From: Yinghuangia seranimata
GTDB lineage: Bacteria; Actinomycetota; Actinomycetes; Streptomycetales; Streptomycetaceae
Assembly: GCF_029953285.1 (NCBI RefSeq)
Contig: NZ_JASAOI010000040.1
Coordinates: 62,001 to 126,000, forward strand
DNA length: 64,000 nt
Direction of reading: 5' to 3'
Under the pieces are notes generated by a model that worked only from the letters and a program-made list of their open reading frames with translations, was not told the origin of the DNA and did not search any database. Position numbers and translations under genes: made by a program. Positions 1-64,000 of the stretch are shown piece by piece (positions within the stretch are counted from its first letter, which is position 1; each line of letters begins with the position of its first letter).

Positions 1-345
1 GTGACACCCGGAAGCCGGGTCACCCGCGTCGACATCCCGACGGCGGTTCCGCAGCCGAGCGAACTGGCCATCCAGCAACTCGTCTGTACCGTCTCCGACG
101 CGGTCAAACGCGGCATGGCAGTACCCGTCCCGACCGCGGGGCCGCAACCGGCGCCTGCACAGCCGCCGCCGGTGCCCGTGACGGTCTCCGCACCGGGCTG
201 GCGGATGGAACCACAAACTTGCCCACCGGACGCCGCAACTCCGTGATCTTCGGCGGACGCAACCCGTCGTATTGCGCGCCACAAGCGCTTCGAGCGGCGA
301 GGCCATCGCCGACACGCGCTGACTTCATGCCAACAGGTGGGCACG
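1..345. other. window edge, no assignable gene
   Basis: A reading frame on the + strand is open from the first base to 246, with high third-position GC and a proline-rich tail. It could be the 3' end of a gene that starts outside the window, but I recognise no motif. The rest, up to the stop of the FadR-type regulator at 346, shows no convincing gene on either strand. Confidence 0.3.
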
Positions 346-1071
346 TCAGAGGTCGGGGTAGGAGCGCCGCAGGTGCTCGTCGACGGCTTGGGCCGCCTTG
401 TCAGCGCGTCCGGCCGCGACGGCCTCGACGATGCGGTGGTGGTCCGTGCGCAGGAGTTCGGCCGACTCGGGCCAGCCGAGGCGTTCCACCGCTTCGACGG
501 CGTGGCGGCCGACGGCGTCGCGCAGGCCGTGCATGAGCGTGGCGATCAGGGTGTTGCCGGACGCCTCAGCGAGGGCGAGGTGGAAGTCGGCGTCGGCCTG
601 GTTGAACCGGTCCGGTGTGAGGTCGGGCCCGGCCATGCGGGAGACGGCGTCGCGCAGGCGCTCCACGTCCTCGGGGGTCGCCTGTGCGGCCGCCGAGCGG
701 GCCGCCCACGTCTCGATGACGCGGCGGGTCTCGACGATGTCGTGGAGCGAGAAGGCCGCGAGACCGAGCTGCAGGCGCAGCACGTCGGCGAGGGCGTCGG
801 CCGGGCGGGCGGTGAGGACCGCGCCCGCGTCGGGGCCGCGGCCGGTGGTGGAGACGAGGACGCCCATGGCCTCCAGGACGCGCAGTGCCTCGCGCACCGA
901 TGCCCGGCTCACCCCCAGGGACTCGGCGAGCTGCCGCTCGCCGGGCAGGCGGTCGCCCGCCTTGAGGCGCCCGGCGGCGATCTGCTCCTCGATGCGGGCC
1001 AGGACCTCCTCGTGCGCGCGCACGCGGCGGACCGGCCGCCAGTCGGGGCCGTCGGTCGGGGTGCTGCTCAC
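346..1071 (-). CDS. FadR-family (GntR/FCD) transcriptional regulator, probable lactate/lut regulator
   Basis: This is a 241-residue regulator. An N-terminal winged helix (residues about 20-85, with AGDRLPGERQLAESLGVSRA followed by SVREALRVLEAMG) precedes an all-helical FCD ligand-binding domain. FCD metal/ligand residues are visible in DADFHLALAEASGN and in the HHRIVEAV segment. The GTG at 1071 was chosen because GGAGA lies seven bases upstream; upstream codons in the same frame run into the lut promoter. The gene is divergent from lutABC, and a perfect TNGTNNNACNA operator lies between them at 1146-1156. That layout is typical of LldR/LutR-type control, in which L-lactate (or another small acid) relieves repression. 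The ligand is inferred from context only. Confidence 0.88.
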   Translation of the reverse strand: MSSTPTDGPDWRPVRRVRAHEEVLARIEEQIAAGRLKAGDRLPGERQLAESLGVSRASVREALRVLEAMGVLVSTTGRGPDAGAVLTARPADALADVLRLQLGLAAFSLHDIVETRRVIETWAARSAAAQATPEDVERLRDAVSRMAGPDLTPDRFNQADADFHLALAEASGNTLIATLMHGLRDAVGRHAVEAVERLGWPESAELLRTDHHRIVEAVAAGRADKAAQAVDEHLRRSYPDL

Positions 1072-1144
1072 GTCGCGGTCTCCTGCGGGCGGACGGATCG
1101 GTCGAACCACAGCATGGCATGGCCGAGCATGGCCAGACCCATGT

Positions 1145-1157
1145 ATGGTCTGACCAT
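1145..1157. promoter_or_regulatory. FadR-type operator in the lut promoter
   Basis: ATGGTCTGACCAT reads the same in both arms and fits the FadR-subfamily consensus TNGTNNNACNA exactly. It lies 24 bases before the lutA start and 74 bases before the divergent regulator start, so a bound repressor could control both. A second inverted repeat (CAGACC at 1134-1139, GGTCTG at 1147-1152) overlaps it. Confidence 0.75.
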
Positions 1158-1180
1158 TCATTCGCTCGTGAGGAGGTCCG

Positions 1181-1921
1181 GTGCGCGTCGGCTTGTTCAT
1201 CACGTGTGTCAACGACACGCTCTATCCACGGACCGGGCAGGCGGTCGTGCGCCTCCTGGAGCGGCTCGGCTGCGAGGTCGACTTCCCCGCCGAGCAGTCC
1301 TGCTGCGGCCAGATGCACTGGAACACCGGGTACGGGAAGCAGATCGAGCCCCTGGTCCGCCGCTTCGCGGACACGTTCGCGGGCTACGACGCCGTGGTGA
1401 CCGCGTCGGGCTCGTGCGGGGCGATGGTGCGCGACAACCACCCCAAGGCCGCGGCCCGCGCCGCGGACCCGACCTTGCCGGAGGCGGTCGCGGCCGTCGT
1501 CCCCCAGGTGTACGACCTCAGCGAGTTCCTCGTGGACGTCCTCGGCGTCACCGACGTCGGCGCGTACTTCCCGCACACCGTGACGTACCACCCGTCGTGC
1601 CACTCGCTGCGGCTGATGAATCTCGGCGACCGCCCGACGACGCTGCTGCGCAACGTACGCGGCCTCGAACTCCGCGACCTGCCCGGCGCCGAGGAGTGCT
1701 GCGGCTTCGGCGGTACGTTCGCGCTGAAGAACCCGGACGTCTCCGCGGCCATGTGCGCGGACAAAGTGCGGCACGCCGTAGGCACCGGGGCCGAGGTGCT
1801 GTGCGCCGCCGACAACTCGTGCCTGATGCACCTGGGCGGCACGATGGGCCGCCAGCGCAGCGGAGTGCGCACCCTGCACCTCGCCGAAATCCTCGCCTCG
1901 ACAGAGGAGTTCCCCGCATGA
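1181..1921 (+). CDS. lutA: LutA-type (Fe-S) oxidoreductase subunit, CCG domains
   Basis: This 246-residue protein has two CCG (cysteine-rich) domains: EQSCCGQMH near residue 43 and EECCGFGG near residue 172, each with its partner cysteines (SGSCGAM, PSCHSL). It matches the LutA/YkgE subunit of the L-lactate oxidation complex LutABC, a flavin-independent iron-sulfur enzyme that converts L-lactate to pyruvate in the cytoplasm. The GTG start follows AGGAGG directly. The stop overlaps the lutB start as ATGA at 1918-1921, so translation is probably coupled. The FadR-type operator just upstream suggests lactate-responsive control. Confidence 0.92.
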   Translation: MRVGLFITCVNDTLYPRTGQAVVRLLERLGCEVDFPAEQSCCGQMHWNTGYGKQIEPLVRRFADTFAGYDAVVTASGSCGAMVRDNHPKAAARAADPTLPEAVAAVVPQVYDLSEFLVDVLGVTDVGAYFPHTVTYHPSCHSLRLMNLGDRPTTLLRNVRGLELRDLPGAEECCGFGGTFALKNPDVSAAMCADKVRHAVGTGAEVLCAADNSCLMHLGGTMGRQRSGVRTLHLAEILASTEEFPA

Positions 1922-3366
1922 GCAACGGAAGCGCCTTCCTGGGCCTGCCCGCCTTCCCCGGGGCCGCACGCGAGGCCGTGGGCAACGCGCAGCTGCGGCA
2001 CAACCTCCGCAAGGCGACGCACACGATCCGGAGCAAGCGCGCGGCGGTGGTCGGCGAACTGGACGACTGGGAGGAGTTGCGGGCCGCCGGCAAGGCCGTC
2101 AAGGACCACACGCTCCGCCACCTCGACCACTACCTCGTGCGGCTCGAGGAAGCGGTGACCGCCGCGGGCGGCCACGTGCACTGGGCCGCCGACGCGGACG
2201 AGGCGAACCGCATCGTCACCGAACTCGTGCGCGCCACCGGCGGGCACGACGTCGTCAAGGTCAAGTCCATGGCGACGCAGGAGATCGGGCTCAACGAGGC
2301 CCTGGAGGCGGAGGGGATCCGGGCGTACGAGACCGACCTCGCCGAACTGATCGTGCAGCTCGGCGACGACCGCCCGTCGCACATCCTGGTCCCGGCCATC
2401 CACCGCAACCGCAGCGAGATCCGCGAGATCTTCCTGCGCGAGATGGCAGCATGGGGCGAGCCCGCGCCCGACGACCTGACCGACGAGCCGCGCGTACTCG
2501 CGGAGGCCGCGCGGCGGCACTTGCGAAAGCGGTTCCTCACCGCCCAAGTCGCGGTCTCCGGCGCGAACTTCATGGTCGCCGAAACCGGCACGCTCGTGGT
2601 CGTCGAGTCCGAGGGCAACGGGCGGATGTGCCTGACGCTGCCGGAGACGCTGATATCGGTGGTCGGCATCGAGAAGGTCGTCCCGACGTGGCAGGACCTG
2701 GCGGTCTTCCTCCAGTTGCTGCCGCGCTCGTCGACGGGTGAGCGGATGAACCCGTACACCTCGATGTGGACGGGTGTGGCGCCCAGCGACGGCCCGCGGA
2801 ACTTCCATCTCGTCCTGCTCGACAACGGCCGCAGCCGCGTGCTCGCCGACGAGGTGGGCCGTCAGACACTGCGGTGCATTCGATGTTCGGCGTGCCTCAA
2901 CGTCTGCCCCGTGTACGAGCGGGCGGGCGGCCACGCGTACGGATCCGTCTACCCGGGCCCGATCGGCGCCATCCTGACCCCGCAACTGCGCGGCACCACA
3001 AGCGAGTTGGACGCGTCACTGCCCTACGCCTCGACCCTGTGCGGCGCGTGCTACGAGGTCTGCCCGGTCGCCATCGACATCCCCGAGGTGCTGGTGCACC
3101 TGCGCGAGCAGGTCGTGGAAGGCGGGGGCCACCGCGCGGAGCGTGCCGCGATGAAGGCCGCCGGATGGATCTTCGCCGATCCGGCGAGGCTGGCCCGGGT
3201 GCAACGCGTGGCGGGACGGGCGCGGCGCATCGTCCCGCGACGACTCCCCGGCCCGGGGGCGGCCTGGACCGACACACGCGACCTGCCCGTCCCTCCCGAG
3301 CAGTCGTTCCGCGACTGGTGGGCCGCCGAGCGCGGCCGCCCCACAACCCCGAGGAGCAACCCGTGA
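1918..3366 (+). CDS. lutB: LutB-type iron-sulfur L-lactate oxidation protein
   Basis: This 482-residue protein has the usual LutB length. It carries an N-terminal LUD domain (about residues 60-300) and a C-terminal ferredoxin-like region with two 4Fe-4S motifs, CIRCSACLNVCPVY and CGACYEVCPVAIDI. It passes electrons from lactate within LutABC. The ATG at 1918 overlaps the lutA stop; the longer open frame upstream has no family similarity. The last codons overlap the lutC GTG (GTGA at 3363-3366). The tight lutA-lutB-lutC order is the standard arrangement. In this cluster it would use L-lactate made by the 6-deoxyhexose pathway encoded around it. Confidence 0.93.
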   Translation: MSNGSAFLGLPAFPGAAREAVGNAQLRHNLRKATHTIRSKRAAVVGELDDWEELRAAGKAVKDHTLRHLDHYLVRLEEAVTAAGGHVHWAADADEANRIVTELVRATGGHDVVKVKSMATQEIGLNEALEAEGIRAYETDLAELIVQLGDDRPSHILVPAIHRNRSEIREIFLREMAAWGEPAPDDLTDEPRVLAEAARRHLRKRFLTAQVAVSGANFMVAETGTLVVVESEGNGRMCLTLPETLISVVGIEKVVPTWQDLAVFLQLLPRSSTGERMNPYTSMWTGVAPSDGPRNFHLVLLDNGRSRVLADEVGRQTLRCIRCSACLNVCPVYERAGGHAYGSVYPGPIGAILTPQLRGTTSELDASLPYASTLCGACYEVCPVAIDIPEVLVHLREQVVEGGGHRAERAAMKAAGWIFADPARLARVQRVAGRARRIVPRRLPGPGAAWTDTRDLPVPPEQSFRDWWAAERGRPTTPRSNP

Positions 3367-4016
3367 GTTCACGTGACGCCGTCCTGGCCCGCATCCGCGC
3401 CGCCCTCGTGGACGTGCCGGCCGACGAGGCCGTCGACGGGCCGCGCCCCTCGGAGGCCTCCCCGCCGCGGGCCCGTGTCGCGCGCGACGCGGTCCTGCCG
3501 CTCCTGGTCGAACACCTCCGCGACTACCGCGCTGTCGTCCACGAGGTGGCGCCGGACGAACTCGCGGGCGCGCTGGCCGAGGCCCTGCGCCGCCGGGGCT
3601 GCAAAAGCGTGATCGTCCCGCCCGGCACCCCCGTCGCGTGGATCGCCGAGACCGACGGCATCGAACTCCTCGACGACACGACTCCCCTGACCGTCGACCG
3701 GCTCGACGCCGCGGACGGCACGGTCACCGGCTGCGCGGTGGCGATCGCCGAGACCGGCACGATCGTCCTGGACGCCGGGCCGGGCCAGGGCCGCCGTGCG
3801 CTCACGCTGGTCCCCGACTACCACCTGTGCGTCGTGCACGCGGAGGACGTGGTCGCGTCCGTTCCGGAGGCCTTCCCCCGCCTCGACGCCCGGCGCCCCC
3901 TGACCTGGATCAGTGGCCCGTCGGCCACCAGCGACATCGAACTCGACCGCGTCGAGGGCGTACACGGCCCGCGCACCCTGGAGGTTCTGCTGGTTCGGCC
4001 GACGCCGGGCAGGTGA
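3363..4016 (+). CDS. lutC: LutC-type LUD-domain protein
   Basis: This 217-residue protein is the third LutABC subunit. It has the LUD fold with the conserved CAVAIAETGTIVLDAG segment and the ALTLVPDYHLCVV strand, and the SGPSATSDIELDRVEGVHGP signature near the C terminus. The GTG start at 3363 overlaps the lutB stop. Its end lies three bases from the tail of the convergent amidohydrolase gene, with no room for a separate terminator, so the two operons may read into each other. Assignment to the family is firm; its precise biochemical part in the complex is not known from sequence. Confidence 0.92.
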   Translation: MSSRDAVLARIRAALVDVPADEAVDGPRPSEASPPRARVARDAVLPLLVEHLRDYRAVVHEVAPDELAGALAEALRRRGCKSVIVPPGTPVAWIAETDGIELLDDTTPLTVDRLDAADGTVTGCAVAIAETGTIVLDAGPGQGRRALTLVPDYHLCVVHAEDVVASVPEAFPRLDARRPLTWISGPSATSDIELDRVEGVHGPRTLEVLLVRPTPGR

Positions 4017-4019
4017 CTC

Positions 4020-4901
4020 TCACATCCGGTACACCGCGGCGGCGGTGCCGCCGAGCACCGCCGCCCGGTCGTCGGGACCGAGTCCGTTCAGGAGCTCCCG
4101 GTGCGTTTCCGTCACCGTCGCGTAGTCGGCCGCCAGTGTGCAGATCGGCCAGTCCGATCCCGTCATCAGCCGGTTCGGGCCGAAGGCGTCCAACGCCGTG
4201 TCCACGTACGGCTTCAGGCCCGCGACGGTCCAGTCGTCCCAGTGCGCCGCGGTGACCATGCCCGAGAGCTTGCAGACGGTGTTCGGAAGTCGCGCAAGCT
4301 CCCGCAGGTGGCCCGCCCAGGACGACGACGTTCCCGAGGCGATCGGCGGATTGCCGAGGTGGTCGAGGACGAAGGTCACCTCCGGGTGCAGTTCCGCCGC
4401 AGCGAACGCTGCGGGCAGCTGATGCTCCTGGACCAGCAGGTCGTACGCCAGGCCGGCCTCGCCCACCGCCGTCAGCCCCCGCCGGACCTCAGGCCGCAGC
4501 AGCCAGCCGTCGTCGCTCTCGTGCTGGACCTGATGGCGGATGCCCACCAGGAAGCCCCCGCCGGGCCCGCTTCGCAGCTCGGCGAGGGCGTCGGCGATGT
4601 CGGGGGCGGTGAGGTCCGTCCAGCCCACCACGCCGCGGACCAGGTCGTCCTTCTCCGCCAGGGCGAGGAGTTCGCGGGTTTCGTCGGCGACCGTGACGGT
4701 CTGCACGACCACCGTCCCGTCGACTCCCGCGGCCCGTGCGGCCGGCCGCAGGTCGTCCAGGGTGAAGTCGCGGCGGAGCGGGGTCAGCGCACTGCCGGTG
4801 ATCCAGTCGTGACGGCCGCCGGCCAGCTCCCACACATGATGATGGGCGTCGATCACGACGCCCGGTCCGCCGGCCGGCTCGGCCAGCACAGACACCTGCA
4901 T
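4020..4901 (-). CDS. amidohydrolase-family sugar lactonase (COG3618; L-fucono/L-rhamnono-lactonase type)
   Basis: This 293-residue TIM-barrel amidohydrolase has the metal motif DAHHHVWEL near residue 18, a mid-barrel HLGNPP segment and the C-terminal GSDWPIC aspartate. COG3618 members hydrolyse 1,4- or 1,5-lactones of L-fuconate, L-rhamnonate or galactarate. The ATG at 4901 follows CAGGAGGAAC; the open frame extends upstream without similarity. It is the last gene of the minus-strand operon, directly after a sugar 1-dehydrogenase of the aldo-keto reductase family that would make its lactone substrate. Step two of a non-phosphorylating 6-deoxyhexose pathway is the best assignment; L-fucose versus L-rhamnose cannot be decided here. 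Confidence 0.87.
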   Translation of the reverse strand: MQVSVLAEPAGGPGVVIDAHHHVWELAGGRHDWITGSALTPLRRDFTLDDLRPAARAAGVDGTVVVQTVTVADETRELLALAEKDDLVRGVVGWTDLTAPDIADALAELRSGPGGGFLVGIRHQVQHESDDGWLLRPEVRRGLTAVGEAGLAYDLLVQEHQLPAAFAAAELHPEVTFVLDHLGNPPIASGTSSSWAGHLRELARLPNTVCKLSGMVTAAHWDDWTVAGLKPYVDTALDAFGPNRLMTGSDWPICTLAADYATVTETHRELLNGLGPDDRAAVLGGTAAAVYRM

Positions 4902-4941
4902 GTTCCTCCTGTCAGGGAGCCGGTCGGCGGGGCACGGTGCG

Positions 4942-5913
4942 TCAGCCGACGGACGCGCGGGACCCGATCGCGGCGAGGTCCTCCCACAGGCCGTCGGGTA
5001 TCGCCCTCGTGAACTGCAGTGCCGCGTCGAGGACTTCGTCCGGATGGCGCAGGCCGAGGAGCACCGCCGCGACGGCGGGGTGGCGCAGGGGGAATCGCGC
5101 GGCGGCCGCGCGGAGCGGCACGCCATGGGCCGCGCAGGCGGTCTCGAGCCGCCTGGCGTGGTCCAGCAACGCCTGCGGGGCCGCCGCGTAATCGAAGGTG
5201 GCTCCGGGCCGGGGGTCCGCGAGCAGCCCGGAGTTGAACACACCTCCGACCACGACGGAAACGCCCCGGCGTTCGGCTTCGGGCAGGAGTTCGTCGGCCC
5301 CGGTCCGGTCGACCAGGCTGTAGCGGCCGGCGAGCAGGACGACGTCGATGTCCGTCTCGCGGACGAACCTGGTGGCCAGGGGCGTCTGGTTCGTGCCGAT
5401 GCCGATCGCGTCGACCACGCCTTCGGCGCGCAGCCGTTCGAGGGCGGGGTACGCCTCGGCCAGGGCGTGTCGGGCGTGGTCGTCCGGGTCGTGGAGGTAG
5501 ACGGTGTCGACGCGGTCCAGGCCGAGGCGTTTCAGGCTGCTTTCGAGGCTGCGGAGCACCCCCTCGGCGGAGAAATCCCAGACCCGGCGATGGGTGGCCG
5601 GCACCGCGAAGCCGTTGGCGAGGTCGTCGCCGCCCTCGCCCGACGCGGGTTCGAGGACACGTCCGACCTTCGTCGAGACGGTGAACGCGTGGCGGGGCCG
5701 CCCGACAAGCGCCTCCCCCAACCGGCGCTCGGACAGGCCCAGCCCGTAGTGCGGCGCGGTGTCGAAGGACCGGATGCCGCAGTTCCAGGCCGCTTCGAGT
5801 GCTTCATGCGCCTGGAGGTCGCCGACGGCCGTGAAGAGGTTGCCGAGGCCCGCGGCTCCCAGGGACAGTTCCGTCACCCAGGTGGTGCCGCGCCCCAGGG
5901 GTATGCGTCGCAT
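4942..5913 (-). CDS. aldo-keto reductase, D-threo-aldose/L-fucose 1-dehydrogenase type
   Basis: This 323-residue AKR has the catalytic tetrad visible in order: Asp of FDTAPHYG, its Tyr, Lys of STKVGRV and His of YLHDPDD. It resembles the D-threo-aldose 1-dehydrogenase/L-fucose dehydrogenase group, which oxidises the sugar C1 to a lactone with NAD(P). The ATG at 5913 follows GGGAG; longer readings overlap the SDR. It sits between the SDR (14-base gap) and the lactonase (40-base gap) in the operon. A close paralogue lies at 22843-23841, sharing long blocks such as THRRVWDFSA, GGVFNSGLLADP and ATFDYAAAP, so the pathway has two candidate first-step enzymes. Confidence 0.87.
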   Translation of the reverse strand: MRRIPLGRGTTWVTELSLGAAGLGNLFTAVGDLQAHEALEAAWNCGIRSFDTAPHYGLGLSERRLGEALVGRPRHAFTVSTKVGRVLEPASGEGGDDLANGFAVPATHRRVWDFSAEGVLRSLESSLKRLGLDRVDTVYLHDPDDHARHALAEAYPALERLRAEGVVDAIGIGTNQTPLATRFVRETDIDVVLLAGRYSLVDRTGADELLPEAERRGVSVVVGGVFNSGLLADPRPGATFDYAAAPQALLDHARRLETACAAHGVPLRAAAARFPLRHPAVAAVLLGLRHPDEVLDAALQFTRAIPDGLWEDLAAIGSRASVG

Positions 5914-5927
5914 GGCGTCTCCCGGAG

Positions 5928-6707
5928 TCACTTCGCAGCGGGGCGCAGGCGCAACCCGGACATGCCCCCGTCGACGGCGAGCGCGGTACCGGTCACCGCG
6001 GACGTGCTCGGGGCCGCGAGGTACGCGATGGCCGCGGCCACCTCGGCGGCAGTGACAAGACGTCCGTTCGGCTGGCGGGCGGCGAGCGCGGCGCGCTCGG
6101 CTGCGGGATCGGCGGACGCGGCCAGCAGCCGGGCGACCCAGGGGGTGTCGACGGTGCCGGGGTTCACGCAGTTGACGCGGATGCCCTCGTGGACGTGGTC
6201 GGCCGCCATCGCACGGGTCAGCGCCAACACCGCCCCCTTGCTGGCCGAATACGCGGCGCGCCCCGGCAGTCCGGCGACCGCCGCGATGGAGCACATGTTG
6301 ACGACGGCCGCGTGCGCCGATCGCCGCAGGTGCGGAAGGGCCGCGCGGCTGGTGCGCACGATGCCGAGGACGTTGACGTCCAAGAGCCGGTGCCACTGGT
6401 CGTCGGTGTTGTCCTCGACGGTGCCGACGGCTCCGATTCCGGCGTTGTTGACCAGCACGTCGATGCCGTCCATCGCGGCGGCCGCCGTGTCGACCGCGGC
6501 GCGTATCGACGCGTCGTCGGAGACGTCCGCGGTGAAGCCGAGAAGGGGATCCCGGACGGTGTCGACGTCCAGGTCGAGCACGGCGACGAGCGCACCGCGG
6601 GCGGACAACAACTCCGCCGCGGCCCGTCCTATACCGGAGGCTCCCCCGGTGATCACCACGCGCAACCCCGCGAGTTCCGTCATCTGGTGTGTCTGTTCTG
6701 TTCGCAT
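5928..6707 (-). CDS. SDR-family dehydrogenase, probable 2-keto-3-deoxy-L-fuconate dehydrogenase
   Basis: This 259-residue classical short-chain dehydrogenase has the cofactor motif TGGASGIG near residue 19, NNAG, a catalytic Ser (CSIA) and YSASK, and the C-terminal GTALAVDGG. In the L-fucose/L-rhamnose diketo pathways an SDR of this type oxidises the 2-keto-3-deoxy acid to its 2,4-diketo form, the substrate for the FAH-family hydrolase encoded at 21989. The sequence alone does not fix the substrate, so the role rests on the neighbours. The ATG at 6707 gives the longest form; an internal ATG at 6683 is possible but has no better ribosome site. Gaps of 13 and 14 bases to its neighbours show co-transcription. 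Confidence 0.8.
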   Translation of the reverse strand: MRTEQTHQMTELAGLRVVITGGASGIGRAAAELLSARGALVAVLDLDVDTVRDPLLGFTADVSDDASIRAAVDTAAAAMDGIDVLVNNAGIGAVGTVEDNTDDQWHRLLDVNVLGIVRTSRAALPHLRRSAHAAVVNMCSIAAVAGLPGRAAYSASKGAVLALTRAMAADHVHEGIRVNCVNPGTVDTPWVARLLAASADPAAERAALAARQPNGRLVTAAEVAAAIAYLAAPSTSAVTGTALAVDGGMSGLRLRPAAK

Positions 6708-6720
6708 CCCTACAGCCGTC

Positions 6721-7890
6721 CTATCCCTGGCCGTGCGCGAAGTACGCGGCGACGGCCGGGTCCACGGGAGCGACGTCCATGGGCTCCCCTCCGTTCCGCA
6801 GCGACATCGTCGCCGCGTAGCCGGCGGCCACCGCCTCGCGGGCCGCCACGGGCGAGGTGACGGTGGCCCCGCCCTCCCGGATGAACCGCAGGAACTCCGC
6901 GACCAGCACCGGATCCGCGCCCGCGTGACTGCCGGGCGGGGTGTGGACGCGCACCACGACGTCCGCCTTGTCGCGGTAGGTGGAACGGCGGTTCCACACC
7001 CGCACCTCCGACCCCTCGCCGTCCCCGAAGTTCTCGAGCCGCCCCTCGGTGCCGATCACGGTGTAGTTGCGCCAGTTGTCGGGTGTGTAGTGGCACTGCT
7101 GGTAGCTGGCGAAGACGCCGTTGTCCAGCTGCATCTGCATCATGCTGAGGTCTTCCACGTCCACCACCGGGTTGAGGCCGGTCTGGCTGAGCGGCGGCCA
7201 GTTCTCGTCCGACAGCCAGTCGGTCATCAGCTCCCCGCTGCGGTCGCGGCGCGAGCTGATGTCGCCGTAGAGCGTCAGCCCGCCCATGGCGTTGACGCGC
7301 CGGGTGTAGCCGTCGGCCAGCCAGTGGATGACGTCGAGGTCGTGGGCTCCCTTCTGCAGCAGCAGACCGGTGGTGTTGCGTCGGTCGGCGTGCCAGTCCT
7401 TGAAGTACCAGTCCCCGCCGTTGCCGACGAAGTGGCGGCACCACACGGCCTTGACCTCGCCGACGGCCCCGTCGGCGATCAGCTCGCGCATGGCCACCAC
7501 CACCGGCATGTGCCGCATGTTGTGGCCGACGTACAGCGGCGTCCGGTGTGCGCGTGCCGCCTCGAGGAGCCGGTCGCAGCCCTCGGTGGTGATCGCCATC
7601 GGCTTGTCCAGGAAGACCGGGATTCCGGCGGTCAGGAGGTCCACGCCGATCTGCTCGTGCGTGTGGTCCGGGGTCAGCACGAACACGCCGTCCAGCCCGG
7701 CGTCGAGCAGCTCGCGGTGGTCCGCGGTGATGCGCACCTGACTGCCGAAGCGCTCCTGGGCGCCCGCCAGGGCTCGCGGGTCGCGGTCGCAGGCCGCGAC
7801 CACCAGCGAGCCTTCCCCGGGCCGGTGGGCCAGCTCGACCAGGTCGCTGCGGGCGCCGAGGCCGACGACGCCCAGCCTGATGTCGTTCAA
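6721..7890 (-). CDS. Gfo/Idh/MocA-family oxidoreductase
   Basis: This 389-residue protein has an N-terminal Rossmann domain (VVGLGARSD) and the LDKPMA variant of the EKP motif near residue 96. The C-terminal alpha/beta domain carries GAHDLDVIHW, where the His/Asp pair is typical of catalytic residues. The family oxidises or epimerises sugars and cyclitols with NAD(P). The start is TTG at 7890, eight bases after AAAGGA. It lies between the importer genes and the SDR, so it probably acts on the imported sugar or a derived glycoside. A function within the 6-deoxyhexose pathway is not needed for the core route, so it may process a side substrate or act on intact glycosides. Confidence 0.82.
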   Translation of the reverse strand: MNDIRLGVVGLGARSDLVELAHRPGEGSLVVAACDRDPRALAGAQERFGSQVRITADHRELLDAGLDGVFVLTPDHTHEQIGVDLLTAGIPVFLDKPMAITTEGCDRLLEAARAHRTPLYVGHNMRHMPVVVAMRELIADGAVGEVKAVWCRHFVGNGGDWYFKDWHADRRNTTGLLLQKGAHDLDVIHWLADGYTRRVNAMGGLTLYGDISSRRDRSGELMTDWLSDENWPPLSQTGLNPVVDVEDLSMMQMQLDNGVFASYQQCHYTPDNWRNYTVIGTEGRLENFGDGEGSEVRVWNRRSTYRDKADVVVRVHTPPGSHAGADPVLVAEFLRFIREGGATVTSPVAAREAVAAGYAATMSLRNGGEPMDVAPVDPAVAAYFAHGQG

Positions 7891-7926
7891 CGTGCTCGTC
7901 CTTTCAGGGGGTTGCCACGAGAGGCC

Positions 7927-8778
7927 CTAGCTCTTGCTGCCGGTGAAGGCGATGCCCTGGATGAAGTGGCGCTGGAGCAGGATGAACGCGACGATCATCG
8001 GAGCGGTGGCCATCAGCGATCCGGCCATCAGCACCGAGTAGTCGGTGAAGTGCTCGCCCTGGAGGTTGGCGAGGCCGGCGGAGAGGGTCATCTTCTCCGG
8101 GTCGGTGTTGATCACCAGCGGGAACATCAGGTCGTTCCACGACCACATCGCGGTCAGGATGGTGAGTGCCAACAGGGCCGGCTTGGCCAGCGGGAGCGCG
8201 ATGCGCCAGAAGATCTGCCACGGGTTGGCCCCGTCCAGCCGTGCGGCCTCCTCGACCTCGTGCGGCAGCGCCATGAAGCTCTGGCGCATCAGGAAGGTGC
8301 CGAAAGCGGTGAACACCCCCGGGATGATCAGGCCCTTCAGGGAGTTCAGCCAGCCGAGGTCCTGGAGGAGCACGTACTGCGGGATGAGGAAGACCAGGCC
8401 CGGGACCATCAGCACCGACAGGAACAGGCCGAACAGCAACCCGCTCCCACGGAACCGCATCCGGGCGAACGCGTAGCCGGCCATCGACGAGAACAGCAGC
8501 TGGCCGACGGTGCGTGCGACCGTCACCAGCGCGGTGTTGAGGAACATCCGCCCGAACGGAAGCGAGTCGAACACCTTGCTGAAGTTCGACCACTGCCAGT
8601 GGTGCGGCAGGAGGGTCGGCGGCAGTCGGGTGGTCTCGGAGAACGGCTTGAGCGCCGTGACCACTTCCCAGAAGAAGGGGCCGAGGACCAGGACCGACGC
8701 GGCGACGAGCACCGTATGGGTGGCCACCGACCGGGCGCGGTGCCGCGGACGGGCCGAGCGGGATGCGTGCTCAGGCAT
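7927..8778 (-). CDS. carbohydrate ABC transporter permease (MalG-type)
   Basis: This 283-residue inner-membrane permease has about six transmembrane helices. The EAA loop is visible as EVEEAARLDGANPWQIFWRI, the site that contacts the ATPase. It ends with the QRHFIQGIAFTGSKS-like tail common in MalG homologues. It overlaps the upstream MalF-type gene by eight bases. No ATPase gene is present in the operon, which fits actinomycete sugar importers that share MsiK. The operon context points to import of the 6-deoxyhexose or an oligosaccharide containing it. Confidence 0.9.
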   Translation of the reverse strand: MPEHASRSARPRHRARSVATHTVLVAASVLVLGPFFWEVVTALKPFSETTRLPPTLLPHHWQWSNFSKVFDSLPFGRMFLNTALVTVARTVGQLLFSSMAGYAFARMRFRGSGLLFGLFLSVLMVPGLVFLIPQYVLLQDLGWLNSLKGLIIPGVFTAFGTFLMRQSFMALPHEVEEAARLDGANPWQIFWRIALPLAKPALLALTILTAMWSWNDLMFPLVINTDPEKMTLSAGLANLQGEHFTDYSVLMAGSLMATAPMIVAFILLQRHFIQGIAFTGSKS

Positions 8779-9745
8779 AGTGCACCCACTTCTTCTGCAG
8801 GCGGAACTGGATGAAGGTCATCAGCACGATGAAGCCGACCAGGACGAAGGCCACAGCCGCTCCGAACCCGATGTCGTGCTCGACGAAGGACTTCTGGAAG
8901 AAGAGGTACGGAATCGACCGGACCTTGGGCAGCGCCGGATTGCCGTTGCCGGCGGGGGCGTTCGGGGTGCTCATCATCATGTAGGCGAGATCGAACATCT
9001 GCAGCGAGTTGATCAGCGTCAGCACGGTGACGAAGAAGATGCTCGGCGTGAGCAGCGGCACGGTGATGCGCAGGAACGTCCGCACCGGTCCGGCGCCGTC
9101 CATCCGCGCGGCCTCGTAGTACTCGGCGGGTATCCCCTGGAGACCGGCCAGGAAGATCACCATGTTGTAGCCCAGCGACATCCAGATGCCGATCGCGGCC
9201 AGCGCGTACGGCGCGTAGGCCGGGTCGGAGGCCCAGTGCGGTCCCTGGATCCCCACCGTGGAGAGCAGGTAGTTCACCAGGCCGTAGTTCCCGTCGTACA
9301 TCCACCGCCACAGCATGGCCATGGCGACCGGCATGGTCACGGCGGGCAGGAAGAAGATCACCCGGTAGACGGAGCGGCCCCGCAGGTTCTGCTGGTTGAG
9401 CAGTGCGGCCAGCAGGATCGCGAGCGGTACGCCGACCAGCTGGATCCCGGTGTACACCAGCGTGTTGACCACCGCCTGGCCCACCGTCGGATCGTCGGCC
9501 AGCGCCTTGTAGTTGTCCGTGCCGGTCCAGGTGTGCCCGCCGAACGGGCCGGAGCTGGTGAAGCTGTAGTAGAAGGTCTGCGCGATGGGCCAGAGGTAGA
9601 AGACCCCCAGGCCGATGGTCATCGGCGCGACCATGAGGTAGGCCCAGGCGCGTTCGCGGCGGCGGCCGGGGCGCCGCCCGCGCCGGGTGGCGCGGGCGGC
9701 ACGGGCGGCACGGCCCGTGAATTGCTGAGCCGCTGTGCTGGTCAT
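8771..9745 (-). CDS. carbohydrate ABC transporter permease (MalF-type)
   Basis: This 324-residue permease begins with a basic, Arg-rich cytoplasmic N terminus, then about six membrane helices with the first near residue 34 (YLMVAPMTIGLGVFYLWP). The EAA motif reads EYYEAARMDGAGPVRTFLRI. It is the partner of the MalG-type protein at 7927-8778 and of the lipoprotein at 9750-11048, only four bases upstream. Together they form one import channel that needs an ATPase encoded elsewhere. Confidence 0.9.
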   Translation of the reverse strand: MTSTAAQQFTGRAARAARATRRGRRPGRRRERAWAYLMVAPMTIGLGVFYLWPIAQTFYYSFTSSGPFGGHTWTGTDNYKALADDPTVGQAVVNTLVYTGIQLVGVPLAILLAALLNQQNLRGRSVYRVIFFLPAVTMPVAMAMLWRWMYDGNYGLVNYLLSTVGIQGPHWASDPAYAPYALAAIGIWMSLGYNMVIFLAGLQGIPAEYYEAARMDGAGPVRTFLRITVPLLTPSIFFVTVLTLINSLQMFDLAYMMMSTPNAPAGNGNPALPKVRSIPYLFFQKSFVEHDIGFGAAVAFVLVGFIVLMTFIQFRLQKKWVHYA

Positions 9746-9749
9746 CGGG

Positions 9750-11048
9750 TCACTTTTCCTTGCTCAGCGCCGCGTTCATCAGACCGGCCATGGTCTTCGC
9801 GGCCGCCGTGAGATCGGCCTTGCCGTCCCAGGCGGAGGTGAATGTGGGTATCTCCTGGCTCATCCAGGCGGAGGTGTTCTTGGAGGCGGGGAACGGAACG
9901 GTGTACGGCAGCTCGTCCAGGAACGCCTTCAGGTGGAAGTCCGGAGCGGAGTCCACCCAGGCCTGCTGGGTGTTGTTGAAGGCCGGGATGACGCCGGCCT
10001 CCTTCGCCGTGATCTCCGCGGCCTCCTTGGACCCGAGGTAGGCGATGAAGGCGGCCGCCTCGTTCGGGTGCTTGGTCTTGGCGTAGGCGACGTTGGCCAG
10101 GCCGTGGATCACCACCGCCCGCTTGGCGCCCTGCGGCAGGACCGTGACGTCGATGTCCTTCTTCGCGGTGGACTGGGAGAACTCCAGGCTGTTCCAGCTG
10201 CCGCCGTAGTACATGGCGACCTTGCCCGACTCGAAGAACTGGCTCGGGAAGGTGTCGGTCATGGCCTTGACGTCCGGCGAGGATCCGTCCTTGATCAGGT
10301 CGGCCCAGAACTTGAGGCCCTCGATGGTCGCGGGCTGCTCGTAGCCCGAGGACGTCCCGTCGGCCGAGATGACCGAGCCGCCGGCCTGGAAGATGGTGTC
10401 GTAGAAGTTCTCCTGGTTGGCCAGCGGCGCCAGGATGCCGTACTGCTTCTTGGAGGCGTCGGTGAGCTTGCGGGCGGCGTCCCGGACCGTCTGCCACGTC
10501 CAGGTCTCGTCGGGGTACTTCACGCCCGCCGCGTCGAAGAGCTTCTTGTTGTACCAGAGCCCGACGGTGTCGAAGTCCTTCGGGACGCCGTACTGCGTCC
10601 CCTTGTACTTGTAGAGGTCGACCAGGCTCTGCGGGTAGTTGGAGAGGCTCGCGCCGTTGGCGGCGAGCTTGTCCGACAGCGGCAGCAGGATGCCGTTCGA
10701 CTCGTAGAGCTGGGCGTTGGGGCCGTTCATCCAGAACACGTCCGGCGCGCTGCCGCTGGTGGCGTCGGCCTGGAGCTTGGTCCAGTACTCCTTGTTCGCG
10801 GTGACCTGGATGTTCACCTTGATCGACGGGTGGGTCGCCTGGAAGGCGTCGATGATGTGCTGCATGGCCGGCTGCTGGGTCGCGTCCCAGATCCGGTAGG
10901 TGAGGTCGACCTCCTTGGCGCCGTCGGCACTGCTCTTCGAGTCGCTCGAACAGGCGGTGGCGCCGAGGGCCAGAGCGGTGGCCGCCGTGAGTGCCGCCCA
11001 GCGTCTGCCGTGCTGACCGGTACGTCCCTTGCTACGCCGAATGTGCAT
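9750..11048 (-). CDS. sugar-binding lipoprotein of ABC importer
   Basis: This is a 432-residue family 1 extracellular solute-binding protein. The signal peptide has an Arg pair (HGRRWAALTA), a hydrophobic core and a lipobox ending in ATAC, so it should be lipid-anchored outside the membrane. The mature part has the two-lobe features of sugar-binding proteins (for example DVFWMNGPNAQLYESNG and YYGGSWNSLEF). It heads the seven-gene minus-strand operon. A copy of the TCAGATCTA motif lies 38-52 bases before its start codon, shared with the AGE and secreted-protein genes at 29.5 kb. The ligand is not determined. Confidence 0.9.
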   Translation of the reverse strand: MHIRRSKGRTGQHGRRWAALTAATALALGATACSSDSKSSADGAKEVDLTYRIWDATQQPAMQHIIDAFQATHPSIKVNIQVTANKEYWTKLQADATSGSAPDVFWMNGPNAQLYESNGILLPLSDKLAANGASLSNYPQSLVDLYKYKGTQYGVPKDFDTVGLWYNKKLFDAAGVKYPDETWTWQTVRDAARKLTDASKKQYGILAPLANQENFYDTIFQAGGSVISADGTSSGYEQPATIEGLKFWADLIKDGSSPDVKAMTDTFPSQFFESGKVAMYYGGSWNSLEFSQSTAKKDIDVTVLPQGAKRAVVIHGLANVAYAKTKHPNEAAAFIAYLGSKEAAEITAKEAGVIPAFNNTQQAWVDSAPDFHLKAFLDELPYTVPFPASKNTSAWMSQEIPTFTSAWDGKADLTAAAKTMAGLMNAALSKEK

Positions 11049-11331
11049 TGGAACATCCCATCCGTAGTGCGCGTGTGGTTACGCGATATAGATCTGATAC
11101 ATCTCGGCCGCATCTGGGCTGGATCTACGGAGTTTTGCTGTGTCATGTGTGGCGAGGCGGCCATCCAGAACGGGTGCCGACGCGAGAAGCGGGCGAATCA
11201 GCCCAGCTGAGATACGGAGAGTCTGGAGTCGTCGGACCGTGGCGTCAAGAGTTTGGTTATGATTCACTGAGCACGCACCGCTTGATAAATATGAAACATC
11301 TAGAGCCGACAGGCGCGAAGACGCGCGTCGA
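11049..11331. promoter_or_regulatory. divergent promoter region with operator motif (11087-11099)
   Basis: This 283-base gap separates the importer operon and the second FadR-type regulator and is noticeably AT-richer than its surroundings. It contains TATAGATCTGATA at 11087-11099, which includes an exact reverse-complement copy of the TCAGATCTA motif found twice near 29.6-29.7 kb. The wider segment AGATCTGATACATCT has AGAT/ATCT arms. It is the likely binding site of the regulator encoded at 11332. Confidence 0.6.
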
Positions 11332-12126
11332 GTGACGGCAAGAGCGAAGGGGAGGGCCGTGGCCCGCTCAGAGAACAGATCCGCGACCGCGGGGGCGGAT
11401 GGTGCCTACCGCCCTGGCTACGAGGTCGCGGCCGAACGCATCCTCGAGTACGTCGTCAGCGCGGGACTTCAACCCGGCGCGCGGCTGCCCACGGAGAAGG
11501 ACCTCGCCGACGAGGTGCAGATGAGTCGGACGGTGGTCCGGGAGGCGGTGAAGATCCTCTCCGCCATCGGGCGGTTGTCCGTGCAGAAGGGCCGCGGCAT
11601 CTACGTGGCCGAGCCCGAGCAGCCCTCCTGGCAGACGTCGCTGACCACGTTCCTCCCCGCAGACCTGCGGCAGGTCGACGAACTGTTCGAATTCCGTCAG
11701 CACCTGGAGACCACCGCCGCCGGCCTGGCCGCGCGGCGAGCCACCCCGGCTCAGGTCAAGGCGGTACGCGAAGCCGCCCGGCAGTCCACCGCGGCGGCGC
11801 AGCAGGACGACATCGACGCCTTCACGTCCGCCGACGACGCCTTCCACGTCGGAATCGCGGAGGCGGCGGCCAACATGTTCTTCGCCTCCACCGTCAACGA
11901 CGTGCGGCGCCTGCAGCGCCAGACCACCGCCATCGGACTGGCCGGGGTCGCGGGCGGGTCGCTGCTGGTGGCCGCGGAGCAGCACGAGGCGATCGCCGCC
12001 GCCATCGCCGCCGGCGAGCCGGCCCGCGCCGAGGCGCTGATGACCGAGCACATTTGCATGACCGCCGAGCAGTTCCAGCGGGAGATCTGGCGTCGCGTCG
12101 TACCCGACAGCGACACCGACTCCTGA
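11332..12126 (+). CDS. FadR-family (GntR/FCD) transcriptional regulator of the sugar operon
   Basis: This protein of up to 264 residues has a winged helix at about residues 30-100 (PGARLPTEKDLADEVQMSRT, then VVREAVKILSAIGRL) followed by an FCD domain (DDAFHVGIAEAAANMF, EQHEAIAAAI). The start is uncertain: GTG at 11332 gives the full frame, while GTG at 11359 follows AAGGGG and would remove nine residues. It is divergent from the seven-gene importer/catabolic operon and followed 30 bases later by the dehydratase-like gene, so it is the obvious local regulator. FCD regulators of this kind usually sense sugar acids or keto acids, so a pathway acid is the likely inducer. Confidence 0.88.
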   Translation: MTARAKGRAVARSENRSATAGADGAYRPGYEVAAERILEYVVSAGLQPGARLPTEKDLADEVQMSRTVVREAVKILSAIGRLSVQKGRGIYVAEPEQPSWQTSLTTFLPADLRQVDELFEFRQHLETTAAGLAARRATPAQVKAVREAARQSTAAAQQDDIDAFTSADDAFHVGIAEAAANMFFASTVNDVRRLQRQTTAIGLAGVAGGSLLVAAEQHEAIAAAIAAGEPARAEALMTEHICMTAEQFQREIWRRVVPDSDTDS

Positions 12127-12156
12127 GCCCCGTCGTCCAGCACCGAAGGACAACCC

Positions 12157-13200
12157 GTGCGAATTACCGATGTGACCATCGAGTTGGTGGACCTGCCCGC
12201 CCAGCCGCCGTTCCGGTGGCGCGCCGGGCTTCCGGGCTCGGAGCCCGCGGTGGTGGGCGGCATCCTCCGCGTCCACACCGACGAGGGCCTGGTGGGCGAG
12301 GCGCACACGAGGCGCGGAGTGATCGTCGCCGACCTGGTCGCCCGTCGCATCCGCGAGGACCTCGTCGGCCGCGACCCCCTGGCGCGCGAGCTGTTGTGGG
12401 AGCGGCTGTGGGAGCTGGACCGGATCGAGGAGTTTCCGATCTATGCCCTCGGTCTGGTGGACGTGGCGTTGTGGGACCTGGCGGGCAAGGCGACCGCGCA
12501 ACCGGTTCACCGGCTGCTGGGCACCTACCGCGAGGCCATCCCGGCGTACGCGAGCACGGTCACCTTCGGCAGCGTCGAGGAGTACCTCGACGTCGCCACC
12601 CAGTGCCTGGAGTTGGGCTATGTCGGCATCAAGCTCCACGCCTGGGGCAACCCGGCGGCGGACGCGGACCTGTGCCGGAAGCTGCGGGAACACGTCGGTC
12701 CCGACGTTCCGCTGATGTACGACGGTTCGGCGGGATTCGACCTCGCCGACTCCATCGCTCTCGGTCACGTGCTCGCCGAAGCGGGCTACATCTGGTACGA
12801 GGAACCGATGCGCGAGTTCAGCGTGACCGCCTACCGCCGACTGGCCGAACGGGTCGCGGTCCCGCTGCTGGTCGCGGAGACCTCCGACGGCGCGCACATG
12901 AACACCGGCGACTTCATCGCGGCCGGCGCGGCGGGCGGGGTCAGGACCAGTGCGCAGTACAAGGGCGGCATCACCGGGGCGATGCGCATCGCGCATCTGG
13001 CCGACAGCTACCAGCTCAGGGCCGAAGTACACGGCAGCGGAGTGGTCAACGCCCATCTGTGCATGGCGATCCCCAACACCACGTACTACGAGTCCCTGGT
13101 CTACACAAACCCCGTGGTGCGCGAACCGTCTGTAGGCGCCGACGGTCTGGTGCAGGCCCCCACTGCCCCCGGCGTCGGGTTCGACCAGCCTGGCTGGTGA
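12157..13200 (+). CDS. enolase-superfamily (mandelate racemase-like) sugar-acid dehydratase candidate
   Basis: This 347-residue protein has an N-terminal capping domain and a TIM barrel. Metal ligands are Asp189 (MYDGS), Glu215 (YEEP) and Glu241 (VAETS). The usual KxK base motif is KLH (Lys159, His161). His292 (VHGSG) is present, but the Asp that normally pairs with it, five residues before the GGIT motif, is Ser265. By position in the gene set it should be the L-fuconate or L-rhamnonate dehydratase, the only missing step of the pathway, but the altered active site leaves room for a cycloisomerase or epimerase. GTG start after GAAGGA; the mutarotase gene follows 67 bases on. Confidence 0.78.
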   Translation: MRITDVTIELVDLPAQPPFRWRAGLPGSEPAVVGGILRVHTDEGLVGEAHTRRGVIVADLVARRIREDLVGRDPLARELLWERLWELDRIEEFPIYALGLVDVALWDLAGKATAQPVHRLLGTYREAIPAYASTVTFGSVEEYLDVATQCLELGYVGIKLHAWGNPAADADLCRKLREHVGPDVPLMYDGSAGFDLADSIALGHVLAEAGYIWYEEPMREFSVTAYRRLAERVAVPLLVAETSDGAHMNTGDFIAAGAAGGVRTSAQYKGGITGAMRIAHLADSYQLRAEVHGSGVVNAHLCMAIPNTTYYESLVYTNPVVREPSVGADGLVQAPTAPGVGFDQPGW

Positions 13201-13267
13201 CCGACTCCCGCCGGCCCTCCCTGGCGGGGCCGGCGGGCCCTCCCACTCCCGCAGAAGGAGACGCGCC

Positions 13268-13597
13268 ATGCCCGTCCAACGCTATGCAGCGGTCATCCGC
13301 CTGCGTCCCGAGCTGGAAGCCGGGTACCGCGCCCTGCACGCTGCACCTTGGCCCGAGGTCCTGGCGACGCTCCGCCGCGCCAACATCCGCAACTACTCGA
13401 TCTTCCTGCGCGACGGCCTGCTCTTCAGCTACCTGGAGTACACCGGCGAGGACTTCGCCGCCGACACGGCGTCGATCGCGCAATGCCCGGTCACCCGCGA
13501 GTGGTGGGCCCGTACCGACCCCTGCCAGCAGCCGTTGGACAGTGCCGCCGAAGGCGAGCACTGGGCGCCGGCCGAAGAGGTCTTCCATCTCGCGTAG
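13268..13597 (+). CDS. L-rhamnose/L-fucose mutarotase-like protein (RhaM family)
   Basis: This 109-residue ferredoxin-like dimeric protein is the normal length for RhaM. Family features visible are RLRPELEAGYRALHAAPWPEV with the catalytic-type His near residue 25, the NIRNYSIFL strand, and the TREWWARTDPCQQPL tryptophan pair. RhaM enzymes interconvert alpha and beta anomers of 6-deoxyhexoses and feed the correct anomer to the C1 dehydrogenase. The ATG follows AGAAGGAGACGC. Its presence is the best single indication that the island's substrate is a 6-deoxyhexose. Confidence 0.88.
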   Translation: MPVQRYAAVIRLRPELEAGYRALHAAPWPEVLATLRRANIRNYSIFLRDGLLFSYLEYTGEDFAADTASIAQCPVTREWWARTDPCQQPLDSAAEGEHWAPAEEVFHLA

Positions 13598-13694
13598 TCC
13601 GGACCCGGGTCGCCCGTCGTCCCGCCACCCGCGGTGAGCCGTCGCAGGCTCCCGTACGCCTTCGCTCTCATCGACCACGAACCGAGGAGGGGCC

Positions 13695-14570
13695 ATGAGC
13701 CACGTCGAACACGAGATCGCCGAACAACCCGAGTGCTGGCGGCGGGTGTTGGAAGCGGCCCCGGCGGGCCTGCCGGAGCACGGCGAACGCGTGGCCGTCA
13801 TCGGCTGCGGTACCTCTCTCTACATCGCCCAGGCGTACGCGTCGCTGCGCGAGTCGGCCGGACTGGGCGAAACGGACGCCTTCGCGGCGTCCGAGTTCCC
13901 CGCCGCCCGCGACTACGACCGCGTGCTCGCCATCAGCCGATCGGGCACCACGACCGAGGTCCTCGCCGCGCTCGGCCGCACCGAGCACACCCGTACAGTC
14001 GCGATCACCGCGGACCTGGACACGCCGATAACCCCGGCCGCGGACATCGTGGTCGACCTGACGTTCGCGGACGAGAAGTCCGTGGTGCAGACGCGGTTCG
14101 CCACCACCTGCCTGGCCCTGCTGCGCGGCCACCTGGGCCTCGTCCCGACCGACCTTGCAGAACAGGCCGAGCGCGCACTCGCCGCCCCGTTGCCGGAAGG
14201 GGCCACCGAGGCACGGCAGTTCACGTTCCTCGGTACGGGTTGGACGGCGGGCCTCGCGCACGAGGCGGCGCTCAAGGTCCGCGAGGCGTCCGGCTCCTGG
14301 GCCGAGTCGTACCCGGCGATGGAGTACCGGCACGGCCCGATCAGCGTGGCCGGGCCCGACAGCCTGGTCTGGTTCCTCGGCGAGCCGCCGGCGGGTCTGG
14401 TGGGCCAGGTCCGGCAGACCACCGGTGCCGCGGTCTCGGTCTCGTCCCTCGACCCGATGGCGGACCTGATCCGAGCGCAGCGCCTGGCGGTCGAACTCGC
14501 CAAAGCCCGCGGCCTGGACCCCGACCGGCCCCGCAACCTGACCCGCTCGATCGTCCTGACAGGGCCGTGA
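13695..14570 (+). CDS. SIS-domain sugar-phosphate isomerase/deaminase (AgaS/GlmS-like)
   Basis: This 291-residue protein has two SIS domains. The first shows VIGCGTSLYIAQAY and the ISRSGTTTEV phosphate loop, the second FLGTGWTAGLAHEAALK and ESYPAMEYRHGP. Such proteins isomerise or deaminate amino-sugar or ketose phosphates, AgaS for example acting on galactosamine-6-phosphate to give tagatose-6-phosphate. It starts a four-gene operon (SIS, ROK kinase, PfkB kinase, class II aldolase) whose order reproduces an amino-sugar to tagatose-6-phosphate to triose route. AGGAGG precedes the start. No deacetylase gene is present nearby, so the exact sugar is uncertain. Confidence 0.85.
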   Translation: MSHVEHEIAEQPECWRRVLEAAPAGLPEHGERVAVIGCGTSLYIAQAYASLRESAGLGETDAFAASEFPAARDYDRVLAISRSGTTTEVLAALGRTEHTRTVAITADLDTPITPAADIVVDLTFADEKSVVQTRFATTCLALLRGHLGLVPTDLAEQAERALAAPLPEGATEARQFTFLGTGWTAGLAHEAALKVREASGSWAESYPAMEYRHGPISVAGPDSLVWFLGEPPAGLVGQVRQTTGAAVSVSSLDPMADLIRAQRLAVELAKARGLDPDRPRNLTRSIVLTGP

Positions 14571-15478
14571 CCGTGCCGAGAGTGATAGCCCTCGACGTCG
14601 GCGGCACGTTCATCAAGGCCGGTGTGGCCGGGCCGGACGGCAGCCTCCACAACGTCGAACGGTGGCCCACCCGCGCCGAACTCGGACCTGAGGCGGTCCT
14701 GGAGGCGACGCTGGACCGCGCCGCCCGACTTGCTGCGCGATACCGGCCGGCCGCCGTCGGCATCGTGGTACCCGGAGTCGTCGACGAGGGGTCGGGGACC
14801 GCGGTTCTCGCCGCGAACCTTGGTTGGCGGCAGGTTCCGGTGCGCAAGACGTTCGCCGAGCGCCTGCGGCTGCCGGTCGCCGTCAGCCACGACGTACGGG
14901 CCGGCGGTGTCGCCGAGGCACGGGTCGGCGCCGGCCGTGACAGCCGCGCCTTCCTGTTCGTCCCGGTCGGCACCGGGATCGCGGCCGCGGTCATGGTTGA
15001 CGGGGAACCGTTGCCCGGCACGCACCACCGTGCCGGCGAACTCGGCCACCTGGTGATCAGGCCCGGGGGGCCTCAGTGCCCCTGCGGCGCCAGGGGCTGC
15101 CTGGAAACCATCGCGTCGGCCACCGCCGTCGCGCGGCGCTACGCCGAGGCCACCGGGCAGAGCGGCGTGACCGCGAAGGACGTCGCCGCGCGCGTCGCCA
15201 CAGGTGACCCGACCGCGGTACGGGTCTGGCACGAGGCTGTGGAGGCCCTCGCCGACGGACTCGCCTCCGCGATCGCTCTTTTCGATCCCGAACGTGTCGT
15301 GATCGGCGGCGGTCTCGCTCGGGCCAGCGAGGCATATCTTGCGCCCGTGCGGTCGGCGGTCCGCGCGCGCCTCGGTCTCTCGACGGAACCGTGCATCGTC
15401 CCGGCCCGGCTCGGGGACGACGCGGGCTGCCAGGGCGCCGCGTTCCTCGCCCACGACCTGCTGGGGAGGGCGGCGTGA
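14567..15478 (+). CDS. ROK-family sugar kinase
   Basis: This 303-residue kinase has the phosphate-binding DVGGTFIKAG motif at the N terminus, the substrate-binding GELGH sequence, and the ROK zinc motif CPCGARGCLE. The GTG at 14567 overlaps the stop of the SIS gene (GTGA). ROK kinases phosphorylate hexoses and N-acetylhexosamines at C6. In this operon it would supply the hexosamine-6-phosphate used by the SIS enzyme. Unlike the ROK regulator at 17392 it has no helix-turn-helix and keeps its zinc site, so it should be an active enzyme. Confidence 0.9.
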   Translation: MTVPRVIALDVGGTFIKAGVAGPDGSLHNVERWPTRAELGPEAVLEATLDRAARLAARYRPAAVGIVVPGVVDEGSGTAVLAANLGWRQVPVRKTFAERLRLPVAVSHDVRAGGVAEARVGAGRDSRAFLFVPVGTGIAAAVMVDGEPLPGTHHRAGELGHLVIRPGGPQCPCGARGCLETIASATAVARRYAEATGQSGVTAKDVAARVATGDPTAVRVWHEAVEALADGLASAIALFDPERVVIGGGLARASEAYLAPVRSAVRARLGLSTEPCIVPARLGDDAGCQGAAFLAHDLLGRAA

Positions 15479-16410
15479 TCCTCACCGTCACGCTCAACAC
15501 CGCGCTCGACATCACCCACAGCCTGGCCGCGCTGCGCCCGTTCGCCGCGAACCGCCCGCACACGGTGGCGCAGCGCGCCGGTGGCAAGGGCGTCAACGTC
15601 TCACGCGTGCTCCACGCCCTGGGGCAGGAGACGGAAGCGACCGGCCTCGTCGGCGGCCTCACCGGGGTCGCGGTGCGCGGCGACCTCGAGGCGTCCGGGC
15701 TGACGGACCGCATGCTCCGGATCGACGCCGAGACCAGGCGCACAGTCGCCGTGGTCGACGACGGCGTCGGCGACACGACGACGCTGCTGGAGCCCGGGCC
15801 CGTGGTCGGTCCGCAGGAGTGGACGGCCTTCCTGGAACACTTCGAGGCGCTCCTTCGCGGGGCCGCGGCCGTCGTGCTGTCCGGAAGCCTCCCGCGCGGC
15901 GTGCCTTCCGACGCCTATGCAGTGCTCGTGCGGATGGCGCACGACCACGACCTGCCGACGGTGGTGGACACCGAAGGCGAGGCGCTACGCGCCGCGTTGA
16001 CAGCGCGCCCCGAACTGGTCAAACCGAATCAGGACGAGCTGGCCGCCACCACAGGGCTCACCGATCCCGTAGCCGCCGCCCGGTCGCTGCGAGCCGACGG
16101 AGCGGGCACCGTAGTGGCCTCGCTCGGAGCCCGCGGTCTCATCGCGCTGACCCCACAAGGCGATTGGCACGCCTACCCGCCCAGGCGGCTGATCGGCAAT
16201 CCCACCGGAGCGGGTGACGCCGCGGTGGCCGCACTTGCCCTCGGCATGGTCGCCGGCACGCCCTGGCGGGAGCGGCTGGCTGAGGCGGTCGCGCTCTCCG
16301 CCGCCGCCGTCGCGGCCCCGTTGGCCGGCGACGTCGATCTCGCCGTCCACCGCCGTCTGCGTCCTTTGGTACACGTCGAACCCTTGAGGAGTCTGACCGC
16401 ATGCCCCTGA
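15475..16410 (+). CDS. PfkB-family sugar-phosphate kinase (tagatose-6-phosphate/1-phosphofructokinase type)
   Basis: This 311-residue ribokinase-fold protein starts with the characteristic VTLNTALDITH strand of the FruK/LacC group. It has the GGKGVNVSRVLHALG sugar-binding signature, the LSGSLPRGV segment and the C-terminal GNPTGAGDA motif with the catalytic Asp. The GTG start overlaps the kinase stop upstream (GTGA). The next gene, a class II aldolase, overlaps its 3' end by ten bases. With that aldolase it would phosphorylate tagatose-6-phosphate to the 1,6-bisphosphate; a fructose-1-phosphate kinase role cannot be excluded. Confidence 0.88.
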   Translation: MILTVTLNTALDITHSLAALRPFAANRPHTVAQRAGGKGVNVSRVLHALGQETEATGLVGGLTGVAVRGDLEASGLTDRMLRIDAETRRTVAVVDDGVGDTTTLLEPGPVVGPQEWTAFLEHFEALLRGAAAVVLSGSLPRGVPSDAYAVLVRMAHDHDLPTVVDTEGEALRAALTARPELVKPNQDELAATTGLTDPVAAARSLRADGAGTVVASLGARGLIALTPQGDWHAYPPRRLIGNPTGAGDAAVAALALGMVAGTPWRERLAEAVALSAAAVAAPLAGDVDLAVHRRLRPLVHVEPLRSLTACP

Positions 16411-17237
16411 CCGGAACCGGGGACGTCGTCGCCGCCGCGCGCGCCGCCGGCCACGGCGTCGCCGCCTTCAACGTCATCCAGCTGGAGCACGCCCAGGCGA
16501 TAGTCGCGGGCGCGGAGGCGGCCGGATCGCCCGTGGTTCTCCAGATCAGTGAGAACGCGGTTCGCTATCACGGGGCCCTGGCGCCCGTCGGTCTCGCGGT
16601 CCTGGCGGCGGCCCGCGCCGCGAACGTGCCCGTCGCGGTCCACCTCGACCATGCCACGTCGGCCGAACTCGTTGATGAGGCAGTCGAGTTGGGCTTCGGG
16701 TCAGTGATGTTCGACGCCTCGGCCACGGAGTACGAGAAGAATGTCCGGGCCACCGCCGACGTGGTGGCCCGGTGCCACGCGGCCGGCGTCTGGGTGGAGG
16801 CCGAGCTCGGCGAGGTCGGCGGCAAGGACGGCGTGCACGCGCCCGGCGCCCGTACCGACCCGGCGGAGGCCGCCGCGTTCGTCGCCGCGACCGGAGTCGA
16901 CGCGCTCGCCGTCGCGGTCGGCAGCTCGCACGCCATGACGACGCGCGACGCGCGGCTCGACTTCGGGCTGATCGCCGCTCTGCACGCGGCCGTTCCGGTC
17001 CCTCTGGTCCTGCACGGCTCCTCGGGTGTGGCCGACCGGGACCTGGCCCGCGCCGTGGAGGCCGGCATGACCAAGATCAACATGGCCACCCATCTCAACC
17101 GCGTGTTCACCAACGCCGTTCGGAGGGCTCTGGCCGACGACGGAAACCTCGTCGACACGCGTCGCTACCTCGGCGCCGGCCGCCTGGCCGTCGGCACCGA
17201 GGTGACCCGGCTGATCGCCGTTCTGCGGGCCGCGTAA
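16401..17237 (+). CDS. class II (zinc) ketose-bisphosphate aldolase, tagatose-bisphosphate type
   Basis: This 278-residue aldolase has the zinc ligands in HLDHATSAELV, the conserved GFGSVMFDAS strand, the flexible-loop Glu of WVEAELGEVGG, VGSSHAM and the LHGSSGV phosphate loop. The length fits the KbaY/GatY/FbaA class. It ends the four-gene operon and would cleave tagatose-1,6-bisphosphate (or fructose-1,6-bisphosphate) to two triose phosphates. A long hairpin at 17256-17299 follows as terminator. Confidence 0.9.
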   Translation: MPLTGTGDVVAAARAAGHGVAAFNVIQLEHAQAIVAGAEAAGSPVVLQISENAVRYHGALAPVGLAVLAAARAANVPVAVHLDHATSAELVDEAVELGFGSVMFDASATEYEKNVRATADVVARCHAAGVWVEAELGEVGGKDGVHAPGARTDPAEAAAFVAATGVDALAVAVGSSHAMTTRDARLDFGLIAALHAAVPVPLVLHGSSGVADRDLARAVEAGMTKINMATHLNRVFTNAVRRALADDGNLVDTRRYLGAGRLAVGTEVTRLIAVLRAA

Positions 17238-17255
17238 GCGGGCCGACCCCCAGCC

Positions 17256-17299
17256 CCCGGTCGGGTCCGCAGTTGCCCTGGCTGCGCGACCCGACCGGG
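17256..17299. terminator. bidirectional hairpin terminator
   Basis: An 11- to 12-base perfect stem (CCGGTCGGGTC against GACCCGACCGG) encloses an inner five-base stem (CGCAG/CTGCG). It lies between the convergent aldolase and ROK-regulator genes, so it can serve both. Confidence 0.75.
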
Positions 17300-17391
17300 C
17301 CCAACCTCTGCGAGTGTCCGGAACAACCGAGGAGTCCCAGGTGCCACGAGCCCCGCACCCGACCGGAGCCGGCGGGCGCCCCGCCGCGGGT

Positions 17392-18531
17392 TCAGGCGCC
17401 GAGCACCGCGGCGAGGAGGGCGGAATGCGGATCGAACAGATCGCCCTCGACGTGGTCGAGCGCCACGCGGACGGCTCCGAGGCCGACCGCGTCGCGGTCC
17501 AGCTCGGAGGTGCGCAGGGGGATCGGGAACAACGTCCTGCTGTCGAGGTGACGGCGCAACGGCTCGAGCAGCGTGTCTCCCGCACGGCTGAGGCCGCCCG
17601 AGAGGACGATGCACTCGGGGTCGACCGTCAGCGCCACCGCCGCGATCCCGACGGCGAGCTGTCCGGCGAACCCGTCGACGCGACGCACGGCGGCGGGGTC
17701 ACCGTGCGCCGCCGCGCGGACCGTCTCCTCGACGCCTTCGGGCCAGGCCGCCGCCGTGTCGAGGGCCGCCTTCCACCCGGACTCGGCGAGGAAGCCGATC
17801 TCGCCAGCCGCGCCGCGGGCACCCCGGAAGAGCTGTCCGTCCAGGACGATGCTGCTGGTGATGTGGCGGCCGGCCAGGATGTTGACGAAGTTGTCGAGGT
17901 CGCGGGCGACGCCCACCCAGCGCTCGGCGAGCGCGGCCAGACGGGCGTCGTTCCCGACGATGACCGGTGCGTTCGGAAACACCGCCAGGTCGTCGGCGAG
18001 GTTGCGCCCTTCCAGGATCGGCAGTCGGGAGCTCCGAACCAGCCGCCCCGCGGCGTCGACGATCCCGGTGGTGGCCACGCCCACCGCAAGAACGTCGGAT
18101 CGCCGGACTCCGGCGCGGCGGACGGTGCCGCGGATCGCCTCCCGAGCCGCCGCAACGCGGTCGGCCGCCGTCGCCTCGGGGGCCAGCGGGCGGTTGCGGA
18201 CGACGCGCTTGCGGCCGCGGAGGTCCGTCACGAGCACGTTGATCTCGTAGACCCCGAGGTCGACGCCCACGACGTGGCCGTATTCCGGTCGCAACCGGTA
18301 GCGCTTGGCCGGGCGGCCGATGGGGCGCTGGTCGTCGCCGTTGGGGGCGACCTCTTCGGCCAGCCCGCTCCTGACGAGGCTCACGAGGGCGTCCTCGACG
18401 GTGTTGCGCGAGACGCCCGCCGCGTCGGCGATCTCGCGGAGGGTGACGACGTCCGCGCCGAAGAGAACGCGGAGCACCGCCACCGCGTTGATCTTCCTCA
18501 GGAACGCTCCGCTGCCACCGGGTCGGTGCAC
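17392..18531 (-). CDS. ROK-family transcriptional repressor
   Basis: This 379-residue protein joins an N-terminal winged helix (about residues 15-75, TLREIADAAGVSRNTVEDAL) to a ROK sugar-sensing domain with VGVDLGVYEINVLV. The ROK zinc motif CxCGxxGCxE is absent and the usual GEIGH reads GEIGF, so it has lost the zinc site and should sense rather than phosphorylate. It is divergent from the importer operon starting at 18833; a 29-base palindrome at 18584-18612 lies between them and is the probable operator. By position it may also control the convergent SIS-kinase-aldolase operon. GTG start at 18531. Confidence 0.88.
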   Translation of the reverse strand: MHRPGGSGAFLRKINAVAVLRVLFGADVVTLREIADAAGVSRNTVEDALVSLVRSGLAEEVAPNGDDQRPIGRPAKRYRLRPEYGHVVGVDLGVYEINVLVTDLRGRKRVVRNRPLAPEATAADRVAAAREAIRGTVRRAGVRRSDVLAVGVATTGIVDAAGRLVRSSRLPILEGRNLADDLAVFPNAPVIVGNDARLAALAERWVGVARDLDNFVNILAGRHITSSIVLDGQLFRGARGAAGEIGFLAESGWKAALDTAAAWPEGVEETVRAAAHGDPAAVRRVDGFAGQLAVGIAAVALTVDPECIVLSGGLSRAGDTLLEPLRRHLDSRTLFPIPLRTSELDRDAVGLGAVRVALDHVEGDLFDPHSALLAAVLGA

Positions 18532-18832
18532 TGCCCGTTACCCCCTTGACAGGCGCTCTCCATGGTCATCAGACTTTAACATCAGTTTTTTGATTCAGTG
18601 AATCAAAAAACTTTCCGCAGGTAATGCGATTCCTGCCCAGAAATTACACAGACTCCGGTTCCCGCCTCGTCGTGAACGTGACCCACGTCACCACCGAGTT
18701 AGACTCGGACGCGTTCCGACCTGGTCGCGGTGCACTTGGCCCCTCCGCCCCCCGCTGGTTGGCGGCACATGTCTGGCCTCGAAGAGCATTTCCCCGGCAG
18801 ACGGGCCCCCTCCCCCACGGAAGGACCAGACC
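18532..18832. promoter_or_regulatory. divergent control region with 29-base operator (18584-18612)
   Basis: This 301-base gap contains a perfect inverted repeat with 13-base arms, AGTTTTTTGATTC and GAATCAAAAAACT, separated by AGT. Such AT-rich palindromes are typical operators of ROK/NagC-like repressors. It is 53 bases from the repressor start codon and 220 bases from the lipoprotein start. TTGACA at 18546-18551 resembles a -35 box, but no well-spaced -10 was found. Confidence 0.8.
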
Positions 18833-20125
18833 ATGCACAGACCCCTCCGTCTGGCAGCACTCGTTGCGGCGGCCGCACTCACCGCAGCAGGGTGCGCTGC
18901 GGGCGGGAGTTCGGTCTCCGGCGGGGGCGGAGACAAGGTCACGATGACGTTCCTGACCTTCGAGACGCCGAACCTCAACGCCAAGTATTGGGACGACGCG
19001 ATCGCCCGGGCCTCGGCGAAGGTACCCGGAGTCACGATCAAGAAGCTGGTCGCGCCGAGCATCGACCGCACCGGGTACGCCAAGCAGCTCGCCGCCACGG
19101 GCCAGCTGCCCGACATCATGATCGCGGTGAACCCGAACGGGTTCGCCCAGTCGGGCCAGCTCGCCCCCTGGACCGACCAGGAACTGGCCGACTTCACCTA
19201 CCCGCACGCGAACCCGATCGGCGGCAAGGTCTACGTTCTGCCGTTCAACACCCAGCCCACCCCGCTGGTGTACTACAACAAGCAGGACTTCGCGAAGGCC
19301 GGCATCGCCGCTCCGCCGACCACCTACGCCGACTTCCTCGCCGACTGCGCCAAGCTCAAGGACGCCGGAATCAACCCGATCGTCGTCGGCGGCGGAGGCA
19401 ACGACACCTTCGCCGCGACGTACCCGTGGGTCGCCTCGGTCGGCACCGACGTGTACCAGGGCACCCCGGACTGGCTGTCCCAGCGGGCCGACGGCAAGGT
19501 CAAGTTCGACAGCCCCGACTTCACCAAGGCCACCCAGAAGGTCGCCGACCTGGCCAAGGCGGGGTACATCGACACCGCGGGTCTGAGCCGGTCCTACGCG
19601 GACACCGAACAGGCGTTCCGCGACAACAAGGGCGCCATGTACCCGATGGGTTCGTGGTTCGCCGCCTCCGCCGACCAGACCAAGCCCCCGTTCGACGTCG
19701 GCGTCTTCGCCTGGCCGTCGGACGACGGACGGCCGACCGTGCCCGCCTATACGGGCGGCGGCATGAGCGTCAGTTCCAAGGCGCCCAACGTGGACCTGGC
19801 GAAGAGGTGGGCGCTGGCGTTCATGGAGGACAAGCAGAACCTCGACGCGAGCGTGCACGCGGACGGCTCGATCATCGCGATCAAGGGCTACATACCCCCG
19901 ACCGACATGGGCCCGGTCTACAACGAGACGTTGAGGGCCTACAACGAGGCGGCGGCCAGCGGCAACGTGGTCAACGCCTTCAACTCCGAAACGGGCGACG
20001 GCTCCCTGCCGCCCGGCATGTCCGACGTCGTGAACTCGGCAGCCGTCGACCTCATCAGCCGGCACAAGTCCGCCCAGGACACCGTCTCGTTCCTGGACGC
20101 CCAGTACGACAAGGCCAACCGCTGA
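18833..20125 (+). CDS. sugar-binding lipoprotein of second ABC importer
   Basis: This is a 430-residue family 1 solute-binding protein with a signal peptide and the lipobox TAAGC near residue 21. The mature part shows DIMIAVNPNGFAQSGQLAPW and MGSWFAASADQTKPP, typical of sugar-binding lobes. The ATG follows AAGGACCAGACC. It heads a six-gene operon: binding protein, two permeases, FAH hydrolase, aldo-keto reductase and LutA-like protein. It is unrelated in detail to the lipoprotein at 9750, so the two importers probably carry different ligands. Confidence 0.9.
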   Translation: MHRPLRLAALVAAAALTAAGCAAGGSSVSGGGGDKVTMTFLTFETPNLNAKYWDDAIARASAKVPGVTIKKLVAPSIDRTGYAKQLAATGQLPDIMIAVNPNGFAQSGQLAPWTDQELADFTYPHANPIGGKVYVLPFNTQPTPLVYYNKQDFAKAGIAAPPTTYADFLADCAKLKDAGINPIVVGGGGNDTFAATYPWVASVGTDVYQGTPDWLSQRADGKVKFDSPDFTKATQKVADLAKAGYIDTAGLSRSYADTEQAFRDNKGAMYPMGSWFAASADQTKPPFDVGVFAWPSDDGRPTVPAYTGGGMSVSSKAPNVDLAKRWALAFMEDKQNLDASVHADGSIIAIKGYIPPTDMGPVYNETLRAYNEAAASGNVVNAFNSETGDGSLPPGMSDVVNSAAVDLISRHKSAQDTVSFLDAQYDKANR

Positions 20126-20188
20126 TCCCGAGTGTGGAGCGGCACCGCCCGCCGCGCTCACCCCACGCCCCGACCGCTGGAGTTCACG

Positions 20189-21133
20189 GTGGCCGCACGT
20201 TCCACCCCTCTTCGCCACGCACCACCGGCCGGACCCGGTCCCGCAGCCCGGCGTGCCCGGCGGTGGCCGAAGGTTTCCCGGGCCCTGCTGTTCGCGGCGC
20301 CCGGACTGGTCATCTACACGGCTTTCGTGCTGGTGCCACTGATCACCAACGTCGCGAACAGCTTCACCGACCTCAACACCTTCCGTCCGTCGACCCACTG
20401 GGTGGGTCTCGCCAACTACCGGGCGCTCCTCGACGACGCGGACTTCCACCAGGCGCTGCACAACACCGTGGTGTTGACGCTGATCGTGACGATCCTGCCG
20501 AACGTGGCGGGCCTCGGCATCGCGATGCTGCTGGATCGGAGCGGCTGGTTCACCAACGCCCTTCGCAGCGTGTTCTTCGTGCCGACCGTGCTGAGCGCGG
20601 TGGTGGTCAGCGTGGTCTGGCAGAAGATCCTCACCGACGACGGCCTGTTCAACCGGGCGCTACACGCGGTCGGCGTCGGTTCGCCGCCGGGGTGGCTGTC
20701 CGATCCGGACCTGGCGCTCTATTCGATCGCCTTCATCATGTCCTGGCAGGTCCTGGGCTTCTGCGTCGTGGTGTACCTGGCGGGACTGCAGAGCATCCCG
20801 GCGGAACTCCACGAGAGCGCCGTGATCGACGGCGCCGGCGCCCTCGCCAGCTTTCGGCACGTGACGTGGCCGCTGCTCGCGCCGGCGGTCACGATCAACA
20901 CGGTCATGCTGATGATCACCGGGTTCAAGGCGTACGACTACATCCAGGTCATCACCAACGGCGGGCCCGGCAGCGGCACCACGAGCACGATCGCGTTCTC
21001 CATCGTGCAGACCGCGTTCACCGGAAACCACGTGGGCTACGCGGCGGCGATGGCGACCGTCATGTTCGTGGGCATCGCGCTGCTGTCCGCCGGGGCGCTG
21101 ACGGTTCTGCAGCGGCGCGAGGTGACGCTGTGA
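20189..21133 (+). CDS. carbohydrate ABC transporter permease (MalF-type), second system
   Basis: This 314-residue permease has about six membrane helices, starting with LLFAAPGLVIYTAFVLVPLI, and the EAA loop ELHESAVIDGAGALASFRHV. The GTG at 20189 was chosen because TGGAG lies six bases upstream; the ATG at 20132 would add 19 residues without similarity. Its stop overlaps the next permease start (GTGA at 21130-21133). Confidence 0.88.
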   Translation: MAARSTPLRHAPPAGPGPAARRARRWPKVSRALLFAAPGLVIYTAFVLVPLITNVANSFTDLNTFRPSTHWVGLANYRALLDDADFHQALHNTVVLTLIVTILPNVAGLGIAMLLDRSGWFTNALRSVFFVPTVLSAVVVSVVWQKILTDDGLFNRALHAVGVGSPPGWLSDPDLALYSIAFIMSWQVLGFCVVVYLAGLQSIPAELHESAVIDGAGALASFRHVTWPLLAPAVTINTVMLMITGFKAYDYIQVITNGGPGSGTTSTIAFSIVQTAFTGNHVGYAAAMATVMFVGIALLSAGALTVLQRREVTL

Positions 21134-21960
21134 GCTCGAGCACCGCAAGCTGGCTCCGGCCGCTGGTATCGCTGTTCCTCGCGGCGTGCTTCTTCCTGCC
21201 GCTCTACCTCGTGCTGGTCAACGTGTTCAAGCCGAGCCAGGACATCGTGGCCCACCCGGCCGCCCTGCCCGTCCCGGCGACCACCGCCAACCTGCAGGCC
21301 GTGCTGGACCGCCCCGACCGCCTCTTCTGGTACGGGCTGGTCAACAGCGTGGAGATCACCGCGTTCTCGGTCACGATCGTGGTGGTGCTGTCCGCGATGC
21401 TCGGCCACTACCTGGCACGCACGGCGGGCCTGGCCGCGAAGGTCACCCTGCTGATCCTGTTGAGCGGGCTCACCATCCCGTCCGCGGTGATCATCTCCTC
21501 GCTGACCAGGGTGCTGGACTCCTTCGGCCTGATGGGCACGATCCCGGGCATCGTGCTGGCCGACGTCGGCTATTACCTGCCCTTCGGCGTGTTCGTGTTC
21601 ATGGGGTTCGTCAAGACCGTGCCCGTAGAGATGGAGCAGGCCGCCGCGATCGACGGCGCGGGATACTTCCGCACGTTCTGGCAGATCGTGTTCCCCCTGA
21701 TGCGGCCGGCGACCGCCAGCGTCTTCATCTTCCTCGGCGTATGGATCTGGAACGACTTCCTCAACCCGCTGATCATTCTCGGCCCCGACACCGGAACCAC
21801 GGTCACCGTCGGCGTCTACCGCGCCATCGGCGAGCACCAGACCGACTTCGGGGCCCTGTTCGCCTTCATGTTCCTCGCATCGTTGCCCGTCCTCGTGCTC
21901 TTCCTGCTGTTCCAGAAGAGCTTCGTCAAGGGCCTCACCTCAGGAGCCACCAAAGGATGA
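21130..21960 (+). CDS. carbohydrate ABC transporter permease (MalG-type), second system
   Basis: This 276-residue permease has about six helices, an EAA motif VEMEQAAAIDGAGYFRTFWQ and the typical C-terminal LFQKSFVKGLTSGATKG. The start is GTG at 21130, overlapping the MalF-type stop. With 18833 and 20189 it makes a complete channel and receptor, again without an ATPase, so it also depends on a shared MsiK-like protein encoded elsewhere. Confidence 0.9.
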   Translation: MSSSTASWLRPLVSLFLAACFFLPLYLVLVNVFKPSQDIVAHPAALPVPATTANLQAVLDRPDRLFWYGLVNSVEITAFSVTIVVVLSAMLGHYLARTAGLAAKVTLLILLSGLTIPSAVIISSLTRVLDSFGLMGTIPGIVLADVGYYLPFGVFVFMGFVKTVPVEMEQAAAIDGAGYFRTFWQIVFPLMRPATASVFIFLGVWIWNDFLNPLIILGPDTGTTVTVGVYRAIGEHQTDFGALFAFMFLASLPVLVLFLLFQKSFVKGLTSGATKG

Positions 21961-21988
21961 CCACGTCCGGCACGACAGGAGAAACACG

Positions 21989-22846
21989 TTGAAGCTCATG
22001 CGCATCGGCCCACTCGGCGCGGAGGTACCCGCCGTACGCCTCGACGGGCGGACCTACGGCCTGTCGGGGCTCACCGACGACATCGACGGCGCCTTCCTCG
22101 CCGCCGGCGGCATAGCTCGCGTCCGGGCGGCCTTGGCCGCGGAAGAGCTGCCGGTGCTGGACACCGCCGGCCAACGGATCGGCTCCCCGGTCGCCCGCCC
22201 CGGCAAGGTCGTCTGCATCGGCCTCAACTACCGCGACCACGCGGAGGAGACCGGCGCCGACGTCCCCAGCCGCCCGGTGGTCTTCATGAAGGACCCCTCT
22301 ACGGTCGCGGGGCCCTACGACTCGGTACCGATCCCCCGCGGTTCGGTGAAGACCGACTGGGAGGTCGAACTCGCCGTCGTGATCGGCAGCGAGGCCCGCT
22401 ACCTGCGCTCCCCCGAGCAGGCACCCGGTGTCATCGCCGGATACACGATCAGCAACGACGTCTCCGAACGCGAGTTCCAGCTGGAGTACTCGAGCCAGTG
22501 GGACCTCGGCAAATCGTGCGAGGGATTCAATCCGCTCGGGCCGTGGCTGGTCCCCTCGGACGAGGTCGGCGACCCGCAGGCCCTCGGTCTCAGCCTCGCC
22601 GTCAACGACGTGCCGCGGCAGGACGGCCACACCAAGAACATGATCTTCGACGTCGCCTACGTCGTCTGGTACCTCAGCCAGTACATGGTGCTGCGGCCGG
22701 GCGACGTCATCAACACGGGCACCCCGGCCGGCGTGGCCCTCGGCATTCCGGGCACGCCCTATCTGCGACACGGCGACACGGTCCAGCTGTCCATCGACCG
22801 GCTGGGCGCCCAACGCCACACCTTCAACGACGTGTGGGCGGTATGA
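21989..22846 (+). CDS. FAH-family hydrolase, probable 2,4-diketo-3-deoxy-L-fuconate hydrolase
   Basis: This 285-residue fumarylacetoacetate-hydrolase-fold protein has metal ligands Glu125 and Glu127 (DWEVELAVV) and Asp157 (SNDVSER), with the GLNYRDHAEETG entry segment and the NTGTPAGVALG C-terminal loop. This FAH group includes the hydrolase that splits 2,4-diketo-3-deoxy-L-fuconate (or the rhamnonate analogue) into pyruvate and L-lactate, the final pathway step. The start is TTG at 21989 after ACAGGAGA; an ATG three codons on is an alternative. It overlaps the downstream AKR gene by ATGA. The L-lactate product gives a reason for lutABC in the same island. Confidence 0.87.
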   Translation: MKLMRIGPLGAEVPAVRLDGRTYGLSGLTDDIDGAFLAAGGIARVRAALAAEELPVLDTAGQRIGSPVARPGKVVCIGLNYRDHAEETGADVPSRPVVFMKDPSTVAGPYDSVPIPRGSVKTDWEVELAVVIGSEARYLRSPEQAPGVIAGYTISNDVSEREFQLEYSSQWDLGKSCEGFNPLGPWLVPSDEVGDPQALGLSLAVNDVPRQDGHTKNMIFDVAYVVWYLSQYMVLRPGDVINTGTPAGVALGIPGTPYLRHGDTVQLSIDRLGAQRHTFNDVWAV

Positions 22847-23841
22847 GTCTGCGTCAGATCCGGTTGGGGCGCGGCGCCGTGTGTGTCACGGAACTCGCGT
22901 TCGGCGCCGCCGGCATCGGCAACATGGGCTCCATGGTCACCGATCCCGAGGCCGAGAGCACGGTCGACGCCGCCTGGGCGTCGGGCATGCGCTACTTCGA
23001 CACCGCCCCGCACTACGGACTCGGCCTGTCCGAGCGGCGGTTGGGAGCGGCACTGCGGCGGTTCGCCAGGGAGGAGTACACGGTTTCGTCGAAGGTGGGC
23101 CGGCTCCTCGAACCGGTTGGCTTCCCTGACGGCGACGATCTCGCCAACGGCTTCGCCGTTCCTGCGACGCACCGCAGGGTCTGGGACTTCAGCGCTTCCG
23201 GCGTGCGGCGCTCGATCTCGGCGAGTCTCGAACGGCTCGGCCTGGACCGGATCGACGTCGTGTACATCCACGACCCGGAGGACCACGCCCGGCAGGCGCT
23301 CGACGAGGCGTACCCGGAACTGGAACGGCTGCGTGGCGAGGGCGTGGTCGGAGCCATCGGCGTAGGAATGAACCAGCCGGAGCTGCTGACCAGGTTCCTC
23401 CGCGAAACCGATATCGACGTCGTGCTCCTCGCCGGTCGCTACACCCTGCTCGACCAACGTGGACTCGCCGACCTGCTGCCACTGGCCGCCGAGCGCGGTC
23501 GCGCCGTGGTGATCGGCGGCGTCTTCAACTCGGGCCTTCTCGCCGATCCCCAGCCCGGTGCCACGTTCGACTACGCCGCGGCTCCCGAGCATCTGGTGAC
23601 GCGGGCCGTGGAGATGAAGGCCGTATGCGAGAAGCACGGCGTGCCGCTGCGTGCTGCGGCTCTGCGCTTCCCGTTCGGGCATCCCGCCGTGACATCGGTG
23701 CTCGTCGGCGCACGCAGTGCGGCTGAAGTCCGGGACGCCGTCGCCCTCCACAACAATCGGGTGCCGGCAGCGCTGTGGGAGGAGCTCAGAGAACGCGCAC
23801 TGCTGCCCCCCGGCGTTCCCGTCCCCGAGGAGGACCGCTGA
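22843..23841 (+). CDS. aldo-keto reductase, second sugar 1-dehydrogenase copy
   Basis: This 332-residue paralogue of the protein at 4942-5913 has the same tetrad (FDTAPHYG, SSKVGRL, YIHDPED) and shared blocks THRRVWDFSA and GGVFNSGLLADP. It should oxidise C1 of L-fucose or a related sugar. The ATG at 22843 overlaps the FAH stop, and its own stop shares one base with the next ATG. Having one copy with each importer suggests either different sugar ligands or separate regulation of the same step. Confidence 0.86.
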   Translation: MSLRQIRLGRGAVCVTELAFGAAGIGNMGSMVTDPEAESTVDAAWASGMRYFDTAPHYGLGLSERRLGAALRRFAREEYTVSSKVGRLLEPVGFPDGDDLANGFAVPATHRRVWDFSASGVRRSISASLERLGLDRIDVVYIHDPEDHARQALDEAYPELERLRGEGVVGAIGVGMNQPELLTRFLRETDIDVVLLAGRYTLLDQRGLADLLPLAAERGRAVVIGGVFNSGLLADPQPGATFDYAAAPEHLVTRAVEMKAVCEKHGVPLRAAALRFPFGHPAVTSVLVGARSAAEVRDAVALHNNRVPAALWEELRERALLPPGVPVPEEDR

Positions 23842-24581
23842 TGCGGGTCACACTGTTGATCACGTGTTTCAACGACACCATGGTCCCCGGCACGGGCCGA
23901 TCCGTGGTGTCGGTGCTCGAACGCCTCGGTCACACAGTGGAGTTCCCGCACGAGCAGAGCTGCTGCGGACAGATGCACCTCAACGTCGGCTACCGCCCCG
24001 ACGCCCGCCTGTTAGTACAGCGGTTCGTCCAGATGTTCGCGCAATGCGACTTTGTGGTGACTCCCTCGGCCGCCTGCGCCGGGATGATCCGCGCGAACCA
24101 CCCCGTTCTCGCCGAGCGCTACGGTAGTGCTGATCTCCACCGGGAGGTCACAGAACTAGCGGGCAGGGTCCACGAGTTCAGCGAATTCCTGACGGCGGTG
24201 CTCGGCGTCACGGACGTCGGCGCCGCATTCCCGCACCGAGTGGCCTATAGCCCGACCTGCCAGGTGTCGGACGGTCCTCGTCTGGGCGAACCGCCGCTGC
24301 GGCTGCTGCGTGCGGTGAAGGACATCGAACTGGTCGACCTGCCCGCGGCCGGTTCCTGCTGCGGCCTGGGCAGCACCGCCGCGGCCGACGACCGCGAAAC
24401 CCCTGCGGCGATGCTCGCCGACAAGGTCGCCGCGGTCCTGCGAACCGAGGCCGAGGTGCTGTGCGGCGCCGACGACACGTGCCTGATGCACATCGGCGAC
24501 GGGCTGTACCGGCAAGGAAGCCGCGTACGCACCATGCACCTGGCCGAGATACTCGCCGCCACCGAGGGCGCCGACGGATGA
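23841..24581 (+). CDS. second LutA-like CCG-domain protein, without LutB/LutC partners
   Basis: This 246-residue protein has the same length as lutA at 1181 and aligns to it along its whole length (RVTLLITCFNDTMVPGTGRS, EQSCCGQMHLN, VLGVTDVGAAFPH). Compared with lutA, the second CCG module is altered: PSCHSLR has become PTCQVSDG, ECCGFGG has become SCCGLGS, and SGSCGAM has become SAACAGM. No lutB or lutC follows. It may replace LutA in the complex, work with another partner, or be drifting. The ATG overlaps the AKR stop by one base, after GAGGAGGACCGCTG. Confidence 0.82.
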   Translation: MRVTLLITCFNDTMVPGTGRSVVSVLERLGHTVEFPHEQSCCGQMHLNVGYRPDARLLVQRFVQMFAQCDFVVTPSAACAGMIRANHPVLAERYGSADLHREVTELAGRVHEFSEFLTAVLGVTDVGAAFPHRVAYSPTCQVSDGPRLGEPPLRLLRAVKDIELVDLPAAGSCCGLGSTAAADDRETPAAMLADKVAAVLRTEAEVLCGADDTCLMHIGDGLYRQGSRVRTMHLAEILAATEGADG

Positions 24582-24735
24582 CCAGACCGGACCACCGGGG
24601 CCCGTGGGGCTCGGCAGACGGAGACCCTCAAGCCACTGCTGCACCACCGACCACACGGTAGGCGCGCGCCACGGCTGGCGACGCCATCGGTTAGGCAACA
24701 GACTCGAAGTACGGAAAGTTCTTGGAGGTCCGATC

Positions 24736-27201
24736 ATGGACCACTCCGACATGCTTGGGGGAGGAGGCCGACCGGCTCCTTTCGACATGCTCCGTGTCGC
24801 CACCGCGGCATTGGACGACAGCGGGCGTATTGTCGGCTGGTCGAACGAGACGACCCGCCTGCTCGGCTGGGAACCCCCGGAGGTTCTCGGCCTGCCGGCG
24901 ACCGAACTACTCGCCTCCGACCAGGACGTCTCCATGCTCCCCGCCCGCGGACGGGGTGACCCTGCCGGCACGTCCGCCGAGGTCGTGGAGCTGGTGCTCA
25001 GGGTCCGCCACCGGGACGACGGCGTACGGTTGCTCGGAGTGACCGCCACGCCCCTGACCCACGCGTCCGGCGGTGCGGGGTGGCTGCTGTCCGCCATCGA
25101 CCTCGCCCGTACGTCGTGGTGGGACAACAGCCGCTCGGTGCTGGAGCGCTTTCTCACCCACTCCCCCTACGGCATCGCCGTGCTCGACACGGAGCTGAGG
25201 TACGTCTGGATCAACAAGACCCTCGAGCGCATGGCCGGGGTCCCGCTGGGCGAACGCATCGGCCGCCGGATGCACGAGGTGCTCCCGGGGCTCTCGCCCT
25301 ACGCGGTGGAGGACCAGATGCGAGCCGTCCTCACCACAGGTGTCCCCATCCTGGACTTCGAGTACCAGGGCCACATCCCCGCCGACCCCGAACACGAGCA
25401 CGCCTTCTCGACGTCCTTCCTGCGACTGGACGATGAGGACGGCCGCATCGCCGGAGTCTGCTACATGGGTGTCGACATCACCGAGCGTCGTCGCACCCGG
25501 CAGCGCCTGGCCCTGCTCACCGAGTCCGGCGCCCGCATCGGCATCGCGCTCGACTTCGAGACGACGTCCTGCGCGCTGGCGTCGGTCGCCGTGCCCCAGC
25601 TGGCGGACTTCGCCGCCGTGGACCTGTTCGACGGGGTCCTGCGGGGGGAGGAGCCCGCTCCCCCCGCCACTGCGGGCAGCCGCCTGGAGCTGCGCCGCAT
25701 GGCGCACGCCTCGGCCCGCCCCGGGGACCCCGAGGTCGTGGCGGGAGTGGGAGCCGAACCGAACTACCCGCCCGCCTCGCCCATGATCCAGTGCCTGCTG
25801 CACGGCAGCGGAGTGCTCCAGACGCGACTCCATGCCAACGGCCTGTCGTGGCTCGCCGACGATCCCGCGCGCAGAGACGTCGTCGACGCCTGGGACTTCC
25901 ACTCGTTGATCGCCGTGCCGCTGCGCGCCCGTGGCATCGTGCTGGGGCAGATGGTCCTGCTGCGCGCGAAGCGGTCGCAGCCGTTCGATCCGGAGGACCT
26001 CGCGCTGGCCGAAGAACTGGCGTCACGCGCCGCGCTGGGGCTGGACAACACGCGCATGTACACGCGGGAACGCGAGACGGCCCTGGCGCTGCAGCACGAC
26101 CTGCTGCCGCAGGTCCTCCCGGCCGCCTCCTCACTGGAGGTCGCCCACCGCTACATCCCGGCGAACGCACGAGGCGGGGTCGGAGGCGACTGGTTCGACG
26201 TCATTCCCCTCTCGGGCGCCCGCGTTGCGCTGGTCGTGGGCGACGTGACCGGGCACGGTCTCACCGCCGCAGCCACCATGGGACGGCTGCGAACAGCTGT
26301 CCACACCCTCGCGGACATAGACCTGCCGCCGGATGAGTTGCTGGCGCATCTGGACGACCTCGTCCTGCGTCTTGTCGACGAGGAATCGGCGCTCCAGCAG
26401 TGGCACCCCGCAGCGTTTGCCGCCTTGGGGACGACCTGCCTCTATGCGGTCTATGACCCCGCCACACGGCAATGCACCATGGCCCGGGCCGGCCATCTGC
26501 CGCCGGCGATCGTCACTCCGGACGGGGAGGTCACCCTGCCGGACCTCCCGGCCGGTCCCCCGCTCGGAATCGGGGCGCTCCCCTTCGAGTCCGCCACGGT
26601 GCACCTGCCGGACGGCGCACTCCTGGCGTTGTTCACCGACGGCTTGCTGCTCGGGCACAGCGCGGACTACGACACCGCCATCGAGCGACTGCGCACCGCA
26701 CTCGGAAGCGCCGCCGGATCCCTGGAAGCCACATGCGACGCCGTGGCCGCGGCAATGCTGACCGGCGTCCAGAACGACGACGTCGCGCTGCTGCTGGCCC
26801 GCCCCCACGGGCTCAGCGCGGACCACATCGCCACGTGGGACCTCCGCAGCGACCCCGCCATCGTGTCCGAGGCGAGGTCCCTCGCCTCGGACACGCTCAG
26901 CGCGTGGGGCCTGGACGACCTGGCCTTCACGACGGAACTGGTGGTCAGCGAACTGGTCACCAACGCGATCCGCTACGCCTCCGAGCCGGTGCAACTACGC
27001 CTGATCCGGCGTGAGAACGTCGCACTCATCTGCGAGGTCTCCGACGGCAGCAGCACCTCACCCCGGCTGCGCCACGCGCGCACCACCGATGAGGGCGGAC
27101 GCGGGCTCTTCCTCATCGCCCAGCTCACCAGCCGCTGGGGCACCCGCTACACGTCAGGCGGGAAGGTCATCTGGGCGGAACAGGCGATCGAGCCCTTGTG
27201 A
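24736..27201 (+). CDS. PAS-PAS-GAF-SpoIIE phosphatase with C-terminal HATPase domain
   Basis: This is an 821-residue signalling protein. A PAS-like segment at about 10-100 is followed by a second PAS (about 135-250), GAF (about 265-440), a PP2C/SpoIIE phosphatase (about 455-690; GGVGGDWFDV and VGDVTGHG hold the metal Asp residues) and a Spo0F/RsbW-like ATPase domain (about 700-820; SELVTNAIRYA, DEGGRGLFLI). Streptomycetes use such proteins in partner-switching control of sigma factors, dephosphorylating anti-anti-sigma proteins. The ATG at 24736 follows GGAGG with seven-base spacing. It is monocistronic; its last 48 bases overlap the convergent kinase gene. The signal sensed is unknown. Confidence 0.9.
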   Translation: MDHSDMLGGGGRPAPFDMLRVATAALDDSGRIVGWSNETTRLLGWEPPEVLGLPATELLASDQDVSMLPARGRGDPAGTSAEVVELVLRVRHRDDGVRLLGVTATPLTHASGGAGWLLSAIDLARTSWWDNSRSVLERFLTHSPYGIAVLDTELRYVWINKTLERMAGVPLGERIGRRMHEVLPGLSPYAVEDQMRAVLTTGVPILDFEYQGHIPADPEHEHAFSTSFLRLDDEDGRIAGVCYMGVDITERRRTRQRLALLTESGARIGIALDFETTSCALASVAVPQLADFAAVDLFDGVLRGEEPAPPATAGSRLELRRMAHASARPGDPEVVAGVGAEPNYPPASPMIQCLLHGSGVLQTRLHANGLSWLADDPARRDVVDAWDFHSLIAVPLRARGIVLGQMVLLRAKRSQPFDPEDLALAEELASRAALGLDNTRMYTRERETALALQHDLLPQVLPAASSLEVAHRYIPANARGGVGGDWFDVIPLSGARVALVVGDVTGHGLTAAATMGRLRTAVHTLADIDLPPDELLAHLDDLVLRLVDEESALQQWHPAAFAALGTTCLYAVYDPATRQCTMARAGHLPPAIVTPDGEVTLPDLPAGPPLGIGALPFESATVHLPDGALLALFTDGLLLGHSADYDTAIERLRTALGSAAGSLEATCDAVAAAMLTGVQNDDVALLLARPHGLSADHIATWDLRSDPAIVSEARSLASDTLSAWGLDDLAFTTELVVSELVTNAIRYASEPVQLRLIRRENVALICEVSDGSSTSPRLRHARTTDEGGRGLFLIAQLTSRWGTRYTSGGKVIWAEQAIEPL

Positions 27202-28146
27202 CCACGCCCAAGTCTCCGCGCGGCCTCCCGTGACGAGGAGTGCCCTCAGCTCGGCCGCCGTGGGCGGATCGGCACCGGGGCGGGCGCAGGTGAGTGCGGA
27301 TATCAGGGCGGCCTCGGTCAGCAGATCGTCGAGCAGGCCGGTGTCGAGACGGGAGGCCAGGTCGGCGGCACCCAACAGGGCCCGGCGGTACAGGGCGTTC
27401 AGAAGGCCCGAGGTGAACGCGTCGCCCGCGCCGATGGTGTCGGCGACCGTCACCGGCACGGCCGGGGCGGTCACGGAGCCCGCGCGGCAGACAGCGTACG
27501 AACCCTGCGCTCCGCGCGTCACGACCACCACGGCGGGACCGGAGGCGAGCCAGTCCGCCGCGATGTCGGTGACGTCCCGCGCGGGATGGAGCCAGGCGAG
27601 GTCCTCCTCGCTCACCTTGACGACGTCGGCCAGTGCGACCAAGGCCTCGACGCGTCCGCGCGCGGACGCCGGATCGCCCATCAGCGACGGGCGGCAGTTC
27701 GGGTCGTACGACACCGTCATCCGCCCGCGCGCCCGCTCGATCAGGGTCCCGACGGCGAACGCGCCCGGCGCGAGTGTGGCGGCGATCGAACCTGTGTGCA
27801 GGCACAGGGAGTCGGCCGCGGCTGCTGCGGTCACGGCCGCGCCGAGGTCCCAGGTGATGTCGAACTCGTAGGACGCCACCCCGGACGCGCCGACGCGGGC
27901 CCGTGCGACGCTGGTCGAGCCGTCGTGCACGGACTGCGGTGCGACCGCAACCGAGCTCGCCGCAAGGTGCTTTGCGAGCAGCCGTCCGTATGCGTCGCGC
28001 CCGAACGATGTGACCAGCCGCACCGGCGCGCCCAGCCGTCCCAGGCCGACCGCGACGTTGGCCGGGCTCCCGCCCGGATGCGCCACCGGCTCCCCGCCGG
28101 CGGGGTGGACGATGTCGACGAGTGCCTCTCCGACAACGGTGATCAC
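27154..28146 (-). CDS. PfkB-family carbohydrate kinase (fructokinase-like)
   Basis: This 330-residue ribokinase-fold protein has an N-terminal VVGEALVDIV strand, the GGSPANVAVGLGRLG sugar-binding signature and the DTIGAGDAFTSG catalytic motif. It fits fructokinases that act on free fructose. The GTG start overlaps the stop of the AGE-family gene upstream (GTGA), so the two are made together: AGE would turn mannose (or another aldose) into the ketose and this kinase would phosphorylate it. Its 3' end overlaps the SpoIIE-phosphatase gene by 48 bases tail to tail. Confidence 0.88.
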   Translation of the reverse strand: MITVVGEALVDIVHPAGGEPVAHPGGSPANVAVGLGRLGAPVRLVTSFGRDAYGRLLAKHLAASSVAVAPQSVHDGSTSVARARVGASGVASYEFDITWDLGAAVTAAAAADSLCLHTGSIAATLAPGAFAVGTLIERARGRMTVSYDPNCRPSLMGDPASARGRVEALVALADVVKVSEEDLAWLHPARDVTDIAADWLASGPAVVVVTRGAQGSYAVCRAGSVTAPAVPVTVADTIGAGDAFTSGLLNALYRRALLGAADLASRLDTGLLDDLLTEAALISALTCARPGADPPTAAELRALLVTGGRAETWAWSQGLDRLFRPDDLPA

Positions 28147-29417
28147 GGCCCCGCCTCCCCCGGCCCCTCGACGACGAGCCCGGTCGGCATGCGGCTGTGT
28201 CGCCCTGCAGTCCTCCGCCGCAACGTCTCTGCCGCGGTGGGTGAGACCGGCAGGAGCGGCAGGAGCGTCGCCTGGAGCGCGTGGTACGCGTCAGGTTTGC
28301 CCTTCCATACCGTGGCCGACGGTCGGCCGTCCGTGTCGAGTTCGTGGTGCCAGCTGCCGCGGGTCCGGTCGAGGAAGTGGGTGTCGGCGTGGGTCCACCA
28401 CGCGCGGTACAAGGCGTCGTAGCCGGGGTCGCCCGTCGCCTGACGCAGCGCTGCGGCGGCCAATACGGCCTCGGCCAGGACCCAGTGCATGCGGGTCGAG
28501 ACGACCGGCCTTCCGTCCCAGTCGACGGTGTACACGAAGCCCGCGCTGCCGTCGGCGTTCCAGCCCTCACGTACGGCGGCGGCGAACAGCGCCGCCGCGT
28601 CGTCGCGCAGCCACGCCGGCGAATCCGGTAGGGACGCGGACAGGGAGACCAGGAGCCGAGCCCACTCGAACCAGTGCCCGATCGTGGCGCCATAGGGCCG
28701 GAACGGGTCGTCGGGACGCGTGCGGTTGTAGTCGGGCAACGGGCGCCACATGGCGTCGAAGTGCTCGATCAGCCGCCAGGAGTTCCGGCGCGCGTAGACG
28801 TGCACCACGCGCTCGGCTATGCGCAGCGCGCGACGTCGCCAGACGGCGTCGCCCGTCGCGTCAGCCGCGGCCAGGAAGCACTCCACGGCGTGCATGTTGC
28901 TGTTGGCACCGCGATACGCCTCGCAGGTCGTCCACGCGCGGTCCCACGACTCGACACACGCGCCTTCGCCCTCGCTCCAGAACCGTAGATCGAGGATTCG
29001 CAGTGCCTCGCCGAGGAGCTCGTCGGCCCCGGGGCGTGCGGCGACCGCGGCGGTGGAGGCGGCCAGCACGACGAAGGCGTGGTCGTAGGCACGCTTCTCG
29101 CTCGTCAGCGGCCGTCCGTCCCTGTCCACCGCCGGAAACCAGCCGCCGTGTTCGGCATCGCGCAGCAGTCCGGACAGCGCGGCGACTCCGTGGTCGACCA
29201 GCGGTGCGGTGTCGGGGAGCCCACGCAGGTGGGCGAGGGCGAACACATGCGTCATGCGCGCGGTGATCCACGTGTGCACGACACCGTCGGGCGTCGGTAC
29301 GCCCTCGTCGTCGAGCCAGGCGAAACCGCCGCCGTCCCGGCGGGCGGCCCGCGCGAACTCGACGATGCGTGTGAACTCGGCGTCGAGCCACGGTTCCTGC
29401 CCGGGTGACCTTGGCAT
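28143..29417 (-). CDS. AGE-family sugar isomerase (mannose isomerase/N-acylglucosamine 2-epimerase type)
   Basis: This 424-residue protein has the (alpha/alpha)6-barrel repeats of the AGE/YihS family, with conserved HTWITARMTHVFALAHL, YDHAFVVLAAS, NSNMHAVECFLAA, EHFDAMWRP and GHWFEWARLL; the His and Glu/Asp residues in these are the catalytic set. Members interconvert mannose and fructose or glucose, or epimerise N-acyl sugars. The ATG at 29417 follows GTGGAGGCTGCA; the longer frame adds 38 residues of promoter translation. The fructokinase-like gene downstream suggests a free ketose product. A near-match (TTCGGATCTAT) and an exact copy of the TCAGATCTA motif lie 117-158 bases upstream. Confidence 0.87.
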   Translation of the reverse strand: MPRSPGQEPWLDAEFTRIVEFARAARRDGGGFAWLDDEGVPTPDGVVHTWITARMTHVFALAHLRGLPDTAPLVDHGVAALSGLLRDAEHGGWFPAVDRDGRPLTSEKRAYDHAFVVLAASTAAVAARPGADELLGEALRILDLRFWSEGEGACVESWDRAWTTCEAYRGANSNMHAVECFLAAADATGDAVWRRRALRIAERVVHVYARRNSWRLIEHFDAMWRPLPDYNRTRPDDPFRPYGATIGHWFEWARLLVSLSASLPDSPAWLRDDAAALFAAAVREGWNADGSAGFVYTVDWDGRPVVSTRMHWVLAEAVLAAAALRQATGDPGYDALYRAWWTHADTHFLDRTRGSWHHELDTDGRPSATVWKGKPDAYHALQATLLPLLPVSPTAAETLRRRTAGRHSRMPTGLVVEGPGEAGP

Positions 29418-29821
29418 TGCAGCCTCCACGTCGAAACCGCCCCTCGTTGCCACTGACCTGTCCGCGCCCGCTGGCAGCCCTGCCGAGGACCATGTGTCGC
29501 CCCGTTCCGCGGACACCGCCGAACGATACATGGTTCGGATCTATTTTGACACTTGCCACCAATGAGTCAGATCTAAAGCCTTGACGCTGAGACATCCGAC
29601 TTCCAGACTCGTGCCACCTTGACGAGACACAACTCATGGGCAGCAGCACTCAGTTCCCAGATTTGCTGGGGCCGGCGAGAGCCGGGCTCCATGTTCGACA
29701 TGACGTGCGCAGCGGCGTCGACGGTTTGGCGGCAGTCAAAGAATCAGATCTATCTGCCACACGGCTTCTCGGTCGCGACGGTGGATCGCGGCGACATCGA
29801 CTCGACAGAGGTGATACCGAG
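29418..29821. promoter_or_regulatory. divergent promoter region with repeated TCAGATCTA operators
   Basis: This 404-base gap separates the AGE-kinase operon and the secreted-protein gene and holds no gene. Exact 9-base copies lie at 29567-29575 and 29744-29752, and a near-match TTCGGATCTAT at 29534-29544. The copy at 29744 extends into CAGATCTATCTG, whose CAGAT/ATCTG arms are inverted. The same motif occurs before the importer operon at 11087-11099. In such GC-rich DNA these AT-rich sites are striking, and they suggest one regulator for all three units. Confidence 0.65.
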
Positions 29822-32800
29822 ATGACAATCCGCAGAGGCGCCGTTGCCTGTCTGCAGGCGATGGTTCTCGCCACAGCAGCGGTGGGGGTGGCCGGCCCCA
29901 CGGCGTCGGCCGCCCGTGCCACCTACACCATCCGGGCCGGTTCGCTGATGGTCGCGCTGGACGGCTCGGGGACGGTGACCGACCTGGTGGACCTGGCGAA
30001 CGGCCGCGACTACGCGAGCGGGGCCCATCGCTCGCCGCTGATCAAGCTGGTTGCCGACGGCGCGCAGCAGACGCCCACGTCCCTCTCGTACGACGTGCCG
30101 TCGTCCACCTACACGTTCGAATTCGGGGGGAAGGGGATCAAGGTCGCCGTCCGGGCGGTGTCCCTGCCGGGGTACGCGACGCTCGAGGTCACCAGCGTCA
30201 ACGCGCCTGCCGGGGTGGACGTGCAGACCCTGTTGTGGGGCCCGATCACCACGGGCATCACCCAGACCGTGGGCGAGACGGTCGGCGTGGTCCACGACAA
30301 CGACTTCGCGATCGGGATCCACGGGCTCAACGACAAGACCGTCGGAGGCTGGCCCGACGAGTTCGACAAGCTCAGTTACCCCGACGGGCCGGTGAAGGTC
30401 GGCACGCCGTCCAGCTGGCCCTTCGGCTGGTTCAGTGCCCACCAAACCACCTGGGGCAGCATCCTTCAGGCGTACACCTACGACTACACGAAGACGCGGC
30501 AGCGGTACGTGGGTTGGGGGGACGTGAACGAGCCCAATGTGGCGGTCCCTCCGCTCAGCGGCGACGACGCGGTGATCAAGGGCTCGAAGATCGCCCTGTT
30601 CGGTACCGCGCCGGGCGACGTCCTCGGCACGCTGTCCCGGATCGAGACCGGTGAAGGCCTGGTGCACACCAGCATCGACGGGCAGTGGGGCAAGACCTCA
30701 CAGGGGGCCTCGCAGTCCTTCCTCGTGCTCGGCGACCTGAACACCAAGAACGCCTCGCAGGCGAGCACGTACGCCAAGGACGCCGGGATCCGCTACATCT
30801 ACTCCCTGCCGAACGCGGTGGGGCCCTGGCAGTCGACCGGGCACTATCAGTTCGACTCCTCCTTCGGCGGCTCCGACGCGGGCGCGGCCGGGCTGGTCCA
30901 CACGGCGGCGGCCGGTGGGGAGTCGGTCGGCGTGCACACGCTGTCCAACACCATCGACACCGACGACCCGTACGTGACGCCGGTGCCGGACCCGGGGCTG
31001 GCGACCATGGGTTCGGTCAAACTGACCCGGCCGCTGGACGCGTCCGCCAAGACCGTCTACGTCGACGGCGACTCCGTCTTCACCGGCGGGTATGGGAAGG
31101 CCGTTCGCATCGGCGACGAGCTGATGACCTTCGGCGCGGCAACGAAGGTGGCCGGCTCCTCGAACGAGTACCAGGTCACCCTCGAGAACCGTGGCGGATG
31201 GGGTACCGCTGCGGCCGCCCACCCCGCGGGCGCCGACCTGGCCCGCATGCAGTGGTACGCCTACGGCCAGTTCGACGCCGGCATGCCGATGATCCCCAAG
31301 ATCGCCGAGCGGTTCGCGCAGATCTTCAACGCCACCGGGATCAAGGCGATGTCCTTCGACGGCCTCGAGACCGCCACCCTCACCGGATACGGGACCTTCG
31401 CCACGAACAAGCTGGTGAACGGCATGTACCGCCGAATCACCGACACCGACGACTTCATCTCCGAAGCGAGCAACGTCCTCCCCGGCATCTGGGACGCGGT
31501 GGGCCGGGCGAGCTGGGGAGAGACCTGCTGCACTCCCCTGCAGGAACGCTACGACCACCAGGCCTACTACCAGCGCAACTACCTGCCCAACATGATGGGT
31601 TGGGTCTCCTACAGCCCGACCGACTCGGTCCTCTCCCAGGAGTGGCAGCTCTCCAAGATGGCCGCCTTCAACGCAGGCGCCGGGCTTCAGGCCAGCGTGT
31701 CGGCCTTCAACAACAGCGGCAACACCGCCGGCGTGCTGGACGCCTGGAAGCAGTGGGAGGCCGCCCGTAACGCGCATGCCTTCACCGACGCGCAGATGAA
31801 GGCGATGCAGGACCCCAACTCGTACTGGCATCTGGAGAACACGGATCCCGGCAAGGCGTGGAACCTCTACGAGGTCCAGTACCCGGCGAACGCGCTGAGC
31901 GCGCCGAGCGACGGCACCCCGAGCAGCTGGCAGTACACCAACACCCACAAGTCACAGCCCCTGCAGTTCCAGCTCCAGGCATCCGGCGGAAGCGTCGTCA
32001 ACCCGTCGATCACCCTGGGCGGGCAGACCGTGACCTTCAACACCACCGTACCGCCGGGCGGTTACCTGGTGGCCGACGGCACCGCCACCGCGAAGGTGTA
32101 CGACGGCACCTGGCACGAGCTCGCTTCCGTCACGGCACAGGGCTCGGCGCACTACACCGAGGGCACCCAGACCATCAGCTACCGCGCGGCCGGCTCCGCC
32201 GGATCGACCGCCAAGATCCGCTTCCTCAGCGTCGGCGCCCCCCAGAAGGTCACGGCGCCGATCGTGATCGCCGCGCCCGCCACTGCGGCCCGCGGCGGCA
32301 CCACGACAGTGACCACCACGTACACCAACACCGGCAGCGGCCCGGTGAAGGACGCCGAGATCGGTTTGGCCGCCCCTGACGGCTGGACGGTCAAGGCAGT
32401 CGGTCGGGCTTCCTTCCCACACATCCCGCCGGGTAAGACGGTCACCGCTACCTGGCAGGTCACCGCGCCCGCGAACGCCGCCGTCGGCGACGGCTGGCTG
32501 GTCGCCCACATCATGTCGGCCGGGGCACGGACCAGTTCGGAGGCGACCGCGCGGATCACCGTGCCCGACCCTCTTTCGGTCCACGGTCCTCAGATCGTCG
32601 AGGCCGGCAGCAGCGCCACGGTGACCACCACGTACGTCAACGGCACCTTGCAGGCCCTCTCCAATCTAACCGTCACCCTTGCCCCGCCCGCCGGTTGGAG
32701 TGCCAAAGCCACCACACCCGCGAACTTCCCCTCCCTGGGCGCCGGTCAGACAGCCACCACCACCTGGCAGCTGACGGCCCCCGCGAACGCCGCGCCCGGC

Positions 32801-33427
32801 ACGGCCACGTACACGGCGAGCGCGGACTATCAGAACACGCCCGTCAAGGACCAGGTCAGCGGCGAATTCAAGGTGCCATACCCGTCACTGAGCAGCGCGT
32901 TCGACAACGCCGGCATCAGCGACGACGGCAACCCGGCCGCGGCCAACCTGGACGGCGGCGGTCGGAGCCTGTCCGCACAAACGCTGGCGGCCGCCGGCCT
33001 GACCCCCGGCGCGACGGTGTCGCACGACGGCTTCTCCTTCACCTGGCCGAACACCGCGCCCGGCAGCAAGGACAACGTCGTCGCCAACGGCCAGATGATC
33101 AAGCTCGGCGGCTCCGGCGGAAAGCTCGGCATCCTCGCCACCAACACCGGCGGCCCGGGCTCCGGCACCGGCGTCGTCACCTACACCGACGGGAGCACCC
33201 AGAACTTCACGCTCGCGGTCTCCGACTGGTGGGACAACTCCGCGGCGGCCGGGGCCGACATCCTCGCCACCCTGCCACACCGCAACGCCAGCCAGGGAGG
33301 CGTCACCGACCACCCCGTCAGCATCTACGCCTCGACCGTTCCCCTTCAGGCGGGAAAGACCGTCGCCTACCTGACCTTGCCGGCCTCCGGCGGCCAGACG
33401 CACATCTTCGCGACCGCAGTCGGCTGA
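29822..33427 (+). CDS. large secreted protein, candidate glycan-active enzyme with NEW3-like domains
   Basis: This 1201-residue protein begins with a signal peptide (hydrophobic core LQAMVLATAAVGVAG, cleavage after an Ala-rich stretch near residue 33). The first 700 residues or so are aromatic-rich and contain aspartate/tryptophan clusters typical of carbohydrate-active enzymes (GWPDEFDKLSYPDG, MSFDGLETATLTGYG, GETCCTPLQERYDHQAYYQR), with an embedded small beta domain (YVDGDSVFTGGYGKAVRIGD). Two NEW3-like repeats follow at about 820-920 and 920-1020 (both with a VTTTYxN strand and a TATWQ or TTTWQ strand), then a C-terminal beta-sandwich of about 180 residues. I cannot place the catalytic part in a known family. 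Its motif-bearing promoter ties it to sugar uptake. Confidence 0.8.
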   Translation: MTIRRGAVACLQAMVLATAAVGVAGPTASAARATYTIRAGSLMVALDGSGTVTDLVDLANGRDYASGAHRSPLIKLVADGAQQTPTSLSYDVPSSTYTFEFGGKGIKVAVRAVSLPGYATLEVTSVNAPAGVDVQTLLWGPITTGITQTVGETVGVVHDNDFAIGIHGLNDKTVGGWPDEFDKLSYPDGPVKVGTPSSWPFGWFSAHQTTWGSILQAYTYDYTKTRQRYVGWGDVNEPNVAVPPLSGDDAVIKGSKIALFGTAPGDVLGTLSRIETGEGLVHTSIDGQWGKTSQGASQSFLVLGDLNTKNASQASTYAKDAGIRYIYSLPNAVGPWQSTGHYQFDSSFGGSDAGAAGLVHTAAAGGESVGVHTLSNTIDTDDPYVTPVPDPGLATMGSVKLTRPLDASAKTVYVDGDSVFTGGYGKAVRIGDELMTFGAATKVAGSSNEYQVTLENRGGWGTAAAAHPAGADLARMQWYAYGQFDAGMPMIPKIAERFAQIFNATGIKAMSFDGLETATLTGYGTFATNKLVNGMYRRITDTDDFISEASNVLPGIWDAVGRASWGETCCTPLQERYDHQAYYQRNYLPNMMGWVSYSPTDSVLSQEWQLSKMAAFNAGAGLQASVSAFNNSGNTAGVLDAWKQWEAARNAHAFTDAQMKAMQDPNSYWHLENTDPGKAWNLYEVQYPANALSAPSDGTPSSWQYTNTHKSQPLQFQLQASGGSVVNPSITLGGQTVTFNTTVPPGGYLVADGTATAKVYDGTWHELASVTAQGSAHYTEGTQTISYRAAGSAGSTAKIRFLSVGAPQKVTAPIVIAAPATAARGGTTTVTTTYTNTGSGPVKDAEIGLAAPDGWTVKAVGRASFPHIPPGKTVTATWQVTAPANAAVGDGWLVAHIMSAGARTSSEATARITVPDPLSVHGPQIVEAGSSATVTTTYVNGTLQALSNLTVTLAPPAGWSAKATTPANFPSLGAGQTATTTWQLTAPANAAPGTATYTASADYQNTPVKDQVSGEFKVPYPSLSSAFDNAGISDDGNPAAANLDGGGRSLSAQTLAAAGLTPGATVSHDGFSFTWPNTAPGSKDNVVANGQMIKLGGSGGKLGILATNTGGPGSGTGVVTYTDGSTQNFTLAVSDWWDNSAAAGADILATLPHRNASQGGVTDHPVSIYASTVPLQAGKTVAYLTLPASGGQTHIFATAVG

Positions 33428-33434
33428 CCCGATC

Positions 33435-33468
33435 TGCCGGTGCCGGTGACTTCCCCCCGGCACCGGCA
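33435..33468. terminator. hairpin terminator after the secreted-protein gene
   Basis: TGCCGGTGCCGG at 33435-33446 pairs perfectly with CCGGCACCGGCA at 33457-33468, with a ten-base loop, eight bases after the stop codon. Confidence 0.8.
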
Positions 33469-33508
33469 CCAGCAAGACGTTGTCCAGCAGGAACCTCGCC
33501 CTTCGTCA

Positions 33509-33540
33509 CGGCCCGGCGGCAGCACCACGCCGCCGGGCCG
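33509..33540. terminator. second hairpin, probable bidirectional terminator
   Basis: CGGCCCGGCGG at 33509-33519 pairs with CCGCCGGGCCG at 33530-33540. It stands between the + strand secreted-protein gene and the convergent phosphoesterase gene. Confidence 0.6.
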
Positions 33541-33552
33541 CGCGCTTCGCTT

Positions 33553-33599
33553 CCCCAGCCGCGCCTGATCAAGTGCTGACCTGCGGGAACGCCGGAACT
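33553..33599. repeat. imperfect direct repeat, left copy
   Basis: About 45 bases resemble 37280-37325: both share GCGCCTGATCA, GCTGACCTG and a following GAACT with few substitutions between. The right copy directly abuts a tRNA-Pro fragment, so the pair may mark the ends of a decayed integrative element. Confidence 0.5.
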
Positions 33600-33884
33600 G
33601 GACGACTCGACAGTCGAGTTGCCGCGTCTCCACGTACGTGCGGCGCGGTAGGGACCGGCTGGAGACTCCCGGTGTGCTCCCAAACTCTGATCTGCGCTCA
33701 AACTCTCGCAGATGCCCTCTTCGGCCTTGACGTCGACGAGATCGAAACAACTACCCACCGCTGACGCTGCGATCGTCCGGTCTGCGCGACCCTGGCGGTT
33801 GAGGATTTCGGCACCCACGGGCGCCACCAGCAGCAGCGCGGCGCGGCGGTCCGGCCGAGCGTGCGGCCGACGCGGGGCGTCCGG

Positions 33885-35078
33885 TCAGCTCTTGGTGACG
33901 CGGGTCCAGCTGAACGGCCCGAACGAGGTGTCGGTCGTCGGGTTGTGCGCGCCCGGGGTAACGGTCAACTTCAGCCACTCCAGCGGCACGGTGCTGCCGT
34001 GAACGACGATGCGATGGAAGTTCGGGACGTCGTAGCTCGGGTGGCTGTTCCAGGCGTCGTACGAGCAGACACCCGCGTCACCGGTGCACGGAGCGCCCTG
34101 GCTGAGCGGGTTGTCCGAGCGGTACACGTGCGAATCGCCCATCAGCAGCAGCACCGGCTTGCCGAAGGCGGCGGTGTGCGAGGCCAGGCTGGCGACGATC
34201 GGCTCGTAGTTCGCCACGTGCGAGGCGGGCTTGCCGTCCAGGTCCCACATGTCGGCCTGGGTGGTGACCACGACGCTGGACATGCCGCCGATGCGGGCGA
34301 GGCCGAACGCCGTGTTCAGCCAGCGCAGGTCGGCGGCGGTACGCCGAGCGGACTCGTCCAGCTGCTCCTGGGAGGCGGTCGGCGCCCCGTACCAGGCGTC
34401 GGCGTCGTTGTTGGAGCCGCCGGGCACGTTGACCGTGACGAACAGAGTGCCGTTCTTCACCCACAGCACGTTCTCCACGTACGTGGCGTCCTCGGGGTGA
34501 GCCGGGTTCGGCAGCTGCGCCTGCGACAGGACGCGCAGCGTCCCGCTGCCGAGGGTACGGCCCGGCTCCGGGAAGAACGTCCGGCGGATCAGGTCGAGGT
34601 TGGCGACCGGGTTTCCGGCAGCGTAGTCCACAGGGCGGCCGGTGGCCGGGTCGAGCACCGGGTCGACCTGTCCGGTGACCGTGTTGTACTTGCCGCCACC
34701 CTCACCGGCCTTGTGGCAGTCGGCCCACTCGTTGTCGCCGGGCGTGTAGACCAGCGGGTCGGCGAAGGTCTTCCACAGCGCGGCGATGGACTCGTCGTAG
34801 CCGGCGGTGCAGTACTGCTTGCCAGAGTGGATGTCGCCCACGTGGATCACCGTGCTGACATCCGGGTCGGCGTTGACGGAGGCGATGAACATCGGCGTCG
34901 CCTGGAACTCGCTGGTGTCACTCGGCGAAGTGCCGTACGGGGCGTCGCCGTACACGGCGAGCGTGAAGGGCGCGCGGGCGCCGCGCGTGTGACCGTCCTC
35001 GTTCCCCGCGGCAGCCGTCGCTGGCACCACGCTCATCGCGAGGGCGAGGCTTGCGGCTGCATAGAACGTTCTATTCAT
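33885..35078 (-). CDS. secreted calcineurin-like metallophosphoesterase
   Basis: This 397-residue protein has a signal peptide (MNRTFYAAASLALAMSVVPA, Ala-rich cleavage region). Metallophosphoesterase metal motifs appear in order: AVYGDAPYG, VIHVGDIHSGKQ, YTPGDNEWADC and, near the C terminus, LLMGDSHVY, where the GDxHxY form replaces the usual GHxH. It should act outside the cell on a phosphomonoester or diester. ATG at 35078 was chosen over 35081 because the GGGAG spacing is better. It is monocistronic, and nothing nearby indicates its substrate. Confidence 0.82.
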   Translation of the reverse strand: MNRTFYAAASLALAMSVVPATAAAGNEDGHTRGARAPFTLAVYGDAPYGTSPSDTSEFQATPMFIASVNADPDVSTVIHVGDIHSGKQYCTAGYDESIAALWKTFADPLVYTPGDNEWADCHKAGEGGGKYNTVTGQVDPVLDPATGRPVDYAAGNPVANLDLIRRTFFPEPGRTLGSGTLRVLSQAQLPNPAHPEDATYVENVLWVKNGTLFVTVNVPGGSNNDADAWYGAPTASQEQLDESARRTAADLRWLNTAFGLARIGGMSSVVVTTQADMWDLDGKPASHVANYEPIVASLASHTAAFGKPVLLLMGDSHVYRSDNPLSQGAPCTGDAGVCSYDAWNSHPSYDVPNFHRIVVHGSTVPLEWLKLTVTPGAHNPTTDTSFGPFSWTRVTKS

Positions 35079-35229
35079 CATGACTCCCGGTGATTCCGCC
35101 ATGTCGGAGCATTGTGTTGGGCGGTACACACCGCGCGAGGAACGGCCAGATGAACGGAAGTTCAATACCGCGTCCGGAGAGCGAGCGGCACCTGGCCGGC
35201 CGGCCTGAGCATTCGTTCGCCGGGTCTGA

Positions 35230-35914
<685 letters not shown>

Positions 35915-36754
35915 ATGTGCCGATGGCTCGCCTACCGGGGCTCTCCCGTCCGGCTGACGGAAGTGCTCTACACACCCGTCCACTCACTGATCGATCAGAG
36001 TCTGCACTCCAAGCTCGGTGCCGAGACGACCAACGGCGACGGCTTCGGCGTGGGCTGGTACGACGAGGGCACCGACGCGCCGGGGGTGTTCCGCAGCACG
36101 GAGCCTGCGTGGAACGACACGAACCTGCGCGAGTTGTCGGCGCACATCACCTCGCCGCTGTTCTTCGCGCACATCCGCGCCGCCATCGGGTCGTCCGTCC
36201 AGCAGACCAACTGCCACCCGTTCCGGCACGGGCGGTGGCTGTGGATGCACAACGGCTTCATCGACGGGCTCAGCGACATCAAGCGCGATCTCGCCTTCGC
36301 AGTCGACCCCGCGCTCTACCTGAGCATCGGCGGCACGACCGACTCAGAGCTGATGTTCTACCTGGCGCTGACCTTCGGCCTCGAGGACGACCCTCCGGGC
36401 GCTGTCGCGCGCACGATCGGCCTTGTCGAGACGCTCGGCCGCGGGCACGGTCACCAGTCGCCCTTCCAGGGGACGATCGCCACCAGTGACGGCGAGACCC
36501 TGTGGGCGTTCCGGTATTCGAGCGAGGGCCGGACCCGCTCGCTGTACTTCAACCGGAGCGTCCCGCAGCTTCGGGACCTGTTTCCCGACCGGGCCGCCCG
36601 CCTGGAGAACGTGGCCGACGACGCGCGCCTGGTGGTCTCCGAGCCGGTCGGGGACCTGCCGGGCGCCTGGATCGAGGTTCCGGAGGCCACCTACGGCGTG
36701 GTCGGCAAGGGCCGGGAGGAACTGCTCCCCTTCGCCCCCCAGGCCGCGGCCTGA
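35915..36754 (+). CDS. class II glutamine amidotransferase (YafJ/EgtC-like)
   Basis: This 279-residue Ntn-hydrolase protein has Cys2 directly after the initiator Met (MCRWLAYRG), so it becomes the N-terminal nucleophile. The NGDGFGVGWY, FFAHIRAA, NCHPFRHG and WMHNGFIDG segments form the glutaminase site. The ATG at 35915 follows AAGGAGGTCGACC, an ideal ribosome site that rules out the longer frame. Such stand-alone proteins transfer ammonia or cleave gamma-glutamyl bonds; the acceptor is unknown here. No ergothioneine genes are adjacent, so EgtC itself is unlikely. Confidence 0.85.
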   Translation: MCRWLAYRGSPVRLTEVLYTPVHSLIDQSLHSKLGAETTNGDGFGVGWYDEGTDAPGVFRSTEPAWNDTNLRELSAHITSPLFFAHIRAAIGSSVQQTNCHPFRHGRWLWMHNGFIDGLSDIKRDLAFAVDPALYLSIGGTTDSELMFYLALTFGLEDDPPGAVARTIGLVETLGRGHGHQSPFQGTIATSDGETLWAFRYSSEGRTRSLYFNRSVPQLRDLFPDRAARLENVADDARLVVSEPVGDLPGAWIEVPEATYGVVGKGREELLPFAPQAAA

Positions 36755-36865
<111 letters not shown>

Positions 36866-37240
36866 TGAAACCGCTGGTCAAGCCCCGTGGCCGAGTCGAC
36901 CACCACAGGCCTCGGCGTCCACAATCCGGGACCTCCCCCCACCCGAGCCGCGCAGCTGGTTCCAGCAAGTCACCGAACTGAAGACCTCGAGCGCGGGCAC
37001 GACAGGACAACCATCCCTTGCACCCGGGCACACGACCACCGTGCGACCACCGTGCGACCACCACACAGCGGACCCGACTCCGACGGAGCAGCTGATCTCC
37101 CCTGACACTCCCCGGATTTCGAGAACGGTTCTTGTCGCCCTGCACAGGACGGCGACCACACTGCGACCACCAGGGGTCCAGAACGCCGGAAAGGCCGCCC
37201 TCTTTTAACGGAGAGAACGGCCTAGGACCTGCGTAAACGC

Positions 37241-37285
37241 TGGTCGGGACGACAGGATTTGAACCTGCGACCCCTTGACCCCCAG
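37241..37285 (-). tRNA. tRNA-Pro (GGG) 3' half, attachment-site remnant
   Basis: Read on the minus strand the segment gives the anticodon loop CTGGGGG, the 3' anticodon-stem arm TCAAG, the GGTTCAAATCC T-arm, the acceptor strand GTCCCG and an encoded CCA. The 5' half of the tRNA (acceptor, D-arm, 5' anticodon stem) is missing; the sequence before position 32 is unrelated. A tRNA 3' half of this kind is what tyrosine-recombinase elements leave at an attachment site; tRNA-Pro is a known target in Streptomyces (for example pSAM2). Confidence 0.75.
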
Positions 37286-37325
37286 CGCGCCTGATCACGC
37301 GCTGACCTGAGGACACGCTCGAACT
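37280..37325. repeat. imperfect direct repeat, right copy
   Basis: This matches 33553-33599 and begins inside the anticodon-loop end of the tRNA-Pro fragment. The two copies bound a 3.7-kb segment holding the phosphoesterase, the transposase remnant and the amidotransferase. Confidence 0.5.
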
Positions 37326-37695
37326 TTCCACCTGCCAGCTGAATTGAAATCCAGGCTTGCCGGCCCGGGTACGCATCAATTGCGCGCTCCCCTTGCGCTC
37401 CCATCACGGGCACACCGGCGTCGGAGGAGGTCTCACCAGGCGTGCGGGGAGAGCGCGGGTCAGGGCCGACGGCGTCGCGGAGTTGGGCTCGGGCTGTGAT
37501 GCCGAGTTCGGGGAAGATCAACCGTGGCGAGTTGGGCGCCTCGCGGCCCCCGCCGACCGCGTCGCTCGCAAAATCACCCAGCTACTCGATCAGCCAAGAC
37601 GCCGTCCCCACGGCCGGCTTCCTCCTGTAACCCTCCGCGTCCCTCTCACCCGCTGCTGATTTCGGCCTACGAACTCCGCACTCGGAGCACGCACT

Positions 37696-40068
37696 TCACC
37701 CTCCACCTTTCGGAGGGCCGGAGCCACGTATGGCAGCTTGCTCTGCCGCGTTTCGGGCCGTCCGGGCGCGCATTGCGTCAGGGTGGTTCCCTCCGTAGCG
37801 CCGCTGCCAGTCGGCGGTGATCGTGGTCAACGCCAAGACGCGTGACCATGCATCGCCGCTGTACCGCGCCAGCAAGGCGCGGGCGTCGAGGACGTCAGGG
37901 TGGTCCAGGCCCAGGTGGCTCGAGGTCTTCACGGTTTCCTGGGCGAGTGCGGCGATGGCCGCGCTGCGCGCGGTCGCGTCGTCGGCCGCCTCCTCGACGG
38001 CCCGCTGGGCGACGGCCATGGCTGTGACGAGTGCCAGTGGGTGTGTGTACCCCAGACAGGCCCGCCAGGAACCACACAACCGGGTGAGCGCGTCCGCCGT
38101 CAGCCCCTGGGCGACTGTCGTGGCGAACCGCAGCTCGGCGTCGATCACACGCGGGTGCCTGCGCCCGAGGACCGCGGTCGCCTCGCTCAGCATGGCGAGG
38201 TCGTCCTCGATCGGTGTCGCGTCATCCGCCCGCGCCCGCAGCTCCAGCGCCAACGCGATGCGGTATTCGGCGGTGACACGATGCTGTTGGCCGAGTCGGG
38301 CGGTCATCTCAGCCACGGCGCCGTCAAGTGCGTTCGGCGGCTCGTCGGGGCGCGCCTTGGCGAGGGCGATTCCGTGGCGCCCGAGAGCGATCAGCCGTTC
38401 TTCGTCCCACAGGTCGACGTGACGTTCGAGCACCGGTATCAGGGCTGCCAGTTCCCGCTCCGCGTCGGCGGGTCGCCGATCCGTGGTCATCGCGTGCGCC
38501 AGCTGCGACCGGGTGATGAGCACTTCCACGTCGTCCGCGCCGAGCGTCGTGGTGTACTGCGCCACCAGCTCCGACAGCTTGAGCGTCTCGAACCGCGCGT
38601 GTCCGGACTCGCCGAACCAGCGAAGCGCTTCGCGGCGCAGGCGCAGGCACAGGTGTGGGGCCGGGTGGGAGTGAAAGTCGGGGTCGAGGTCGGCGTCGGG
38701 GCCCTCGACGCACTCAAGGCATTTCCCGGCCAGCCTCTCCGCAGCCCAGCGGTCTCCCGAGTTGCCGAGTGTGGCGATGAGCGGGAAGACGAGTGGGGGG
38801 ATGTCCGGGGCGTCGCCGTGGCTGTCCTCGCGAGGCTGGTATGCGTGCAAGCTGATGTCGATCATGTACCGGGCGCTGTCGACGAAGCTGTCCGTGGTCT
38901 TGTCGTCCCCCAGACTGTGGGGCCATGACTCCAGCAGCCCGTCGGCGACCACTCGTGCGCGCGCGAGATCGTCCGGCTCGCCGGTCCCGGGCCCCCAGGT
39001 CACGCAGAGCAGCGCCGGCGCGGGCCAGGTCGGCGCGTCGTCCGTTCCGTCGACTATCGAATACGTCCGCAGCAGCGACAGGGCCTCCTCCGGATCGGCG
39101 TCGCCAAGATGTCGTCGCACCGCGTCGCTGGTGAACGCCGCCACCGGGAACGGGCCTGGTGGCAGCATGCTCAACAGTCTCGCCATCGCCCTAGCGACGC
39201 CAGCGTCGGGCAACGCGACGCTTACGGCAGCCGTCAACTCCTCGCGTGCGGCCGCCGTCCACACGTTCGCGTACGCGTCCAGGCTGAATTCGCGCGTGCC
39301 TATGTCCTCCGGCCAGTCGCCTGTCTCGACAGCTCGGCTCGCGATACGTTCCACCAAAATCGGCAGGTTGCCGATACGGGCCAGGAGCCAGTCGATCTCG
39401 CCGGGCCACAACGCAAGGTCGTTTTCCTCGACCACGGCCCACAGGAAGTCGGCGCACTCGTCGTCGGTGAACCCGCCGACCTCGACCTGACGCCACGCCG
39501 GCCCCGGGGGCGGGACGTCGCGGCGTCTGGTCGTCAACAGCGTCAGCCCGTTGGCGCGGCGTGGCGGCAGCAGGCCGCGCACGTCGGCGGGCTCCCGCAC
39601 GCCGTCGAGCACGATGACCCAGCTGTGCTTCGTGGATTCCGCCCAGTTCAGGAAGCGCTCCGCCGCACGGTTCCGGTCCGCCGGCGCCGGCCTGACGACG
39701 TACGCGCAGGCTTCGGCGTAGGCGTCCAGGACGGCGTCCCGCGTCGATGCCGTGATCCAGACGACGAGGTCCTGGGAGTCGGCGAGTTGCCGGGCGAAGT
39801 GGGCGGCGAGACAGGTCTTTCCGGTTCCGAGGCCGCCGACCAGGGCGATGTACGGCGTCTCGTGCGTCTCGAAGCCGTACGTCGCCATGGCGAGCCGGGC
39901 GAGGGCCTCGGTCTCGACGAAGTGCCGGGGCTTCCTCGGGATGACGCCCAGCTCGGCCGGGAACGTCGGCGGCGCGTACGAACCCCCATAGTGCGTCACA
40001 TGGTTGACGTGGTTCGCCTGGCCGACCGCGACCGATCCGTGGTGCGCCACCACGGCGTTGCCGGCCAC
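37696..40068 (-). CDS. STAND NTPase with NB-ARC-like core and TPR-like repeats
   Basis: This is a protein of about 790 residues. The N terminus is rich in His, Gly and Val (VAHHGSVAVGQANHVNHVTH). The NTPase has Walker A GGLGTGKT near residue 78, Walker B SWVIVLDGV near 150, a TTRRRDVPP sensor segment near 180 and a GNLPILVERIA motif in place of GLPLAL. The second half is helical, with repeated TPR-like units (HPRVIDAELRFAT, HPLALVTAMAVAQ, HPDVLDARALLARY). The start is uncertain: GTG at 40068, or a CTG at 40104 overlapping the upstream stop. Such proteins act as ligand-triggered oligomeric switches in signalling and antiphage defence. The preceding small gene is probably its partner. Confidence 0.75.
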   Translation of the reverse strand: MAGNAVVAHHGSVAVGQANHVNHVTHYGGSYAPPTFPAELGVIPRKPRHFVETEALARLAMATYGFETHETPYIALVGGLGTGKTCLAAHFARQLADSQDLVVWITASTRDAVLDAYAEACAYVVRPAPADRNRAAERFLNWAESTKHSWVIVLDGVREPADVRGLLPPRRANGLTLLTTRRRDVPPPGPAWRQVEVGGFTDDECADFLWAVVEENDLALWPGEIDWLLARIGNLPILVERIASRAVETGDWPEDIGTREFSLDAYANVWTAAAREELTAAVSVALPDAGVARAMARLLSMLPPGPFPVAAFTSDAVRRHLGDADPEEALSLLRTYSIVDGTDDAPTWPAPALLCVTWGPGTGEPDDLARARVVADGLLESWPHSLGDDKTTDSFVDSARYMIDISLHAYQPREDSHGDAPDIPPLVFPLIATLGNSGDRWAAERLAGKCLECVEGPDADLDPDFHSHPAPHLCLRLRREALRWFGESGHARFETLKLSELVAQYTTTLGADDVEVLITRSQLAHAMTTDRRPADAERELAALIPVLERHVDLWDEERLIALGRHGIALAKARPDEPPNALDGAVAEMTARLGQQHRVTAEYRIALALELRARADDATPIEDDLAMLSEATAVLGRRHPRVIDAELRFATTVAQGLTADALTRLCGSWRACLGYTHPLALVTAMAVAQRAVEEAADDATARSAAIAALAQETVKTSSHLGLDHPDVLDARALLARYSGDAWSRVLALTTITADWQRRYGGNHPDAMRARTARNAAEQAAIRGSGPPKGGG

Positions 40069-40100
40069 GACCGACGGGGCCGCGGCTCCTCCGGACGCGG

Positions 40101-40547
40101 TCAGGCCTGTGCCGCGTCCGGCCGGGAAGGGTTTGTGATCGACACGTCGCCCATCACCACCGCCGCGGCCGAACCGCGGTCGGCGTCGACGTACACGTCC
40201 CCCGCGACCGCGATGCCTCGACCTGCCGCCCCGAAGGTCCGACGCAACTCGGCGGCCAGCATTTGCCGTTCCTGTTCGTCGAGGCTCTCGAGCAAGTCCT
40301 CGAAGCGGGTCTGCCACGACGCCGCGGCCCGGTCCCGTGTCACCGTCAGCGCCACCGGGTCCGCGGCCGCGAGTTCGGCGGCGGTGCGGTCGAGGCGTTC
40401 CGCGGTGACCTGCACGTCCGTCAAGCGACCGCGCCCGAACAGCCGCGCCACCCGGTCGCGGAACCCCTGCCACGCGTCCGTCCCGGCGGCCTGCACCACG
40501 GCAGCCCCGCCCGCCGACGCCAACGCGATCATCGCCTGGTCCAGCAC
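40101..40547 (-). CDS. small protein paired with the STAND NTPase
   Basis: This 148-residue protein is helical at the N terminus (DQAMIALASAGGAAVVQAAG, then an Arg-rich amphipathic helix and a Glu/Leu-rich coiled segment EDLLESLDEQERQMLAAEL). It ends in a short Gly/Val beta-rich tail, GIAVAGDVYVDADRGSAAAV. The GTG at 40547 follows GGGGGG. Its stop overlaps, or nearly meets, the start of the STAND gene. No catalytic motif is visible. The Gly/Val/Asp tail resembles in style the His/Gly/Val start of the STAND protein, which suggests that the two interact. Function unknown. Confidence 0.65.
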   Translation of the reverse strand: MLDQAMIALASAGGAAVVQAAGTDAWQGFRDRVARLFGRGRLTDVQVTAERLDRTAAELAAADPVALTVTRDRAAASWQTRFEDLLESLDEQERQMLAAELRRTFGAAGRGIAVAGDVYVDADRGSAAAVVMGDVSITNPSRPDAAQA

Positions 40548-40579
40548 TCGCCCCCCAATGCCCGTTGGTACCCCGAATT

Positions 40580-41482
40580 TTACGACCGTCGACGCGACGC
40601 CGCCCGTACATCGCCGGAGCTGTAGACCTTCCCGGCCAGCGTCGAGTGGCCGCTGAGGACGAGGCCGCGGACCGCTTCGGCCTGCTCGCCGTCGGCGGCG
40701 TCCACGACGAGGTCGTCGGTGCCCGGCACCGGGACGGCGATGGCGACCAGGTCGGCGCCGGCCATCTCGCGCACGGTGGCCGCGAAGGCCCGCAGCGCGT
40801 CGGACGGAGCCGCACCGGACAGCAGGCTCCGGGTGAGGTCCGACGCTGCGGTCAGCCACTGCTCGCGCCGCTTCGCCTGGTCGTACAGGCGCGCGTTGTC
40901 GATCGCGACGCCCGCGGCGGCGGCGAGGGTGCGCAGCACCGCCTCGTCATCCTCGTCGAAGTCGGCGCCGCCGCGCTTCTCGGTCAGGTAGAGGTTCCCG
41001 AAGACCTCGTCGCGGATCCGGATCGGCACGCCGAGGAACGTGTGCATCGGCGGATGGTTGGCCGGGAACCCGAACGAGTCGGCGTGCTTGGAGATCTCGT
41101 GCAACCGGATCGGGTGCGGGTCGCGGATGACCAATCCGAGGATGCCCTGGCCGGACGGGAACGGGCCGATCTTGGCGATGGTCTTGGCGTCCATGCCGAC
41201 CGGCAGAAAGCGCGCGAGGCGCTCCTCGTCGCCGATCACGCCGAGCGCGCCGTACTGCGCGTCGACCAGCGAGACCGCGGATTCGACGATGCGCCGCAGC
41301 ACCGTCTCCAGCTCCAGGTCGCTGCCGACCGCCAGCACCGCCTCGAGGAGGGTGTGCACCCGGTCCCGGGTGGCGCGAACGACCCCGATGTGGGCCTGGA
41401 GTTCGTCCAGAAGCTCGTCCAGGCGCATACGCGGGATGGGCGTGCGCTCGCGCGCCGTGGTGGGTTTGGCTTCGTGCGGCAT
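40580..41482 (-). pseudogene. truncated DevS/OsdK-like GAF sensor kinase
   Basis: The 300-residue product has the DevS/OsdK start (RMRLDELLDELQAHIGVV), a complete first GAF domain (about residues 45-190, LVDAQYGALGVIGDEERLARF, MHTFLGVPIRIRDEVFGNLY) and the beginning of a second GAF domain (from about 205) that stops abruptly after AGKVYSSGDVRA. The rest of GAF2, the dimerisation helices and the ATPase domain are absent from the window. The stop is 33 bases from the small STAND-associated gene, so that module appears to have replaced the 3' end. The ATG at 41482 follows GGGGAGAG. It may still make a GAF-only sensor. Confidence 0.8.
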
Positions 41483-41588
41483 GACTCTCCCCACGCGGCT
41501 GAGGCAGCCCATGATCGCCTCGACGCAGTCGTTGTCGCCATTGTGCCTGGCTGACGACGTCGCTTGCGTGTGGGACACCGCATGTGAG

Positions 41589-41615
41589 AGTGCCCGTTCC
41601 AGCGGAACGGGCACT
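41589..41615. terminator. perfect 12-base inverted repeat
   Basis: AGTGCCCGTTCC and GGAACGGGCACT flank a three-base loop, AGC. It lies after the stop of the Rv1733c-like gene and 107 bases before the sensor start. A terminator is likely; a regulator site is the alternative. Confidence 0.55.
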
Positions 41616-41739
41616 CGGAATTGCGCGGAGGCTCACGTGGGCTGCAGCTGCACGACCCCATCCTGCGGAGGCATTCGGTCGTAGGGGATGTGTCGCTCGG
41701 AGTCAGCCAGGCGGTCGGCCGGGTCGTGCTCGACGGGGT

Positions 41740-42336
41740 TCAGGCCCTGGACCACTCGGGCGCGAGTTGCTCCCACTCGCGGGCCCAGGCACCCATGCGC
41801 GAGCGCATGAAGGCGGTGTGCTCGGCGGCGTAGATCACGAGCACGACCCCGAGGCCGCCGAGCAGCGTCAGCAGTCCCGCGCCGATCGCGTTCAGGACGA
41901 CCCGGTCATGGGGCGCCGGGGCGCCGGCAGGGTTGCCGGCGGCGTCGAGCCAGATGGTCGTCGTGTCGCCCTTGTCGCCGGATGACTGGACGGCGGCCGT
42001 CCCCACACGCACGGTGCCGTCGGCGGCCGTCCAGGACACCGCCGCGGTCGTCTTTCCGCCGCGCAGGGAGGAGCCGGAGCCGTAGACGTTGTTCTGCAGC
42101 ACCGCGGTCACGGGGTGGTTCTCGGCGGCGACGCGTCGGCTGCGGGCGTCCGCCACGTCGAACTGGGCGCGTCCGGCGATAAATCCCAGTGCCGGAAGGG
42201 CCAGAGCCGCGAGCACGAGCATCGTGACGAACAGTTCGTGCGCGGCCTGGCCGCGGGTGCGTATCGGGTTGCGGTGCCAGCGCCACCGAAGACGGGTGGG
42301 CCGGGCGCCCTGCGACTGTTCTGCCTTGGCGCTCAT
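41740..42336 (-). CDS. Rv1733c-like two-helix membrane protein
   Basis: This 198-residue protein has a basic cytoplasmic N terminus (RWRWHRNPIRTRG), a first membrane helix (LFVTMLVLAALALPALGFI), an exported loop of about 90 residues (QNNVYGSGSSLRGGKTTAAV, DTTTIWLDAAGNP) and a second helix (VLNAIGAGLLTLLGGLGVVL). It fits the family of M. tuberculosis Rv1733c, a DosR-regulon membrane protein of unknown function. The ATG follows GGAGGAACCCCC. The palindrome AGGCCGTTCGGCCT lies 145 bases upstream and is a candidate OsdR/DevR box. Confidence 0.75.
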   Translation of the reverse strand: MSAKAEQSQGARPTRLRWRWHRNPIRTRGQAAHELFVTMLVLAALALPALGFIAGRAQFDVADARSRRVAAENHPVTAVLQNNVYGSGSSLRGGKTTAAVSWTAADGTVRVGTAAVQSSGDKGDTTTIWLDAAGNPAGAPAPHDRVVLNAIGAGLLTLLGGLGVVLVIYAAEHTAFMRSRMGAWAREWEQLAPEWSRA

Positions 42337-42458
42337 GGGGGTTCCTCCGCTCGGCCGTGCCGTTGTCAGGGATCGTTCGGGGTGGCGGACACTCGGCCTC
42401 GGGCCACGGCGTCCCGCCGTCTGGTGTCCAATCTGCCGGGACGTCCACCGCCGCACAT

Positions 42459-42494
42459 GGGGAGTGGGGCCCGCTCGGGCAGGCCGTTCGGCCT
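42459..42494. promoter_or_regulatory. candidate OsdR/DevR box pair upstream of the Rv1733c-like gene
   Basis: The 14-base palindrome AGGCCGTTCGGCCT (42481-42494) has a weak partner GGGGAGTGGGGCCC (42459-42472). Their centres are 22 bases apart, as in the other pairs of this cluster. The rest of the 42337-42588 gap shows nothing else. Confidence 0.55.
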
Positions 42495-42588
42495 ACCCAC
42501 GGCGCCGCGCCGGCATAGCAGTTCGCGCGTGAACGGCCCCGCGGGAGGAAATCCGGCGGGGCCCGTTCGGACGCTTGGTCGCTGCCCG

Positions 42589-43197
42589 TCAGCGCAGCCA
42601 GCGGTTGCGCTCGACGATCGGGAGCTTGGCCCAGCGTTCCCCCAGTCCGTAACGGCTGCCTGCGGCGACCGCGGCGAGAGCAATGAGCGCGATGGCGTAA
42701 ATGACGTGGTAGTCCGCGAAGGGGTTGGTGGAGGCGGTCAGCGCACCCTTCTCGGTGTGCTTGGCGGGCGGCCACTCGGCGATCCACATCAGCGCCATCA
42801 TCACGGTGCCGGAGACGGCGGAGACGCGCAGGCCTATACCAAGGATGACGGCGACGCCGATGCCGAGCAGGCCCATCATGAACATCCAGTCGGCCCAGGT
42901 GTCGCCGGCCCAGCCGCGCAGGGTCGAGGCGAACGGCCCGGTGTCGACGTGGGAGAGGAAGCCCTTGGTGGGCGAGCCGCCGTCGACCCAGCCGCTGCCG
43001 GACTTGGTGGCGTAGCCCAGGCCGAAGGTCTTGTCGAGGAAGGCCCACAGGAAGACGAAGCCGAGCAGGACCCGCAGCGCGGCGACCGAGGCCTCGCGCA
43101 CGGTGGCGGCGCTGAGCGTGGCGGTCGCGGCGTCGGTGCGGGAACGGCGGTGCAGGTGGAGTCCGCCGGTGAAGCGGGAGGTGTGCGGCGTGGCCAT
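42589..43197 (-). CDS. DoxX/DoxD-like integral membrane protein
   Basis: This 202-residue protein has a polar start of about 35 residues and four membrane helices (ALRVLLGFVFLWAFLDKTFG, WMFMMGLLGIGVAVILGIGL, AVSGTVMMALMWIAEWPP, VIYAIALIALAAVAAG). The first-helix pattern and FLDKTFGLGY resemble the DoxX/thiosulfate:quinone oxidoreductase small-subunit family. The ATG at 43197 follows AGGGGGAACCACC. The setting in a dormancy cluster suggests a membrane redox or quinone-linked role, but no redox residue is evident. Confidence 0.8.
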   Translation of the reverse strand: MATPHTSRFTGGLHLHRRSRTDAATATLSAATVREASVAALRVLLGFVFLWAFLDKTFGLGYATKSGSGWVDGGSPTKGFLSHVDTGPFASTLRGWAGDTWADWMFMMGLLGIGVAVILGIGLRVSAVSGTVMMALMWIAEWPPAKHTEKGALTASTNPFADYHVIYAIALIALAAVAAGSRYGLGERWAKLPIVERNRWLR

Positions 43198-43282
43198 GGT
43201 GGTTCCCCCTGGTGGGTGGGCCGCCGGGCGGTGGTACCCGGCGCCGTGGGTGAACGGGACGAGAGGGGTGCCGGGGTGCCGG

Positions 43283-43423
43283 TCAGTGCTGGCGGCGGTA
43301 ATGCCCGTGGTGGTGGTGCCGGGTAGGTCCGCCGAGCGCGGCGGCCGCCAGCGCGGCGATCACCATGGCGCAGCCGATGACCAGTCCGAAGACGGTCCAG
43401 AAGTACGTGCCGAGGACGAACAC
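43283..43423 (-). CDS. 46-residue His-rich single-helix membrane protein
   Basis: This is a short gene with an excellent ribosome site: AGGAGG, six bases, then GTG at 43423. The product starts MFVLGTYFWTVFGLVIGCAM, continues with an Ala-rich stretch to complete one membrane helix, and ends in a cytoplasmic or external tail with HHHHGHYRRQH. The His run could bind metal. It lies between the DoxX-like gene and a 65-residue gene on the other strand. I recognise no family; small membrane proteins of this kind are often missed in annotation. Confidence 0.65.
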   Translation of the reverse strand: MFVLGTYFWTVFGLVIGCAMVIAALAAAALGGPTRHHHHGHYRRQH

Positions 43424-43541
43424 GGCCAGCCTCCTGTCGTGCGTCTGCGAGGCGAGCGGCTTGCGTTCTCGCCCGCAGGAACACCGTCTCGCTCAGGGGG
43501 AGTTCGCCCCCAGTGCTGGGCGGCCCGACCAACGGGGACTA

Positions 43542-43739
43542 ATGGCCGGTTGGTTCCGGGTCGGCCCACTGCCGGCCGCTGATCTCGGGCATGTCCTCGC
43601 CGTGGTCACGGATCCACGCGTGGCGGCGCAGGCGTATGTCGACCATCAACTGGCGGACGTCGGCAGCTTTTCCGCCGAGCGCCGGACCGACCATGACCTG
43701 CTCGGCATCCTGGCCGCGCTCCTGCGCGACGACGCCTGA
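43542..43739 (+). CDS. 65-residue hypothetical protein
   Basis: A small frame opens with ATG after GGGGACTA and ends 59 bases before the response-regulator gene. Third positions are almost all G or C, as in neighbouring genes. The product has a central AQAYVDHQLADVGSFSAERR and an acidic C terminus with LLGILAALLRDDA. No domain is recognised. The longer frame from 43365 is antisense to the His-rich gene and unlikely. Confidence 0.45.
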   Translation: MAGWFRVGPLPAADLGHVLAVVTDPRVAAQAYVDHQLADVGSFSAERRTDHDLLGILAALLRDDA

Positions 43740-43798
43740 CGTACCCCCGTACCGCCTGCGACACTGAAAGCCTCCGCAGCGGAAGAGATGAGCCTGTC

Positions 43799-44467
43799 AT
43801 GACGTCCCCGAGCGCCCCGATCCGCGTGTTCCTGCTGGACGACCACGAGATCGTCCGCCGCGGCCTGGCCGACCTGCTCGGCGCGGAGCCCGACATCGAG
43901 GTGGTGGGCGAGTCCGCGTCCGCGCAGGAGGCCATGCGCCGCATCCCCGCCCTCAACCCGGACGTCGCGGTCCTGGACGGCCGGCTGCCGGACGGCAGCG
44001 GCATCGACGTGTGCCGCGAGGTCCGCTCGCGGTTCCCGCACATCCAGGCGCTGATCCTGACGTCGTACGACGACGAGGACGCCCTGTTCGCCGCGATCAT
44101 GGCGGGCGCCGCGGGCTACGTCCTCAAGCAGATCCGCGGCACCGACCTCGTCGACGGCGTCCGCCGCGTCGCCGCCGGCCAGTCGCTCCTCGACCCGGTC
44201 ATCACCGCCAAGGTCCTCGAACGCGTCCGCACCGGCAACACCGTCGACCCCCGCCTGGCCGACCTCTCCGCCCGCGAACGCGAAGTCCTCGGCTTCGTCA
44301 CCCAGGGCCTGACCAACCGCCAGATCGCCGAGAAGATGCAGCTCGCCGAGAAGACGGTGAAGAACTACGTCTCCGCCCTCCTCAACAAGCTGGGCCTCGA
44401 ACGCCGTGTCCAGGCGGCCGTGTTCGCCACCGAGGTGCAACAGGACAAGGCGCACGGCGCCGGCTGA
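43799..44467 (+). CDS. osdR: NarL/LuxR-type response regulator, OsdR/DevR-like
   Basis: This 222-residue regulator has a receiver domain with the acidic pocket LLDDHE, the phosphorylated Asp60 in VAVLDGRLPDG, a switch Thr in ILTSYDDED and Lys in YVLKQIRG. The C-terminal LuxR helix-turn-helix (about 150-212) reads LSAREREVLGFVTQGLTNRQ then IAEKMQLAEKTVKNYVSALL. The KTVKNYVS recognition helix is the DevR/OsdR type. In M. tuberculosis and S. coelicolor such regulators turn on dormancy genes in hypoxia. Here its kinase gene at 40580 is truncated, so it may be driven by another kinase or by expression level alone. The paired GC-rich palindromes in this cluster are its likely sites. Confidence 0.88.
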   Translation: MTSPSAPIRVFLLDDHEIVRRGLADLLGAEPDIEVVGESASAQEAMRRIPALNPDVAVLDGRLPDGSGIDVCREVRSRFPHIQALILTSYDDEDALFAAIMAGAAGYVLKQIRGTDLVDGVRRVAAGQSLLDPVITAKVLERVRTGNTVDPRLADLSAREREVLGFVTQGLTNRQIAEKMQLAEKTVKNYVSALLNKLGLERRVQAAVFATEVQQDKAHGAG

Positions 44468-44571
44468 CCACGCGCCACGGCATACCCGCCATGCGGGTGG
44501 CAACGCGCTGCACGTACACCTTCCGGGCCGCCACGGCGGTCGCCTCGTCGCGCTCAGCCGCGTTCCGGAAG

Positions 44572-44745
44572 GTGCGCAGCGTCACCGCGAACACCCCGGC
44601 AGGACGGCTCCGAGTTCCTGCGGCCGGCCCACGCGATCGGGCTCGATGCGGCCACCTGGACGTACCCCTCGACCACGCCGACCGGGCGCTCGCCGACCTG
44701 GCCGCCGACCGCGTACACGGCACCGCGGTGCTACTCGCCTCCTCA
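44572..44745 (+). pseudogene. zinc alcohol dehydrogenase C-terminal remnant with two frameshifts
   Basis: Reading three frames in turn gives a continuous zinc-ADH tail: VRSVTANT in the first, then QDGSEFLRPAHAIGLDAATW in the second, then PLDHADRALADLAADRVHGT and AVLLAS in the third. This order and wording match the end of ADH-family proteins (the DRALADL...GTAVLLA motif closes them). The catalytic and cofactor domains are gone. It fills most of the gap between the response regulator and the protease gene, and OsdR-like boxes lie just beyond it. Confidence 0.7.
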
Positions 44746-44766
44746 GCGCTTCCTGACCGCCGCACC

Positions 44767-44802
44767 GGGGCGACGGGCCCGCCGGACAGGGCCGGTCGGC
44801 CC
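44767..44802. promoter_or_regulatory. candidate OsdR/DevR box pair upstream of the protease-exporter operon
   Basis: GGGCCGGTCGGCCC (44789-44802) is a perfect palindrome. GGGGCGACGGGCCC (44767-44780) matches the consensus at 11 of 14 positions. Centres are 22 bases apart. The pair ends 107 bases before the start of the S2P-type protease gene. The gap 44468-44909 otherwise holds only the ADH remnant. Confidence 0.65.
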
Positions 44803-44909
44803 TGATGGCGCGGCTGGTCGCGGCGCCACGGTGAGGCATGTGGCGACTTTCGCCGATCCGACGCGTGGTACCGGCTGCCCCCGGACCGCGCCTGTTCCGG
44901 GAGCCGAAG

Positions 44910-46037
44910 ATGAGGCAGTCGATCCGACTGGGCCGGGTCAAGGGGGTGCCCGTCGGGGCGCACTGGTCCGCGCTCGCGGTGCTCGTCCTGATCGTGACCG
45001 TGCTGGCCACGCGGATCCTGCCCGCAGCGGACAGCCACCCGTCGACCGCGCTGGCCTGGGCCGTCGCGATCCCGACCGGCGCGGTCTTCCTGGCATCGCT
45101 GCTCGCCCACGAGGCCGCGCACGCCGTCGTGGCCCGGCGGCACGGGATGCGGGTCAAGTCCGTGACGCTGTGGCTGCTGGGCGGCATCGCCGAGCTGGAG
45201 GACGAGCCGCCGGACTGGCGCACCGACCTGCGGGTCGCGTTCGCAGGCCCGGCGACCAGCCTGGCGATCGGCGCGACCGCGACCGCGGGGGCGTACGCGG
45301 CGCACGCCGTCGGCGCCCCTGACCTGGTCGCGCTGGCCCTGATGTGGACCGGCGTGATGAACCTGATCCTGGGCGTGTTCAACCTGCTGCCCGGCGCACC
45401 CCTGGACGGCGGCCGGGTACTGCGCGCCCTGGTCTGGCGGCACACCGGCGACCGCGAGCGGGCGTTGCAGTCCGCCGCGCGGGCCGGGCGCCGGCTCGGC
45501 GGGGCGTTCCTGGCTCTCGGCGTCCTGCTGATCCTCACCGGCGCGACCGGCGATGGTCTGTGGTTCGTGCTGCTCGGCTGGTTCGTCATGACCGCGGCCC
45601 GTGGCGAGGCGGTGCAGAGCACGCTGGCGCATTCACTTGATGGGCTGACCGTCGCCGACGTCATGACCCCGCACCCGGACACCATCGCGTCGTGGACCAG
45701 CGTCGCCGACGCCGCCGACCGGGTGGCGCTGCAGTCACGGCAGACCGTGTTCCCGCTACTCGACCTCGACGCGTTCCCTGGGGGCGCCGTGACGCTCGAC
45801 GCCCTGGGTGCGGTCCCCGCTCCCCTGCGCGCCGCGACCCGGGTCTCTGTACTTGCCCTCCCGACGCCCGCGCCGCTGACCCCCGACGACCCTGCCGACA
45901 GCGCACTTGCCGCGCTGCGGACGGCACCGGCAGCCGTACTCGTCACGCAGGACGGCCGCCTGGTCGGCATGGTCACGCACGACGACGTCAACCGGGTGCT
46001 CCACCAGGCACCCCTGCGCGGAAGGAAGGCGGCATGA
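44910..46037 (+). CDS. site-2 protease-family membrane metalloprotease with CBS domains
   Basis: This 375-residue protein has about six membrane helices. Zinc motifs are LLAHEAAHAVV (HExxH, near residue 68) and LLPGAPLDGGRVLRAL (near 167). The C-terminal 130 residues form a CBS pair (TVADVMTPHPDTIASWTSV; AVLVTQDGRLVGMVTHDDV). This is the Rip3-like class of intramembrane proteases, whose CBS domains sense adenine nucleotides. ATG at 44910 follows GGGAG; a longer frame starts at 44838. It is the first gene of an operon with DUF4389 and ABC-exporter genes (ATGA overlap at 46034). Confidence 0.88.
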   Translation: MRQSIRLGRVKGVPVGAHWSALAVLVLIVTVLATRILPAADSHPSTALAWAVAIPTGAVFLASLLAHEAAHAVVARRHGMRVKSVTLWLLGGIAELEDEPPDWRTDLRVAFAGPATSLAIGATATAGAYAAHAVGAPDLVALALMWTGVMNLILGVFNLLPGAPLDGGRVLRALVWRHTGDRERALQSAARAGRRLGGAFLALGVLLILTGATGDGLWFVLLGWFVMTAARGEAVQSTLAHSLDGLTVADVMTPHPDTIASWTSVADAADRVALQSRQTVFPLLDLDAFPGGAVTLDALGAVPAPLRAATRVSVLALPTPAPLTPDDPADSALAALRTAPAAVLVTQDGRLVGMVTHDDVNRVLHQAPLRGRKAA

Positions 46038-46696
46038 CCGAGACGACCCCGAACGCGCCGAAGACCGCCGCCGCGCACCCCGTGCGCGTCGAAGGCGACC
46101 TGCAGCCCGAACTGTCGCGCTGGCTGTGGCTGGTCAAGTGGCTGCTGCTCATCCCGCACGTGATCGTGCTGGTGTTCCTGTGGATCGCGTTCGTCCTCAC
46201 CACCGTCGTGGCGTTCTTCGCGATCCTGTTCACCGAGCGCTACCCGCGCGCGTTGTTCGACTTCAACGTCGGCGTGCTGCGCTGGACCTGGCGCGTCCTG
46301 TTCTACGGCTACGACGCGCTCGGAACCGACCGCTACCCGCCGTTCAGCCTGGGCACCGAGCCCGACTACCCCGCACGCCTCGACATCGCCTACCCGGAAC
46401 GGCTCTCCCGCGGCCTGGTCCTGGTCAAGTGGTGGCTGCTCGCGCTGCCGCAGTACCTCGTGGTCGTAGCGTTCACGTCCGGCTTCTGGCGCGGTCCGGG
46501 CCTCATCGCCTGCCTCGTGCTGATCGCGGCGGTCGCCCTGCTGTTCACCAGCCGCTACCCACGGGGCCTGTTCGACTTCGTCATGGGCCTCAACCGCTGG
46601 ACGTGGCGCGTCGGCGCCTACGCCGCGCTCATGACGGACGTGTACCCGCCGTTCCGCCTCGACCAGGGCGCACGTGAGCCGGAGGCCTCGCCATGA
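46034..46696 (+). CDS. DUF4389 membrane protein
   Basis: This 220-residue protein contains two copies of one unit, each with a membrane hairpin followed by a conserved soluble signature: RYPRALFDFNVGVLRWTWRV and RYPRGLFDFVMGLNRWTWRV, each then followed by a YPPF motif. The repeats probably pack together in the membrane. The function of DUF4389 is unknown. It overlaps the protease stop and the ABC ATPase start by ATGA on both sides, so it is translated with them and may regulate or anchor the exporter. Confidence 0.85.
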   Translation: MTETTPNAPKTAAAHPVRVEGDLQPELSRWLWLVKWLLLIPHVIVLVFLWIAFVLTTVVAFFAILFTERYPRALFDFNVGVLRWTWRVLFYGYDALGTDRYPPFSLGTEPDYPARLDIAYPERLSRGLVLVKWWLLALPQYLVVVAFTSGFWRGPGLIACLVLIAAVALLFTSRYPRGLFDFVMGLNRWTWRVGAYAALMTDVYPPFRLDQGAREPEASP

Positions 46697-47658
46697 CGGA
46701 CAGCAGCAACGACGGCGAGCTCCTGGAATGCGCAGGGCTTGTCCGCCGCTTCGGTGAACGCACCGCGGTCGACGGTGTCAGCTTCGAGATCGCCCCGGGC
46801 GAGACGTACGGACTGATCGGCCCGAACGGGGCCGGCAAGACCACGACCATCCGCATGGTGTGCGGCCTGCTGCACGCCGATGAAGGCTCGGTGCGCATCG
46901 CCGGACAGACGGTGAGCACCGCCGCCGACCCCGCCAAGAAGCTGATCGGCTACGTGCCGCAGGACATCGCGCTCTACCCCGACCTGACGGTCCGCGAGAA
47001 CCTGCGCTTCTTCGGCCGCCTGTACCGGCTGCGCGGCCGCGCGCTGGAACGCAGGGTCGACGCCGTGCTCGACCTCGTCGACCTGACCGAGCGTGCCCGC
47101 GACCGTGTCGACAGCCTCTCGGGCGGCATGCGTCGCCGCCTCAACATCGGTGCAGCACTGGTGCATTCACCCTCGCTGTTGGTCCTGGACGAGCCGACGG
47201 TCGGCGTCGACCCGCAGAGCCGCCACGCGATCCTCGGCAGCGTCCACCGGTTCGGCGAGGAGGGTATGGCGGTGCTCTACACGACCCACTACATGGAGGA
47301 GGCCGAACGGCTCTGCGACCGCATCGGCATCATCGACCACGGCCGCATGATCGCCGAGGGCACCCAGCGGGAACTGGTCGCGACGGTCGCCGAACGCGAC
47401 CGCGTGCTGCTGACCGCCTCCGGTGAACTGGCCAAGTACGTCTCGGAATGCCGCCTGCTCGACCGCGTGGACCGGGTCGACGTCGGCGGCGACCACGGCG
47501 ACACCGTGCAGATCCTCGTCCGCGACGCACGCAGCCTGCTGCCCGAACTCCTCGACCTCGCCCACCGCGTGGACGTCCGGATCCGCGGTGTGGAAATCGT
47601 CGAGCCGGACCTGGAGGCGGTGTTCCTGCACCTGACCGGCACCGCCCTGAGGGAGTGA
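46693..47658 (+). CDS. ABC-2 exporter ATP-binding protein (drug-resistance type)
   Basis: This 321-residue ATPase has Walker A GPNGAGKTT near residue 44, the Q-loop YVPQDIALYPDLTVREN, signature LSGGMRRRLNI, Walker B LLVLDEPTVGVDP and the H-loop YTTHYMEEAERL. The C-terminal extension of about 90 residues is typical of DrrA/YhaQ-like exporters. It serves the two permeases that follow, which it precedes by six bases and then an overlap. Confidence 0.92.
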   Translation: MTDSSNDGELLECAGLVRRFGERTAVDGVSFEIAPGETYGLIGPNGAGKTTTIRMVCGLLHADEGSVRIAGQTVSTAADPAKKLIGYVPQDIALYPDLTVRENLRFFGRLYRLRGRALERRVDAVLDLVDLTERARDRVDSLSGGMRRRLNIGAALVHSPSLLVLDEPTVGVDPQSRHAILGSVHRFGEEGMAVLYTTHYMEEAERLCDRIGIIDHGRMIAEGTQRELVATVAERDRVLLTASGELAKYVSECRLLDRVDRVDVGGDHGDTVQILVRDARSLLPELLDLAHRVDVRIRGVEIVEPDLEAVFLHLTGTALRE

Positions 47659-47664
47659 GACGCC

Positions 47665-48834
47665 GTGTCCGCGCTGTTCGCCATCGCACGCAAGGACCTG
47701 CGCCAACGCCTGCGTGACAAGTCCGCGTTCGTGCTGTTCCTGCTCGCCCCGATCGTCGTCGCCGGCCTGATGGGCCTGGCGTTCTCCAACATCAACCTGC
47801 ACGCCAAGGTCGGCGTCGTCGACCTCGACGGCGGACCCGCCGCGGCCGGCCTCAGCCAGGTGCTCGGCAGCCCCGAACTGTCCGACACCGTCACCTTGCG
47901 CGGCTACCCGACCGCCGAGGCCGCGCGCAGCGCCGTCGACGCCGGGGACATCGATGCCGCGGTGGTCGTTCCCGCCGGGTTCACCGCGGCACTGGCCGGT
48001 GGCGGCACCCCGCCGTCGCCGACCGTTCTCGACGACGTCGACCACGCGCTGGCTGCGCAACTGGTGCGCGGTGTCACCGAGTCCTATGTCGCCCAGATCA
48101 ACGCCGACCGGCTGTCCGTGCAAACCGCACTCGCGGCCGGCGTACCCGCCGCTAGTACCACCGAACTCGCCGCCAGAGCAGCACAGTTGCATGCCCCCGA
48201 GCGCATCGAGGCACGCGGCCTGACCGACGACCCGCTCAAGACGGTCAGCTACTTCGCACCTGGCATGGGCATCTTCTTCGTCTTCTTCATGGTCGGCTTC
48301 GGCGCCCGAAGCTACTTCACCGAACAACAACAGGGCACCCTGGACCGGATCTCCGCCGCACCGATCGGCAGCGGCACCGTCCTGCTGGGCAAGTCGCTGT
48401 CGACGTTCGTCTACAGCCTGGTCAGCCTCGGCACCGTCACCACCGTCTCGTGGCTGGTCTTCGGCGCCCGCTGGGCGGACCCGTTCGGCGTCGCCGTACT
48501 GTGTGCCGCGATGGCGGTCGCCGTCGTCTGCCTGACCACGCTCGTGACCGTGCTAGCCCGCACCGAGCGTCAGGCCGAGGGCATCGCGTCCATCATCGTG
48601 TTCGCCCTCGCCCTGCTCGGCGGGAACTTCGTCTACGCCTCCGCCTCGCCGCCCGCGCTGCGCAGGCTCGCCTTGTTCACCCCCAACGGCTGGGCATTGC
48701 GCGGGTTCACGGACCTGGGCACCGGCATCGGCGGCTGGAGCGCGGTCGCCGCGCCGCTCGCCGGGATCGCGGTGTTCTCCGCGGCGACCGCTGTACTCAC
48801 CCTCGTCCTGCTGCGGCTGAGGAGGCCGGCATGA
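47665..48834 (+). CDS. ABC-2 exporter permease
   Basis: This 389-residue permease has an N-terminal membrane helix (FVLFLLAPIVVAGLMGLAFS), a long extracytoplasmic loop (about 45-210) and five or six C-terminal helices, the ABC2_membrane_3 layout. The GTG start is close after the ATPase gene; the stop overlaps the next permease ATG (ATGA). Likely half of a heterodimeric exporter of lipid or drug-like substrates. Confidence 0.88.
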   Translation: MSALFAIARKDLRQRLRDKSAFVLFLLAPIVVAGLMGLAFSNINLHAKVGVVDLDGGPAAAGLSQVLGSPELSDTVTLRGYPTAEAARSAVDAGDIDAAVVVPAGFTAALAGGGTPPSPTVLDDVDHALAAQLVRGVTESYVAQINADRLSVQTALAAGVPAASTTELAARAAQLHAPERIEARGLTDDPLKTVSYFAPGMGIFFVFFMVGFGARSYFTEQQQGTLDRISAAPIGSGTVLLGKSLSTFVYSLVSLGTVTTVSWLVFGARWADPFGVAVLCAAMAVAVVCLTTLVTVLARTERQAEGIASIIVFALALLGGNFVYASASPPALRRLALFTPNGWALRGFTDLGTGIGGWSAVAAPLAGIAVFSAATAVLTLVLLRLRRPA

Positions 48835-50006
48835 GCATCCCGCTGCCGCCCGCGTTCGCGGTCACCCGCGCCACCCTCACCCGGATGCTGCGCGACCGCA
48901 CGGCGCTGTTCTTCATGGTGATGCTGCCCGCCGCGATCATCATCGTGATCGGCGCGACCGTCACCGACTTCGACCGCTTCCGGGTCGGCGTCGTGGCGCC
49001 GCCGTCCGGCCCCATCGCCACCCAGCTGACCGACCAACTCTCGCACGACCCCGGGCTGAAGATCCGGCGGTTGGACGGCGAATCCGCGGCCCGCACCGCG
49101 CTGCGCCGCGGTGAGCTGGACGCCGTCGTGGTCATTCCCGCGGGCCTGGACTCCGAGATCCGCGCCGGACACGACATCACGGTTCCCGTGCTGGTCGAAC
49201 CCCGGGGCGGCAGCGGCTTCGCGGCCGTCTCCTCGGTCGCCGCCGTGGTCGCCGACCACGCGGGGCGCCTCCAGGCTGCGCACTTCGCCGCCGTCGAGAC
49301 CGGCGGCCCGTTCGACACCATGCTCGACCAGGCGGCCACCCAGGAGGCGCGCGCGGCCCCGATCACCGTCGCCACCGACGCCGCAGGCGGCGACAGCCGT
49401 GTCCTCCCACTCGGCTTCAACTACAGCACTCCGACCATGCTCGTCCTGTTCGTGTTCCTCAACTCGCTCGCGGTCGGCTCGGTGATCGTGCAGAACCGAC
49501 GGCTCGGCGTCTACTCCCGTGCGCTGGCCTCCCCGATCGGCACCCGCGACCTGATCTTCGGGGAAACGCTCGCCTACACAGCGCTGGCGGTGTTCCAATC
49601 GCTGGTCATCGTCGGCATCGGCGGACTGCTGTTCGGCGTCTCCTGGGGCGACCCGGTCGCCGCGGCCGCGCTCGTCGCCATGTGGGCGCTGGTCGGCACC
49701 GGCGCGGGCATGCTGTCCGGCGCGCTGTTCCGTACGCCGGAGCAGGCGAGCGCGATCGGGCCCGCGCTGGGCATCGGCCTGGGCATGCTGGGCGGCTGCA
49801 TGTGGCCGCTGACCATCGTCCCGACGTGGCTGCGAACGGTCGGCCACGCGGTGCCGCACGGCTGGGCCGTGGACGGCTGGACGGTGCTCCTGTCACAGCA
49901 CGGCGGCCTCGCCGACATCAGCCGCCACCTGGCCGTGCTCGCGACGTTCGCGGCCGGACTCCTCACCCTCGCCGTGGCCCTGCTGCACCGGAGGCTGACC
50001 CGGTGA
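48831..50006 (+). CDS. ABC-2 exporter permease, second subunit
   Basis: This 391-residue permease shares the layout of the previous one: an N-terminal helix (LFFMVMLPAAIIIVIGATV), an outer loop to about residue 200, then helices including MLVLFVFLNSLAVGSVIVQ and ALGIGLGMLGGCMWPLTIVP. It is the last gene of the five-gene protease-exporter operon. A hairpin at 50060-50082 follows. Confidence 0.88.
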   Translation: MSIPLPPAFAVTRATLTRMLRDRTALFFMVMLPAAIIIVIGATVTDFDRFRVGVVAPPSGPIATQLTDQLSHDPGLKIRRLDGESAARTALRRGELDAVVVIPAGLDSEIRAGHDITVPVLVEPRGGSGFAAVSSVAAVVADHAGRLQAAHFAAVETGGPFDTMLDQAATQEARAAPITVATDAAGGDSRVLPLGFNYSTPTMLVLFVFLNSLAVGSVIVQNRRLGVYSRALASPIGTRDLIFGETLAYTALAVFQSLVIVGIGGLLFGVSWGDPVAAAALVAMWALVGTGAGMLSGALFRTPEQASAIGPALGIGLGMLGGCMWPLTIVPTWLRTVGHAVPHGWAVDGWTVLLSQHGGLADISRHLAVLATFAAGLLTLAVALLHRRLTR

Positions 50007-50059
50007 ACCCCAAAGCCCGTTCGGCCCGTGCGGCCCCGCCGGCCGGCCCGGACGCTGAA

Positions 50060-50082
50060 GGCGTCGCGGCCGTCGCGACGCC
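50060..50082. terminator. hairpin terminator after the exporter operon
   Basis: GGCGTCGCG pairs perfectly with CGCGACGCC across a five-base loop between convergent genes. Confidence 0.6.
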
Positions 50083-50208
50083 GCAGAGGAGGCGACGAGA
50101 ATGAAGCGACCGTGTTCGGTGCCACGCGCGGCAGCCGCTCGGCGGCCCTGCGCGCAGGTCAGGCCGCCGAACGACTCGGGTGGCGCGGAGGCGAGCGCCC
50201 ACGGGCGC

Positions 50209-51102
50209 TCAGTCGCCCTCGGCACTCCGCGGGACCACGATCAGCGGGCACTGGGCGTGGTGGACCAGCCCGTGACTGACGGAGCCGAGCAGCATGCCGC
50301 GGAAGCCGCCCAGGCCGCGTGTGCCGACGACGACGGCAAGCGCCGTCTTTGAGGCGTCGGCGAGCATCCGTACCGGGTGGTCGAAGCCGATCTGCCTGCG
50401 GACGGGCACATCGGGGTACTTGCCGACCACGTCGGCCAGCATGTGGTCCATCGTGTCGCGGGCGTCCTGAGCCAGTGCGTCGGCGGCCATTCCCGCAACC
50501 GGCATCATCGGCAGCTGGCAGGCCCACAGCGCGAGCACGCCCGCGCCGCGCGGCGCCGCTTCCTCGAACGCGTACGCCAGCGCCTGCTCCGACTCCGGCG
50601 AGCCGTCGACGCCGACGACCACCGTCGGCGGAACGGACGCGTCGTGTGCGGGATGCCGCACGACGACGACCGGGCAGGCCGCGTGGGCGATGACCGGGAC
50701 GGCGATGCTTCCGGTGGTCAGCGCCTCGCGCAGCGACGACAGGCGGCGCGAGCCCAGGACGACGACGGAAGCCTCCGCGGACACCGAGCGCAGTACCTGC
50801 TCGGGCGTCCCGTCGTAGAGCTGCGCGGCCACCGTCAGCTCGGGCCGGCGGGCGAGTGCCTGCGCGCGTGCCGTGTCCAGTGCCTGCTGCCCGGCGGTGC
50901 GGAAGCGCCCGCTCCAGGTCTCCCAGGGTCGGTCGTCGGCGGGCTCCGGGTTCGCCCCGGGCGGCCAGTCGAGGGCGCGGACCAGGAGGAGGCTCCGCTC
51001 GCGCAAGGCGGCCTCGTCGGCGGCCCATTCGACGGCCAGACGTCCGGCCTCACTGTCCTCGACACCGACGACGATCGGTGCGGTTGCGCTGTATCCGGCC
51101 AT
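50209..51102 (-). CDS. tandem universal stress protein (UspA-like, two domains)
   Basis: This 297-residue protein has two Usp folds. Domain 1 (about 8-145) begins [20 protein letters not shown] and ends [20 protein letters not shown]; domain 2 (about 155-295) begins [20 protein letters not shown] and ends [20 protein letters not shown]. The second domain keeps the ATP-binding G-x2-G-x9-G(S) pattern, while the first has SRRLSSL in place of the Gly-rich loop and may not bind ATP. ATG at 51102 after AAAGGGG. Divergent from the P-type ATPase gene, with paired OsdR-like boxes between. Confidence 0.9.
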
Positions 51103-51261
51103 GGGTCGGCCCCTTTCACCGATGACCGACCCGTGCCGGCCTTGCTTCGACTGTGCAATCCGCCCGGGGAACCCGACAGAGCCGTCCGGCCCTGTCCTCG
51201 GACCGTCTCCCCCTGCGCCGTCTCCCCCGCTGCACGCCGCCTGAGACCTCCGGCACGTGCC

Positions 51262-51298
51262 GGGCCGAACGGCCCTGCACGCCTGGCCGCAACGGCCA
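51262..51298. promoter_or_regulatory. candidate OsdR/DevR box pair between Usp and P-type ATPase genes
   Basis: GGGCCGAACGGCCC (51262-51275) is followed by TGGCCGCAACGGCCA (51284-51298), both palindromic, with centres 22.5 bases apart. They lie 72 bases before the ATPase start and 160 bases before the divergent Usp start, so one pair could control both. Confidence 0.7.
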
Positions 51299-51369
51299 CA
51301 CGCTGGACCCTTCGACGCCCGCGGCAGCCCGCATCCCGGGACGCGCGGCACGCCCCGCACGGAGACGAG

Positions 51370-54126
51370 ATGGCTTTCCACGGAACCGCGGAACACACGC
51401 GCGACGACCGGTCCGACGCCGTCGGCGAGTTCGCCCCGCAGGCCGACCCCGACCCGCGCGAGTCGCTGCAGCGTTTGACGCGCGACCTGCGGTGCGGCGC
51501 CGACGGGCTCGCCGAACGCGAGGCCATGCGCCGGTTGGTCGCATACGGGCCGAACGCCATTCGGCGCCGGGGCGGCCGCCATTGGTGGCGCGACCTGGCC
51601 GCCCAGTTCGTGCACCCGCTGGCTCTGCTGCTGATCGGCGCCGGGGTGCTCGCCTTCGTGGCCGGGACTCCCGCGCTCGGCTACGCCATCCTCGCCGTGG
51701 TGGTGCTGAACGCCGCCTTCGCCTTCGTCCAGGAGCGCCAAGCAGAACGGGCGGTCGAGACACTCAGCCGCTACCTGCCCGAACAGGCCAGGGTCGTCCG
51801 CGACGGGGTGCCTCAGTCCGTGGACACGTCCACTGTCGTCCCCGGCGACCTGCTCATCCTCGCCGAAGGCGACCGGATCTGCGCCGACGCCCACATCGTC
51901 GACGGCACCCTCGACGTCGACATGTCCGCCCTCAGCGGCGAATCGGTCCCGGTGCGCCGCGGCGCGGACCACGGCGACGGCACCGCAGCACTGCTCCAGG
52001 CACCCGACCTGGTCTTCAGCGGAACCGCGTGCGTCGACGGCAGCGCCCACGCCCTCGTGTACGCGACCGGCGACCACACCGAACTGGGTCGGATCGCCGC
52101 GCTGAGCCACCGTGTCACCCGCGAGCCGAGCCCGCTCGAGGTCCAGGTGAAGCGGGTGGCGTGGATCATCGCCGCGGTCGCGGTGGGCATCGGCCTGGCG
52201 TTCCTTCCGCTGGGTGTGCTGGCCGGGCTGTCGGTCAAGGACGCGTTCCTGTTCGCGGTCGGGCTGCTGGTCGCCAACGTCCCCGAAGGCCTCCTGCCGA
52301 CCATCACCCTCGCCCTCGCGGTCGGCGTACGGGCGCTTGCCAAGCGCGGGGCCGTGGTCAAGCGGCTCAGTGCCGTGGAGACGCTCGGCTCGACTTCGGT
52401 GATCTGCACCGACAAGACCGGCACGCTCACGCAGAACCGCATGAGCGTCGTGGCCTTGCGCGGCGCGTCCACCATGTCCGACTGTGTGCCCGATGACCGA
52501 CTCGGCGGCGACGAGAGGCAGTTGCTCGACGCGCTTACCACCTGCACCACCGCGACCAGCGCCCGCAACGACCGTCCGGCGGGCGGCGACCCCATGGAAC
52601 TCGGGCTGCTGAGCGCCGGACGCACCGCGCAGGTCGGGGCGTCCGAGGACGTCCGCGACGCCACCCGCGTCCACCTGTTCCCCTTCGACGCCTCGCTGCG
52701 GCTCATGTCGACCGTGTCACGGCGGGACGACGGCCTGCGCCTGGACGTCAAAGGCGCGCCCGAGGCGGTCCTGCCGCGCTGCACACGCATCCTCGAGGCC
52801 GGGACCACCCGGCCGCTCACCGACGCCGACCGGGTCCGCATGGACGACGCGCTACGCGGGTTCGCCGAGCGCGGCCTGCGGGTGCTCGCCGCCGCCGACA
52901 GCTCCTTGGCCGACTCGTCCGACGTGCCCGACGAACGCGGAGACGTCGAACGGGACCTGCGACTCCTGGGCCTTGTCGCGTTCGCCGACCCGCCGCGCCC
53001 GGAGGTCCCCGACGCGGTCCGGCGATGCCACGACGCCGGGCTCACCATCCACGTCGTCACCGGCGACCACCCGGTCACCGCCGCGCACATCGCGCGGCAA
53101 GTAGGCATCGGCGTCGAAGGCGTCCGCACTGTCACCGGTGACGAACTCGACACGATGTCGGAGGCGGAGCTGGACGAACTCCTGGCCGGCGGCCACGAGA
53201 TCGTGTTCGCGCGCAGCTCACCCGAGGCGAAGCTACGGATTGCCGACGCCCTGCGTGCGGCCGGACACGTCGTCGCGATGACCGGCGACGGCGTCAACGA
53301 CGCACCAGCGCTACACCGCGCGGACATCGGCATCGCGATGGGGCTCGGCGGCACCGACGTCGCCCGCGAGGCCGCCACCGCCGTCCTGACCGACGACAAC
53401 TTCGCCACCATCGCCGCGGCGATCGAGGCGGGCCGCCGGGTCTACGACAACGTCCGCAAGTTCATCCTCTACATCTTCGCGCACGCCACCCCGGAGCTGA
53501 TCCCGTTCCTGGTCTTCGCACTGTCCGGCGGACGCGTCCCGCTCCCGCTGACGGTGCTCCAGATCCTCGCGATCGACCTCGGCACCGAGACCCTCCCGGC
53601 GCTGGCCCTCGGCCGCGAGCCGTCCGAACCCGGCCTCATGAACCGACCGCCGCGCTCCCGCAAGGAGAGCGTGATCCGCGGCGATCTCCTGTACCGGGCA
53701 TGGCTCTTCCTCGGCCTGATCTCCGCCGTCCTCGTGATGGGCGCGTTCTTCTACGTGCTGCTCCGGGCCGGCTGGCACCCGGGCGACGCAACCGGGCCCG
53801 GCAGCCCGCTCCACCACGCCTACCTTGAGGCCACCACCGCTACCTTCGCAGGCATCGTGGCCTGCCAGGTCGGCACCGCGTTCGCAGCCCGCACCGAGCA
53901 CGCGTCGCTGAAATCCGTCGGCTTCGCGACGAACAGCCTGCTGCTGTGGGGTGTCGCCTTTGAGCTCGCGTTCACCGCGGCACTGCTCTACGCGCCGCCA
54001 CTGCAGAGTGTGTTCGGCACCGCGCCGCTTCCACTCGACGTCCTGGCACTGATCGCCCCGTTCCCGGTGATCGTCTGGGGCGCCGACGAACTCCGCCGCG
54101 CCCACCACCGCCGGACAAGCGCGTAG
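51370..54126 (+). CDS. P2-type cation-transporting ATPase (CtpF-like)
   Basis: This 918-residue pump has an N-terminal cation-ATPase domain, actuator motif SGESVPV, the helix-4 motif [15 protein letters not shown], phosphorylation site DKTGTLTQN with Asp348, [11 protein letters not shown] in the nucleotide domain, and [20 protein letters not shown] in the hinge. PEGL in helix 4 is typical of calcium or sodium/potassium-type pumps. M. tuberculosis CtpF, a DosR-regulon member, is of this class, so the setting fits. ATG at 51370 after GGAG. A 14-base-stem terminator follows. Confidence 0.9.
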
Positions 54127-54181
54127 CGGTCACGCCTCGTCGCCGTCGCCCGTGAGGTTGTCCCAAGCGCGGGTCGCCGAA

Positions 54182-54213
54182 GCGGCCACGGCGTTGGGCA
54201 ACGCCGTGGCCGC
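54182..54213. terminator. strong bidirectional terminator
   Basis: GCGGCCACGGCGTT pairs perfectly over 14 bases with AACGCCGTGGCCGC, with a four-base loop, between the convergent ATPase and metallo-beta-lactamase genes. Confidence 0.85.
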
Positions 54214-54242
54214 AAGGGTCGATGTCCAAGCTCAGAGTGATC

Positions 54243-55670
54243 TCAGCGCACCAGGACGCGTTCACCCAGGCGCGGGACGACCGCGGTCCAGCCGAGTTCG
54301 CGGTCGATCCGGTCGCGCAGTGCCTGCGAGCCGTCGGGTTCGCCGTGGACGAGGTAGACCGCGTGGGGCGGCGGCGCGTCGCGCAGCCAGTCGAGGATCT
54401 CGTCGGCATCGGCGTGCGCGGAGAAGGCGGGCACGTTCGCCACGTGCGCGCGGACCGGCACGTACGTGCCGTACATCTTCAGCGTGCGTGCACCGTCGAC
54501 CAGGTCGCGGGCCCGAGTGCCGGCCGCGGCGAATCCGACGATCAGGACCGTGTTGCGCGGGTCGGGCAGCAGGTTCCGGAGGTGGCGGACCACGCGCCCG
54601 CCGGTGGCCATGCCCGAGGCCGAGACGATGACGCACGGCCCGTTCGACTCGCGTACTTCCGCGGATTCGCGCGGGGACCGGATCGGTGTGAACGGCGCGG
54701 AATCGAGGGCGCTGGTGCCCAGTTCGTTGAGATCGGGACGCAACTCGGGGGCCTGCGCGGCGAACGCGTCCTGGTAGATCCGCAACGCGGCGAGGGCCAT
54801 GGGGCTGTCGACGTACACCGGCACGGAGGCCGGCAACCGGCCGGCACGGCGCAGTTCCGCCAGCTCGTGCAGGACGACCTCGGTGCGGTCGACCGCGAAC
54901 GAGGGGATCAGCACGGTGCCGCCGCGCGCGAGGGTGGCGGCGATGGTGTCCGCGAAGCGCGTCCGGGCGGCGACGTCGTCGTGGTGGCGGTTGCCATACG
55001 TGGACTCCACCAGCAGCACGTCGGCTCCGGAGAACGGCTCCGGCGGACGGAGCAGCGGGTGGACCGGGCGCCCGAGGTCGCCGCTCGCCGCGAGAGTGTG
55101 GCCGTCCTCGAGGGTCAGGTGCACCCACGCCGACCCGAGGATGTGGCCCCCGTGGTGCAGCCGAAGCGTGGTGCCCGGCGCGATGACGACGTCGGTCCCG
55201 ATCGGGCTGGGCTCGAAGAGCGCCAGGGCCTGGTCGACGTCCTTGTCCTCGTACAGCGGTTCCGCCGGGTGGTGTCGGGACCAGCCGTTGTGGTTCGCGT
55301 GCTCGGCTTCCTCCGCGAGCAGCCGCGCGCTGTCGCGCAGCACGAGCTCAGCCAGCCGTGCGGTGTTCGGCGTGCAGACCACCCGGCCGCGGAACCCCTC
55401 GCGGACGAGCCGGGGCAGGTACCCGCAGTGGTCCAGGTGGCCATGGGTGAGGACGACGGCGTCGACGTCCTCGGCCTGAAGCGCCAGCGGCTTCCAGTTG
55501 CGGCGCCGCAGTTCGGCCAGGCCCTGGAAGAGCCCACAGTCCACGAGCACACGGGCGTGCTCGGATTCGACCATGAACTTGCTGCCGGTCACCGTTCCGG
55601 TGCCGCCAAGGAAGGTCAACATGGCCGGTCGGGCCAACGGGGCCGCCGAACTGCCGTCGATGCTGGTCAT
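54243..55670 (-). CDS. metallo-beta-lactamase/beta-CASP ribonuclease-like protein
   Basis: This 475-residue protein has the MBL core with [10 protein letters not shown] (HxHxDH intact) and a later metal His in [10 protein letters not shown], and the [12 protein letters not shown] Asp. The beta-CASP insert (about 190-370) has ESTYGNRHH and [10 protein letters not shown], and an RMMBL-like end has [17 protein letters not shown]. The family includes RNA-cleaving nucleases such as CPSF73 and RNase J relatives. ATG at 55670 after AAGGAGAACCCG. An active nuclease in a dormancy cluster could reshape RNA during growth arrest. A degenerate paralogue lies at 61098. Confidence 0.88.
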
Positions 55671-55916
55671 CGGGTTCTCCTTGCCGGGCGGGGTGCCCTG
55701 GGATTTGTCCACTGACAGGTGCCGGCCCGCTCAGTACGGGAGCGGGCGTCCGGACGGCGTACGCAGGTCCAGCGGGGGCCGGGGGCGCGTGCGGACGGAC
55801 CTCTTGGTGATCTGGACGCAACGCATGGCCTGCTCACAAGACTTCGTCGGCACCTCGGTGCCGGTCGCGGGCCTCTCCCGCGCCCACAGCCCATCACCGC
55901 GCGGCGAAGGGCGGCA

Positions 55917-55952
55917 GGGACCAACGGCCCACCCATCCGGGCTGCCCTGCCC
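55917..55952. promoter_or_regulatory. candidate OsdR/DevR box pair upstream of the MBL gene
   Basis: GGGACCAACGGCCC (55917-55930; 12 of 14 bases as in the best box) and GGGCTGCCCTGCCC (55939-55952; 10 of 14) have centres 22 bases apart. They lie about 250 bases before the minus-strand MBL gene. An inverted repeat CCCGCTC/GAGCGGG at 55726-55746 is closer to that gene. Confidence 0.55.
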
Positions 55953-56133
55953 ACTCCGCAGCGGCGGCGACGCCGGCGCACCGGCCCCCGCACTCACCCC
56001 TGCGCGGGTCGCGTGCGCCCAGTCAGGAGCGGACGTGAGCGACTACCTCTCTCGAACGGCCCAGGGAACTGACGCTGTTGGTCACCAATGGCCAGGAGGC
56101 GTACCAGGCCGTGTTCGGCCCCTGATCCCGACC

Positions 56134-56169
56134 GGGCCTGCGGGCCTGCCCTGGTAGGCCTAACGGCTC
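56134..56169. promoter_or_regulatory. candidate OsdR/DevR box pair upstream of the Usp gene at 56257
   Basis: AGGCCTAACGGCTC (56156-56169; 11 of 14 as in the best box) and GGGCCTGCGGGCCT (56134-56147; 9 of 14) have centres 22 bases apart and end 87 bases before the start codon. Confidence 0.55.
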
Positions 56170-56256
56170 TGCCTCTACGGAGCCCGTCGGAGGAGTGTCG
56201 ACACGGGCACCGGCAACGCGCCGGTCCCCGCTCGCTGCTTCCGGAGGGGTGCCGAC

Positions 56257-57243
56257 ATGACCGGAGACACCACCGCGCGACTGCCTGTTGTCGTCGGGGT
56301 CGAGAACACCGAGGCCGGGCGGCTGGCCGTCCGGTGGGCGGCCGACGAAGCGGCCCGCCGTGGGCTGCCGCTGCGACTCGTGCACGCCCTGGACTGGCCG
56401 GCCGGCGCGCCGCGGCCGCAGTACTCACACGCGACCGGCACTCCGGTTCACCACAGGGACCTCCACCGCGTCCACGCCACGTCGTGGCCGACCCAGGTGT
56501 ACCGCGACCCCGACCTCATCCCGCCGGCGCGTGGGTGGGGCGACAAGTTCCGCGACGCCGGGCGGGCCGCTGTCGACAACGCCCGGACGATCGCCCTCGC
56601 CGACCACCCGGACCTGGAGATCGTCGACGCGCTGACGGACGGCGAGCCGGTCCGGGTTCTGCGGACCGAGGCCGAGGACGCCGCCATGGTCGTGCTCGGC
56701 TCGCGGCACCTGTCGTCGGTGGCCGAAGCACTCACGACAGGCGGCGTCGCGGTGCCGGTCGCGGCACACGCCGCCTGCCCGGTCGTGGTCGTGCGCGGCC
56801 CTGAACAGCACGGCACGATCCACCCGTTCCTGGTCGTCGGGGTCGACGGTTCGCCGCACAGCGAGCCGGCGATCGGCTTCGCGTTCGACACGGCGTCGCG
56901 CCGCGGGGCGGTCCTCGACGCGGTGTTCGTGACCCACGCGACCGGGCTCCACTCCGCGAACGAGGCCGACAAGGAGGCCGGCATCGCGCTGGCCGAGAGC
57001 CTGGCGGGCTGGAAGGCCCGGTACCCGGACGTCGTGGTCCGTCCGCAGATCGCGCACGGACACACCGTGCACGCGCTGGTCCTCGCGTCCCGGCAGGCCC
57101 TGGGACTGGTGGTCGGCACGCGCGGGCTGGGCGGGTTCCAAGGCATGGTCCTCGGCTCCGTCAGCCGCGGCGTGCTCCACCACGCGACGTGCCCCGTGAT
57201 CGTCGTCCCTGAGACCGACGACGCGTCCGGCACCTCCGGCTGA
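56257..57243 (+). CDS. tandem universal stress protein
   Basis: This 328-residue protein has two Usp folds. The first begins VVVGVENTEAGRLAVRWAAD and ends VLGSRHLSSVAEALTTGGVA, with the Gly-rich nucleotide loop missing as in the Usp at 50209. The second begins [20 protein letters not shown] and ends [20 protein letters not shown] with the loop intact. An extra segment of about 35 residues, rich in His and Tyr, lies in domain 1. The close match to 50209 shows recent duplication. ATG after CGGAGGGGTGCCGAC. Upstream lies a candidate OsdR box pair. Confidence 0.9.
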   Translation: MTGDTTARLPVVVGVENTEAGRLAVRWAADEAARRGLPLRLVHALDWPAGAPRPQYSHATGTPVHHRDLHRVHATSWPTQVYRDPDLIPPARGWGDKFRDAGRAAVDNARTIALADHPDLEIVDALTDGEPVRVLRTEAEDAAMVVLGSRHLSSVAEALTTGGVAVPVAAHAACPVVVVRGPEQHGTIHPFLVVGVDGSPHSEPAIGFAFDTASRRGAVLDAVFVTHATGLHSANEADKEAGIALAESLAGWKARYPDVVVRPQIAHGHTVHALVLASRQALGLVVGTRGLGGFQGMVLGSVSRGVLHHATCPVIVVPETDDASGTSG

Positions 57244-57332
57244 ACTCCTGCGCGCCGGGACACACCCGCGTCCACGAGTCCATTGCCCACCCGATCGGTC
57301 CGAGCCATCCCCCTACGAGGAAGGACCCCGTC

Positions 57333-60044
57333 ATGACCGCGACCGAGCATGCCGCCTCCGGTTCACCGGAGGACCAGCGCCATGCGCTCGCCGCCGACGG
57401 CACGATGCTGCGTCTGGCCCCGCCGGTGGCCGCCGACGAGCCCGCGATCCGCGCGTTGTTCGACGGCCTGTCGGCGGACAGCCTGCACATGCGGTTCTTC
57501 GGAGGCTCGCGCCGCGCGGCTGCCGACACCGCGCGGCGTGTCTGCGGGACGGCTGGGCCCGAAGGCGGTGCGTTGATCGCCTGGCACGGCGAACAGGTCG
57601 TCGGTGTCGCGGAATTCTACGTAACCGCGCCCGCCGAGGCGGAGCTCGCGGTGACCGTCGCGGAGGACTGGCACCACCGCGGCGTCGGAACCCTGCTGAT
57701 CGAGCACCTGATCGATGTCGCACGCGCCCACGGGGTGCGCAGTTGGACGGCGGACGTGCTGTCGGACAACCGCCCCATGCTGCGGGTGCTCCAGGACATG
57801 GGCCTGCCGCTCCACCGCAAGGTGGAGGCGGGCGTGGTCACCGCGGTCATCCCGCTCGACCTGCCTGTCGGCGACCCGGGCCGCGAGGAGTTCCTCGCGG
57901 CGATGGGCCTGCGCAAGCGCGGCGCCGACGCGGCCAGCCTCCTGCCGCTGTTCCGCCCCACCACCGTCGCGGTGGCCGGGGCGGGCCGGCGCCCCGACTC
58001 GGTCGGCCGGGTGATCCTGGCCGATCTGGTGCGCTCCGGCTGGGACGACGGCCTGTTCGTCCTGCACCCGAGCGAGGCGGCGATCGGGGACGTGCCCGCG
58101 TACGCGCACGTCGCCGACCTGCCGCGGCTGCCCGACGTCGTGGTGGTCGCCGTACCCGCCAACGCTGTACCGGCACTTGCCGAGGAATGCGGGCAGGCCG
58201 GCGTCGCCGCGCTGGTCGTGGTGACGGCCGGGTTCACACCCGAGCAGGCGCAGAGCGTCCGGGACAGCTGCCACCGGCACGGCATGCGGATGGTGGGCCC
58301 CAACGGCGTCGGCGTCGCGGACACCGGCGGCCGCACACCGTTCACCGCGAACTTCGCGGGCGTCGAGGCGATACCCGGCCAGGCCGGAGTGGCCGTGCAG
58401 TCCGGCGGCGTCGGGATCGCGCTGCTGCGCCAGCTCAACCGGCTGGGCATCGGCGTTTCCACCTTCGCCTCGCTCGGCGACAAGTACGACGTCAGCGGCA
58501 ACGACATGCTGCAGTGGTTCGAGACCGACCCGCGCACCGAACTGGCCGTCTTGCACCTGGAGTCGTTTGGCAACCCCCGCAAATTCTCCAGGATCGCACG
58601 GCGGGTCGGCCGACAGATCCCCGTGCTGACCGTCGACGCCGGCCGCTCGGCGCCCGCGCGCCGCGCCGCGGCCTCGCACACCGCCGCCGCCGTCACCCCG
58701 ACCGTCGCCCGCGAAGCGCTGTTCCGTCAGGCCGGGGTCACCGCCACCCGCTCGCTCGGCGATCTCGTCGCGGCCACCGCGCTGATGTACGCGCAACCGC
58801 TGCCCAAGAGCGGCGCCGTCGCCGTCATCGGGAACGCCGGCGGCCTCGGCGTGCTCGCCGCCGACGCGTGCGCAGACGCGGGGCTGACCGTGCCGTACCT
58901 GGGTGAGGCGATCGAGAAGGAACTGCGCGATCTGCTCCCGGACGGGGCCAGTTGCGCGAACCCGGTCGACGCGACCGCGAATGTGCCCGGCGAGACGCTG
59001 CGCCGCGCGATCGACCTGATCGCCTCGGTCGGCCACGTCGGCGCGGTCCTGCTGGCGCTGGCCCCCACCGCGCTCGGCGACCCGCTCGCCGACCTGACCC
59101 GCGGCTCGGCGGTCCGCGGCATACCCATCGCGGTCATCGCCCCCGAACGCGCCGACGCCGTCAGCCTCGTGCCGGCGTGGCACGGCGAACTCCCGGTCTT
59201 CTCCGACACCCGCACCGCCGCCGTCGCCCTCGCCCACGCGCACGACCGCGCGATGTGGCTGACCCGTCCGCGCGGCATCGTGCCCACGCTCGACCGGATC
59301 GACGCTGCGTGGGCCCGCGGAGCTGTGGACGCGTACTTGGAGGCCCACCCTGGCGGTGGCTGGCTGCCGCCCGACCAGGTTGCTTCGCTCCTGAACGGCT
59401 ACGGCATCCCGCAAGCCCACTGGCAGTTGGCGTCCACCGCGGAAGCCGCCGTGCACGCCGCCCGGGAGCTCGCGCCGATGTCGGCGGCCGGCACGGTCGC
59501 GCTCAAGGCTTACGGTTCCGAGCTCCCGCACAAGACCGACGTCGGCGGCGTGCGCCTCGGCCTGGTCGGCGACGACGCCGTGCGCGCCGCGTACACCGAC
59601 CTCGCACACCGGCTCGGCGCGCGCATGGACGGGGCGATCATCCAGCCGATGGCCGCGCCCGGCGTCGAGCTGATCGTCGGCGTCGACCAGGACGAAGTCC
59701 TCGGCCCGCTGGTCCTGTTCGGCCTCGGCGGCACCAGCGTCGACCTCCTCGACGACCACGGCGCCCGGCTCACCCCGCTCACCGACCTGGACGCCAAGGA
59801 TCTGGTCACCGGCTCCCGCGCCGCCAAGCTGCTGTACGGCCACCGCGGCGCCCCGCCCTGCGACGTCGCGGCCGTCGAGGACCTGCTGCACCGCGTCTCG
59901 CGCCTGGCCGACGACCTGCCGCAGGTATGCGAACTCGACCTCAACCCCGCCATCGCCACACCCGACGGCGTCACCGTCGTCGACGCCCGCATCCGCGTCG
60001 CACCGCGCCATCCGGCCGACCCCTACCTGCGCCGCGTCCGCTGA
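57333..60044 (+). CDS. GNAT acetyltransferase fused to ADP-forming acyl-CoA ligase
   Basis: This 903-residue fusion has an N-terminal GNAT domain at about residues 20-170 (VAEDWHHRGVGTLLIEHLID is the acetyl-CoA loop). A CoA-binding Rossmann domain follows (about 205-330, VAGAGRRPDSVG), then succinyl-CoA ligase-like domains (about 340-660, GNAGGLGVLAADACADAGL) and an ATP-grasp domain (about 680-900, ALKAYGSELPHKTDVGGVRL). Such proteins act as protein lysine acetyltransferases (Pat-like) or as acyl-CoA synthetases. In mycobacteria a cAMP-linked Pat acetylates a Usp; here Usp genes flank it on both sides, so Usp proteins are plausible targets. A palindromic CCGATCGG lies 35 bases upstream. The next Usp gene follows after 53 bases. 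Confidence 0.88.
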   Translation: MTATEHAASGSPEDQRHALAADGTMLRLAPPVAADEPAIRALFDGLSADSLHMRFFGGSRRAAADTARRVCGTAGPEGGALIAWHGEQVVGVAEFYVTAPAEAELAVTVAEDWHHRGVGTLLIEHLIDVARAHGVRSWTADVLSDNRPMLRVLQDMGLPLHRKVEAGVVTAVIPLDLPVGDPGREEFLAAMGLRKRGADAASLLPLFRPTTVAVAGAGRRPDSVGRVILADLVRSGWDDGLFVLHPSEAAIGDVPAYAHVADLPRLPDVVVVAVPANAVPALAEECGQAGVAALVVVTAGFTPEQAQSVRDSCHRHGMRMVGPNGVGVADTGGRTPFTANFAGVEAIPGQAGVAVQSGGVGIALLRQLNRLGIGVSTFASLGDKYDVSGNDMLQWFETDPRTELAVLHLESFGNPRKFSRIARRVGRQIPVLTVDAGRSAPARRAAASHTAAAVTPTVAREALFRQAGVTATRSLGDLVAATALMYAQPLPKSGAVAVIGNAGGLGVLAADACADAGLTVPYLGEAIEKELRDLLPDGASCANPVDATANVPGETLRRAIDLIASVGHVGAVLLALAPTALGDPLADLTRGSAVRGIPIAVIAPERADAVSLVPAWHGELPVFSDTRTAAVALAHAHDRAMWLTRPRGIVPTLDRIDAAWARGAVDAYLEAHPGGGWLPPDQVASLLNGYGIPQAHWQLASTAEAAVHAARELAPMSAAGTVALKAYGSELPHKTDVGGVRLGLVGDDAVRAAYTDLAHRLGARMDGAIIQPMAAPGVELIVGVDQDEVLGPLVLFGLGGTSVDLLDDHGARLTPLTDLDAKDLVTGSRAAKLLYGHRGAPPCDVAAVEDLLHRVSRLADDLPQVCELDLNPAIATPDGVTVVDARIRVAPRHPADPYLRRVR

Positions 60045-60097
60045 ACATCAGTCGTCCCGCCGCACCGCCCAGCCACGCACCCCTCGGAGGACCGGAC

Positions 60098-60961
60098 ATG
60101 GACACCCACAACCCCAACGCCGCGCACATCACCGTGGCGGTCGACGGCTCGACGCACGCCGGTGAAGCCTTGCGTTGGGCGGCCCAGGAAGCGCGGGCGC
60201 GCGGGCTGGCCCTGCGGATCATGCACGCGTGGCTCCCGCTCCCGATGCCCGGCGGCCGCGCCGCGAGCCTCGCGGAGAGCACCTCGATCCTCGACCAGGC
60301 CGAGGTCCAGGCCCGGGCCTTCGCACCCGGCCTGGACGTGACCACCGTGTCCGCGGCCGATCTCGTCGGGGCGGCCATCGCGGAGGAGAGCACCACTGCG
60401 GCGATGCTCGTGCTCGGGTCACGCGGCCGCGGCGGGTTCCGCAGCCTGCTGCTCGGCTCGACCAGCCTGACCGCGGCGGCCATCGCGCGCTGCCCGGTTG
60501 TCATCGTCCGCGAAGCGCTCCCGGTCGAGGGCCCCGCCCGCGTACGCGACGTGGTGGTCGGGCTGGACCTGGACGATGTGGCCGCCGATGTCCTGGCGTT
60601 CGCGTTCGAGGAGGCCGCGGCGCACCCCGCCGCCGGGCTGCGGGTCCTGCACGGCTGGACGACGGGTGCCTCCGCGGTCGCCGGCGGCCCGGTCTTCGAC
60701 AAGGCCGCCGTGGAGGAGGCCGCGACCCGGTCGCTGGCCGAGGCGACGGCCGGCTGGTCGGAGAAGTACCCGCAGATCGACATCCTGCGGGCGGTCGCGC
60801 ACGACGCGCCGGCCGCCGCGCTGGTCGGGGCATCCCGGCACGCCGCGTTGACGGTCGTGGGACGGCGTAGGTCCGGGACGTCGCTGGGGTTGAAGCTGGG
60901 TCCGGTCGCGCACGCCGTTCTGCTGCACGCGCACGGCCCCGTCGCGGTGGTCCCGTACTGA
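60098..60961 (+). CDS. tandem universal stress protein
   Basis: This 287-residue protein has two Usp folds. Domain 1 (ITVAVDGSTHAGEALRWAAQ; VLGSRGRGGFRSLLLGSTS) keeps the ATP loop. Domain 2 (VVVGLDLDDVAADVLAFAFE; VVGRRRSGTSLGLKLGPVAH) has a changed loop, the reverse of the pattern in the Usps at 50209 and 56257. ATG after CGGAGGACCGGAC. Co-transcribed with the acetyltransferase-ligase gene. A terminator hairpin follows at 60983-61010. Confidence 0.9.
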   Translation: MDTHNPNAAHITVAVDGSTHAGEALRWAAQEARARGLALRIMHAWLPLPMPGGRAASLAESTSILDQAEVQARAFAPGLDVTTVSAADLVGAAIAEESTTAAMLVLGSRGRGGFRSLLLGSTSLTAAAIARCPVVIVREALPVEGPARVRDVVVGLDLDDVAADVLAFAFEEAAAHPAAGLRVLHGWTTGASAVAGGPVFDKAAVEEAATRSLAEATAGWSEKYPQIDILRAVAHDAPAAALVGASRHAALTVVGRRRSGTSLGLKLGPVAHAVLLHAHGPVAVVPY

Positions 60962-60982
60962 TCCACCAGAGGGGGGGAGCCT

Positions 60983-61010
60983 GTGGGGCGGGCGTCGCGG
61001 CCCGCCCCAC
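60983..61010. terminator. hairpin terminator
   Basis: GTGGGGCGGGC pairs perfectly with GCCCGCCCCAC across a six-base loop, 21 bases after the Usp stop. It overlaps the weaker of two OsdR-like boxes. Confidence 0.75.
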
Positions 61011-61025
61011 GGGGCCGTTCGGCCC
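60990..61025. promoter_or_regulatory. candidate OsdR/DevR box pair upstream of the second MBL gene
   Basis: GGGCCGTTCGGCCC (61012-61025) is the exact reverse complement of the box at 51262. GGGCGTCGCGGCCC (60990-61003; 10 of 14) has its centre 22 bases away and lies inside the terminator hairpin. The pair ends 72 bases before the start codon at 61098, the same distance as at the ATPase gene counted from its inner box. Confidence 0.65.
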
Positions 61026-61097
61026 CTGTGCGTGTGGTCCCGTGTCAGGACGCTGGACCAGGAACCCGTACCCGTACCGCTTGACGAGGAGTCCGCC

Positions 61098-62516
61098 ATG
61101 TCCGACACCACCGGCCCCGGCTCGGCGACCGGGCGCAGCGCCACCCCCGATGTCACGCTGACGCCGCTCGGCGGTGCAGGGACCAGTGTCCTGGTGGACA
61201 CCGGATACGCGCGGGTGCTCGTCGACTGCGGCGCGTCGCCCGATCTGGCCGCGTTCGACGCGTCCATGTTGGACGCCGTCGTCCTCACCCATGCCCACCC
61301 CCAACACGCTGACGGGCTGGCGGCGTTAGTGCGCAATGGCTTCGCCGGCTCGCTGATCGCCACGCCGTACACCCTGCGGATGGCCGACATCGGACTGCGC
61401 GACGCGCTGCTGACGCAGCGGGAGAACGAAGGCCCGGCGGCGGTCGCCGAACGCGCGCACACCCGAACCGGCCACGGTCCCGCGCTCCCCGAGGACGACC
61501 CGGCCCGCGTCGCCGTGGCGGTCGCGGCGCTGGGAGTCGGTCACGAGTTCGGTGACCCCATGGTCATCGCGCCCGGCATCGCGTGCACCCTGCACCGCGC
61601 CGGGCACGCGCTCGGGTCCGCGTGGGTGCACCTCGACCTCGGCTCCGCCGGGACCGTCGCGATCAGCGGCGACCTCGGCCGGCACCGGCACCCGCTGCTG
61701 CGCCACCCGGAGCCGTTCACGCACGCCGACACCGTGCTCGTCGAGGCCGCCTACGGAGAGGGCCGACGACCCGCGTCCGACGACCGCGACCACCTCGCAC
61801 ACGTCGTGTTCACCACCCTCGACCACGGCGGCACCGTCCTGGTCCCCGCCGGCCCGGTCGACCACATCGCCACCGTGCTGTTCGAACTCGCCCGGCTGCG
61901 CCGCGTCGGCTGCCTGCCCGGCGGTGTGCCGGTCTGCTTCGACGGGCCCACCGGCCTCGCGTCGGTCGGTGTGTGGCGCGACGCGCTGCTGGCCCGCGAC
62001 CCCGAACTCCACGACTCCGTCCTGGACGCCGGCTTCGGCGCCTTCGACGTCGGAAGCCTCACCGAAGTCCGCACCGCCAGGCCGGTGCGGCACGCGTCGG
62101 GCGCCGCCGGTGGCATCCTGATCGCCGGACCCCACCACGGCGACGGCGGACGCGCGGGCCGACACCTGCGCGAGCTGCTGCCGGACCCGCGCAACGCGGT
62201 CCTGTTGCAAGGGCGTTCCCCTGTCGGCACCGCCGCCCACGCGCTCGCCCGTGGGGCGACCGAGGTCCGCATCGGCAAGGACGTCGTCCCGGTCCGCGCC
62301 CGGATCGCCCACCTGCCCGGCATGACGACCCACGCCGACGCCGCCGAGATCATCGAATGGCTCGGCCGCGGCACCGAGCCCGCCATGACCTACGTCGTGC
62401 ACGGCAGCCCCGGCGCCCGCCTGGCACTGCGCAACCGCATCCGCGACACACTCGACTGGAACGCGGAAATCCCGACACCCGACACGTCCCTCGTGCTGCC
62501 GGCGACCGCCCGCTGA
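61098..62516 (+). CDS. degenerate metallo-beta-lactamase/beta-CASP paralogue
   Basis: This 472-residue protein aligns along its length with the MBL protein at 54243 ([61 protein letters not shown]). The zinc motif HxHxDH has become HAHPQH, so the metal Asp is lost. ESTYGNRHH has become EAAYGEGRR and the [10 protein letters not shown] loop reads AGPHHGDGGR. It is unlikely to be an active nuclease; it could be a regulatory or dimer partner of the active copy. ATG after GACGAGGAGTCCGCC. Confidence 0.85.
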   Translation: MSDTTGPGSATGRSATPDVTLTPLGGAGTSVLVDTGYARVLVDCGASPDLAAFDASMLDAVVLTHAHPQHADGLAALVRNGFAGSLIATPYTLRMADIGLRDALLTQRENEGPAAVAERAHTRTGHGPALPEDDPARVAVAVAALGVGHEFGDPMVIAPGIACTLHRAGHALGSAWVHLDLGSAGTVAISGDLGRHRHPLLRHPEPFTHADTVLVEAAYGEGRRPASDDRDHLAHVVFTTLDHGGTVLVPAGPVDHIATVLFELARLRRVGCLPGGVPVCFDGPTGLASVGVWRDALLARDPELHDSVLDAGFGAFDVGSLTEVRTARPVRHASGAAGGILIAGPHHGDGGRAGRHLRELLPDPRNAVLLQGRSPVGTAAHALARGATEVRIGKDVVPVRARIAHLPGMTTHADAAEIIEWLGRGTEPAMTYVVHGSPGARLALRNRIRDTLDWNAEIPTPDTSLVLPATAR

Positions 62517-62629
62517 GCCCCGCCGGGCCTCAACCCCCGGGCAACCTGGGGGCGCCGAGCCTTCGGCCGGAACCTGGTACCACGGAACGGTCCTCTGGGG
62601 CCGCCTCGGTGGTTCATCGGAGGTGCGTC

Positions 62630-63066
62630 ATGACGAACAATCCGCTCACTCCGAAGCAGCGCGAACGCATCCTGCGGGCCGCGACTTCGGCGCCGTCCAA
62701 GCACAACACCCAGCCGTGGTGGTTCCGCTGGGTCGGCGACGTCCGGGAGGTCCACGTCGACCCCGACCGCTCGCCGGCTCGCGGACCCGGGCGCGGACCC
62801 AGCTCGCCGACGTCGTCTCCGCCGCACGTCACGTCGAACCCGATGTCCGCATCGACCAGGACGTCGTCCGCGACTCCGCCGCACGCGCGTTGGTCGAGGC
62901 CTCGGAGAAGGCCGAACTGCTGGTGCTGGCCACACGTCAGCGTCCGCACAGCCCCGGAATGCACATCGGCACCACCACCCACGCGGTCCTGCACCGTACG
63001 CGTTGCCCGCTGCTCGTGATCCCCGTGGCCCCGAACGGCACGAACGCCCGGGCCGAAGGACCCTGA
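62630..63066 (+). pseudogene. Acg-like nitroreductase start joined out of frame to a Usp tail
   Basis: The ATG at 62630 (after CGGAGGTGCGTC) opens a frame matching the start of Acg/Rv2032-type nitroreductases (RERILRAATSAPSKHNTQPW, then EVHVDPDR). Similarity ends near 62780. In a different frame the DNA then encodes the C-terminal half of a Usp domain: QLADVVSAARHVEPDVRIDQ, ALVEASEKAELLVLATRQR, HAVLHRTRCPLLVIPVA, ending at 63066. A deletion has evidently fused two genes and destroyed both. Both parent families belong to the DosR-type stress regulon. Confidence 0.75.
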
Positions 63067-63133
63067 CGCTTCGTCAGCGGCGCGGCGAGGATCCATGAAG
63101 GAGCAAATCCGAGCGATCCCAGAGGAGTCCGCG

Positions 63134-64000
63134 ATGACCGAGCAGAACACGCCGAAGGCCCGGGGCCACGTCATCGTCGCCGTCGACGGCTCGCCGGCCG
63201 CCGAGAACGCGGTCGACTGGGCCGCGGACGAGGCCATGCTGCGAGGTGTCGACCTGGAGATCCTGCACGCCTGGGAGTGGAAGGCCTACGAGGCCAGCGA
63301 CTGGTACGGACACCACCTGCACAACCAGGGCACCGAAGTCGTGCAGACCGCCGCCGAGCGGGCCCGGCGCCGCCGCCCCGACCTGCACGTGACCACCACC
63401 GTCGAGCACGGACAGGCCGAGGACGTCCTGACCGGGGCCACCGAGCGCGCCGGCCTGCTGGTCATGGGCAGCCGCGGCCGCGGCGGCTTCACCGGCATGC
63501 TGCTCGGCTCGGTCAGCCGCGCCGTCGCCACCGAGGCCCACTGCCCGACGCTGGTCGTACGGTCCGGCGAGGACGGCAGCGCGCAGCCGCCGTTCGACGA
63601 GGACTTCTTCCGCATCGACACACACCCCGTCCTGGTCGGCGTGTCCGGCGAATCGTGCCTGCCGGCCGTCGAAGCGGCCTTCGCCGAGGCTGCGGGCCGC
63701 AAGCAGCGCCTGCACGCGGTGCACGCCTGGTCGTTCCCGGACCTGCCGACTTACGGCGTCGCCGCACAGCCCGGGCCCACCGTCGAGGCCATCCGCACCT
63801 GCCAGCAGAACGGCGAGACGATCCTGTCCCGGACTCTGGGCGCGGTCCGCGACCAGCACAAGGACGTCGAGGTCAACGAGGACGTCGTCAACGACCGCCG
63901 CGCCCACGCCATGGTCGAGGCCTCCCGAGGCGCGTCGATGGTCGTCATCGCCACCCGCCACCGCGAGGGCCGGATCGGACGCCAGATCGGGCCCGTCACC
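63134..64000 (+). CDS. tandem universal stress protein, cut by the window end
   Basis: At least 289 residues are present, with no stop before the window end. Domain 1 runs from VIVAVDGSPAAENAVDWAAD to [20 protein letters not shown] with the ATP loop intact. Domain 2 begins VLVGVSGESCLPAVEAAFAE and has VVIATRHREGRIGRQIGPVT where the window stops. The unusual ATRxR loop in domain 2 is also seen in the Usp tail of the pseudogene just upstream, so the two were tandem duplicates. ATG at 63134 after AGAGGAGTCCGCG. Confidence 0.88.
   Translation, partial: MTEQNTPKARGHVIVAVDGSPAAENAVDWAADEAMLRGVDLEILHAWEWKAYEASDWYGHHLHNQGTEVVQTAAERARRRRPDLHVTTTVEHGQAEDVLTGATERAGLLVMGSRGRGGFTGMLLGSVSRAVATEAHCPTLVVRSGEDGSAQPPFDEDFFRIDTHPVLVGVSGESCLPAVEAAFAEAAGRKQRLHAVHAWSFPDLPTYGVAAQPGPTVEAIRTCQQNGETILSRTLGAVRDQHKDVEVNEDVVNDRRAHAMVEASRGASMVVIATRHREGRIGRQIGPVT

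Follow-up and report, generated by a model that had tools for sequence, protein, structure and literature searches.

A secreted candidate α-glycosidase with the predicted fold of a glycoside hydrolase, encoded beside sugar importers in Yinghuangia seranimata

The soil actinobacterium Yinghuangia seranimata encodes, within the 64,000-nucleotide stretch of DNA analysed here (the window), a protein that on balance we take to be a secreted retaining α-glycosidase, probably acting on galacto-configured linkages of a fucose-containing glycan, which would found a family without a representative in Pfam, NCBIfam or the PDB and be joined to sugar uptake by importers and a shared operator. The word new refers throughout to these three collections. 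The gene, its conservation, its predicted fold, its neighbourhood and the operator-like sites around it were established by computation.

The gene, its domains and its relatives

The open reading frame runs on the forward strand (29822-33427, 1201 codons) from an ATG at 29822 to a stop codon at 33425-33427. Its frame is already open from 29636; the start at 29822 agrees with that of a Kitasatospora homologue and is preceded by a purine-rich stretch. The ATG-to-stop frame and the homologue-matched start bear out the 1201-residue protein proposed in a first-pass annotation, and residues 1-31, judged by eye, resemble the signal peptide proposed there (Table 1). The two NEW3-like domains of the same proposal were recovered by Pfam (PF10633, E 1.9e-29) over two stretches, the best at residues 824-890, with the second placed by an adaptin-C2 row at 930-996. 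Residues 996-1201 have no Pfam match up to E 0.01, and a relative elsewhere in the same genome matches at 37% over query residues 954-1191. For the β domain inserted in the barrel, five of 12 family members match the Rcc01698_C model with an E no higher than 1, the best being 1.6e-6; in the window protein itself the domain scores 19.7 bits, against a cut-off of 27.

Table 1. Positions of the features discussed (numbering of the window)
Feature	Position	Strand	Basis
First importer (binding protein, two permeases) and Gfo/Idh oxidoreductase	6721..11048	-	gene neighbourhood
Same operator-like site as TCAGATCTAT, between first importer operon and divergent GntR gene	11088..11097	-	motif scans
GntR/FCD regulator and mandelate-racemase-type dehydratase	11359..13200	+	gene neighbourhood
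Second importer (binding protein, two permeases)	18944..21960	+	type accompanying most homologues; start per gene caller
PfkB kinase and D-mannose-isomerase-like protein, divergent operon	27154..29417	-	NCBIfam
Operator-like site TCGGATCTAT	29535..29544	+	10-base pattern scan
CAGATCTA, related site	29568..29575	+	motif count
Operator-like site TCAGATCTAT, ~70 bp 5' of start codon	29744..29753	+	motif scans
Secreted candidate glycoside hydrolase, 1201 aa	29822..33427	+	ORF, homologues
Putative signal peptide, residues 1-31	29822..29914	+	by eye: basic start, hydrophobic core, ASA-AR
N-terminal β-sandwich, residues ~35-220, place of putative GH101 sequence kinship	29924..30481	+	AlphaFold model, hhalign
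(β/α)8 barrel, residues ~285-680	30674..31861	+	models, fold searches
β domain between barrel strands 3 and 4, residues ~392-477, Rcc01698_C-like	30995..31252	+	Pfam search of members
D513, candidate nucleophile, end of strand β4	31358..31360	+	41/41 rows; strand from model
E548, candidate acid/base, strand β5	31463..31465	+	40/41 rows; strand from model
Post-barrel β domain, residues ~685-820	31874..32281	+	AlphaFold model
First NEW3 domain, residues 824-890	32291..32491	+	PF10633
Second NEW3-type domain, residues ~930-996	32609..32809	+	overlapping adaptin-C2 row
C-terminal domain	32939..33424	+	no Pfam; relative elsewhere in same genome

Because 296 genomes drawn from the phylum yielded the protein in its own genome only, homologues were sought close by and by conserved motifs. 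Relatives were present in eight of 150 genomes of a nearby draw, its own included, and the motif scan matched 57 stretches, 45 of them confirmed, which gave at least 41 homologue loci in eight genera. Streptomyces accounts for 27 of the 41; Micromonospora, Kribbella, Embleya and others are also carriers. The most distant of these homologues retain 38% identity to the window protein. D513 and E516 are invariant in all 41 alignment rows and E548 is kept in 40; two further invariant residues are S511, two positions before D513, and E607, in the helix that follows predicted β6, and model and alignment together give no conserved Asp after that strand. We prefer E548 as the candidate acid/base because E567 (in the motif SWGE), invariant among 12 sequences, is missing in four of the 41 rows.

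Predicted fold and known families

Residues ~34-680 drew no glycosidase match from Pfam or NCBIfam and matched no sequence in the PDB. For this catalytic region Pfam, up to E 10, returned only the sub-threshold match over the inserted domain, and NCBIfam, up to E 0.1, returned nothing; a single-sequence search of PDB sequences up to E 10 had no match, and a 12-sequence profile retrieved ribosomal-protein rows only (E 0.17 or worse) and no glycosidase. The models PF12905 (GH101), PF02065 (Melibiase, GH36), PF10566 (GH97) and PF11308 (GH129) were all absent from the Pfam matches of the window protein up to E 10. Direct searches of its own genome found no match to GH101 and none to GH97; the GH129 search also gave none there, and was silent everywhere, controls included, with no member for the profile. 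One of 12 relatives matches GH97 at E 0.027, and weak GH97 matches in three relatives (L113-L115) were considered as a sign of kinship; their blastp matches cover the C-terminal part, and hhalign shows no kinship in the catalytic region. The earlier remark that the catalytic region could not be matched to a known family consequently holds against Pfam, NCBIfam and PDB sequences, none of which gave a confident family match for residues 40-700.

Pfam models are lacking for some recent CAZy families. It is possible, though unlikely, that the protein belongs to an existing CAZy family lacking both a Pfam and an NCBIfam model, and is hence a new member and not the founder of a new family; GH191, a galactosaminidase family set up in 2025, shows how recent such families are. 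Against this stand the PDB searches, both single-sequence and profile, and the open-licence literature, where the terms used found no description of the family.

Structure prediction and fold searches gave a glycoside-hydrolase fold, in line with the glycosidase layout first proposed; with the family searches above, this lends support to a new glycan-active family. The AlphaFold model of 792 residues (pLDDT 83.9, pTM 0.79) consists of a β-sandwich and a (β/α)8 barrel. With the whole model, the top Foldseek rows were GH101 EngBF (E 7.8e-13), FpGalNase (5e-11), which acts on α-GalN, and SpGH101 (5.4e-10); GH31- and GH97-type enzymes, built on the same sandwich-plus-barrel plan, came next (named entries E ~2e-8), and TM-scores in the top seven rows were low (0.24-0.43, rmsd 15.6-18.7 Å). 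VIA-align, which re-aligns Foldseek rows, placed GH36 first for the whole model (Z 16.5, 463 residues at 5.5 Å), and the absence of GH101 from its best 50 whole-model rows, and from the best 50 barrel rows of both programs, excludes nothing. The barrel-only model gave a pyruvate kinase as first Foldseek row, while VIA-align gave GH36 and FpGalNase (Z 18.9-18.0; 18.9 for GH36, 18.7 for FpGalNase) against 17.8 for GH13, a lead of about 1 Z that does not decide between the three. Against viral models, the top Foldseek row was a protein of Bacillus phage G, and tail or tail-fibre proteins made up 16 of the best 50 rows by name; the inserted domain may account for these phage-tail-like matches.

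Sequence comparison points to kinship with GH101 confined to the N-terminal sandwich, at about 60% hhalign probability. A profile of 25 GH101 proteins from one genus of the same taxonomic family (other glycosidase profiles held 2-5 sequences) gave 43.5% with the whole query, 56.3% without the insert and 62.2% with the sandwich alone; random four-sequence subsets gave 45-49%, 55-60% and 60-66%, respectively, and single GH101 sequences only 4-23%. As controls, none of the other profiles tested exceeded 0.8% (GH97 0.8% or less, GH36 0.3% or less), and the reversed query stayed at or below 1.3%. The barrel alone had no sequence signal with GH101 (0.3% or less), and the match of barrel to GH101 expected once the insert was omitted did not appear.

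GH101 enzymes have their nucleophile, an Asp, on β4 and their acid/base, a Glu, on β5; an alignment gives the two residues in this order. The window protein would share with them an N-terminal β-sandwich and barrel, as judged by the model, Foldseek and hhalign on the sandwich, and its conserved D513 and E548, which lie on predicted β4 and β5, may correspond to that pair. Unlike GH101, it lacks a PF12905 match and detectable sequence kinship in the barrel; a β domain is inserted in that barrel, and the motifs (SFDGLE, ISE) are not those of GH101. In a designed GH101 version, the Asp and Glu are 32 apart (PMC10949244).

A GH36/GH27-like α-galactosidase mechanism, with D513 as nucleophile and an acid/base other than E548, is unlikely. 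These α-galactosidases would share the sandwich and barrel, GH36 heads the whole-model VIA-align rows and, with FpGalNase, the barrel list, and the invariant E607 follows predicted β6. However, FpGalNase, the α-galactosaminidase of Flavonifractor plautii, is described as holding a GH36 domain with K461 and D463 conserved with GH36 (PMC11762096), and that pair corresponds to S511/D513 in the window protein, which therefore lacks the KxD before its candidate nucleophile. Predicted β6 is followed by no conserved Asp, Melibiase is not matched, and the GH36 profile stays at 0.3% or less. FpGalNase itself, so near by fold, has ~10% identity to the window protein and is absent from its sequence matches up to E 10, and GH97 and GH31 differ in that the window protein has no Pfam match to them.

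Gene neighbourhood and operator-like sites

Permeases were found at 29 of 41 homologue loci against one of 24 control stretches, and binding proteins (27/41), Gfo/Idh oxidoreductases (19/41) and dehydratases (13/41) each against none of 24; the loci are interrelated and some share a genome, which makes association p-values overstate these differences. At 15 of 42 loci the gene shares its strand with importer or Gfo/Idh genes and lies within 400 nt directly 3' of them; it is divergent from a binding-protein gene at six, and is placed otherwise at the remaining 21. In the window the two binding-protein genes occupy 9750-11048 and 18944-20125. The first two arrangements strengthen the proposal of the first-pass annotation that the product sugars are imported: they are probably taken up by the importer encoded nearby, the neighbours being the guide to the sugars and hinting at several different ones.

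The divergent operon, previously called 'AGE-kinase', encodes two proteins: one is D-mannose-isomerase-like and scores 533.7 bits against a cut-off of 600, the other is of PfkB type and comes closest to fructokinase, with 128.7 bits against a cut-off of 450. Mannose was considered as substrate on account of this operon and rejected; c13, a gene group of unknown family, stands beside ROK kinases at five of 41 loci, which is not significant. Galactosaminogalactan was set aside as well: SIS, ROK, PfkB and aldolase genes follow the enzyme gene at one locus of 41 (L025), too few, and in the window they lie elsewhere than after it.

The motif CAGATCTA occurs three times in the 64 kb against 0.18 expected, and none of 100 shuffles reached three. 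One copy (11089, minus strand) precedes the importer operon (6721-11048, minus strand), and two (29568 and 29745) precede the candidate enzyme gene and the divergent isomerase/kinase operon, so that the promoter motif earlier said to be shared by these three units is present at each. The extended form TC(A/G)GATCTAT, a 10-base pattern fixed only after matches were seen, has 14 intergenic and no genic matches in the window and 43 homologue loci, whereas 461,644 control bases of the same genome contain no match; the 8-base forms CAGATCTA and CGGATCTA have 12 intergenic and eight genic matches in the same loci. In other genera, too, the motif stands before genes for importers, dehydratases and homologues of the enzyme. 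Outside the window, TCAGATCTA has five more matches at four places in the genome; two of the places fall within genes and the other two precede genes that, by eye, look SDR-like, a pattern that does not suggest a wider regulon.

The island also encodes lactonase-like, dehydratase, SDR and FAH-type proteins and lactate utilisation genes. This deoxyhexose-like setting, and the operator-like site linking the enzyme gene to importer and dehydratase, would suit an α-L-fucosidase or another enzyme freeing deoxyhexose directly, a reading made rather improbable by the separate genes for GH95 and a GH29-like protein at two homologue loci (L041 and L045) and by the nearest folds of the model, whose substrates are of the D-galacto or D-gluco type. 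A protein without catalytic activity that binds glycans and feeds the importer would accord with the NEW3 and C-terminal accessory domains and with catalysis being a prediction, and is most improbable given that D513, E516 and E548 are kept over eight genera while identity drops to 38%.

Proposed activity and significance

For a retaining α-glycosidase, we infer activity, catalytic pair, linkage, substrate and regulator as follows. The catalytic unit would be the GH101-like N-terminal β-sandwich with the (β/α)8 barrel, the NEW3 and C-terminal domains being accessory. D513, at the end of β4, would attack the anomeric carbon and E548, on β5, would serve as acid/base; with this pair, retention of configuration is expected at an α-linkage. 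A galacto configuration is the likeliest for the linkage, be it α-Gal, α-GalN/GalNAc or some other one in a fucose-bearing glycan. Oligosaccharides set free would pass through the neighbouring importers to the Gfo/Idh enzyme and a deoxyhexose pathway, and the shared operator would control the gene set, probably via the nearby GntR protein, whose gene spans 11359-12126.

More tentatively, the new family, as kin to GH101, might head an undescribed actinobacterial uptake system. In it, a heteroglycan containing fucose and galactosamine would be opened by the α-glycosidase, secreted and endo-acting, and the oligosaccharides would enter through dedicated importers. A neighbouring Gfo/Idh enzyme, whose gene is often co-oriented, would then cleave or oxidise them in the cell, with one operator conserved across genera controlling the set.

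If the favoured reading is true, the α-glycosidase superfamily would gain an activity from a family that has no Pfam model and is often found beside sugar importers, and the catabolic island would have a name for the first step that it lacks. Because GH101 enzymes release O-glycans and a near fold, FpGalNase, has been studied for blood-group conversion, such a branch, for which a candidate catalytic pair is defined, would be directly testable and possibly useful. The conversion in question is that of group A to O (PMC11762096). The conserved operator would, furthermore, provide a handle on the inducer.

Family searches, predicted fold and candidate catalytic residues

The product of the gene at 29822-33427 (the window protein, 1201 residues) is most likely a putative secreted retaining α-glycosidase, of a family that is new relative to Pfam, NCBIfam and the PDB sequences. 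Its start resembles a signal peptide and Pfam recognizes two NEW3 stretches, in keeping with the extracellular glycosidase layout proposed in the first-pass annotation. The catalytic region had been described as lacking a known family, and this held: residues ~34-680 gave no family in NCBIfam to E 0.1 and no match to PDB sequences to E 10, and the sole Pfam match to E 10 was below threshold and lay over an inserted domain. A profile of 12 relatives retrieved ribosomal-protein rows alone from the PDB sequences (E 0.17 or worse), and GH114 was absent from the Pfam list of the protein (to E 10).

Coordinates of features in the window
Feature	Position	Strand	Remark
First importer operon	6721-11048	-	
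Operator-like site	11088		Between first importer and GntR gene
Inverted repeat	18584-18612		Perfect, 14 bp (AGTTTTTTGATTCA / TGAATCAAAAAACT), between ROK regulator gene and second importer
Second importer	18944-21960	+	
Divergent isomerase/kinase operon	27154-29417	-	
Window-protein gene	29822-33427	+	
Inserted β domain	30995-31252	+	Rcc01698_C-like
Metallophosphoesterase-like gene	33885-35102	-	Downstream of window-protein gene, opposite strand; PF00149, 19.3 bits (cut-off 21.5)

An AlphaFold model of residues 31-822, computed from a 41-row alignment of homologues (pLDDT 83.9, pTM 0.79), predicts a β-sandwich, a (β/α)8 barrel interrupted after β3 by a β domain, and one more β domain. With the whole model, the top Foldseek matches were GH101 EngBF (E 7.8e-13), FpGalNase (5e-11) and SpGH101 (5.4e-10), followed by GH31- and GH97-type enzymes, with TM-scores of 0.24-0.43 in the first seven rows; VIA-align placed GH36 first (Z 16.5, 463 residues, 5.5 Å), with GH13 rows at Z 16.1 and no GH101 among the 50 matches listed. 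With the barrel alone, pyruvate kinase was the first Foldseek row, and GH36 and FpGalNase led in VIA-align (Z 18.9-18.0), GH13 appearing from Z 17.8. In profile comparisons, the probability against the GH101 profile was 43.5% for the whole region, 56.3% without the insert and 62.2% for the sandwich alone, and 0.3% or less for the barrel. Random four-sequence GH101 subsets gave 45-49, 55-60 and 60-66%, and single GH101 sequences 4-13, 5-19 and 7-23%, respectively; the other profiles compared reached 0.8% or less and a reversed query 1.3% or less. True GH101 proteins were found in 29 of 100 relatives of another genome (G107), one genus throughout, in 1 of 149 genomes of a phylum draw, and not in the window's own genome.

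The inserted domain resembles Rcc01698_C, a phage-tail-type domain, in 5 of 12 family members at E up to 1, and 16 of the best 50 rows of a viral fold search with the whole model were named tail or tail-fibre proteins.

D513, E516 and E607 are invariant in the 41 alignment rows, E548 is kept in all but one (locus L044), and E567 is missing in four. D513, the candidate nucleophile, lies at the end of predicted β4, and E548, the candidate acid/base, on predicted β5. The Asp and Glu that have the catalytic roles in GH101 follow one another in the same order in a GH101 alignment. According to the respective papers, these residues are 32 apart in a designed GH101 version (PMC10949244), the catalytic domains of NagBb (GH129) and GH101 are similar (PMC8106489), galactosaminidases of GH114, GH135, GH166 and GH191 also use an Asp/Glu pair on a barrel (PMC12054363), and FpGalNase has K461 before D463, kept as in GH36 (PMC11762096). 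In the window-protein homologues, however, the position of this lysine is taken by an invariant serine (S511).

Spread and gene neighbourhood of the homologues

Among 296 genomes drawn from the phylum, a homologue was found in the window's own genome alone. Matches were present in 8 of 150 near-relative genomes, its own included; one of the other seven is a 60-residue piece and the remaining six show 40-75% identity. Two Embleya plasmids among 72,556 plasmid records carry copies, and a motif-based scan of genome contigs yielded at least 41 loci (27 Streptomyces, 5 Micromonospora, 3 Embleya, 2 Burkholderia, and 1 each Kitasatospora, Catenulispora, Kribbella and Nonomuraea). By eye, many homologues have a Sec- or Tat-type leader, and none is apparent in the Burkholderia copies. 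In a quick IQ-TREE tree of 41 rows, the window protein groups with those of Kitasatospora paracochleata and Catenulispora pinisilvae in a separate clade (SH-aLRT 100). The two Burkholderia loci, on long contigs, share one gene order and both lack E567; these copies probably represent transfer from actinobacteria. In Streptomyces sp. MZ04 the homologue is split into short frames.

Of the 43 loci obtained by adding the window to the 42 fetched, 30 encode the same importer permeases and 28 the binding protein; ROK proteins are encoded by 21, Gfo/Idh by 20, the dehydratase by 14 and GntR by 13. Compared with 24 control stretches of the window's own genome (461,644 bases, a single genome), 41 mutually related loci were enriched in permeases (29/41 vs 1/24), binding protein (27/41 vs 0/24), ROK (20/41 vs 1/24), Gfo/Idh (19/41 vs 0/24), dehydratase (13/41 vs 0/24) and GntR (12/41 vs 0/24). 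No clear enrichment over this control was seen for aldo-keto reductases (6/41 vs 0/24), LacI (6/41 vs 2/24), SDR (4/41 vs 7/24), lactonase-like genes (3/41 vs 0/24), or the glycosidases GH20, GH36, GH59, GH3 and GH38; GH95, GH29-like, GH84, GH31, GH65 and GH35 were among other glycosidases near single homologues. Fifteen of 42 homologues follow importer or Gfo/Idh genes on the same strand at a distance of no more than 400 nt, 6 are divergent from a binding-protein gene, and 21 are placed otherwise, including two with the same order at spacings of 442 and 482 nt (L025, L038) and two behind a dehydratase (L017, L023).

Operator-like sites and the proposed catabolic island

The 8-mers CAGATCTA and CGGATCTA match at 12 intergenic and 8 genic positions in the homologue loci L014-L056. 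The extended form TC(A/G)GATCTAT, chosen after these matches had been viewed, occurs at 3 intergenic sites in the window and 11 in the homologue loci, at no genic site in either, and nowhere in the control stretches; the consensus of the operator-like sites is ATGnATCAGATCTAT. Within the window it precedes the window-protein gene, the divergent isomerase/kinase operon and the first importer, all intergenically, confirming the promoter motif that had been proposed as common to the three. Elsewhere, sites precede the homologue gene (L014, L020, L024, L050; in L014 and L024 also a divergent binding-protein gene), a dehydratase (L032, L034, L039), a GH20 gene (L040), other genes (L028 and one of two L050 sites) and, in L016, an importer; this last site leads a cluster in which the binding-protein gene is followed by two permease genes, Gfo/Idh and finally the homologue. 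The likely binder of these sites is the nearby GntR/FCD protein.

Above Pfam cut-offs, the window encodes a rhaM mutarotase, a LutB-type protein and the GntR/FCD regulator. It also encodes an L-fucono-1,5-lactonase-like lactonase, an aldo-keto reductase, an SDR, a racemase-type dehydratase and an FAH-type hydrolase; the NCBIfam matches listed for them are all under the curated cut-offs. L-fucose and L-rhamnose can be oxidized to pyruvate and lactate, and the island's enzyme set is compatible with such a pathway. A SIS-type isomerase, a ROK kinase, a PfkB-like protein (by eye) and a class II aldolase are compatible with galactosamine. Among the PDB relatives of the Gfo/Idh protein are DgpA and a glucuronide-3-dehydrogenase; among those of the binding proteins are proteins that bind chitin and arabino-oligosaccharides. 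Immediately upstream of the window (C18:46000-62000), the genome has another such set, with genes for an FAH hydrolase, an SDR, an aldo-keto reductase, lactonase-like and mutarotase-like proteins and GntR, accompanied by an ABC importer; most were named by eye, the FAH by Pfam.

As to what the putative secreted enzyme may cleave, the candidates are α-galacto linkages or other linkages of a fucose-containing glycan.
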